This document shows, piece by piece, positions 1 to 27,666 of a DNA stretch of 27,666 nt. Where the stretch lies: the IMG/VR virus record IMGVR_UViG_3300027770_000210, positions 1 to 27,666 of that record. One strand, given 5' to 3'. The notes under the pieces were generated by a model, which had not been told where the DNA came from, ran no database searches, and saw only the letters and a list, made by a program, of their open reading frames with translations. Position 1 is the first letter of the stretch, and every line of letters starts with the position of its first letter. Origin of the DNA: a virus. A program made the position numbers and the translations under genes.

Positions 1-158
1 GATACGAAGCCAGCTTTTGCAAGTTCAAGTTCACGTTCTGTTTGAAGTTTAGCCATTTCTCGTTCATGTTTTTGGTCGCCTTTTTGTTGAAAAAATCCTA
101 ATAGACTTGGAAGTCCGCTTGTAGCAAACCCTAATATACCGCTAATAATACTAAACAT
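1..158 (-). CDS. Membrane-anchored coiled-coil protein, 3' truncated by window edge
   Basis: The reading frame opens with ATG at 158-156, overlapping the TAA of the upstream gene, and is still open at base 1, so only about the first 52 residues are visible. It starts MFSIISGILGFATSGLPSLL, a hydrophobic/amphipathic helix able to insert in or lie on a membrane, followed by a charged helical stretch rich in Glu, Lys and Gln (QQKGDQKHEREMAKLQTERE) with coiled-coil character. Small proteins of this build are common near the end of late operons in tailed phages, beside holin- and spanin-like genes. The function is not established. Being the last member of the membrane-protein run here, it may take part in lysis; that is inference from position only. 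Confidence 0.7.
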   Translation of the reverse strand, partial: MFSIISGILGFATSGLPSLLGFFQQKGDQKHEREMAKLQTERELELAKAGFV

Positions 159-430
159 TATTTGCCTTTCCTTTGCATATCGTGTTCTTCTAAAATACGG
201 ATACGAACATTAAGTTCATCCATTTGTGCTTTTAATTCTTCTTTAAGTCTTGCTCTAGCTTCAGCAGATATAGGGCTATCTGTAGGGACACCTTGCTCTG
301 TAATAAGGTTAGGCATTTTAGATTTGATACCAATTAAGTCTGCTTGTATAGCAGTCATTGATGTAAGTAACCAAGCAATAGCAGATACTATTACAGGGAA
401 CAACATGCTAGTTATTTTTTCCATATTCAT
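158..430 (-). CDS. Small membrane protein with C-terminal coiled coil (lysis-region, unknown)
   Basis: Ninety residues. One hydrophobic segment at about residues 9-28 (LFPVIVSAIAWLLTSM) is followed by a conserved-looking middle (MPNLITEQGVPTDSP) and a C-terminal charged helix (residues 56-85) with heptad character. The topology fits an N-in, single-pass inner-membrane protein with a periplasmic coiled coil, the general shape of an i-spanin or a small accessory holin, but no diagnostic motif is seen. The start ATG overlaps the stop codon of the SprT-like gene (TAATG arrangement) and its own stop overlaps the next start, so translation is probably coupled. A second in-frame ATG two codons in (MNM) is an equally good start. 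Function unknown. Confidence 0.7.
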   Translation of the reverse strand: MNMEKITSMLFPVIVSAIAWLLTSMTAIQADLIGIKSKMPNLITEQGVPTDSPISAEARARLKEELKAQMDELNVRIRILEEHDMQRKGK

Positions 431-789
431 TATAATTCCTTTGGGTCAAAGCCATACGTCTTGGCTACACGTTTTTGTAATTTCAAGAATAAACCTTTAT
501 GACTTGTGTATTGTTCTGTTTTAGGTGAGTCTAAATAAACGCACATGTGAATAATCTCATGGCATAGAGTGACTAAAACGCTATATAAATGAGCATGACG
601 TGCAGTAGATATAGTAATAACATGAGGTTCACCTGACTCTGGTGGTTCATATTGTCCACATATACTTGCATCATGCACTATTACAAAGTCTACTTTAGAT
701 GATGGTGGTAGTTTATATTCGTCAAATATGGGCATTTCTATCAGAGCTGAATATAGATTAGCTATATTATTCTCTGTAATAAATGTCAT
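430..789 (-). CDS. SprT-like zinc metalloprotease domain protein
   Basis: A 119-residue protein with the zinc-metallopeptidase signature HEIIH at residues 77-81 (within LCHEIIHM) and a downstream His97 in TSHKGLFLKL, which matches the H-x-G third-ligand region of SprT-like proteases. The hydrophobic strand before the motif (LYSVLVTL) and the FDPKEL end are also consistent. In cells SprT/Spartan proteins cut DNA-bound or other proteins; the phage homologue's substrate is unknown. It sits between two membrane/secreted small proteins, overlapping both neighbours by 1-4 nt, so it is co-translated with the lysis-like cassette. It has no signal peptide, so a cytoplasmic role (processing of virion or host proteins) is more likely than wall degradation. 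The metallopeptidase call is firm; the role is not. Confidence 0.75.
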   Translation of the reverse strand: MTFITENNIANLYSALIEMPIFDEYKLPPSSKVDFVIVHDASICGQYEPPESGEPHVITISTARHAHLYSVLVTLCHEIIHMCVYLDSPKTEQYTSHKGLFLKLQKRVAKTYGFDPKEL

Positions 790-1127
790 ATCGTGGCTTT
801 AGGTTTAAATAGTTTAGCGTCAAATACTGCTGTTTGGTTTATCTCTGGAAAGTATATATAGACAGCGTGCTTACCTTCATAGTTATCAGACTTCCAACAA
901 CCTTCATGGTTAGGATGACCTTTATCAGTTGCATAAGCAGCATAGTCATAACCTTGTAAACCCATTTTTGTAAATATACATTCTTCAGATGTTAATACTA
1001 TTTCACCTGATTCTGTAGCCATGCTCATTTCTTTTACAAGTTCTTTAGCATAAGGTGCATCAATTAAGAATAACCAAAATACTACTAGAACTGTAAAATA
1101 AACAAGTGTTTTCACTTTCCTAGCCAA
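786..1127 (-). CDS. Small exported protein with N-terminal signal/anchor
   Basis: 113 residues. A positively charged N-terminus (MARKVK) is followed by a hydrophobic core (about residues 7-23) and a possible signal-peptidase site after PYA, so it is probably exported or anchored facing the periplasm. The mature part holds two cysteines (SEECIF near residue 50, HEGCW near 77) that could form a disulfide in the periplasm, and a Tyr-rich strand (HAVYIYFPE). I recall similar small proteins in other environmental phages but know no assigned function. The start overlaps the end of the holin-like gene by 16 nt and the end overlaps the SprT-like gene by 4 nt. Spanin, lysis inhibitor or superinfection exclusion are possible roles; none is supported by a motif. 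Confidence 0.6.
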   Translation of the reverse strand: MARKVKTLVYFTVLVVFWLFLIDAPYAKELVKEMSMATESGEIVLTSEECIFTKMGLQGYDYAAYATDKGHPNHEGCWKSDNYEGKHAVYIYFPEINQTAVFDAKLFKPKATI

Positions 1128-1318
1128 TGACTAGTTAAAAAAGTAATAAAGCCTCCTATGGCGCTTGCGATTCCCATTCCCATAAAAAACCCCCCTTTTG
1201 ATTGGTTGGCTAATTCAAGGAGTAGTTTAATGTCTGTTTCCATGCTGTCCACTTTGTCTTGCAAAGCTGACACCTGTGCGGTCAGTTTTCCGTATTCAAA
1301 TGGGTCTATATTACTCAT
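1112..1318 (-). CDS. Holin-like small coiled-coil/TM protein (XhlA-type shape)
   Basis: 68 residues in two parts: an amphipathic heptad region (residues 9-40, KLTAQVSALQDKVDSMETDI) and one C-terminal transmembrane segment of about 20 residues (FFMGMGIASAIGGFITFLTS) ending in a short basic tail. This architecture, N-terminal coiled coil plus C-terminal anchor with the SKGGFFMGM junction, is that of XhlA/hemolysin-like small phage proteins often annotated as holins or lysis accessory proteins. Its ATG overlaps the TAA of the large internal virion protein gene. It is the first of five consecutive small membrane, exported or accessory genes at the left end, which supports a lysis-cassette reading. 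It could equally be a tail or membrane-associated accessory. Confidence 0.65.
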   Translation of the reverse strand: MSNIDPFEYGKLTAQVSALQDKVDSMETDIKLLLELANQSKGGFFMGMGIASAIGGFITFLTSHWLGK

Positions 1319-2889
1319 TATTGTCCTTGCTCTTGGTTATTTAGTAAGCCTTGATAAGGCACAAATGGTGATGTTCTAGGAGTGTATTGTGGTGTAGCTA
1401 GTAACCTTTGTCCTGGTTGCGTCATTAAACCATATCTTGATGCAATTCTTGCAGGAGCTAAAAGAGATAATGCAGGAACACCTGTAAACAAATCAACACC
1501 AGCACCTGCACCAGCACCATACAAATCTAATGCTGAAAATGGTGGTGGAGCTTCTGCAACAACTTTAGTTGTTTTAGGAAATGCTTTAGCGTATTTACCT
1601 ACCAAAGCTAATTCATCAGTAATAGGTACGCCTTGGTCTAATTGTTTAGATATTTTTCTAGCATCTACAATTCCTGTTTGTGGATTTAATGCTTTTTCTA
1701 CTGTAAATGTTTTAGCAATGTATTTACGAGCATTTCTAAATTGGTCAATTAATTCTGGCTGACCTAATTTAACAACATGGTTCTCAATTGCTTTTTCTAG
1801 TTTATTTGCTTCAGCTAAATACCTATTACCACGTACTACTTCTTTAGGGTTAGGTTTCATAATGTTAGTCCCAGACCTTAAGTAAGCACTACCATCACTA
1901 CGTAACTCTTTTAACCGTTGAATAGCTGTTGCAGCATCCATACTATAACTATCAGGTATGTTTTGCATAAGTGCATTTTTACCACCTGTTACTTTATTGA
2001 TGCCTGTAACAATATTAGAGAATGGATTAGTATTTCCTAGATTAATAACACCTGTGTTAGCAATTGCTTCATAAGCAGGATATACAGATGTTCTAGCATT
2101 ATCTAAAACTTCAGATGTTAATGGTGTATCTATAGGTAAGTCTAAATATTTTTTAGTAAGATTGTTTGTAACTTGTTGATTTCTAGCACTAGCTAATTCT
2201 TCTGTTTTAAATTTACCAGATACGCCTTCTAAAAAGCGACCTGTTTTTGCACCACCAACGTCACTAGGCAATGCAACATAACCAGCATCTCTACCTAGTT
2301 TTAATGTTTCATCTCTAGTAGCATTTTGTAATTGTTGAGTAGATGGACCAATAGCTTTAGGTCTAACAAGCCCTGCACCGGCAAGACTGCCACCTAAACC
2401 TGCTAAAGTTTGAGCAACTTGACCACCACCTAATTCTTGTGTAGCTGCTTGTCCTAATCCACCACCGGTTGCTGCTGCTACTTGTGTAGGTGCATTAGCT
2501 GTAAATGCTTGTTGAATAGTTTGACCTAATTGTGATACAGGTCTAGCTAATGTTCCAAGACCTGCTGTGCCTAATGTACTTGCTAAAGCTCTTGTAGGAC
2601 CTGCTACCATTCTTTCTAAACCTGTAGATGGCATAGGTAAGTTTTTAGCATAAGTCTCTGTAAGTGGTTTGGCTTGTAAATTTTCAGGCAATACAAAATT
2701 TAAAGCACCACGAACAGGAGATGCTAATACATCAGCAGCCTCTGTTAAATAACGACCTGTTAAACCTAATTGCCTTTGTAACCTATCACCAATAGGAGCT
2801 AATGGTGTTGTTTTCTTTATACCTAAATAAGCGTCAGGGTCAAAACTTTGAGAAGTACCTAAATAAGCATCAGGGTTAAATTCTGCCAT
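1318..2889 (-). CDS. Large internal virion / DNA-ejection protein candidate
   Basis: 523 residues. The N-terminus carries a duplicated FxPDAYLG motif (FNPDAYLG near residue 4, FDPDAYLG near 16), a tag seen at the front or inside many large phage internal virion proteins. A long Ala/Gly/Thr/Gln-rich central part (about residues 80-180) could form amphipathic membrane-active helices, and a charged helical second half follows (residues 185-440). An AGGA Shine-Dalgarno lies just before the ATG. It is the last of three adjacent genes (4142-4561, 2891-4138, this one) whose sizes and low-complexity helical content recall the T7 gp14-gp15-gp16 ejectosome set, though no transglycosylase motif like that of T7 gp16 is visible. 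The call rests on position and composition. Confidence 0.6.
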   Translation of the reverse strand: MAEFNPDAYLGTSQSFDPDAYLGIKKTTPLAPIGDRLQRQLGLTGRYLTEAADVLASPVRGALNFVLPENLQAKPLTETYAKNLPMPSTGLERMVAGPTRALASTLGTAGLGTLARPVSQLGQTIQQAFTANAPTQVAAATGGGLGQAATQELGGGQVAQTLAGLGGSLAGAGLVRPKAIGPSTQQLQNATRDETLKLGRDAGYVALPSDVGGAKTGRFLEGVSGKFKTEELASARNQQVTNNLTKKYLDLPIDTPLTSEVLDNARTSVYPAYEAIANTGVINLGNTNPFSNIVTGINKVTGGKNALMQNIPDSYSMDAATAIQRLKELRSDGSAYLRSGTNIMKPNPKEVVRGNRYLAEANKLEKAIENHVVKLGQPELIDQFRNARKYIAKTFTVEKALNPQTGIVDARKISKQLDQGVPITDELALVGKYAKAFPKTTKVVAEAPPPFSALDLYGAGAGAGVDLFTGVPALSLLAPARIASRYGLMTQPGQRLLATPQYTPRTSPFVPYQGLLNNQEQGQ

Positions 2890-2890
2890 G

Positions 2891-4138
2891 TTATAGTCCT
2901 AATCTTTGTTTGATTTGAGCTGCTCTTGGGTCTGTAGGGTTAGAATTAGCCCAAGTTAAAGCCTGTTGGTCTTGTCCAGATAATTCTTTAGGTTTGATTG
3001 CAACATTACCACCACCTTCTTTTGTCATACGCAACACGTCTTGTTCTGCTTGCGCCCTAGCACGTTCTTTTTGTGCAATAATACTAGGGTCAGTTTCACC
3101 AATCCTAGGAAAAAATGTTTCTGTATTTTTTCTTATTTCATCTTTAGTTGCAGCAGCACCTGTTTTAATACGTAAAAATGACTCTGTCCATTGTTCTTGA
3201 ATTTGTCTAGCACGTTGAGCTTGAGGTCCAGCTAAAGCTCTTAATGGTGTTCCTGCTAAACTAACTGCTGCTTGTGATACGGTACTAGATGGGTCAAAGC
3301 CTTCTTGCTGTAGTTTTTTTAATTCATCAGTTGCACTTGTCATTTGACTAAAGAATGTTGCAGCTTTAGCTTGTGACTCTGTTGCTGCTTTTTCTGCTTT
3401 TGGTTTTATTTGTGGATTAGTAACAATATTTCCAGTTAAATCTTTAATAGGTAATCCTGGTACTTTTGGTACAAATATCCAATTACCATTTACATCTTGT
3501 TGAGCTGCTTCATAATTTTGAGTAGCTTTAATGGCATCAGGCTTTGGAATTAAATCTGCATAGTTGTTTGACTTTTGAAATAATGACAATGATTTAGGTG
3601 TGTAGTCAGATGTGTTAATCTTACCAAATGGGCTTTCACCTTTTTCCATTGCCGATATTTGTTTTAAGTCACCTAAATTACCTGATTGTTGATATGCAGC
3701 TAATGATTCAGTTGTAAACTTAGTAGGGTCAATATTACCAATGTTAGTACCACGTGCTTGAGATATTGGTTTTAATACACCATAGTCTTTAGTTTTTTGA
3801 AATTCAGAAATAGACTCAGGAGTAAATTTAGAAATATCAACAGTTCCAAATGGGTCATTTTTGCCAGCTACTAATTGTTGTCTATACAAATTGTTTAATG
3901 CAGTATCAACTGTTCCTTGAGACGCACCCATACCACCAAGATATGCTTTAGCTAAGTATGGTAATGGACTACCTGCATTTAAGTTTTTAGGGGTAGCTAA
4001 ATAGTTAGCAGCAGTTCCAATAATGCCTGAAACTAATGCTTGATTACGTAGTTTTTCTTCTTGTGATGGGTCTAAAATACCTGTAGGAATTGGTGTTCCA
4101 AAGATATTAATATTACCTAAATAATCTTGTAATGCCAT
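2891..4138 (-). CDS. Internal virion protein candidate with three ~37-residue repeats
   Basis: 415 residues. After a conserved-looking N-terminal region (residues 1-90, with ILDPSQEEKLRNQAL and SPLPYLAKAYLGGM) come three tandem repeats of about 36-38 residues starting near residues 97, 133 and 171. Each has the pattern (F/I)G-x-(I/V)-(D/N)-x-x-(K/D)-(F/Y)T-x-(E/K)S-(I/L)-x-x-(F/Y)Q. The C-terminal half is helical and charged (AEKAATESQAKAATFFSQMT). The ATG has an AGGAT Shine-Dalgarno. Its place between two other ejection-protein candidates suggests a virion core or ejection role, but it has no recognised enzymatic motif. Confidence 0.6.
   Translation of the reverse strand: MALQDYLGNINIFGTPIPTGILDPSQEEKLRNQALVSGIIGTAANYLATPKNLNAGSPLPYLAKAYLGGMGASQGTVDTALNNLYRQQLVAGKNDPFGTVDISKFTPESISEFQKTKDYGVLKPISQARGTNIGNIDPTKFTTESLAAYQQSGNLGDLKQISAMEKGESPFGKINTSDYTPKSLSLFQKSNNYADLIPKPDAIKATQNYEAAQQDVNGNWIFVPKVPGLPIKDLTGNIVTNPQIKPKAEKAATESQAKAATFFSQMTSATDELKKLQQEGFDPSSTVSQAAVSLAGTPLRALAGPQAQRARQIQEQWTESFLRIKTGAAATKDEIRKNTETFFPRIGETDPSIIAQKERARAQAEQDVLRMTKEGGGNVAIKPKELSGQDQQALTWANSNPTDPRAAQIKQRLGL
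3539..3853 (-). repeat. Three tandem ~110-bp protein-coding repeats
   Basis: Codes for residues about 96-200 of the internal virion protein candidate. The three units align by the FTPES / FTTES / YTPKS core and the following FQK / YQQ / FQK. They are diverged at DNA level, so this is an old duplication rather than a recent slippage product. Confidence 0.65.
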
Positions 4139-4141
4139 GAT

Positions 4142-4561
4142 TTATCCTAATAATGAGTATGGGTTGCGTGTTTGTAACTGTGCATTTAATACAGGTTGAT
4201 ATTGACCTGTTTGTTGGGGTCTAATAACACCTAATTGACTACCTTGCATTGCAGGTTGTTGGGCATTTAATCTATCATAGATACCTAAACCTAAATTAGC
4301 AGTTTGTAGTGGATTAGCTTTTGCATAATTTAACCCAGCTGCACCTAACGCTTCTAATCCTCCCATAAGAGTAGGAGTAGATGAAGCCAATATACCAGGA
4401 ACAATTGGTGCTGCTGCTGTCATCATACCTGCACCAGTTATACCACCACCTAAAATACTAGGTGCTGCCATTGCTGCGGTAGTAGCGCTAACAGGGTCAA
4501 AATGTGTAGTTAAAAATGTATCTATAATCCATAAAGGATTAATCCAATTAAATAGTTTCAT
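4142..4561 (-). CDS. Small hydrophobic internal virion protein candidate (gp14-like position)
   Basis: 139 residues. The N-terminus MKLFNWINPLWIIDTF is an amphipathic/hydrophobic leader; residues 28-75 are Ala/Gly-rich and hydrophobic (ILGGGITGAGMMTAAAPIV), suitable for membrane insertion; the rest is Gln/Asn-rich and ends in NPYSLLG. In podoviruses a small Ala/Gly-rich protein at this position (T7 gp14) forms the outer-membrane pore of the ejection apparatus. I infer a similar role from position and composition; there is no sequence signature that proves it. The leader resembles the N-terminus of the next gene upstream (4561-5673). The start overlaps that gene's stop by 1 nt. Confidence 0.55.
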   Translation of the reverse strand: MKLFNWINPLWIIDTFLTTHFDPVSATTAAMAAPSILGGGITGAGMMTAAAPIVPGILASSTPTLMGGLEALGAAGLNYAKANPLQTANLGLGIYDRLNAQQPAMQGSQLGVIRPQQTGQYQPVLNAQLQTRNPYSLLG

Positions 4562-5673
4562 TATTTAACCTTTCCAACTACGTAGCAAATAGGCTCTAAG
4601 ATAGCACGATAAATCATGCCAATATTGTCTCTAGTTTTACCTCTTTTTTGTTTCCATATATCAGCAGTCCTATGTCTTGCAATATGCTCTAAAACACCCA
4701 TTAAAATGCGTTGTAGAGTGCTTTTCTCGCCACTCTTATAAGCATAAGTAACTAATGGTAAGAATAGAGTGTGATAACCTTTTTCGTATGCTGGGTCTAA
4801 GTCTTTAGATTGAGCTAACCAAATAGCGTTACGGAAGCTACCAAATCCATATTCAGCATTCATAGCTGTGCAGACAATCTTGCCACCACCGGATGATGTA
4901 GTAGTGGATGTTTGACCCATTGGAGTACCTTGAATAAGTGAAGCATAGTTTTGAAGTTGTTGATAAGGTAAGTTTTGTTCATAATTATATTTAGAAATAT
5001 CGCCTTGTAATGCTTTTTCTTGATAACCCTCACCAATTTGACCTAATTTTAATAATTGGTTAGCATCTTGGTAACGTGCTTGGCTTAATGTGGGTGCATA
5101 TTGTGCTGCTTGGTTTTGCATGCCACGTTCTGCTGCATAGTTTTGATATGCTGCTTGACCTGCTTGATTTGTTAAAGCATTGGCTAAATTTTGTTGTGAT
5201 AATGATTCTAATTGATTTTGTGCGCCAGAACCATAACGACCTGCTGAAGATGCTTGACTACGAGTGCCACCAATAGCTTGGTTATAGGCTTGTGTAGCTG
5301 ATTCTTGTCCTGGTCTTAATGCTGCTTCTAAATAGGGATTAGCTCCTAAATATTGACCACCAATAACATCTTGTTGTTGTTGTAACGCACCTGAAACTAA
5401 TGGATTTCCACCTCTAGCAATTTGTTCTGCTGAACCTAATGCAGATGTAGTTTGACTTGATGGACCTACATAAGTTTGACCAGGAAAATATGCAGGACCT
5501 GGTTGTGAGTATAAACTTTTACCTCTTTCTAAAATATCTGTAACGTATGGTAAAACAGCTGGGTCAATGCCTGTGCTAGTTTTAGAAGTTCCTCCACCGC
5601 CACCGCTACTACCATAAAATGTAAATGATTCAACTAATGATTGAACCCAGTTAGATAAATTCAGTAATTTCAT
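4561..5673 (-). CDS. Gln/Ala-rich virion protein with conserved C-terminal domain
   Basis: The frame extends up to 5748, but the ATG at 5673 is preferred: it has a strong AAGGAAA Shine-Dalgarno 5 nt upstream and gives the N-terminus MKLLNLSNWVQSLVESF, whereas the longer form overlaps the upstream gene. The product is then about 370 residues: the N-terminal leader, a Gly-run linker (SSGGGGG), a long Gln/Ala/Tyr-rich helical region (LPYVTDILERG to the QNYAS area), a Ser/Thr/Gly linker, then a distinct C-terminal domain beginning KIVCTAMNAEYGFG and ending in basic helices. That Cys-Thr domain recurs at the C-termini of phage virion-associated proteins with unknown function. Likely an ejection or internal virion protein. 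Confidence 0.6.
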   Translation of the reverse strand: MKLLNLSNWVQSLVESFTFYGSSGGGGGTSKTSTGIDPAVLPYVTDILERGKSLYSQPGPAYFPGQTYVGPSSQTTSALGSAEQIARGGNPLVSGALQQQQDVIGGQYLGANPYLEAALRPGQESATQAYNQAIGGTRSQASSAGRYGSGAQNQLESLSQQNLANALTNQAGQAAYQNYAAERGMQNQAAQYAPTLSQARYQDANQLLKLGQIGEGYQEKALQGDISKYNYEQNLPYQQLQNYASLIQGTPMGQTSTTTSSGGGKIVCTAMNAEYGFGSFRNAIWLAQSKDLDPAYEKGYHTLFLPLVTYAYKSGEKSTLQRILMGVLEHIARHRTADIWKQKRGKTRDNIGMIYRAILEPICYVVGKVK

Positions 5674-5683
5674 ATTGCTTTCC

Positions 5684-6082
5684 TTAAAGTATAAATTCCC
5701 ATGTTGAAGGTTTAAATCCCATTTGTAGAGCTTTTCTATCCCAACCACGTCTATGAGATGTAAAAGTAACTTTTGTTTTACTGCCTTGTTTTGCTATTTG
5801 TTGAATTTCTTGCCATGATTGTTGAAGTAATAGTTCGTTATTGATAGTAGACCATGCAGCCCATACGTGCATAGCTTGACCTACTGGTTGCAATACTACA
5901 AAGCCATAAGGCTTATTATCTGTAATAGCTAAAAACAACATAGAGCGTTGTTCATAACAATCGCAATACACATCCTCTACTAGCCATTGTGGATGACCTT
6001 TGCTTCTGACTATTTCAAGACCATGTTTAATAAAATCCCAATGAGTCCTAAGCTGGTCTTTAGGTATGTAATTAAGTATCAC
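5684..6082 (-). CDS. GNAT-like protein at the T7 gp13-like position
   Basis: 132 residues with the alpha/beta pattern of a small GNAT acyltransferase: MLFLAITDNKPYGFVVLQPV (beta hairpin typical of the GNAT core), then MHVWAAW, a helix (LLLQQSWQEIQQIAKQG), a strand KVTFTSHRRGWDRKA and a final G-F-x-P-S-T-W-E-F-I-L strand like the GNAT C-terminal strand. The acetyl-CoA loop (R/Q-x-x-G-x-G/A) is not clear, so activity is doubtful. In T7-like phages a GNAT-fold protein (gp13 family) lies just ahead of the internal virion proteins and is needed for virion maturation; the location here matches. Function is inferred from fold and place. The start overlaps the end of the jelly-roll gene by 4 nt. Confidence 0.55.
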   Translation of the reverse strand: MILNYIPKDQLRTHWDFIKHGLEIVRSKGHPQWLVEDVYCDCYEQRSMLFLAITDNKPYGFVVLQPVGQAMHVWAAWSTINNELLLQQSWQEIQQIAKQGSKTKVTFTSHRRGWDRKALQMGFKPSTWEFIL

Positions 6083-6876
6083 GCTACTATAATATATCCG
6101 TATGTTTTATCTGCTGTATCGTTTGCAAAATGTTTTAGTGTTGCACTTCCACTACTTCTAGCACTTACATATACATTAGTAGATGCTGAAGTTGATACAT
6201 AAGTCATTGTGGTAATAACGCTTGGTGTAGCTGGTCTTGTTGGACTTGTACCTGCTGCATAATGTTCTATAGACACACCAGTATCAGATACTTTCCACAT
6301 AAGTTCAACATAATCACCTGCTACTAATTCTACATAAAAGTTTAATGCACCAATAATATGACTTGGGTCACCAGAGGATTTTCTTGCTGCTAAACCAAAC
6401 CTACTGTTTGATGCTGCAATATCTGTGCCATTTTTTCTAAACCAAACTTCTGCGTCTTGAGAGTCGTTAGTTGTATTCTTAAACTGTATAGAAAACTCTA
6501 AATTATAAAGACCACTATTTCTTACATTAAGCCTAGAACTGTTTGACAAATAAACACCATTAGAAAAGTCAGTAGTGTTAAATGTAATTGCATAAGCTGC
6601 TGTTGTTGATGCAGCAGTTTGGTCAGTTGAGTCTTGAAACGCACCATAAGGAACAGCATCACTACCAGCAGCAGCACTAATAGGTGTTAGTAATATTATA
6701 CTATTAAAGCCTATACGTTCATCACTAATTGTTGTAGTTGTAGCATTTCCTGTAGCTAAAGTAATTGTACCAGTATTATTGCTTTTACCTTCTACAAGGT
6801 TATTTACAATTTCAGCTACACTTCTGGCATCACCACCTGTCCAAGGTAGTTTACGGTACATATCACTACGTGCCAT
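6079..6876 (-). CDS. Virion protein with C1q/TNF-like jelly-roll domain
   Basis: 265 residues. The N-terminus (MARSDMYRKLPWTGGDARSV) looks like a virion-attachment module. A Thr/Ser-rich beta region follows, then a segment (about residues 100-220) with the strand order and spacing of a C1q/TNF jelly roll: NVRNSGLYNLEFSIQF, AEVWFRKNGTDIAASN, LNFYVELVAGDYVELMW, VSIEHYA. This fold trimerises and is used in phage fibre tips and decoration proteins. A good AAGGAA Shine-Dalgarno precedes the ATG. It lies between the large tail protein and the GNAT-like protein. I suggest a fibre or tail-tip protein; the exact position in the virion cannot be told. Confidence 0.65.
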   Translation of the reverse strand: MARSDMYRKLPWTGGDARSVAEIVNNLVEGKSNNTGTITLATGNATTTTISDERIGFNSIILLTPISAAAGSDAVPYGAFQDSTDQTAASTTAAYAITFNTTDFSNGVYLSNSSRLNVRNSGLYNLEFSIQFKNTTNDSQDAEVWFRKNGTDIAASNSRFGLAARKSSGDPSHIIGALNFYVELVAGDYVELMWKVSDTGVSIEHYAAGTSPTRPATPSVITTMTYVSTSASTNVYVSARSSGSATLKHFANDTADKTYGYIIVA

Positions 6877-8915
6877 TATCTAGTTCCTTGTTCAGAGTAA
6901 TCTATATCCATGCCAATTGCTGATGACCAGTTAGCACCGGTAGGTGTTAAACTTATTCTATGATAACGACCTGCACTTCTTACAGCACATCTATCTTCTT
7001 GGCTTGCTGTTACTGCTGTACCATATGTAATAGTATCGTCTAACATGCGTCTAGAAGCTACAGAAACGCTTGCAGAGCCATTATCTACAGACGGTCTAAT
7101 AAGAGTAAGCACAGAGTTATAATTGTATTCTAAGTCGTTTGTAGTGATAGTTGCTGTAGCATTATCTCCTGTGAATGTAATAATTTTAGTATCACGAACA
7201 CCACCAAATAGGAATTTACCACCAGCATATAATCTATCATCTAGTGTAGTAGTAAGAGTGTCTATAGTTTTGAGTGCTGCTGTAGAATCTGCCATATCAA
7301 TAGCAACACCTGTGCCTGAACCTACACCTGTAGCTGTAAATAATACACCTATAGTATTAGCAACTGCACCAATATTTGTAAATGATGTGGATGCTTCTAC
7401 ATTACCACTTGTTGAACCTGATGCTACTGTAGTAAGTGTAAATGTATTTGCGTTTGTAACTGTAATAGTATAATTGCCATCTAAAGCAGTTCCGCTAGTA
7501 AAATCTATAGCTAATACATTACCATTAGAAAATCCATGAGCTGTAATAGTTACTGTAACAGTTGTTCCTGTTCTACTATATGTTCCTGTTTTTGTGCCTA
7601 AACTTCTAATAGTATATTCTTTAGTGGCTACAAAAGAACCTGCTGTTACGTTATAAGCAGTATCTATACCATCTAATGATACGCCTGTAGTGGCTAGAGT
7701 TGATAAATAGTCTACGTCTGTATTAGCTTCGCACCATTTTTGTGTTTGAAAGTTATAGATAAGTAATGAACGACTACCAGATATGTTAGTGTAATTCCAA
7801 ATAATAAGGTTACGTTCTGGGTCTACTGCTGCTGATATAGAGTCAATGTCACCAATGTTGGCGTTGTTAAAGAAATATCTGTCTACTTTTTCTGCTCCAA
7901 TACCTGTAATTTGTTGACCATTGCAAGCATAGAAACCATCATCTGATAAGAAATATGTAGTGCCAGAATATTGAGCTATAGAACCACCTTCTATACAACC
8001 TACGTTACGACTGATAGTGTCAAATTGAAAGAACAATGGTGAGCCAATGTATGACATACGCACAATGGCTTTTTCTAAAAATATAATACCAAATTCACCA
8101 CCTGTAATGCCTGTAATATCACCACCGTCAGGAAGTTCTTGGAAGTCACTTTGTGATGCTGCGCCTGGTGTCCAGTCTGTTGGGTCATTAATATCAGACC
8201 ATTGAACACGTGATGGATATGTACCAGCACCTATATTTGCACAAACAACAAAGTCACGAACTGTTGTAATGTATTTTGCAACAGGAGCGGCTGCGGCTAA
8301 ATCACCAAAATAAGAAGATGCGTTTATATCGTAATATTGAACTTTGTTAGAGCCATTAGCAGCTAGTGCATAATTACCAAATTGTAAAAATTGCCATCTA
8401 TATGTGCCAGCATAAGCACTTCCTATAACTGTTCCAGTAGCAGCAGCACTTGTAATATTTGCGTTGACTTTAGCATAAGTAAATGTAGTAGAAGTGGGAA
8501 CAGTAGTAATGACATAACTGCCATCAAATACATTATCACTTGCGTCTACTGTTACGCTATCACCTATACTGTAACCATGAGCAGAAGCAGTAGTAATTGT
8601 TGCTACGTTAGATGTTAGTGCTACATTACTTATTGTTCTTGCTGCACTTTTACCAACATTATCTAATGCTAAAGTAGATGAGTTTAGTTTAAATAGTTTA
8701 GTCAGACCGCCTGCAAATACAGAAACATCATTATTTATCTTAGTTGCAAAAGCATTGGTTAAATTTTCAGATGCGCTTGCAGAATAGTTTACAGCAGATT
8801 TGAATGAACCATATCCTACAGCTAATGGAATAACATTATTAACTTCTGACACAGCATCTAATATGCTAGGTTGGTCAGGTAGCCATTCTTTAAATTGTAT
8901 GCGTTGTGTAGGCAT
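6876..8915 (-). CDS. Large tail structural protein (nozzle/hub candidate)
   Basis: 679 residues and beta-rich throughout. The N-terminus (RIQFKEWLPDQPSILDA, then NVIPLAVGYGSFKSAVNYS) is a conserved start I associate with a widespread phage structural protein in genomes with SU10-like heads. Residues about 55-330 contain repeated beta segments (SVFAGGLTKLFKL, YRWQFLQFGNYALAAN, FVVCANIG, GIIFLEKAIVRMSYIG, TYFLSDDGFYACNG) like the blades of a propeller, as in P22 gp10 or T7 gp12 nozzle proteins. Two immunoglobulin-like insertions with the NVATITTASAHGYSIGDSV and VTITAHGFSNGNVLAIDF pattern are also present. Nozzle/hub of a short tail is therefore the best guess, but no diagnostic motif confirms it. 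Confidence 0.6.
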   Translation of the reverse strand: MPTQRIQFKEWLPDQPSILDAVSEVNNVIPLAVGYGSFKSAVNYSASASENLTNAFATKINNDVSVFAGGLTKLFKLNSSTLALDNVGKSAARTISNVALTSNVATITTASAHGYSIGDSVTVDASDNVFDGSYVITTVPTSTTFTYAKVNANITSAAATGTVIGSAYAGTYRWQFLQFGNYALAANGSNKVQYYDINASSYFGDLAAAAPVAKYITTVRDFVVCANIGAGTYPSRVQWSDINDPTDWTPGAASQSDFQELPDGGDITGITGGEFGIIFLEKAIVRMSYIGSPLFFQFDTISRNVGCIEGGSIAQYSGTTYFLSDDGFYACNGQQITGIGAEKVDRYFFNNANIGDIDSISAAVDPERNLIIWNYTNISGSRSLLIYNFQTQKWCEANTDVDYLSTLATTGVSLDGIDTAYNVTAGSFVATKEYTIRSLGTKTGTYSRTGTTVTVTITAHGFSNGNVLAIDFTSGTALDGNYTITVTNANTFTLTTVASGSTSGNVEASTSFTNIGAVANTIGVLFTATGVGSGTGVAIDMADSTAALKTIDTLTTTLDDRLYAGGKFLFGGVRDTKIITFTGDNATATITTNDLEYNYNSVLTLIRPSVDNGSASVSVASRRMLDDTITYGTAVTASQEDRCAVRSAGRYHRISLTPTGANWSSAIGMDIDYSEQGTR

Positions 8916-8918
8916 GGT

Positions 8919-10199
8919 TTACTCGTAAGAAATATTTACAGAACCGTTATCAAATGTATCTGCGCCTGTTCTTGTAATACGAACTCGGTCTAATGTTCCA
9001 CCAATTGTAACACTTCCACCAGTTACTGTAACTCTATTAGTACCAGTAAATTGAAATCCAGAACCATTAGCAGTCCATATATTACTACCCATATAATTTA
9101 ATATTAAAGCTCCACAATGTTGTTGTCCTGCAGAGGTTTGAATAATTCCAAATCCAGTAGTAAAAGCAGTTGTAGAAACTCCTGTACTGACTACTGAACA
9201 CCCACCTTGATACCCTGTTGTAGTAAATGTTGTTGAGCCAAGTTGAATTAATAAATCTTCAGTTCCAGTTAAACTAACATTATTAAACATTATTGTAACT
9301 CTTTTAACCCAATTAGGAATACCAGTAAAATCTATAGTTGTTCCTGATGTAGTAGCTTGTGCAGTTGCTGATGTAATAGTTAATGCACTTGGTGTTACTG
9401 CTCTTAATGTATTAGTTCTAGCAGATAAATCAGCAGAAGTAGCTAAAGCCACAATACCATATCTTGTAGCAATACAAGTACCAGCAGATGTTACAGAACT
9501 ACCATAAGTAATAGTAAATGAACTTCCTGAGGCAGTTACAACAGTAAAGTCACCTGCTGTTAAAGCACTACCTGATGTATTAGTAAATGTAATAAAAACA
9601 GTTTGTCCAACTGCAAATGTATTGGTAGCTGTAATTGTAATAGTTGCACTAGCGCTTGCAGAATAAGAGCCTGATACCACCGTATTAGATGCTGCATTTA
9701 ATGCAGCGCCTTGAATTAAATCAGAAGTTGTTGCAATAGTGCCTGATTTATCAGGAACTGTAAGAGTTCTAGTTGTTGCTGTAGTAATACCTGATAGTTC
9801 TAAAGCTAATTTTTTTGTGATGTCAGTTCCATCAACAACAAAAAGTTTATCGTCTTTAAATGTTTGTGTGCCTGTCCATGTATTATCTGCTGCTAAAGCT
9901 GCTGTAGCTGCCGCAGTTACAAAAGCAGTTGTAGCTACTTTAGTTGTATTATCAGCAGGTGCTTGCGTAGGAGCAGTAACATTACCAGTAAGTGTACTTG
10001 TGCCTGTTACAGCAAGATTGCCACCTACTGAAAAATTATCACCACTTGTGCCAGCTTGTTGGTCTTTAAGTAAAGCCATAAGTGAACGCATAGAGTTATT
10101 TACGTTAGCTGGCGAACATCCTTCAGCAATATTAATATTAGTTATATCGGTATTATCTGCTGCGGTTGCACTAAATTCTGAAATTTTATTCTTTGCCAT
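8919..10199 (-). CDS. Tail fibre protein
   Basis: 426 residues. The N-terminus (KISEFSATAADNTDITNINIAEGCSPANVNNSMRSL) is the common phage tail-fibre attachment module with the 'NVNNSMRSLMA' signature. It is followed by fibre repeats (NLAVTGTSTLTGNVTAPT, APADNTTKVATTAFVTAAA) and a beta-rich Thr/Ser/Ala C-terminal half that ends FDNGSVNISYE. The length and the repeat elements match trimeric side fibres. It lies 3 nt from both neighbours in the fibre cluster. The C-terminal half, not recognised, is where host binding would lie. Confidence 0.75.
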   Translation of the reverse strand: MAKNKISEFSATAADNTDITNINIAEGCSPANVNNSMRSLMALLKDQQAGTSGDNFSVGGNLAVTGTSTLTGNVTAPTQAPADNTTKVATTAFVTAAATAALAADNTWTGTQTFKDDKLFVVDGTDITKKLALELSGITTATTRTLTVPDKSGTIATTSDLIQGAALNAASNTVVSGSYSASASATITITATNTFAVGQTVFITFTNTSGSALTAGDFTVVTASGSSFTITYGSSVTSAGTCIATRYGIVALATSADLSARTNTLRAVTPSALTITSATAQATTSGTTIDFTGIPNWVKRVTIMFNNVSLTGTEDLLIQLGSTTFTTTGYQGGCSVVSTGVSTTAFTTGFGIIQTSAGQQHCGALILNYMGSNIWTANGSGFQFTGTNRVTVTGGSVTIGGTLDRVRITRTGADTFDNGSVNISYE

Positions 10200-10202
10200 C
10201 TT

Positions 10203-10922
10203 TTATCCTTGTCGTAACCAAATGTCTATACTTGGAGTTGTATCAGTCCAAGTTTCTGTTCCTGCTGTAATTGTTGTCCATGTATCTGAAGACGGTGATA
10301 TTGCAGACCATGTTTCTGAACCTGCTGATACTGGTGTCCATGTTTCTGCGCCTGGAGTAACAGGTGTCCATCCTTCACCTTGTATTGTGCCTTTAGCAGT
10401 AACTGCTCCTATACCTTCTACATAAGCATATCCTGCGAATATAGCGTTAGGTCTTGCTGTAACAAAAGCAAACCCATTTACTTGTGCATTACCTGAGTTT
10501 ACTAAACCACCAAGTGCTGTTACTGTAGCTGTTCCTGTAATAGAACCTATGCCTGATAGTATGCGGAATCCATTAGCTGTAACTGTAGCATTGGCTGTTA
10601 TAGAAGCATTACCAGATTGTAGTAATGAACCTATACAAGTGACTGTGCCATTTGCTGTAATACTTGCCGAAGCTAACGCTATAGAACCACCGGTAGCACT
10701 TACAATGGCAGTTCCTGTAATGGATGCACTACTAAACTGTATTCTATTGGCTATAGCAGATACATCTGCAAATCCATTTATAGTTGCATTACCAAATACT
10801 AATGAACCGCTTAGGGTAACTGTAACTGTTGCGGTAGCAGTAATACTAGCATTTGCAAACTGCGTTCCACCTGCTGCTAAAGAGCTAAATGGTGTTTGTG
10901 AAAATGCACTTATACCAAACAT
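10203..10922 (-). CDS. Two-part repeat protein: 8 x 20-residue beta repeats then 10-residue Trp repeats
   Basis: 239 residues. After a short head (MFGISAFSQTPFSSLAAGG) the protein is almost only repeats. Residues about 22-181 are eight units of exactly 20 residues with the pattern x-x-x-N/S-A-S-I-T-G/A-x-A-T-V-T-A-x-x-G, which would suit a beta-solenoid or a stacked-strand fibre. Residues 185-239 are five units of 10 residues, WTPVTPGAET-like, with Trp at 185, 195, 205, 215, 225 and 235. A very strong AAGGAG Shine-Dalgarno precedes the ATG. Position between a tail fibre and the oxygenases suggests a virion fibre or appendage. I know of similar proteins in environmental phages but no assigned function. 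Confidence 0.65.
   Translation of the reverse strand: MFGISAFSQTPFSSLAAGGTQFANASITATATVTVTLSGSLVFGNATINGFADVSAIANRIQFSSASITGTAIVSATGGSIALASASITANGTVTCIGSLLQSGNASITANATVTANGFRILSGIGSITGTATVTALGGLVNSGNAQVNGFAFVTARPNAIFAGYAYVEGIGAVTAKGTIQGEGWTPVTPGAETWTPVSAGSETWSAISPSSDTWTTITAGTETWTDTTPSIDIWLRQG
10221..10370 (-). repeat. Five 30-bp coding repeats (10-residue Trp units)
   Basis: Encodes WTPVTPGAET, WTPVSAGSET, WSAISPSSDT, WTTITAGTET and WTDTTPSIDI, followed by a sixth Trp. Each unit begins with Trp and ends in an acidic-Thr (or equivalent) pair. Confidence 0.75.
10380..10859 (-). repeat. Eight 60-bp coding repeats (20-residue beta units)
   Basis: Encodes residues about 22-181 of the repeat protein. 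Register is kept without insertion or deletion across all eight units, shown by the recurring ASIT / ATIN / AQVN core and the GxATVTA that follows it. Confidence 0.7.
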
Positions 10923-10945
10923 ATTTAACTCCTTAAAATTTAATA

Positions 10946-11488
10946 TTATCTTGCTTTATCAAAGCAATGATTCCAATATTCTCCATTTAATCTAACATAA
11001 TGTAAAAATACTTGACCGTAATGTTTTCCCTTATAAGCATCTCGCCAATGTTCAGATTGCATACCAAGATATATAACAGCCTGTCCTGGCTTTAAGTTTT
11101 GACTCACTACTTCACCATTGGGCTTAGTAAAGTAAATATCCCAATCTTTATCGCCACCAAGATTTAAAGTAACGCTTACTTCACAAGCTGGTCTATCTGT
11201 ATGTTTCTTTAACACTTCGCCTTTAGCATATATTCTTGAGTAAGCATAAGTAGGTAATAAAGGTTCTCCTACTGCTTTATTTATAAATGCAACTTTTTCT
11301 GCTAATAACCCAAGCACCCATCTATAGTTATAGATTGCTAATGACTTAGGGCATTGTTCATCTTTGACAAATGATTCAGGAAAGTTTTTAGCATCATCCT
11401 GAAATTGCTTATACATTTTGTTTGCTTTATCAGGAGTGATAAAATTGTCTATGAATAAATAATTGTTATCTTTTAACTGTTTAATCAT
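10946..11488 (-). CDS. 2-oxoglutarate/Fe(II)-dependent oxygenase (second of tandem pair)
   Basis: 180 residues with the double-stranded beta-helix pattern of prolyl-4-hydroxylase-like oxygenases. YSRIYAKGEVLKKHTDR contains the HxD iron pair (His96, Asp98). VSVTLNLGG and WDIYFTKPNGEVV are core strands. The distal iron His is His147 in SEHWRDAY, followed by a QVFLHYV strand. The canonical Arg about ten residues after the distal His is not obvious, so co-substrate contact may use Arg149 or another residue. The enzyme would hydroxylate a protein or small molecule in the cytosol using 2-oxoglutarate and O2. Its start overlaps the stop of the other oxygenase gene by 4 nt. It differs strongly in sequence from that neighbour, so the pair is probably not a recent duplication. 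Confidence 0.8.
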   Translation of the reverse strand: MIKQLKDNNYLFIDNFITPDKANKMYKQFQDDAKNFPESFVKDEQCPKSLAIYNYRWVLGLLAEKVAFINKAVGEPLLPTYAYSRIYAKGEVLKKHTDRPACEVSVTLNLGGDKDWDIYFTKPNGEVVSQNLKPGQAVIYLGMQSEHWRDAYKGKHYGQVFLHYVRLNGEYWNHCFDKAR

Positions 11489-12069
11489 TTAAAGTTTTTA
11501 CCTGCTACCCACATAACTAATGTATGACGCATACCTTTAGTGACTGGTGTTACTTGATGTAACATATATGATGGAAAGAAAGTAGCCATACCTTGTTGCT
11601 TTGTAACTACAACTGGTTCTCCACCTTCAAATATTTGTAGCTCCCCACCCTTATAATCTTTAGGGTCGGTTAATTGAACTACTATAGATAATTTTCTTGA
11701 TGTACCATATAAAACTTTATCCATGTGTTGCTTATAATGGTCACCTTTTGGACCATACTCTGTAAATTGTATATCTTCACAGAATCCATATAAGTCAAAC
11801 TTAAAGTATTGGTCATTTATTGCTGGTATAATATTAGATAATTTTTCATACATCCAACCTAAATCATCTCTCTCATTAAGCCATACTACTTTGTTTTTTC
11901 TAATCGTGTGATTGACAACGCTGGTATTGTTTTTTGTATAAACACCAGCTTCTGCTTTGCTACCTTTTTTATTAGCAAATTCTATAATTTTTTTACATTC
12001 TTCAGGTGTAAATACATTCTCTGCAAATGCCCAATTCTCTACTGTATCTGTATGAAATAGCCAAGCCAT
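11485..12069 (-). CDS. 2-oxoglutarate/Fe(II)-dependent oxygenase, PKHD/prolyl-hydroxylase type
   Basis: 194 residues. The full catalytic set is visible: HxD iron ligands His115 and Asp117 in YKQHMDKV, distal His171 in MLHQVTPV, and the 2-oxoglutarate-binding Arg181 in KGMRHTLVMW. The strand-helix layout (KLSIVVQLTD, GGELQIFEGG, GMATFFPSYM) is that of PKHD-type hydroxylases (PiuC/P4H-like). Phages carry such enzymes often; proposed targets include host proteins, nucleobases and virion proteins, none shown here. An AAAGGG Shine-Dalgarno precedes the ATG, and a candidate sigma-70 promoter lies 26 nt upstream. Placed in the middle of the fibre genes with its overlapping partner. Confidence 0.88.
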   Translation of the reverse strand: MAWLFHTDTVENWAFAENVFTPEECKKIIEFANKKGSKAEAGVYTKNNTSVVNHTIRKNKVVWLNERDDLGWMYEKLSNIIPAINDQYFKFDLYGFCEDIQFTEYGPKGDHYKQHMDKVLYGTSRKLSIVVQLTDPKDYKGGELQIFEGGEPVVVTKQQGMATFFPSYMLHQVTPVTKGMRHTLVMWVAGKNFK

Positions 12070-12094
12070 ATATACCCTTTAATTACAAAAGTAT

Positions 12095-12122
12095 ATTATA
12101 CAGTACTTTCATCCCATGATAA
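12095..12122 (-). promoter_or_regulatory. Candidate sigma-70 promoter ahead of the oxygenase pair
   Basis: On the minus strand TTATCA (12122-12117) is followed after 16 nt by a perfect TATAAT (12100-12095), 26 nt before the oxygenase ATG. It overlaps the end of the upstream coding sequence. In AT-rich DNA a TATAAT arises easily, the -35 matches only 4 of 6, and there is no TGn, so this is a moderate call. Confidence 0.3.
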
Positions 12123-12464
12123 TGTAGATTCATTCCATATATATTCTTTATTATCTGTAGGGTAAGGTAAAGGCGATTCCCATAACCAAGTAGATGTATT
12201 TATTACCCAAGATTCAAAAGGTTTTGGCGGATAAAATACATCATTTTCTTTATCGTATATATAATCAATACCTGCGTAATTACCTCTTAAAGCAACACCA
12301 TTATCAGGAAGTCCGTCTTGTCCATAATGTATATTGCCACGAGTATTATATGATGTTTGTATCCATAATGATGGCTCACCTAAATGACCTTCATTAATAA
12401 AGTCTTGTTCAACAACAAGCACTTCTTTTACTATGCCATCAACAACTTTTGCAAAGTGACTCAT
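12096..12464 (-). CDS. Conserved phage virion-region protein, function unknown
   Basis: 122 residues. It begins MSHFAKVVDGIVKEVLVVEQDF and contains WIQTSYNTRGNIHYG, ALRGNYAGIDYIYD, VFYPPKPFESWVIN and paired Trp segments near the end. This string of motifs is one I recognise from a protein widespread in cyanophages and other aquatic phages, always small and usually next to tail-fibre genes, without an assigned function. It overlaps the poly-Gly protein gene by 4 nt. Composition (Trp/Tyr-rich, beta-prone, no membrane segment) fits a small structural or fibre-associated protein. Function is not known. Confidence 0.7.
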   Translation of the reverse strand: MSHFAKVVDGIVKEVLVVEQDFINEGHLGEPSLWIQTSYNTRGNIHYGQDGLPDNGVALRGNYAGIDYIYDKENDVFYPPKPFESWVINTSTWLWESPLPYPTDNKEYIWNESTLSWDESTV

Positions 12465-13495
12465 GCTGTGTATGTTCCTGTGCCTGTAAATGTAATAATA
12501 GTATTAGAACCACTGGGTGCTGTACTTACATTTGCTGGTGGTCCATATGTGCCTGAATACAATGCTGTAGGTACTGATAATATAACTACCCCAGCTCCAC
12601 CTGCACCACCTTGACCTCTATTAGGAGTTCCGCCTGGTGCTGCACCTCCACCACCGCCTCCACCTGTATTAGCAGTTCCAGATGTTGCTACAGCTCCTGG
12701 TGAGTTCATACCACCATTACCACCACCACCTGTTCCACCAGTACCACCACCTGTAGTAGCGTTAAGACCACCACCACCACCACCAGAATAATAATTACTT
12801 GTAATTGGAGATTGTAAACCAACTCCTCCAGGACCTGCTGTTGTTGAAGCAGCTGACCCAACTGCACCAGCACCTCCACCACCTCCACCTCTTTGTGAAA
12901 CAGCAGTGCCACCAGCATTACCTTGTCCTGGAGTACCAGCTCCACCTGCACCATTTGCAGGACTAGGAGTTCCAGCTGGGCTATTATTAGCACCACCACC
13001 ACCACCTGACCCGCCTGTTCTACCTGCTGTTCCTGGAGAGCCTGGTGGATTAGAGTTACCACCTCCACCGCCGCCTGTAGATGTAATTGTAGTAATTGGT
13101 GTTCCAGAAAGGCTAGTATCCGTACCACTAGGAGCAGACACCGGACTTGGACCAAGATTACCTGTTCCACCACCGCCAATAGTTGCTGTATATACAGAAC
13201 CAGCTACTAATGTGACTGTGCTACTTAAATATCCTCCGCCACCACCGCCACCACCACGAGTACCACCACCGCCGCCTCCACCAGCTACAACTACATAACT
13301 AGCAGTATATGAAAGCGTTTTACCATAGAAATCTGTAGGCATAATAATGTTGCCAGTAGGTATACCAGCTAAATTTCTGACATCTGTATCAGTTAAAGAT
13401 AATGTGCTAGAGCCAGGAAGTCTTAATTCTTTAGCAATAGCTACTCCAGCAGTAGTACCATTTAAACTAATTGGTCCTGACGAATTCATTGTCAT
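12461..13495 (-). CDS. Glycine-rich tail fibre/adhesin
   Basis: 344 residues. An N-terminal module (residues 1-60: SSGPISLNGTTAGVAIAKEL, then TDTDVRNLAGIPTG and MPTDFYGKT) is a common phage virion-attachment module. From about residue 68 the protein starts a glycine-rich domain (YVVVAGGGGGGG) with many runs of 3-8 glycines separated by short Asn/Ser/Thr/Pro-rich loops, closing with GAGVVILSVP near residue 310 and a C-terminal strand (NTIITFTGTGTYTA). Such domains occur in fibre tips. Poly-Gly helices packed as a polyglycine-II sandwich form the receptor-binding tip of phage S16 gp38, and this protein may use the same solution. AAAGG Shine-Dalgarno before the ATG. A receptor-binding role is inference. 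Confidence 0.7.
   Translation of the reverse strand: MTMNSSGPISLNGTTAGVAIAKELRLPGSSTLSLTDTDVRNLAGIPTGNIIMPTDFYGKTLSYTASYVVVAGGGGGGGTRGGGGGGGGYLSSTVTLVAGSVYTATIGGGGTGNLGPSPVSAPSGTDTSLSGTPITTITSTGGGGGGNSNPPGSPGTAGRTGGSGGGGGANNSPAGTPSPANGAGGAGTPGQGNAGGTAVSQRGGGGGGAGAVGSAASTTAGPGGVGLQSPITSNYYSGGGGGGLNATTGGGTGGTGGGGNGGMNSPGAVATSGTANTGGGGGGGAAPGGTPNRGQGGAGGAGVVILSVPTALYSGTYGPPANVSTAPSGSNTIITFTGTGTYTA
12566..13285 (-). repeat. Low-complexity GGN-rich coding tract (poly-Gly loops)
   Basis: Seen on the plus strand as repeated ccaccacc runs. It encodes the glycine-rich domain of the fibre. It opens false ORFs in the other frames (a poly-Val/Leu/Gln one on the same strand, a poly-Pro one on the opposite strand). 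Confidence 0.7.
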
Positions 13496-13496
13496 G

Positions 13497-14663
13497 TTAT
13501 TTAACCTTTAATTCATCTATTTCTTGTTTTAACTCTTTAATAGCTTCAATTAATACGCCTACAATGTTTCCGTAAGCTACAGATAAAGTTTTCATATCGT
13601 CGTTTGCTTCTACTACAACTTCAGGCAATACTTGTTGAACTTCTTGTGCTATAACACCAAGACTATTTATTCCGTCTCTATCAAATGTTACTCCACGTAA
13701 ATCCATAACTTTATTTAGTGCATTATCAATAGTTTTGATATTAGATTTAAGCCTTCTATCAGAAGTTGCAGTAAAATTAACACCAGTATATGAATTGCTT
13801 GTATTTAAAGCATTAGCTGTAGTTGCTGTAGTGGCATTAGTTGCATTAGTAACTGCTGTTGTGCTGATTGCTGCAACAATTTGAGCTGCTGTAGCTGTTG
13901 TTAAAGCACCTGTAGTTGTTGTGCTATATACTAAACCTGTAGTATTTGCTGATGTTCCTGCAGAATAGTCTGTACCTGATGTAGCTGCTGAAAATGCAGA
14001 TGTACCACTGCCTTTAATAATACCTGTTAATGTAGTTGCACCAGTACCACCGTTTGCTACTGGAAGTGTACCTGTAACTCCTGTAGATAAGGGAAGTCCA
14101 GTACAACTTGTTAAAGTTCCAGATGAAGGTGTACCTAAAATTGGTGTAGTTAAAGTAGGTGATGTTGCAAATACTAAATCACCAGAACCTGTTTCACCTG
14201 TTACTGCTGCTGCCAAGTTAGCACTTGTAGGTGTAGCAAGAAATGTAGCTACATTAGTACCTAAACCACTAACTCCTGTAGAAATTGGCAATCCTGTAGC
14301 ATTTGTAAGAGTTGCAGATGCTGGAGTTCCTAATGCAATAGCATTACCACTGGCGTCTGTGTATATACCTTTACCAGCAGGATATGTAACAAATACATTT
14401 TTTGTACCAGTACTGAAGTTTACTGCACTTCCACCATTGCTAGATGATAATATAGTATCACGAGATAAAGCAGTGCCTACAGCTGTATAAGTTCCAATAC
14501 CTACTTCCCATTCTGCACCACCTACAATAGCGTAGTAAGTAGTATTACCATTGCCGATAACAGAGAATGATTGGAAGCCAGTAACTGCACCTGCAAGCAC
14601 AAGTGCAATAGTGCCTACGGTTACAGTAGTTTCCTGTACTCTATCCTTGACTACTAGAGCCAT
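13497..14663 (-). CDS. Tail fibre with C-terminal intramolecular chaperone (Peptidase S74)
   Basis: 388 residues. The N-terminal part (residues 1-120) includes a phage fibre module ([20 protein letters not shown]-like strands, [20 protein letters not shown], then [14 protein letters not shown]). The shaft (about 115-295) has repeats of the [20 protein letters not shown] and [20 protein letters not shown] types. The last 88 residues are a Peptidase S74 chaperone: SDRRLKSNI starts at Ser301 with Lys306 as the catalytic partner, then [34 protein letters not shown] and a terminal coiled coil. S74 domains drive trimerisation and then cut themselves off before the Ser, so the mature fibre should end near residue 300. 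Confidence 0.88.
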
Positions 14664-14672
14664 GAGTTATCC

Positions 14673-15059
14673 TTACGCTAATGTAACTGAAAGATTGCCT
14701 GTTGAAATCTTAAAGATGTCACCAGAGTCAATTGTTTTAGACGTATCTAAAGGTGAATGGTATAAAAGATTACCTGAAGTAGCAGCATCATTAATACCAA
14801 TCCAACCTACTGTTCCCCATGAAGCTGTACAAGTTGGGAATGTTACGTCAGCAGAGTTAGTAGTTACACCGTTAGAAGGTGCTGCAAATGTGACAGCAGT
14901 TCTAGCGTAAGAACCACCAGATACTTCTGTGCCACTACCTGCGTCTGTAGGGTCTGAAGTCCATAGTGATACATATACTGTTGCTACGGATGTGTATGTT
15001 GTGTTTCTTAGAGTTGCATTAATAAGTGCGTTCTCTAAAAAGTTACTGATTTCTGCCAT
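14673..15059 (-). CDS. Conserved small beta-rich virion protein
   Basis: 128 residues. The opening NFLENALINATLRNTTYTSV and the run VYVSLWTSDPTDAGSGTEVS, SYARTAVTF, WGTVGWIGI, GNLLYHSPL, SGDIFKISTGNLSVTL form a pattern seen in many phages, often annotated as a tail or virion protein of the gp80-like kind. It lies between the adaptor and the S74 fibre, consistent with a tail role such as fibre attachment. No enzymatic motif. Function beyond 'virion component' is not supported. Confidence 0.65.
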   Translation of the reverse strand: MAEISNFLENALINATLRNTTYTSVATVYVSLWTSDPTDAGSGTEVSGGSYARTAVTFAAPSNGVTTNSADVTFPTCTASWGTVGWIGINDAATSGNLLYHSPLDTSKTIDSGDIFKISTGNLSVTLA

Positions 15060-15069
15060 AATATTTTCC

Positions 15070-15678
15070 TTATCGTGGTGTTACGTTTAATGTGGTGTAT
15101 GCGTATGTTTGACCTAAGTCACTTGTTTTGATATTAGCAATTGCTCTATCATATAATGATGACCATGTTGCTACTCTTGGGTCGTTCATTAAATAAGGTT
15201 CTGCTTCTGCTAATGTTGCGTAAAGCAAAGCATCTGGGTAGTATGCTAAATACAAGTTACTAGCTGTTGTGCTAGAAATAAATGTTGGTTGAGCATAGTA
15301 TAAAATTTGAATGGTGTAAGTTGCATCTTGGCTAGGTGCAAACTGGAACTCTGTGCCTAACATTGTAAAGAAATGGGAACGACCTGATAATGATGTTTGA
15401 CCATTACGGAAGAACAAGTCAGGTGATTGAAACTCTAAGATAATAGGTGGGTTACCCTGGAAGTGCATCTCTCTTAACTCTAGAAAGTCAGTAGGAAACG
15501 CTACTTTATTATCTGTAGCTGTAGTAGTTGCAACCTTTAACATAGCCTCTGTTCTTAAGTCACGACTCATTCTTAACTGTGCCATCTGAATAAAGTCAGG
15601 GATAACAGTTGTTAAGTCTGTTCTAGCTAGATAGCTTTCTACCGTTGATACAAAGGTAGTATAGTTTGTAAATGCCAT
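15070..15678 (-). CDS. Head-tail adaptor (SU10 adaptor-like / gp4-like)
   Basis: 202 residues. The N-terminal helices (TTFVSTVESYLARTDLTTVIPDFIQMAQLRMSRDL region, residues 6-45) with the 'I-x-x-F-I-x-x-A-x-x-R-x-x-R-x-L' pattern, the middle FLELREMHF and the C-terminal FAPSQDATYTIQILYYA followed by YPDALLYATLAEAEPYL are features of the podovirus head-tail adaptor family found after the capsid gene (SU10 adaptor type). It would form a dodecamer under the portal and link it to the nozzle. In this genome the gene is separated from the capsid gene by a glycosyltransferase and a methyltransferase. Confidence 0.75.
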   Translation of the reverse strand: MAFTNYTTFVSTVESYLARTDLTTVIPDFIQMAQLRMSRDLRTEAMLKVATTTATDNKVAFPTDFLELREMHFQGNPPIILEFQSPDLFFRNGQTSLSGRSHFFTMLGTEFQFAPSQDATYTIQILYYAQPTFISSTTASNLYLAYYPDALLYATLAEAEPYLMNDPRVATWSSLYDRAIANIKTSDLGQTYAYTTLNVTPR

Positions 15679-15687
15679 TCGTAATCC

Positions 15688-16200
15688 TTATTGTTTTTTA
15701 ACTAATACGATACAACCGTTATCTATCTTTACTTGTTTAACTATAGTAAAGCGAGTGCTGAGATGTTTATTCCACCACTCTAAAGGTTGTTGTATAAGAT
15801 GTGCGTTTCTACCGTCTGGTAATATTTTCATTGCTGGACCAGTATGTATTGTAAATAGTCCGTATTTATTTACTACTCTTTTTAAATCATCTAGCACGTT
15901 ATCTAGTAATTCAGGTTCTATATGTTCAAGAACGTCTATACATGTTACAAATTCGTTTGGTTCTGGTGTTTGACTCCATAATGGATTACTAGGTTCATAG
16001 GGAGTGTAGATTACTTCTGACTTCATGCTATCTTTTAGTCTACATTTACCTGCACCGTAGTCTAATAAACTTGTAATACCAAAACTCTGTATAACATCAT
16101 CAACGATTGGTGCAAAGAATGTACTTGCTATCCCATAGTCAGGGTTCTCATGCAGTTTTGTCTGCATGTCTCTATATTCGTTAGAGATTAAGTTGTTCAA
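15688..16200 (-). CDS. SAM-dependent methyltransferase (class I, small)
   Basis: 170 residues. SAM-binding motif I is SLLDYGAGKCRL at about residues 44-55; the acidic end of strand 2 is YEPSNP; motif IV/post-IV is FVTCIDVLEHIEPE at about residues 84-97 (the D-V-L-E-H-I signature of Methyltransf_11/23 proteins); then FTIHTGPA. It is shorter than most class I methyltransferases and lacks an extra substrate-recognition domain. It overlaps the C-terminal end of the TPR-glycosyltransferase gene by 20 nt, so the two are translated together and may act on the same glycan or protein. A substrate cannot be read from the sequence; sugar O-methylation is plausible. Confidence 0.75.
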   Translation of the reverse strand: MNNLISNEYRDMQTKLHENPDYGIASTFFAPIVDDVIQSFGITSLLDYGAGKCRLKDSMKSEVIYTPYEPSNPLWSQTPEPNEFVTCIDVLEHIEPELLDNVLDDLKRVVNKYGLFTIHTGPAMKILPDGRNAHLIQQPLEWWNKHLSTRFTIVKQVKIDNGCIVLVKKQ

Positions 16201-17503
16201 TGACTTCTTTCCATGTTCTATCGTCTTGATAAATTAGTCTCATGTGTCTATACCAAGGCATACTTGGCTGAGCATAACGCCATTGGTGATATTTAGGTAC
16301 TAAGCACCATGTTTTAACGCCCATAGCAGCACTACAATGTAAAGCTGTAGTATTGACCCCTAAAACCATATCACAAGCTCCTATAAGAGCTGCTGTATCA
16401 TCATAATCTTTTGCGTCTGACGCTAATTCAAAGTACTTAACACCTTCAATTTTGCTTTCTACGCTATAATCTAAACTAACTAACTGTATATCTTTGCGTT
16501 TTAGTAGTGGTTGTAAGTCTTCTTTTGTAAGAATACGACCTTTAGAGTTTGTTCTAAATGTACCACCTTTAGTAGTGATACCTATAACTATCTTACCCCA
16601 TGGTTTAAACATGGCTTTCCACATCTCAACCTTATCTGTATCAGGTACTAGAAAAGGAGTCCCAGGAAAAGACTTGCTCGTTGGTCTACAAAACTGAGGT
16701 AACCCACCAATAGCACATCTTGCATCAATTGTAACTCCATCTACCCACCTCGCATCTTCTTCTTTACGTGTGCCATATACTTCTGCTTTAGGAAAGCTAC
16801 GTTGAAATAGCGTTTCTAATCGTTTATCGCACTCTATATATACTTTGTTACTAATAGTTATAGCATCAGGAATACATGACGCATAAAATATCTCATCACC
16901 TAAACCTTGTTCACCATAGATAACTAAATTCTTACCTGATGAACCATTCCATTTAAATTCGTCTTTATAGACTATCTCTTTACGAAACTTTCCACCTAGT
17001 GACTTGTCCCATTCTATCCAACCTTTTTCCCATTCACCTTTAGCTAGGTAACTATGTGCTAGGTTTAATTGTGCGTGTAGTTCGTTAGGATTGCATTCTA
17101 GAGCCATCTTTGCTGACTTCTCTGCATCTTCCCATTTAGACATCTGAACAAGTGAAGCAGAAGCGTTAGCATAAGCTAGTGCATAGTTAGGGTCTAACTC
17201 TGCTGACTTTAAGAAGTATTTAATAGCTTCATCAAACATATCCATTTCATGACATGCACGACCTAGAGATGTCCATAATGCTTTATTGTTTGGTGATTCT
17301 TGTAGTGACCTACGGAATAACTGGTATGCAAATGCAGGCTTTTCACCCATCAACCAGATGTATCCTAGAAAATGTAATGTAGCTGCATCATTAGGATAGA
17401 CCATTAATACTTCGTTAATAATAGGTAAAGCTACCTCATAATCTTCTTTTTGTATAAGGTCATGTATTGCTAACTGTACGTTCTTTAATTCGTCTTTATC
17501 CAC
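16181..17503 (-). CDS. TPR-domain glycosyltransferase (GT-B, GT9/OGT-like)
   Basis: 440 residues in two parts. Residues about 5-170 are tetratricopeptide repeats (ALPIINEVLMVYPNDAATLH, RRSLQESPNNKALWTSLGRA, EAIKYFLKSAELDPNYALAY, AEKSAKMALECNPNELHAQL). Residues 190-440 are a GT-B-like domain: VIYGEQGLGDEI at 194-205 (the glycine loop typical of heptosyltransferase/GT9-like proteins), VIGITTKGGTFRTNS, and a C-terminal nucleotide-sugar region (DDTAALIGACDMVLGVNTTALHCSAAMG). The TPR part usually binds a protein substrate, as in O-GlcNAc transferase. The gene lies directly behind the capsid gene pair and overlaps both neighbours, suggesting virion glycosylation, but there is no direct evidence for the target. 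Confidence 0.8.
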   Translation of the reverse strand: MDKDELKNVQLAIHDLIQKEDYEVALPIINEVLMVYPNDAATLHFLGYIWLMGEKPAFAYQLFRRSLQESPNNKALWTSLGRACHEMDMFDEAIKYFLKSAELDPNYALAYANASASLVQMSKWEDAEKSAKMALECNPNELHAQLNLAHSYLAKGEWEKGWIEWDKSLGGKFRKEIVYKDEFKWNGSSGKNLVIYGEQGLGDEIFYASCIPDAITISNKVYIECDKRLETLFQRSFPKAEVYGTRKEEDARWVDGVTIDARCAIGGLPQFCRPTSKSFPGTPFLVPDTDKVEMWKAMFKPWGKIVIGITTKGGTFRTNSKGRILTKEDLQPLLKRKDIQLVSLDYSVESKIEGVKYFELASDAKDYDDTAALIGACDMVLGVNTTALHCSAAMGVKTWCLVPKYHQWRYAQPSMPWYRHMRLIYQDDRTWKEVIEQLNL

Positions 17504-17819
17504 GTTTAGTAGTTAGTTTCAAGTATGGATAGTTTTCGTTTATTTCTTTTATAAGTTCTTTTGTTTGGTTAGGGTTATACATGTCTATACCCTTTTGCTT
17601 TAACTGCATTTCCACTACAGGTGGAATACTAGCAAAGTGCGCCCATTCTTGCTTAACACCTTCATTCCAAACTTCAGGGTTATCTCTAGACTTTTTAATA
17701 TTGTCTAACATGCCACTAATGTCTTGTGTGCTAGTTAGGTAGTATGTATCTTTAGCTGGGTCATAGTCAAAGTACTGACTTACACCTGTTACGCTATTGT
17801 GGTCAAATAATATTGGCAT
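17496..17819 (-). CDS. Small conserved protein following the capsid gene
   Basis: The frame can start at a TTG at 17831, but the ATG at 17819 (MPILFDHNSVTG) is preferred. The TTG alternative lies only 2 nt from the hairpin base. The product is 107 residues: a beta-prone start (YFDYDPAKDTYYLTSTQDIS), then helices (MLDNIKKSRDNPEVW, EWAHFASIPPVVEMQLKQKG) and a C-terminal YNPNQTKELIKEINENYPYL. Proteins with the 'FDYDPxxDTYxLxSTQDI' and 'ASIPxxVxxxLKxKGI' pattern occur right after the major capsid gene in many aquatic phages; function unknown. A head-completion role would fit the position. Confidence 0.65.
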   Translation of the reverse strand: MPILFDHNSVTGVSQYFDYDPAKDTYYLTSTQDISGMLDNIKKSRDNPEVWNEGVKQEWAHFASIPPVVEMQLKQKGIDMYNPNQTKELIKEINENYPYLKLTTKRG

Positions 17820-17833
17820 AATTAAATACAACA

Positions 17834-17853
17834 GAGGGAGAATTAACTCCCTC
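17834..17853 (-). terminator. Hairpin after the capsid gene (terminator or attenuator)
   Basis: Minus-strand GAGGGAG-TTAATT-CTCCCTC is a perfect 7-bp stem with a 6-nt loop, 20 nt after the capsid stop codon. The trailing sequence (TGTTGTATTTAATT) is T-rich but interrupted, so termination is probably partial, or the hairpin protects the 3' end of the capsid mRNA. Confidence 0.5.
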
Positions 17854-17854
17854 C

Positions 17855-17865
17855 ATTATATCACA
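17855..17865 (-). promoter_or_regulatory. Consensus extended -10 (TGTGATATAAT) just before the hairpin
   Basis: The minus strand reads TGTGATATAAT, a perfect TRTGn plus TATAAT extended -10, in the short gap after the capsid gene. No TTGACA-like -35 is present at 16-18 nt. The predicted start point would fall inside the downstream hairpin, so this is either a promoter whose RNA begins in the hairpin or a chance match. Confidence 0.3.
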
Positions 17866-17873
17866 TCTAATTA

Positions 17874-18827
17874 CTAAGCACCTGTATTTTGCACTTTTGC
17901 ATGTGCGTCAGGGTTCTGTACTACTAAAGCATATTCTGCTGTTAATAGATACTTAGTTGAGTCACCAGTTTTAGCAAGTTCTTCTTTGCTTAAAGGTCTG
18001 AGTGAAGCTAAACCAACATAACCTGGGTCAATACAAAGAACTGCTGCATCACGCATGAAACGGTCAAGTTTCACAGTGTGGTTACCGAAGTCAGAAACGT
18101 AAACGTCTGCTGCACCAGTAATAGTAGCTTGTGTTGTACCTTGAACATTGTTGTACTTAGTAGCAATACCAGCAAAGCCAGAGAAACGTGCTTTGTTAGT
18201 TGCTGACATAAGAATAACTGATGGTTCGCCACCATCTAACCATGCTAATTGTAAAGCTGACTTTAAGTCTGCTTCAATAAATGTAACTGCTGTACCATCT
18301 GTAGGTGCTGCAACTGTTCCACCTGAAAAACCAGGAGTAGAACCTGCTGTAGAACCTGTAGCTAATACTCGGTTAGTAATCCAAGACTCAATACCTGCTG
18401 ATGTACGAGCTGTTGCTGCGCCACCTGCTGATGATGCTTGGTTACGTACGATAGCATACTCCATGTCACGTTTCATTTCTTTACCAGCTTTCATAAGTTG
18501 GTAAGCAACTTCAGACTTACGACCATACTTACGTACTACGTCATATGTGTTTGAAATTTGAACTGTTTTGCGTGAGATTTGAGTATAGTTACCTAATACT
18601 GTTGTTGCTGCTAATGTTGCGTATGAAGCGTCATCACCTTCGACTGCTGCGTTAGTAGTTGCTGCTGCTAAAGCGTCTGTTTGCCATTGATGGTAAGTTT
18701 GACCTGCTGACATACGTTTTGCCATTGATAACAATGGTGTGTCTTCTGGTGAGATGTCAAAAATCACATCTTCAAAAGACTCTGCTATACCTTTACCGGT
18801 ATAACTATTGGTTGCTGATACTGCCAT
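17874..18827 (-). CDS. Major capsid protein (SU10 / DUF5309-type, HK97 fold)
   Basis: 317 residues. The N-terminus (NSYTGKGIAESFEDVIFDISPEDTPLL region), the MSAGQTYHQWQTDAL segment, QISRKTVQISNTYDVVRKYG, MKRDMEYAIVRNQ, and the C-terminal VYVSDFGNHTVKLDRFM followed by LCIDPGYVGLASLRPL and the closing strand before QNPDAHAKV are features of the DUF5309/SU10 major capsid family. Strong AAAGGAAA Shine-Dalgarno (minus strand, about 8 nt before the ATG), fitting the most highly expressed late gene. It follows the scaffold gene. SU10 and phiEco32 relatives have elongated (C3) heads, so this virion may as well. Confidence 0.88.
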   Translation of the reverse strand: MAVSATNSYTGKGIAESFEDVIFDISPEDTPLLSMAKRMSAGQTYHQWQTDALAAATTNAAVEGDDASYATLAATTVLGNYTQISRKTVQISNTYDVVRKYGRKSEVAYQLMKAGKEMKRDMEYAIVRNQASSAGGAATARTSAGIESWITNRVLATGSTAGSTPGFSGGTVAAPTDGTAVTFIEADLKSALQLAWLDGGEPSVILMSATNKARFSGFAGIATKYNNVQGTTQATITGAADVYVSDFGNHTVKLDRFMRDAAVLCIDPGYVGLASLRPLSKEELAKTGDSTKYLLTAEYALVVQNPDAHAKVQNTGA

Positions 18828-18847
18828 GATTATGGTTTCCTTTTAAA

Positions 18848-19831
18848 TTAAAGCATATTTTCTATAAGTTTTGTAGCTGCATCTGACTTACCTGTCTTAC
18901 GTAATTGCTCACGTAGGTTACGGTGGTTAGAGTTAGCTTCCGCTTTGGTATCTTTAGACCCAGGTTTCACCACTGGTTTAGCGTTTGATACCTTTTTCTT
19001 CACAACTGAATTTTGTTGTAGTTTGCGCCATTGCATAGCGTCATGCAGAACCTTTACGTGACGAGGGTCAACAATTGCGTTGAGTTCGACATCAGAAAAT
19101 CCATAGTCCTTGCCAGTAGATAACAATGCTTGGTTAGTCTCAGGACTCCAATTTGGTATCTCTTTTGCTAGGATTTCTTTTCCCTTTGCTATCTTCTCAG
19201 CCATCAATTGCGTTTGCTTTTGAACGACTTGTTGCTTTTTGACTTCAAACTGTGAAACGAGTTGGCTACGTTCTTGCTGTAGTTGGTTGTATGTAAAGAA
19301 AAGTTTTTGCGCTTCCACAAAGTCATTATCAGACAATTGATTCCAATTCACGTTAGCATATTGGTTCAGTTGTTGGTCTAATGATGTGATTTTTGCTACA
19401 TCTTCAATTAACACATTGTTAAGTTGCATCTGTTCTTGAAAGGCTTGCTCTTGAGCTTTTATACTCTCAGCATACGCTTCTAGCTCTTTACGTTGTTCTG
19501 CTACTTGTTGTGTCTTTTGCGTGTAGTCTAAGCCTTGTTGTGCTAATGCTACGACTTCGTCTAGTGGCTTCTCAACATCTTCACCATTAACCTTTAACTT
19601 AAGGAGAGCAGGAACTTCATCTTCCGACTGTTCTTCTTCCTCAGCTTGGTCATCTGGGTCTTCTGTTGCTTCTTCTGATTCTACTTCTTCAGTATCCTCA
19701 GCCTCAGCTTCTAGTGGTGCTTGTTCTTCTTCGTCTTGAAGTTCAGGTGGTTTAACATCTGACTCAACACTATCACCTAACATAGCCTCTAATCGGCTTT
19801 GTGGTGACTGTTCTGCGACTTGGTCACTCAT
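18848..19831 (-). CDS. Capsid scaffolding protein
   Basis: 327 residues, strongly biased. Residues 1-75 are acidic (DEEEQAPLEAEAEDTEEVES, AEEEEQSEDE), residues 100-225 are a long Gln/Lys/Glu-rich helix with coiled-coil character, and the C-terminal 60 residues are basic (VVKKKVSNAKPVVKPGSKDT, NLREQLRKTGKS), the end that would contact the capsid protein. Location directly before the major capsid gene, length and helical composition match phage scaffolding proteins, which drive prohead assembly and then leave. Good AAGGA Shine-Dalgarno. No serine-protease motif is seen, so it is a scaffold rather than a prohead protease. Confidence 0.8.
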   Translation of the reverse strand: MSDQVAEQSPQSRLEAMLGDSVESDVKPPELQDEEEQAPLEAEAEDTEEVESEEATEDPDDQAEEEEQSEDEVPALLKLKVNGEDVEKPLDEVVALAQQGLDYTQKTQQVAEQRKELEAYAESIKAQEQAFQEQMQLNNVLIEDVAKITSLDQQLNQYANVNWNQLSDNDFVEAQKLFFTYNQLQQERSQLVSQFEVKKQQVVQKQTQLMAEKIAKGKEILAKEIPNWSPETNQALLSTGKDYGFSDVELNAIVDPRHVKVLHDAMQWRKLQQNSVVKKKVSNAKPVVKPGSKDTKAEANSNHRNLREQLRKTGKSDAATKLIENML

Positions 19832-19853
19832 AGTTTTGTTTCCTTGAAATTAG

Positions 19854-19883
19854 ACAATAAAAAAGCCTACCGAAGTAGACTTT
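19854..19883 (-). terminator. Intrinsic terminator with UUCG tetraloop before the scaffold gene
   Basis: Minus-strand AAAGTCTAC-TTCG-GTAGGCTTTTTTATT: a 9-bp stem (one G-U) closed by C(UUCG)G, the most stable tetraloop, followed by a T6 run. It lies between the small gene ending at 19898 and the scaffold start at 19831. It is directional: the plus-strand reading lacks a T-run. Confidence 0.8.
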
Positions 19884-19897
19884 AAGTGGGTTTGTCC

Positions 19898-20167
19898 TTA
19901 CCCAAATACTTTAAATCTTGGCTTATCCGTTTGGATAGATGCTAACTTACCTGTTTGCATAACGTCAGTAAGTTGCTTGTTTATTTGGTTTAATAGTTGT
20001 AATGCTATTACTAATCTGTTGTGGGTCTTCTCATCACCAATAGGACTATTAGTCATACTGTTGACAATGTTATCTCTAACACGTTCTATAGCATCCTTAT
20101 ATACAGGATTATCTAATATTTGTGCTGCTTGTTCACCTAACTTAATCTCTTCTAATGGTTTAGTCAA
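19898..20167 (-). CDS. Small conserved head-region protein (TTG start)
   Basis: 89 residues, entirely helical: EQAAQILDNPVYKDAIERVR, NIVNSMTNSPIGDEKTHNRL, VIALQLLNQINKQLTDVMQT, ending FKVFG. The motif NSPIGDEKTHNRLVIALQLLN and the 'KFG/KVFG' end recur in a small protein found between portal and capsid genes in many aquatic phages; its function is unknown. No ATG fits; a TTG at 20167 is preceded by AAAGGA about 9 nt upstream and comes right after the stop of the previous gene, so TTG is likely the true start. The gene ends 15 nt before the UUCG terminator hairpin. Confidence 0.7.
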   Translation of the reverse strand: MTKPLEEIKLGEQAAQILDNPVYKDAIERVRDNIVNSMTNSPIGDEKTHNRLVIALQLLNQINKQLTDVMQTGKLASIQTDKPRFKVFG

Positions 20168-20368
20168 TTAAATGTATCCTTTAGCCTTATTAATCAATCT
20201 GCCTTTTACAGTTAATCCGCTAACAGGAGCAGAATATGCAGTCTTATAGTCTATCATATTTGCTTCTATTGCACCTGCTCCAGCTAAACGTGATACTGAA
20301 CCTGCTGGTGCTGTACTTGCTTTACCTACAATAACTGCGCCTGCTTCTGCTAGTCTTTCATTAGCCAT
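20168..20368 (-). CDS. Small conserved protein between portal and head genes
   Basis: 66 residues: MANERLAEAGAVIVGK, then STAPAGSVSRLAGAGAIEAN, MIDYKTAYSAPVSG and a basic end. The start ATG overlaps the last codons of the portal gene (GGAG Shine-Dalgarno 6 nt upstream), and the next gene starts directly after its stop. No known domain. Its small size and place, always in this spot in related genomes as far as I recall, suggest a head or portal accessory; function not known. Confidence 0.6.
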   Translation of the reverse strand: MANERLAEAGAVIVGKASTAPAGSVSRLAGAGAIEANMIDYKTAYSAPVSGLTVKGRLINKAKGYI

Positions 20369-22367
20369 ACATTACTCCTGATTGTGCTTTAATTTGTGCA
20401 ATTGCTAAGTCTGTTTCTGCTTTAAGTTGAGCCTTAAATCTTTCTAACTCAGCTTGTGCTGCTATCTTCTCACGTTCAATAATAACATCATTCTGTGAGC
20501 GTACTTGTTCTTGTTGTAACTGTGCTTGTGCTTTCTCACGTTCAATCTGTAACTGACCTTGCACCATAATCTCTGCTTCTGAAGGCTTGTCTTGTTTCTG
20601 ACCTTCTTGCTCAGGAGTATTAGCTGGGTTAGTCCAGAACTCTTCAGGGTTCTTAAAGCCTGCGTTCTGTGTAAGTTTAGCTAGTGCGTTGTAAATCTTA
20701 TCTGGGTTAGTTAAACCTATTTGGATAGCTTCTTTTTGCATATTCAAGATAGATGTTAAGTGAACCAATTGTTGGTCTTTATTACCTGCGCCTAAGCCTA
20801 CAGAGATAGATAAGTCATTACGGTCTTCCCATTCTCTAGGGTCTACTTCTACCCACTTGTTACGCATACGAACAATGTCAGGTTTAGTAAGTGTAGTTCT
20901 AACTAATCTGTGAACAAGTTTAAATAGTTCTTTTACACCTGTCTCTGCGAATGTTCTAGCTACTAACTCAATACGTTGTTGAGACGCATTCATAATCTGT
21001 GCTACACCGGTAGCTGTCTTGTTTAAACTGTTAGCATCTAATCCTTGATTGTAAGCTGTAACACCTGTTCTCTTTTCTTTCATAGAGTCCATGTATTCAA
21101 CCATACCGAATGATGATGCTGGTAGTGGTGGATGTGATAAAGGCATAATGCCTGAACCTGGGTCACCTTCTACACGAACAATACCACCTGGGCGTGAAGT
21201 AAGCATATCGTCTAGGTTTACTCTGTCTGAAATAGCATAACGACCATTGTTAGCTAGATACATGTTATCTAACTGACCACGAATAAGTGTTGACTTAATT
21301 AACTGAATGTCCATAGTCAAGTCAGCATAAGAACGACCAATATGTCTATGTGGCATTATCATAGGAGTGATACATGCAAAAGGAACAACCTCAGTCTTCT
21401 CTTTGTAAAGAACTGTGTTTCCTAGGATAACAACTCTATAGCGTTCACCATCTATTTTAATATAGGTATCTTTAACTAATGCTTCACCTGACTCAATAGC
21501 TCTATCGTATTCTTCATCATAAATATCACGTGCATTAGACTCTTCTTCAAACGTATCACGAAGGTCTGACATAATAGACTTGATGTATTCTAATGGCTTG
21601 TCAAATGCTTCTGCAATGTCAGCTAACTGCATGACTTCTCTATGCTGAACAAAACGTGCATCTTTTAGATTAGGACCAGTAACTTCTACAGATACCATAA
21701 TGCTTTCAGGTGCTACGTTCTCAATCTTAATCTCTGTCTTCTTCTCTGTAACCTTTAACTTAACATCATGTAGCATAGGTTGAACAATAGTAGATGGGTC
21801 TACACCATTCATTGCTGCTTGTTGATAGATAACATCCATGTTGACACTTGGGTCAGCATAAGCAGTATGTTCTAATACTTCTGTATTCTCATCTGAAGCC
21901 AACATCTGTAGTTGTGCGTCAGTTAAACCTTTGTAATCGTATTCTTCTACTTCTTCTTCATCTTCTGAATAAACTTTTACATAGCCATTCTTAGAGAGTA
22001 GTGCATCTTTAAACCATACGTAGAATGTCTTGAACCCTTCGTTCTTTTCCATTACTACATGGTTAATGTAATCTGTTTCTTGTTCTGCTGCGTCTTGGTC
22101 TTCAGGACCTTTAGGGTCAAACTGAATCACCTTGTCACCAGCTACGAATACTTTTAAGAGTTGTGGTAATGCAGCTTCAATCGTATCTTGTACGTCATAG
22201 CTAATTACTTGTGAACGACCTTCTTCTTCGTTGCCAAAAGGTTGACCTAGGTAATAGTCAATTGCATCTGCTCTATCATTAGATAGTGAAGAGTCATTGA
22301 CACCATAAGCCATACTTTCTTCAAGTTCTACCTGAGCTATGATTTCCATGTCTTGTAACTTTGCCAT
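20361..22367 (-). CDS. Portal protein (SU10-like podovirus portal)
   Basis: 668 residues. Features of the P22/SU10-like portal family: an N-terminal clip/stem region with NDRADAIDYYLGQPFGNEEE, GRSQVISYDVQDTIEAALPQ and the KLYAGDK-like LKVFVAGDKVIQFDP; middle PFACITPMIMPHRHIGRSYA and SRPGGIVRVEGDPGSG; LNKTATGVAQIMNASQQRIE (the conserved portal helix with the TATGV motif); and a C-terminal coiled coil rich in Gln/Glu/Lys (residues 590-660) suited to a crown or barrel. It forms the dodecameric DNA channel and docks terminase. It follows TerL without a gap, its ATG sharing a base with the TerL stop. Confidence 0.88.
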   Translation of the reverse strand: MAKLQDMEIIAQVELEESMAYGVNDSSLSNDRADAIDYYLGQPFGNEEEGRSQVISYDVQDTIEAALPQLLKVFVAGDKVIQFDPKGPEDQDAAEQETDYINHVVMEKNEGFKTFYVWFKDALLSKNGYVKVYSEDEEEVEEYDYKGLTDAQLQMLASDENTEVLEHTAYADPSVNMDVIYQQAAMNGVDPSTIVQPMLHDVKLKVTEKKTEIKIENVAPESIMVSVEVTGPNLKDARFVQHREVMQLADIAEAFDKPLEYIKSIMSDLRDTFEEESNARDIYDEEYDRAIESGEALVKDTYIKIDGERYRVVILGNTVLYKEKTEVVPFACITPMIMPHRHIGRSYADLTMDIQLIKSTLIRGQLDNMYLANNGRYAISDRVNLDDMLTSRPGGIVRVEGDPGSGIMPLSHPPLPASSFGMVEYMDSMKEKRTGVTAYNQGLDANSLNKTATGVAQIMNASQQRIELVARTFAETGVKELFKLVHRLVRTTLTKPDIVRMRNKWVEVDPREWEDRNDLSISVGLGAGNKDQQLVHLTSILNMQKEAIQIGLTNPDKIYNALAKLTQNAGFKNPEEFWTNPANTPEQEGQKQDKPSEAEIMVQGQLQIEREKAQAQLQQEQVRSQNDVIIEREKIAAQAELERFKAQLKAETDLAIAQIKAQSGVMYG

Positions 22368-23641
22368 TAAACAATCCCTCTAGTATTATATTGTATCTTC
22401 TCTTTAGACCATGACTCGTTCTTCATAGCTTCTATAGAGGTACATAAGTATCTGAATGCGTCTGCTCCATGTGAAAACTCATCATGCAATGGCGCACCAG
22501 GTTCGTTGGTTGCAGAGTTTATACTTCTGCGATAATTCTTTAAACATTCAACAAGTCTTTGTGCTGACTTATCAAAGTATATACGGTGGAAGTTCATACG
22601 TGCTAACTTAATACCAGACTCTATATCTGCTTTAGGCACGATACGTATATCCCATCCTAACTTCTTCATAATCTCTTCTGCTGATATACCATGCTTAAAG
22701 TCTTTAGACTGTCCGTCATGTGGTAAGAACATTGTACCCCAGTTATAGGATAAGTTCTTTAGTTGTGCAGAGTAGCTATCTAATGTTCTGTGGTCATCTT
22801 CTATATAACCAATGACTCTTAAGTCTGATATACCCTTTTGACACAGGATAACTGACATACTGTCGTTCCATCCTAAGTCCATTACTACATGAACTTTCAT
22901 CATAGGGTCATAAGGCACAGTTGTTATACGGTTACCTTCTTGTGCTTCACGTATCTCGTTAGAGTATATAGCACCATCTACAGCAGCCTTACAATCACCT
23001 TCCCAGATGTTGTCATAGTCAGGGTTGGTCTTCTCGCTATGTTGACGTTCTATCTCTAGTACTTCAGGAAACCAAGGATTGTCAGTCCAATTAACCTTAA
23101 CAACCTTAGCGTTCTCTGGTGGATTAACCACGAATCTATTGTATGTATCGTCTGTATCTATATTAGGGTTGAATGATACCCATATCTCTGAATTAGGTTT
23201 ACGTATTGTAGGTATTAATATGTCCCATGATTTCTTACTAACTGTCTGAGCTTCTTCTACCCAAACAATATCACAACCTTCAAAAGACTTAATAGACTCA
23301 ACAGTATTAGTAGCAAGACCAGTAAAACTAAAACTTGAACCACTACGACTACGAATTTCTGACTCCAAGACCTCGTACAATGGACCAAGCCCAAGTGCCT
23401 GTATTTGGTCGTTAAGTAAAGTGTGAACAGATTGTTTAATAGACCTTTGAATTTCTCTAGCACACAGTATCCTTAATGGCTTATTGCTTGCCTGTAATAG
23501 TAATGCCCTAGCCATAGACCATGACTTGCCACTTCCACGACCACCATAAGCTACTTTGTATCTATGTGGGTCAAATAAGAATTGTAGCTTCTTAGGAAAG
23601 TCAGCTAAGGGTTCAGTCTGGCTTGGTATCGGGTTCAACAA
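22367..23641 (-). CDS. terL: Terminase large subunit
   Basis: 424 residues, both domains visible. ATPase: Walker A GGRGSGKS at residues 33-40, the Walker B strand CDIVWVEEA with catalytic Glu at about 123-131, and coupling motif SFNP near 155. Nuclease: VVMDLGWND (Asp254), MFLPHDGQS (Asp308) and HDEFSHGADAFRY (Asp386/Asp394), the RNase H-like metal site. It packages DNA into the prohead and cuts concatemers. The sequence is closest to the Terminase_3/PBSX-type family. It overlaps the small-subunit gene by 29 nt. All key residues are present. Confidence 0.95.
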   Translation of the reverse strand: MLNPIPSQTEPLADFPKKLQFLFDPHRYKVAYGGRGSGKSWSMARALLLQASNKPLRILCAREIQRSIKQSVHTLLNDQIQALGLGPLYEVLESEIRSRSGSSFSFTGLATNTVESIKSFEGCDIVWVEEAQTVSKKSWDILIPTIRKPNSEIWVSFNPNIDTDDTYNRFVVNPPENAKVVKVNWTDNPWFPEVLEIERQHSEKTNPDYDNIWEGDCKAAVDGAIYSNEIREAQEGNRITTVPYDPMMKVHVVMDLGWNDSMSVILCQKGISDLRVIGYIEDDHRTLDSYSAQLKNLSYNWGTMFLPHDGQSKDFKHGISAEEIMKKLGWDIRIVPKADIESGIKLARMNFHRIYFDKSAQRLVECLKNYRRSINSATNEPGAPLHDEFSHGADAFRYLCTSIEAMKNESWSKEKIQYNTRGIV

Positions 23642-23936
23642 ACCTTAATCCTATGCTTAAAGGTAAATCTGAGCCATCTAATCCAGTCAACTCTGTAGTT
23701 GCTACTGCTTTACCATCTAATCTATCGCCTAGTTCTTTTATAGCTGATACATCACCTGAGGCTGCTTTGTCTAATAAAGCCTCTGCAATCATACGTAAGC
23801 GTTCTGCATCTGATTGTATAACAGCACGTCTAAGTGTTTCCGCCCATAACCTATTGTTTTTACTAGAATGTGTATTGCCTCGGTTCACTTCTGAGCTACG
23901 TTCTGCTGCTAGTCTTTTTCGTTCTTCGTTATCCAT
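23613..23936 (-). CDS. terS: Terminase small subunit candidate
   Basis: 107 residues. GNTHSSKNNRLWAETLRRAV is the typical opening of a terminase-small-like/DUF5681 group; RLRMIAEALLDKAASGDVSA, IKELGDRLDGKAVAT and the C-terminal tail after LSIGLRFVEP follow. It sits just upstream of TerL and overlaps it by 29 nt. A good AAGGGAG Shine-Dalgarno precedes the ATG. It would recognise packaging DNA. Identification rests on motif memory plus location. Confidence 0.75.
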   Translation of the reverse strand: MDNEERKRLAAERSSEVNRGNTHSSKNNRLWAETLRRAVIQSDAERLRMIAEALLDKAASGDVSAIKELGDRLDGKAVATTELTGLDGSDLPLSIGLRFVEPDTKPD

Positions 23937-23970
23937 TGTTTTGCAACTCCCTTAGGTTGGTTGCCCTCTG

Positions 23971-24669
23971 TTATAGTTCTGAGTCTTTGTTGTTACCCTT
24001 AAGTGGGTATATCATTCTTTGGTATGTGTCCCACCATTCTTGACTATAGTCTGTATTCTGATAGTCTTTAAAACATGGTGTGCCTAATGTGTGGTGTATC
24101 AATTTAGCATCTGGGTTGTATTCGTATTCTGTCTCTAGCCAGTTCCATGTATCGTCTAGCTTGCCTACTTGGTCTTCATGTTTTAACCATTCAAACCTGT
24201 GTAGGTATTTACCTGACTTATCCATAACAAACTGTGGTGTCAGTTGTTTGTTTAAATGATGCCCGCAATTCCATAACATAACGCTTGACCAGTTCTTTTT
24301 AGGATAGTCTTCGTTCTTTGCACCCAAGTATTTAACAGGATGCTTTGTTTGGTAATAATGCTTTACGACTTTTAGAGCTTCGTCTTGGTCATGTTCCCAT
24401 AGTATTTCTGCTATATCTGTTCGGCATATCATATCGCCATCTACAAATAGTGCCATGCCTTTAAAGTCACATAGATATGGAACTAAAAAGCGTGAATAGA
24501 TAAATGCGTTACTACCGTCTGTGTGTGTTTCTTTGTATTCTGATAATGTGTTTAGTGCTAATGGTGTAAAACTAACAGGTATTGATGACTTCTCAATGAC
24601 TGACTGACAGAACGTGTGATACGCTACCGGCTCTACCTTACCATCAAATCCTACAAATATTTTAAGCAT
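23971..24669 (-). CDS. Glycosyltransferase, GT8-like (GT-A fold)
   Basis: 232 residues. IFVGFDGKVEPVAYHTF is a family-8 type nucleotide-sugar strand start; AFIYSRFLVPYLCDFKGMAL leads to LFVDGDM with the DxD metal motif Asp77-Gly-Asp79; LWNCGHH and LIHHTLGTPCF (with the second His) are further conserved pieces of the fold. It would transfer a hexose from a UDP/GDP-sugar in a metal-dependent reaction. In this genome it sits between the small-protein cluster and the terminase genes. Possible targets are host lipopolysaccharide, phage DNA base modification or virion glycan; the sequence does not decide. Active-site residues are complete. Confidence 0.8.
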   Translation of the reverse strand: MLKIFVGFDGKVEPVAYHTFCQSVIEKSSIPVSFTPLALNTLSEYKETHTDGSNAFIYSRFLVPYLCDFKGMALFVDGDMICRTDIAEILWEHDQDEALKVVKHYYQTKHPVKYLGAKNEDYPKKNWSSVMLWNCGHHLNKQLTPQFVMDKSGKYLHRFEWLKHEDQVGKLDDTWNWLETEYEYNPDAKLIHHTLGTPCFKDYQNTDYSQEWWDTYQRMIYPLKGNNKDSEL

Positions 24670-24680
24670 TGCTTATTATA

Positions 24681-24932
24681 CTACCACTTTACTTTGTTTG
24701 CCCAGTAAGCGGCACTCATTTTACCTTTTGCTATATTATCTGCATGTCTTGCTTTAAAAGACTTTGCTCTATCTGTATTTTTTTTATCACCACTTACACC
24801 TTGTTGACCAAAGCGTATTAGTTTCTCTGTGTCACCGTCTTTAGCCAATACTGCATGTGACTTAGTAGGATGACTTGGTGTTCTCTTAGGTTTGTTATAC
24901 CCTGAGAATGTTTCTTTACCCTTCTTAATCAT
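24681..24932 (-). CDS. Small basic conserved phage protein
   Basis: 83 residues, rich in Lys. The second half, ATEKLIRFGQQGVSGD-like followed by SFKARHADNIAKGKMSAAYW and ANKVKW, is a motif string common in marine and freshwater phages (RFGQxGV ... FKARHxxNIAKGKMSAAYWANxxKW), function unknown. Basic charge and small size fit a DNA-associated or virion packaging protein, but nothing proves it. The start ATG overlaps the upstream stop by 3 nt. Confidence 0.7.
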   Translation of the reverse strand: MIKKGKETFSGYNKPKRTPSHPTKSHAVLAKDGDTEKLIRFGQQGVSGDKKNTDRAKSFKARHADNIAKGKMSAAYWANKVKW

Positions 24933-25078
24933 TTCTTTTTCTTAGCTGTCTTTGCTGATTGTTTAAATGCCATAGCAGTAGGTGCACCTTTACTTCCTAC
25001 CTTACGCATCTTCTCACCAGAGCCTGCTTTAATTCTTGCTTTTTTTGCTGCAATGTTTGCGTATAAACCTGGTTTCAT
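24929..25078 (-). CDS. Very small basic conserved phage protein (49 aa)
   Basis: An ORF of 49 residues: MKPGLYANIAAKKARIKAGS, then GEKMRKVGSKGAPTAMAFKQ and SAKTAKKKK. The MKPGLYANIxAKxxRIxAGSGEKMRKxGxKGAPTA string is a motif I recognise from small proteins of many aquatic phages. It begins one base after the Cys-rich protein's stop and overlaps the next gene by 4 nt, so the gap 24933-25079 is coding, not empty. Highly basic and disordered-looking, like a DNA or RNA binding peptide. Function unknown. Confidence 0.75.
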   Translation of the reverse strand: MKPGLYANIAAKKARIKAGSGEKMRKVGSKGAPTAMAFKQSAKTAKKKK

Positions 25079-25079
25079 G

Positions 25080-25523
25080 TTATTTCTTTCCGTAAAGATG
25101 TTTAGACATAATAAGAGTTTGTTTTTCTTTAGTAGTCATAGGCTTTGTTACTGGACCACCTATTAACCATGCAGAGCAAGTTCTGTCTGCAGCACACTTG
25201 AACTCAAACAGTTCACAATAACCTAGACTAGCACCATCTACTACTTCGTTAGCGTATGTTTCGTTATCTGACTCTTCGCCTTGTATGCCATTAACTATGC
25301 AGTCCATCATTTCAGGAGTTTGGATAAATGCAGAGCAATTACCACAACGCATAGTCTTGGCAGTTTCTACTGGAGTTTGCCATTCATCTGCCCTGGCATT
25401 CCAAAATTCTTTGTTTGGTTCATCTGGATTAGCTGGACCATAACCTACATTCTTAAACGCCCAGTCTCTATTCTTAAGATTAAGTTTTATGTCGTGCGTT
25501 ACGACTGGACATTCTTTAGCCAT
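25080..25523 (-). CDS. Cys-rich protein, HiPIP-like cysteine spacing
   Basis: 147 residues. The N-terminal part (VTHDIKLNLKNRDWAFKNVG) is followed by a cysteine cluster: Cys60-x2-Cys63, Cys75, Cys103 (GYCELFEFKC), Cys110 and Cys116 (RTCSAWLIGGP). The arrangement C-x2-C ... YCxLFxFKC ... C-x-A-W recalls high-potential iron-sulfur proteins and could bind a 4Fe-4S cluster or zinc. The C-terminus is basic. Similar proteins occur in environmental phage genomes without assigned function. The ATG overlaps the upstream stop by 1 nt. Confidence 0.7.
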   Translation of the reverse strand: MAKECPVVTHDIKLNLKNRDWAFKNVGYGPANPDEPNKEFWNARADEWQTPVETAKTMRCGNCSAFIQTPEMMDCIVNGIQGEESDNETYANEVVDGASLGYCELFEFKCAADRTCSAWLIGGPVTKPMTTKEKQTLIMSKHLYGKK

Positions 25524-25696
25524 TATTTTTTCTTCTTAGCCATGCCTGCAGATGAAAGGGCTATCGCAATCGCTTGTTTTGGGTTCTTAACAATAGGACC
25601 TTTTTTAGAACCAGTATTTAATGTACCAGCTTTATATTCCTTCATTACTTTGCCCACTTTTGCCATCTTGCCTTTTTTCGTTGTTGGTTTCTTCAT
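25523..25696 (-). CDS. DUF6496-type small basic protein (57 aa)
   Basis: A 57-residue ORF: MKKPTTKKGKMAKVGKVMKE, then YKAGTLNTGSKKGPIVKNPK and QAIAIALSSAGMAKKKK. The VGKVMxEYKxGTLxxGSKKGPxVKxxKQAIAIALSSA string is the DUF6496 motif found in many bacteria and phages, function unknown. The ATG at 25696 lies inside the upstream zinc-ribbon gene (65-nt overlap in another frame); a later ATG at 25666 (MAKVGKV) would shorten the overlap to about 35 nt and still keep the motif. Confidence 0.75.
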   Translation of the reverse strand: MKKPTTKKGKMAKVGKVMKEYKAGTLNTGSKKGPIVKNPKQAIAIALSSAGMAKKKK

Positions 25697-25811
25697 AGCT
25701 TTTCCTTAATTTAATAAATTTGTGTTCATATCTACAGTCGTTGCATAGCGGATACTCGGTAGAGTCAAAAGGGTCACCGCATAAATTACATATAGTTACT
25801 GAGAATGTCAT
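25632..25811 (-). CDS. Small zinc-ribbon protein, first gene after the late terminator
   Basis: A 59-residue product when started at the ATG at 25811 (MTFSVTICNLCGDPF). An upstream ATG at 25829 would add MGFFFY, codons that are simply the poly-T tract of the terminator, so I reject that start. Two CxxC knuckles (CNLCG and CNDCRYE) suggest one structural zinc. The rest is charged (KLRKSYEETNNEKRQDG). It is the first gene downstream of the promoter-leader-terminator unit. No clear Shine-Dalgarno is visible. DNA- or RNA-binding is plausible but unproven. Confidence 0.6.
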   Translation of the reverse strand: MTFSVTICNLCGDPFDSTEYPLCNDCRYEHKFIKLRKSYEETNNEKRQDGKSGQSNEGI

Positions 25812-25813
25812 AT

Positions 25814-25856
25814 AAAAGAAAAAGCCCAACCACGGAGAGAGTGCAGTCAGGCTTTT
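25814..25856 (-). terminator. Strong intrinsic terminator in the late leader
   Basis: On the minus strand a 14-bp stem pairs 25856-25843 with 25820-25833 (10 Watson-Crick and 4 G-U pairs, starting AAAAGCC/GGCTTTT) with a 9-nt loop, followed by TTTTTCTTTT. It lies about 40 nt after the predicted start of the promoter at 25901-25930, so most transcripts would end after about 80 nt unless antiterminated. Confidence 0.75.
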
Positions 25857-25865
25857 GTGGGATTA

Positions 25866-25920
25866 CGTTATTAACGGACAGGAGTTGTCCAACAAGTAGT
25901 ATTATAGCATACTTTGCTAT
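25866..25920. promoter_or_regulatory. Dyads in and below the late promoter (candidate Q-binding/pause elements)
   Basis: Three inverted repeats lie here: ATAGCA-TACTT-TGCTAT (25904-25920), centred in the spacer between -10 and -35; GGACA-GGAGT-TGTCC (25876-25890) just after the start point; and CGTTA-T-TAACG (25866-25876) downstream. Lambdoid Q proteins bind a site between -10 and -35, so the first is the best candidate for that role; the others could form RNA hairpins or an operator. Confidence 0.45.
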
Positions 25921-25930
25921 TTCTGTTCAA
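25901..25930 (-). promoter_or_regulatory. Late promoter: TTGAAC-18-TATAAT with extended -10
   Basis: On the minus strand TTGAAC (25930-25925), 18 nt spacer, TATAAT (25906-25901) preceded by TGC, an extended -10. It begins 5 nt after the stop codon of the Q-like gene and points into the late genes. Predicted start point near 25894. The -35 matches 4 of 6; the perfect -10 and TGn compensate. Confidence 0.7.
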
Positions 25931-25935
25931 CAACA

Positions 25936-26265
25936 TTATGCGTTTATTCGTCTTCCTGCCATAGTAAGCAAATTATCGTAAGCCATCTCTAAATGCCAAT
26001 GATGGGCTATTTTTGGTTTAGCATCTAAGTATCTAGTATAGATAGCGTCTTGTTGATGCTTATCCAAACTGTGGATAATAGCGTCTATGGTGCGAAGATT
26101 AGACATGTCCTGGGCAGAACACATCTCCGAAAACGACTCACTGGTACTTTCTCCACCGGATGACATACCTATGCTTTTAGATGGATAACCTAACCTATGA
26201 TTATCTGACTGCATCCATAAAGCCCAATCATCTAGGATGGACAATAAGCGTTGCATACTAATCAT
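25936..26265 (-). CDS. Q-like late antiterminator candidate
   Basis: 109 residues. The N-terminal LSILDDWALWMQSDNHRLGY with paired Trp (W-x-x-W) followed by SKSIGMSSGG resembles the start of phage antitermination Q proteins of the PF06530 group (LERWGAWA ... GF). The second half, DAIIHSLDKHQQDAIYTRYL and then MAYDNLLTMAGRRINA, is the sigma-region-4-like/HTH half seen in these proteins. The gene is directly followed by a promoter and terminator arranged as a Q target. It overlaps the winged-helix gene by 8 nt. Alone the sequence would give a modest call; the promoter-terminator context raises it. Confidence 0.6.
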   Translation of the reverse strand: MISMQRLLSILDDWALWMQSDNHRLGYPSKSIGMSSGGESTSESFSEMCSAQDMSNLRTIDAIIHSLDKHQQDAIYTRYLDAKPKIAHHWHLEMAYDNLLTMAGRRINA

Positions 26266-26608
26266 ATTGACCTAACGTATAAGTTATGCTTTCTCCAAAT
26301 GTTTCTCGTGTAGTATTATGCTGCAAGTTATGTTTGGCATCATCTGCGTTATGAATTGTAATGCTTTTTATCTGTGCATCTGTAAAGTTTACTGTGTGTC
26401 CAAATATAGATTGTAGTGGATGTGGTTGTGGAATGTAATAGTGCATAAGTCTATTATCAATATTTTTAAATGAGTGTACATGCCCTTCCATCTTCATAGC
26501 TACAAGCAAATTTTTAGTAGTGTGATAGTTAGCATTTACATGTTCTGCTATTGCTTTTATAGTTTTTGGCTCTGTAAGGTAAGCTAGTATTTTATCTCTG
26601 TTGCTCAT
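26258..26608 (-). CDS. Winged-helix DNA-binding protein
   Basis: 116 residues. The first 55 residues, ILAYLTEPKTIKAIAEHVNA, then NYHTTKNLLVAMKMEGHVHS, form a clear helix-turn-helix with a wing (MarR/ArsR-like small wHTH: 'IxxYLxxPxTxxxIAEHVxxxxxTxxxLLxxMxxEGxV'). The rest has no known domain. It sits between the PD-(D/E)XK protein and the Q-like gene, overlapping both by 4-8 nt. A regulator of early-to-late transition or a replication accessory are options; the DNA target is unknown. Confidence 0.65.
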   Translation of the reverse strand: MSNRDKILAYLTEPKTIKAIAEHVNANYHTTKNLLVAMKMEGHVHSFKNIDNRLMHYYIPQPHPLQSIFGHTVNFTDAQIKSITIHNADDAKHNLQHNTTRETFGESITYTLGQYD

Positions 26609-26925
26609 GATATATCCTTCACTTTACAATGCCATTTCTTTTTATCGTCTTGATGCCATCCATGTACATGAATAGTCCATCCAGCATCACGAACTGAACC
26701 TACATTTTCATGGTCTGCTATCTTCTTTACTCTAGCCGACATATTACTTGCTGTGGTTGTTTGTACTGCTAATACTTCTTTTCCTTTTAAAGCTAGTAAA
26801 TCTATAAAACCAAATAGGTCTTGTCTTATCCTTGCAAATGCGTTCCAATGTTCTACTACTGCTACTGTATATCCTTCTTCTCGTAATTTCTTTAGACTTA
26901 ACTGCGTTGGGCTAGTTGCCATCAA
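26605..26925 (-). CDS. PD-(D/E)XK-like small nuclease family protein
   Basis: 106 residues. SPTQLSLKKLREEGYTVAVV is the helical start; Glu25 lies in VVEHW; RIRQDLFGFIDLLAL holds the strand with Asp42; VLAVQTTTASNMSARVKKI carries Gln55 where E-x-K is usual. This set (DxFGFxDLL ... VQTT) is a phage family distantly related to PD-(D/E)XK resolvases/VRR nucleases. The missing canonical Glu-x-Lys makes activity uncertain. Start at 26925 overlaps the upstream gene by 14 nt; the adjacent second ATG (26922) is equally good. Confidence 0.65.
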   Translation of the reverse strand: MMATSPTQLSLKKLREEGYTVAVVEHWNAFARIRQDLFGFIDLLALKGKEVLAVQTTTASNMSARVKKIADHENVGSVRDAGWTIHVHGWHQDDKKKWHCKVKDIS

Positions 26926-27100
26926 ATTGACTTTCGTTAGGTTTGGATATTCCTTCTATAAATCTTTTTTCTACTTCACCAGTAGATGCGTTGAGTTCGT
27001 ATTCATAATCTACTTTTTTTTTCTTACCAAATATCTTATCAAAGTTTTCATCAAATACAGTTCTATCTGTAAACGGTCTTGGTGCTGAACCTTTACCCAT
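26912..27100 (-). CDS. Small conserved phage protein (MGKGSAPRPF type)
   Basis: 62 residues: MGKGSAPRPFTDRTVFDENFDKIFGKKKK opening, then charged VDYEYELNASTGEVEKRF. The MGKGSxPRPF start followed by FDxNFDxIFGxK recurs in short proteins from many phages, always beside replication/recombination nucleases, with no known function. The ATG shares its first base with the stop of the HNH gene, so the genes are coupled. Confidence 0.65.
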   Translation of the reverse strand: MGKGSAPRPFTDRTVFDENFDKIFGKKKKVDYEYELNASTGEVEKRFIEGISKPNESQFDGN

Positions 27101-27390
27101 TATTTAACTCCCAAATGTCCGTTAGTAAATAACCATCCTATAGTTTTTCTATGTGCTTCTTCCCATGCTACTATTCTATCATGTTTATCTAACATCTTAT
27201 CATTATCTATCATGTGATGGCATTGGTGGCATAATGCTGCAATTCTAAAATCGTTAGCCTTTATACCAGTCCCCTTGCCATCCCTTAACTGATTACTATG
27301 AGCTGCACAAACTGTTCCATCTTCCATTGAACACATCATACATGGAGCTTCTCTAACAATCTCTAATAGTTTTTTGTTTCTATAGTTCAT
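27100..27390 (-). CDS. HNH-type zinc nuclease (DUF1364/NinX-like)
   Basis: 96 residues. Zinc ligands Cys17-x2-Cys20 (PCMMCS) and Cys54-x2-Cys57 (LCHQCHH), catalytic-type His31 in CAAHSNQ and His58/His59 form the HNH beta-beta-metal pattern; KGTGIKANDFRIAALC is the conserved middle seen in phage DUF1364-like proteins found near recombination genes. Likely cuts DNA during replication or recombination. It starts inside the end of the methyltransferase gene (11-nt overlap). Confidence 0.8.
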   Translation of the reverse strand: MNYRNKKLLEIVREAPCMMCSMEDGTVCAAHSNQLRDGKGTGIKANDFRIAALCHQCHHMIDNDKMLDKHDRIVAWEEAHRKTIGWLFTNGHLGVK

Positions 27391-27666
27391 TCATGTTCCT
27401 AAAGATATGTGCAATAACATCTACAGTCCATCCGTTACCAAGCATTTTATATCTTGATGTATTAGATACTCCTTCTGTATATCCATTAGGAACGGTTTGT
27501 AAATTTTCACATTCAGTTGGTGTAAGTTTTCTACAAGTTTTAGTAGGTGGTATTTCATATAACCCTGTTTTTCCTCCTTGACCACCTCCAAGTGCAGTTA
27601 AACATACAGATTTTCCATTAACAGAAAATACTTTAGTTGCTTGTTTTGGTGCATTTCCTACATAAC
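27380..27666 (-). CDS. DNA (cytosine-5) methyltransferase, C-terminal part (5' end outside window)
   Basis: Only the last 95 residues are visible; the gene runs off the right edge, so it had no start in the window. Motif IX-type RKLTPTECENLQTVPNGYTE and motif X-type RYKMLGNGWTVDVIAHIF are typical of phage C5 cytosine methyltransferases, as is GGGQGGKTGLYEI upstream of them. The enzyme would methylate cytosines in a short target, probably to protect phage DNA from host restriction; the catalytic PC motif and target-recognition region lie outside. Its TAG stop (27380-27382) overlaps the start of the HNH gene. Confidence 0.88.
   Translation of the reverse strand, partial: YVGNAPKQATKVFSVNGKSVCLTALGGGQGGKTGLYEIPPTKTCRKLTPTECENLQTVPNGYTEGVSNTSRYKMLGNGWTVDVIAHIFRNMNEL

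Follow-up and report, generated by a model that had tools for sequence, protein, structure and literature searches.

A fibre gene cluster in the viral record IMGVR_UViG_3300027770_000210 encodes a 239-residue protein in which one short repeat gives way to another of half the length, and the locus raises the question of what such a protein does. We approached it through the sequence architecture of the protein, its relatives in other viral contigs, predicted structures and gene context. The whole stretch of DNA that was analyzed, positions 1 to 27,666 of the record (27,666 nucleotides), is referred to below as the window, and the features on which the argument draws are collected in Table 1.

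Table 1. Repeat protein, its parts and the neighbouring structural genes in the window.
Feature	Coordinates	Strand	Basis
Repeat protein (rope-like), 239 aa	10203-10922	-	ORF and periodicity analysis
Ribosome-binding site AAGGAG, upstream of ATG	10929-10934	-	read from sequence
N-terminal motif MFGISAFSQTPFSSLAAGG, residues 1-19, candidate docking peptide	10866-10922	-	alignment of relatives
Eight 20-residue repeats, residues 20-179, consensus about ..I..G.AxIxGxAxVxAxGx	10386-10865	-	
Six 10-residue Trp units, residues 180-239, ending ..DIWLRQG	10206-10385	-	
Tail hub / "stabilization" protein, downstream of fibre cluster	6876-8915	-	phrog_3287 virion structural protein; name from relatives' neighbours
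Fibre-like protein directly downstream of repeat gene	8919-10199	-	phrog_4209 tail fiber, weak
Gly-rich fibre-like protein, same cluster	12461-13495	-	PF21722
Fibre with S74 intramolecular chaperone, between bead and repeat genes	13497-14663	-	PF13884
Bead gene, homologue of GP4 fibre I protein gp80	14673-15059	-	PF23140 6e-48; PDB 8jou_a 5.6e-13
SU10-type head-tail adaptor, neck protein just upstream of bead	15070-15678	-	PF24175 2.6e-29

Repeat architecture and its conservation

The ORF is preceded by what we rated a good ribosome-binding site, and its central block is made of eight 20-residue units without a single insertion or deletion. Identities at a lag of 20 residues number 51 out of 140 in this block, whereas 10,000 shuffles gave 14.5 on average and never more than 28. 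The lag-20 z score of the ORF is 11.2, whereas the best non-overlapping ORF in the window reaches 3.4, which leaves the repeat protein as the sole window ORF with such a 20-residue period. The initial annotation had described eight exact repeats; this holds for their length and register, but not for their sequences, since the mean pairwise identity of the units is 29% (range 0-60%; 45% for the DNA). Because unit length is exact while the sequences have diverged, the array is old rather than the product of recent tandem duplication, with its register maintained by selection. Within each unit, positions 7-19 alternate small or aliphatic residues (A, I, G/A, A, V, A, G) with mostly polar Thr/Ser, so that each unit would consist of a single long beta-strand with two different faces and a linker.

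The earlier observation that the period halves to 10 after the repeats was confirmed. All Trp residues of the protein (185, 195, 205, 215, 225 and 235) belong to this tail, and the chance of all six falling into one residue class modulo 10 is about 2e-7. Relatives were collected in a scan of viral contigs, of which the best 80 of 324 were kept. Among these, 71 of 73 distinct proteins of the close, P0001-like lineage carry six Trp exactly 10 residues apart, the other two being fragments with five Trp that are cut at a contig end; the same arrangement is found in 57 of 64 members of a second lineage. In two more distant lineages, seeded with Venkman and ct2t2046, the spacing of 10 is retained, with mostly four or six Trp.

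Comparing repeat number in close relatives, as had been suggested, did reveal copy-number change. The repeat block of the 73 distinct close relatives comprises 8 units (the window and a few others), 9 units (most) or 11 units, so that its length changes by about 20 residues at a time, with the Trp tail remaining constant. Repeat blocks in the Venkman- and ct2t2046-seeded lineages also differ by about 20 residues, and some members have three repeats fewer. The alignment of close relatives further revealed that the N-terminus carries a short, almost invariant motif, MFGI..FSQ.PFSSL, the counterpart of which in Venkman is MYGLSAFSQSPYSAL. The protein had been described as lacking an N-terminal attachment module, a statement that needs qualification because this motif may be one.

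Two Methylophilales phages encode proteins of the same class. Venkman gp51 is 40% identical to the window protein and has 4 Trp units in place of six, while MEP402 gp62 (profile match to the window lineage, E 3e-15) differs from it in having less regular repeats and a Trp every 13 residues. Public annotations of the class are misleading, and include "serine-rich adhesin" and "putative E3 ubiquitin-protein ligase HERC6" (L082:20001-20777, L083:14723-15439). MEP402-type proteins encoded by the gene next after the bead gene (L382, L385, L372) start with a repeated 8-residue motif, R[IV]TE.GD, and the R..RxLxV pattern at the end of BcepIL02 gp56 is loosely similar and could perhaps be a docking motif. 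One 571-residue repeat protein, encoded directly after a bead gene (L334:1074-2786), has the octad motifs, repeats and Trp tail usual for these proteins, preceded by an extra N-terminal domain.

Database searches with the window protein returned no match in Pfam or NCBIfam, sugar-binding families included, just weak matches to unknowns in PHROGs, and nothing significant by sequence in the PDB. The lack of a family match does not prove that the protein cannot bind sugar. The Trp tail alone, when searched against phages, retrieved the closest relative only. No relative was found among bacterial genome contigs, which therefore offer no prophage or host hint.

A gp80-family bead gene and its repeat-protein partners

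The initial annotation had overlooked a gene upstream of the fibre genes, hereafter the bead gene, whose product matches the Pfam family named "Podophage GP4 fiber I protein gp80" and a chain of PDB entry 8JOU, entitled "Fiber I and fiber-tail-adaptor of phage GP4". Fibre I of GP4 is reportedly built from five gp80 dimers joined by an elongated rope protein, with five such fibres per virion. The bead gene of the window follows the gene for a neck protein, an SU10-type head-tail adaptor, and the portal and major capsid proteins are likewise of SU10 type.

The surrounding genes also include several of other predicted functions. Two genes inside the fibre cluster and upstream of the repeat gene (10946-11488 and 11485-12069) encode a 2OG-Fe(II) oxygenase (PF13640) and a protein that falls into a PHROG family labelled "ferrochelatase". 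Between the capsid and adaptor genes lie a methyltransferase-like gene (15688-16200) and a gene for a TPR protein whose C-terminal half is glycosyltransferase-like (16181-17503), and a glycosyltransferase-like gene is located near the terminase gene (23971-24669); judged by eye, these three genes are putative sugar/methyl-transfer cargo.

Genes encoding 20-residue repeats accompany bead genes well beyond the window. All 71 scorable loci of the L084-like lineage have the two genes side by side, the start of the repeat gene following the bead gene at a distance of 3-5 nt. Window-like loci that were fetched with the bead and extend at least 5 kb downstream contain an ORF of period 20 in 37 of 38 cases, and the bead is present in 68 of 80 P0001-like loci (the best 80 of 324), with just one locus that has enough upstream sequence lacking it. 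The least biased test of the pairing is given by loci fetched with the MEP402 bead only. The gene that follows the bead in these loci has a median z score of 4.6 at lags 18-22; for 355 other ORFs the median is 1.0 (Mann-Whitney p 4e-28). In 59 of the 80 loci, this gene shows the strongest 20-residue periodicity of all ORFs. A strict cut-off of z at least 5 is passed in 36 of the 80; 30 of these 36 belong to the 49 loci that extend 5 kb or more downstream. The six MEP402-like next genes inspected from loci that fail this cut-off encode degenerate repeats with a C-terminal Trp tail. Since the contigs are related, these counts do not represent independent events, and the spread of the pair over named phages carries more weight.

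Bead and 20-residue-repeat genes are adjacent in named podo-, sipho- and myophages. The GP4 relatives of the BcepIL02 group have the repeat gene directly after the bead gene: in BcepIL02, a gene that matches GP4 gp81 is followed by the bead (gp55), the repeat protein (gp56) and gp57, a member of the fibre-tail adaptor family of GP4 gp77, and the same bead/repeat pair occurs in DC1, JC1 and BcepMigl. DSL-LC06 encodes a bead, a repeat protein and a gp77-like protein; phiM5 and C72C1 have the pair with Trp units after the repeats; and in CRP-4 the neighbour of the bead is weakly repetitive. The pair of mycobacteriophage LeBron (gp21/gp22) is part of its minor-tail cluster. Directly after the bead gene, the myophages PVJ1 and Lietuvens encode a protein with a weakly repetitive N-terminal segment (z 2.2 and 1.5) that is fused on its C-terminal side to a Mu-Gp48-like baseplate domain. 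No repeat-gene neighbour was seen beside the bead homologues of ACP17, Mvi-JY20 and DB2.

The window departs from this arrangement in several respects. Its repeat gene is not beside the bead gene but 3.75 kb away, and no gp77-like adaptor was detected in the window, which is possibly a genome fragment, using a two-sequence HMM. Comparison of the window protein with BcepIL02 gp56 gave no detectable homology (hhalign probability 0.2%, with shallow profiles), and the window protein differs further by its additional six Trp units. The GP4 rope sequence was not among the matches of the PDB sequence search.

A proposed rope-like role and the alternatives

Two features of GP4-type fibre I are encoded in the window, namely a gp80-family bead and a long repetitive partner protein. 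The initial proposal that the repeat protein is a fibre component is supported by its gene context and by the pairing with a bead of known structure, and we infer that it is located at the neck in complex with the bead. With moderate confidence, we interpret it as the rope, or thread, of a two-component bead-chain appendage similar to GP4 fibre I. This interpretation is an analogy, in that the protein may work like a GP4 fibre-I rope, and strict membership of GP4-type fibre I is not claimed.

In such an appendage, each repeat would supply a beta-strand of about 13 residues with one small/aliphatic face (Ala, Gly, Ile, Val) and one Thr/Ser face, and a single bead, or a bead dimer by one of its sides, would dock on each strand, leaving a linker of about 7 residues between successive beads. 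The number of repeats would therefore set the bead count and the length of the fibre. The rope would end in the short N-terminal motif on one side and in the Trp tail on the other. The Trp tail had been interpreted as a possible sugar-binding surface, a reading that gained no support; anchoring or capping of the rope appears more likely, and the baseplate fusions in PVJ1 and Lietuvens suggest that the C-terminal side is the anchored, virion-proximal end. The appendage itself would be situated at the neck near the SU10-type adaptor, where it could aid an initial, flexible contact with the cell.

A more specific version of this model, which we offer tentatively and hold to be possible though doubtful, is that repeat number acts as a molecular ruler with one gp80-type bead per 20-residue repeat, that copy-number change tunes both fibre length and valency, that the fibre is common to podo-, sipho- and myophages, and that the tail with its Trp every 10 (or 13) residues is a dedicated anchor or cap. 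The 10 bead chains of GP4 in 8JOU and the approximately 11 repeats of BcepIL02 gp56 (counted by eye) are compatible with a ratio of about one repeat to each bead. Repeat blocks of 9 or 11 units, being odd-numbered, are hard to reconcile with dimers and count against the rope interpretation.

There is structural precedent for a partner chain that threads through gp80-like dimers, since the gp30 chain of phage Sf14 threads through neck whiskers that carry gp31 dimers (PMC11821841). In these whiskers (gp30/gp31 of Sf14 and Bas63; PDB 9C39, 9MT4), gp31 is a distant and weak relative of gp80, and the gp31 homologue of Sf17 (9c39_K) matches PF23140 weakly (E 1e-4, below the curated cut-off); unlike the window protein, the 166-aa gp30 homologue of Sf17 has no 20-residue repeats. 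The homologue of the Mooglevirus whisker protein gp31 (9c39_K) at L412:6921-7253 is thus a candidate distant member of the gp80 family, below the Pfam cut-off. The Anabaena myophage A-1(L) likewise carries a neck-attached bead-chain fibre, formed by gp82-gp81-gp80 (PMC10966104). That fibre differs from the one proposed here in having no rope: trimers of gp81 are its beads and connect head to tail, and its gp80 is a different, distal protein rather than a GP4-type gp80 bead.

The main competitor is a rod within the same gp80-type appendage, in which the repeats fold on themselves into a beta-solenoid of 20 residues per coil, the beads decorate or cap it, and the Trp tail serves as C-terminal cap or anchor. 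AF2 with 52 sequences modelled the window protein with low confidence (mean pLDDT 49), with about one 12-residue strand per repeat and a Trp tail near 40. For a MEP402-type relative, bead and repeat protein were folded as one chain, the in-frame TAA between the adjacent genes being read as a residue; this fusion is a modelling device that informs on the folds of the parts and, as it yields no contact information, not on docking. The bead part matches 8jou_a and also the neck proteins of Bas63 and Sf14, while the repeat part forms a beta-helix over residues 157-364 (pLDDT mostly 59-73) with Z scores of 13-17.6 to many unrelated right-handed beta-helices. The best, insignificant PDB matches of the profiles also include the DUF2807-type beta-helix proteins 4opw and 3lyc. 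From the models, the beta-solenoid shaft originally suggested is therefore possible. AF2, however, reportedly tends to model repeat sequences as solenoids that are confident yet unrealistic (PMC11795689), and a solenoid of 8-11 coils would measure about 40-55 A, probably too short to link a GP4-like chain of bead dimers. We regard the rod as rather unlikely.

Less probable still is the reading closest to the initial one, an independent tail fibre or spike whose shaft is a solenoid and whose Trp-lined tip binds sugar. The position of the gene within a fibre cluster and the strictly conserved Trp spacing would suit such a spike, but the close relatives have no hypervariable tip of the kind that receptor-binding ends often have, the pairing with the bead gene is constant across several phage groups, and the repeats of PVJ1 and Lietuvens lead C-terminally into a baseplate domain. 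A role apart from the gp80 fibre, as a head decoration or some other virion protein brought next to the bead only by the general conservation of late gene order, seems very improbable to us, even though the PHROG label is "head protein" for the bead and "head and packaging" for BcepIL02 gp56. P0001-like and Venkman-like phages keep both genes although fibre genes separate them, and the presence of the pair in myophage baseplate clusters and in the minor-tail cluster of LeBron indicates that it moves as a unit.

Returning to the rope, virion proteomics of JC1 detected the bead (gp53) and the adaptor (gp55), whereas the repeat protein gp54 was not detected (PMC9144972). The tryptic peptides predicted for the window protein are 60, 60, 57, 60 and 2 aa long, and because proteins of this type yield almost no usable tryptic peptides, their absence from trypsin-based data would mean little. 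The scarcity of trypsin sites explains why proteomics can miss such repeat proteins. Our findings suggest a likely role for widespread phage repeat proteins that are unnamed or misnamed in public records ("serine-rich adhesin", "E3 ubiquitin-protein ligase HERC6", "hypothetical protein"), a role that is assigned through pairing with a bead protein of known structure. The same bead/repeat pairing could serve to annotate this type of fibre in many phage genomes.

Follow-up and report, generated by a model that had tools for sequence, protein, structure and literature searches.

What does a short Q-like gene do when a promoter and a transcription terminator follow it immediately on the same strand of a phage genome? 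In phage lambda this layout is the textbook Q/pR'/tR' logic, in which Q acts at pR' and lets RNA polymerase read through tR' into the late genes, and the initial annotation of the DNA studied here proposed the same function for it. We analysed the whole stretch of 27,666 nt (IMG/VR record IMGVR_UViG_3300027770_000210, positions 1 to 27,666; hereafter the window) together with relatives of the gene in other viral records.

Gene, promoter and terminator in the window

The unit lies on the minus strand. In the direction of transcription, its parts and the region that it may control are as follows.

25936..26265, minus: Q-like antiterminator gene, 109 aa, with a weak PF06530 match and a 21Q structural match
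25925..25930, minus: -35 element TTGAAC (alternative reading TGAACA, one base downstream)
25901..25909, minus: extended -10 element TGCTATAAT, by sequence match
25894, minus: predicted transcription start (+1), placed 7 nt after the -10 by sigma-70 spacing
25876..25890, minus: small leader hairpin GGACA-ACTCC-TGTCC, inside the conserved initially transcribed region
25862..25870, minus: conserved TAACGTAAT at +25 to +33, in which TAACGT is a candidate -10-like element for a putative pause
25814..25856, minus: intrinsic terminator, the tR' analogue, with a 14-bp stem, 9-nt loop and U-tract
25632..25811, minus: first ORF past the terminator, zinc-ribbon-like, 59 aa, ATG at 25811
158..25696, minus: putative late operon of terminase, portal, scaffold, capsid and other virion genes

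The TAA stop codon of the Q-like gene occupies 25938-25936 and the -35 element begins 5 nt further on. The promoter reads TTGAAC-18-TATAAT, with an 18-nt spacer; the TGAACA reading, with a 17-nt spacer, has an equal -35 score. The terminator hairpin (5' arm 25856-25843, 3' arm 25833-25820) begins at +39 and has TCTTTT behind it. The RNA fold of 25800-25895 has z = -3.6, and 0 of 200 shuffles are as stable. The hairpin, with its 9-nt loop, is missing from a standard terminator scan with a loop limit of 8, and no Rfam family reaches its gathering score in the window. The arrangement first described, a Q-like gene with a promoter 5 nt after its stop and a 14-bp terminator with U-tract at about +39, is confirmed.

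Promoter-like matches are common by chance in AT-rich DNA, and the window is AT-rich. Promoters alone stand at chance level here (16 against 12.7 ± 4.1 expected), which favours reading the promoter match as chance and the conservation described below as recent common ancestry or recombination only. A promoter–terminator pair of such strength, taking the window promoter's own score as the threshold and a distance of at most 110 nt, occurs once in the window and not at all in 100 first-order Markov sequences (both strands). With looser thresholds it is still the sole pair within 110 nt on either strand of the window.

Downstream of the unit, the minus strand carries those structural genes that could be assigned (terminase, portal, scaffold, major head protein, and virion or tail proteins). 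Ten downstream proteins were scanned, of which three have no family at E ≤ 0.001 and one matches only a family of unknown function. The earlier claim of a leftward late operon holds in that head and tail genes lie downstream on the same strand; that they form one operon we infer. The zinc-ribbon-like ORF has its start codon 2 nt past the U-tract and a DZR_2 match (E 0.005) below the cut-off, and a DUF6496 protein is encoded at 25523-25696 (minus; 32.9 bits, over the cut-off of 24). Calling the head SU10-type was loose: the SU10 match covers 39% of the length of the major capsid protein, whose best relatives among those listed (25 of 299 records, spread) are a Manatee Spring phage and Pseudomonas phages.

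Resemblance of the Q-like protein to 21Q

The window protein has a single Pfam match listed at E ≤ 10, to the antiterminator family named in the initial annotation, PF06530 (Phage_antitermQ; E 6.6e-4), but its 20 bits fall short of the curated cut-off of 26. PF06530 is also the most frequent match at E ≤ 0.1 among 27 family members (17/27, with Sigma70_r4_2 in 9/27); ten of the 27 do not match it at that level. In a search of 12 viral records, seven match PF06530 at E ≤ 0.001 and none exceeds the cut-off; five clade-B records in this search have no PF06530 match. Neither the window protein (E ≤ 10) nor the 27 members have a Pfam match to another Q family. PHROG matches are all weak: the window protein matches an antitermination family at E 0.038, and 8/27 members match antitermination family 79, as many as match, with better E-values, the best PHROG match, phrog_27007, a family of unknown function.

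What ties PF06530 to the Q protein of phage 21 (21Q) is QuuD, from the DLP12 prophage of E. coli K-12, which scores high against this family (179 bits) and also has 21Q as a sequence match in the PDB (E 7.6e-7). A profile of the Q-like family finds no 21Q chain in the PDB at E ≤ 10, and hhalign of the family against QuuD gives a probability of 2%, which is not significant. At 26258-27390 (minus), before the Q-like gene, lie a gene for a YbcO-like HNH nuclease and small genes, an arrangement that recalls the DLP12 order ybcO-rusA-quuD.

An AF2 model built from 52 sequences has a mean pLDDT of 79 and a pTM of 0.71, with pLDDT under 50 in the loop at residues 26-43. Foldseek searches with this model returned only E-values above 1. 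When the top 100 Foldseek chains were realigned, the four best were all 21Q (Z 5.9-6.7, 85-95 residues aligned), although by the tool's own caveat a Z under 8 can reflect a common arrangement. The best is 6p18 (Z 6.7, 95 residues), and sigma region 4 comes after the 21Q entries. The proposed comparison with Q structures thus points to 21Q at modest scores, and we find the resemblance persuasive because it agrees with the Pfam result.

Two features of the 52-sequence alignment bear on function. W17 is conserved in at least 90% of sequences and aligns with W26 of 21Q, in agreement with the structural range (3..109 to 12..151); the 21Q report (PMC6606751) describes W26 as contacting the RNA polymerase dock, and part of 21Q as resembling the sigma region 4 fold. 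The motif GGEST (residues 37-41) is invariant and falls within residues 26-43, the low-confidence stretch of the model and the place of the ring in 21Q. By analogy, the GGEST loop may have a role in antitermination.

The unit in clades A and B

Relatives of the gene fall into three clades. From IMG/VR we confirmed 267 relatives, of which 80 were kept and form clade A (78-100% identical), and 135 of the MW202481 type, of which 80 were kept for clade B. A query with the gene of phage Venkman gave 41 loci. We used 29 parsed loci and Venkman itself, 25 of clade C (24 parsed loci plus Venkman) and five of clade A (L194, L195, L197, L198 and L201); L183, L187, L190, L200 and L202 were left out as partial matches, and L050, L052, L191-L193, L196 and L199 as clade A. 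Identity to the window protein across the 52-sequence alignment is 55-58% for clade B and 45-52% for clade C. A search of one genome per species across 84,980 species, which detects close relatives only, gave 12 pattern matches, none of them confirmed.

Every one of the 80 clade-A loci kept has the unit after the gene, directly in 75 and behind an inserted methylase-like gene in five, and so do 81/81 clade-B loci, one of them cut by a contig end. The sequence T[A/G]nTATAAT is found from 20 nt before to about 40 nt after the last codon in 75/80 clade-A and 76/81 clade-B loci, and a module profile built from these direct loci recovers the unit in all the remaining ones, including four clade-B loci with a slightly different -10 context. 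TGnTATAAT is present in 85/86 clade-A and 77/81 clade-B modules, the other five having TATAAT with GT at that place. All 47 distinct clade-B modules have a TTGACA -35, and in 81/81 clade-B loci the TGA stop codon of the Q-like gene forms part of it.

The idea that the promoter match is chance draws on the closeness of clade-A leaders to one another as well as on the promoter counts in the window. It sits badly with clade B, where TTGACA is invariant while the adjoining spacer varies (0.48 mean pairwise identity), and with the distance between the clades, whose proteins share the identity given above and whose terminases are only 31-34% identical over the matched C-terminal part. We consider it extremely improbable.

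It is common for a terminator to stand behind the last early gene, and the position of the hairpin behind the Q-like gene would fit one that merely ends an early operon, next to a constitutive promoter for late genes or a small RNA and with no regulated read-through. Because the hairpin sits downstream of the promoter, transcripts from that promoter run into it, which counts against this reading. So does the inserted-gene group, in which the module is intact 598-739 nt downstream in five of the 80 clade-A loci and likewise in their near relative L201. Together with the constant stem position described below, these points make the operon-end reading very unlikely.

The inserts themselves, between Q and module in L030, L049, L055, L074, L079 and L201, are of three methylase-type gene kinds in one slot, a tentative assignment based on SPPY or DPPY motifs. 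Two of the kinds end in the residues RINA, as does clade-A Q, and this shared ending suggests recombination at the 3' end of Q.

Gene and unit also keep company from the side of the unit. A pattern scan for the clade-B unit found 64 stretches. In 60 of them a frame with GGEST lies no more than 600 nt upstream, four are too short and none lacks the frame; the scan could miss variants because its pattern was derived from gene-bearing loci. Of 25 records given, from all three clades, 19 have a terminase, and the Q-like gene and terminase are co-directional in 17/17 of those in clades A and B. The unit adjoins the Q-like gene where both genes run the same way, and none lies beside the gene where terminase is on the other strand.

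Two further observations concern the region past the unit. In MW202481 (L082:8539-11241) the Q unit is separated from a plus-strand terminase by a group of genes on the minus strand, so that a late transcript would have to run through about 2.7 kb of genes in antisense. In many clade-B loci the first ATG past the unit opens a frame beginning MKKPTT, like the DUF6496 protein of the window.

Clades A and B have terminator hairpins with no sequence relationship. If +1 is taken to be 7 nt after the -10, and with a terminator score threshold of 13 that we chose, the stem starts at +38 to +41 in 46/46 clade-A and 41/46 clade-B distinct leaders that pass the score, and at +54/55 in the other five of clade B. 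This spacing of about +39, kept though the hairpins changed, is the further point against a simple operon end. Eleven further distinct leaders are below the score, among them nine clade-B near misses (12.4-12.6 against 13), L070, and L114, which has no hairpin of the terminator kind; nine more are cut by contig ends. With a loop limit of 10 instead, 15 distinct leaders are missed, 14 of them in clade A. Mononucleotide shuffles reach the score in 2/1010 cases. The whole-leader fold beats shuffles in the window and in L082 (0/200 each), and does not in L093 (43/200) and L088 (17/200), both of clade B.

The leader, between promoter and terminator, varies less than the -35/-10 spacer. In aligned modules of clade A (28 distinct) the mean pairwise identity is 0.72 for the leader and 0.52 for the spacer, and in those of clade B (42 distinct) it is 0.83 and 0.48; ungapped counts, which mixed 17- and 18-nt spacers, gave no clear contrast in clade A, whereas the aligned comparison shows it in both clades. 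This suggests that signals for Q loading may lie downstream of the start, and we hypothesize that the Q-binding element is in the leader.

A -10-like hexamer with invariant A2 and T6 occurs in clade B only at +18 to +23 (47/47 distinct), with TATCGT there in the divergent L082 group, and clade A has a constant [T/A]AA[C/T]GT at +25/26 to +30/31 (23/23 distinct leaders aligned). We rejected a pause element at a position common to both clades. The predicted pause would come later, around +33 to +40, just before the terminator stem.

The small leader hairpin is paired in 86% of cells in clade A and 97% in clade B. Folded one by one, most clade-A leaders do better than nearly all of their 200 shuffles (exceptions: L002, L016, L034, L036 and L070), and most clade-B leaders do not. 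The hairpin was rejected as a covarying RNA element: in clade A no measure is clearly above shuffles (94 to 477 of 500 reach it). In the clade-A leaders L042, L050, L051, L064 and L201 the stem is probably kept in a shifted register that the column test cannot credit. We keep the hairpin as a lead only.

The conserved leader, with this hairpin near the 5' end in most clade-A members, raises the prospect that promoter and attenuator are real and serve late control but that read-through is set otherwise, for example by Nus factors, by ribosome coupling or by a leader RNA of the put type known from HK022, with the neighbouring protein acting elsewhere. The clade-C gene, which is not beside the late promoter (see below), would fit. 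The protein's matches to Q families, the clade-B unit never being found without the gene in 60 readable stretches, and a leader-hairpin covariation score that 228/500 shuffles reach in clade A and 24/500 in clade B, with no Rfam family, weigh against it, and we judge such an agent unlikely.

Two observations on leader sequence stand apart. A CTCTC(TC)C..G-like string recurs in the clade-A terminator loop (window 25820-25856), the L093 clade-B leader and a clade-C hairpin (L083, about 200-180, minus), for which a boxA-like role was considered as a mere possibility. In L070 (4393-5030) a gene at 4497-4970, HNH-like by eye and with a short repeated flank, lies inside the leader, after TTAATAACGTA and before the resumed TAATAACGTAATCCCAC-terminator; it is possibly a homing insertion at a conserved AACGTA site.

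Clade C and the proposed switch

In clade C the Q-like gene is opposite to the terminase in both records with a terminase and in Venkman. No unit of the A/B type was found by profile in the fetched stretches of 25 clade-C loci, nor in Venkman with a 10-position motif at up to one mismatch, and the one promoter–terminator pair within 110 nt in Venkman is a weak candidate inside an annotated gene. Once the distance limit between promoter and terminator was dropped, a 29-bp clade-C promoter, TTGTGGATAACTTAAAATGATGATATAAT, with an extended -10, was found on the late strand (L083 374-346, minus), identical in Venkman and G003. The search set comprised 21 of the 24 IMG/VR clade-C loci (not L173, L179 and L185) plus L262 and L263. 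Two of the 21 gene records have a terminase: G003 has the promoter about 2.3 kb before it, and G004 ends 1,985 nt before it, too soon to tell. In Venkman, placing the promoter before terminase requires joining the two termini of the linear record as deposited. L262 and L263, two short contigs with a clade-C terminase downstream on the same strand, were found by the promoter pattern, and so show only that clade-C terminase, not Q, follows the promoter.

A conserved leader with terminator-like hairpins at about +140 to +190 follows the clade-C promoter; the fold of this stretch beats shuffles in Venkman (0/200) and not in G003 (25/200). The clade-C gene is far from the late promoter and on the opposite strand, so any action of Q at that promoter would have to be in trans. 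The available part of the Venkman report (PMC8163748) does not contain the word terminator and has promoter once, in another context.

Taken together, we interpret the unit as a Q-type late-gene switch of the phage 21 kind (Q/pR'/tR'), with a probability of about 0.8. The lambda-style reading first proposed is supported in silico by the weak PF06530 match, the 21Q structural match at modest Z, conservation and gene orientation. Its parts, their order, their conservation and the structural resemblance are observed directly; transcription, pause, Q binding, read-through and the role of the loop would run as follows. Host RNA polymerase would start at the extended -10 promoter and, without Q, halt at the terminator with about 80 nt transcribed. 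The Q-like protein would engage polymerase near the promoter, most likely while sigma holds the -10-like leader sequence. On the analogy of 21Q, the flexible GGEST loop would then enter the RNA exit channel and block the terminator hairpin, and polymerase would read into the terminase, head and tail genes.

The likeness to phage 21, at modest structural scores, includes a sigma-region-4-like C-terminal part, an N-terminal W-x-x-W helix and a flexible middle loop, as well as a late promoter followed by an intrinsic terminator. By contrast, the window protein has 109 aa against 162 in 21Q, no TGAGCA direct repeats were seen in the unit, and the candidate -10-like element comes later than the phage 21 bubble (+3 to +15). 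For phage 21, the 21Q report places Q-binding repeats at about -21 and -13 and a -10-like sequence early in the transcript (PMC6606751). In 21, lambda and AlpA the binding elements lie in the -35/-10 spacer, which is here less conserved than the leader. Gene order and logic also resemble lambda Q/pR'/tR' and phage 82 Q. In lambda, tR' is much further from the promoter, at about 194 nt.

Two further systems are close in layout. In the short-tailed temperate Pseudomonas phage YA3, as in our phage, a Q gene (orf61) is followed by a promoter (PP4) and a terminator (tRf10), and a late switch was speculated (PMC7326022); its terminator is 224 nt downstream of the promoter, and the likeness noted here is one of layout. 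AlpA of Pseudomonas aeruginosa, a Q-like antiterminator, likewise has a terminator past its promoter (PMC7969949, PMC9371919); it differs in having its binding element in the -35/-10 spacer and in controlling host lysis genes. It also illustrates that a protein can be a Q-like antiterminator without resembling known Q proteins in sequence (PMC9371919). Both MW202481 and Venkman already carry relatives of the Q-like gene with an antitermination annotation (in Venkman, 'antitermination-like'). With these annotations and YA3 on record, the initial remark that such a unit had not been seen described was too strong, although we found no description of the late unit of this Q family in the open-licence PMC literature, searched by title and start of abstract. 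The switch belongs to a known kind, with comparative features of interest, and this reading is very likely right.

A more tentative possibility is that these proteins form a separate Q branch, with loading signals in the leader rather than the spacer, a terminator stem at about +39 regardless of its sequence, and a Venkman Q that works in trans. The signals would be TTGG...A.TC..G.CC and the -10-like hexamer between +18 and +31, and the Venkman Q would be uncoupled, acting on a late promoter of the other strand. Were this so, the RNA, with a small hairpin, would already be outside the polymerase when Q loads, a situation hard to reconcile with the threaded-nozzle model of 21Q.

If the switch is as we propose, lambda-logic antitermination would control late expression in a sizeable group of uncultured phages. 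Some 160 natural variants of the unit, a good many almost identical, would form a comparative data set for the leader positions that Q needs, and the Venkman branch offers a cultured phage with Q and its presumed target physically apart, in which the need for proximity is testable.
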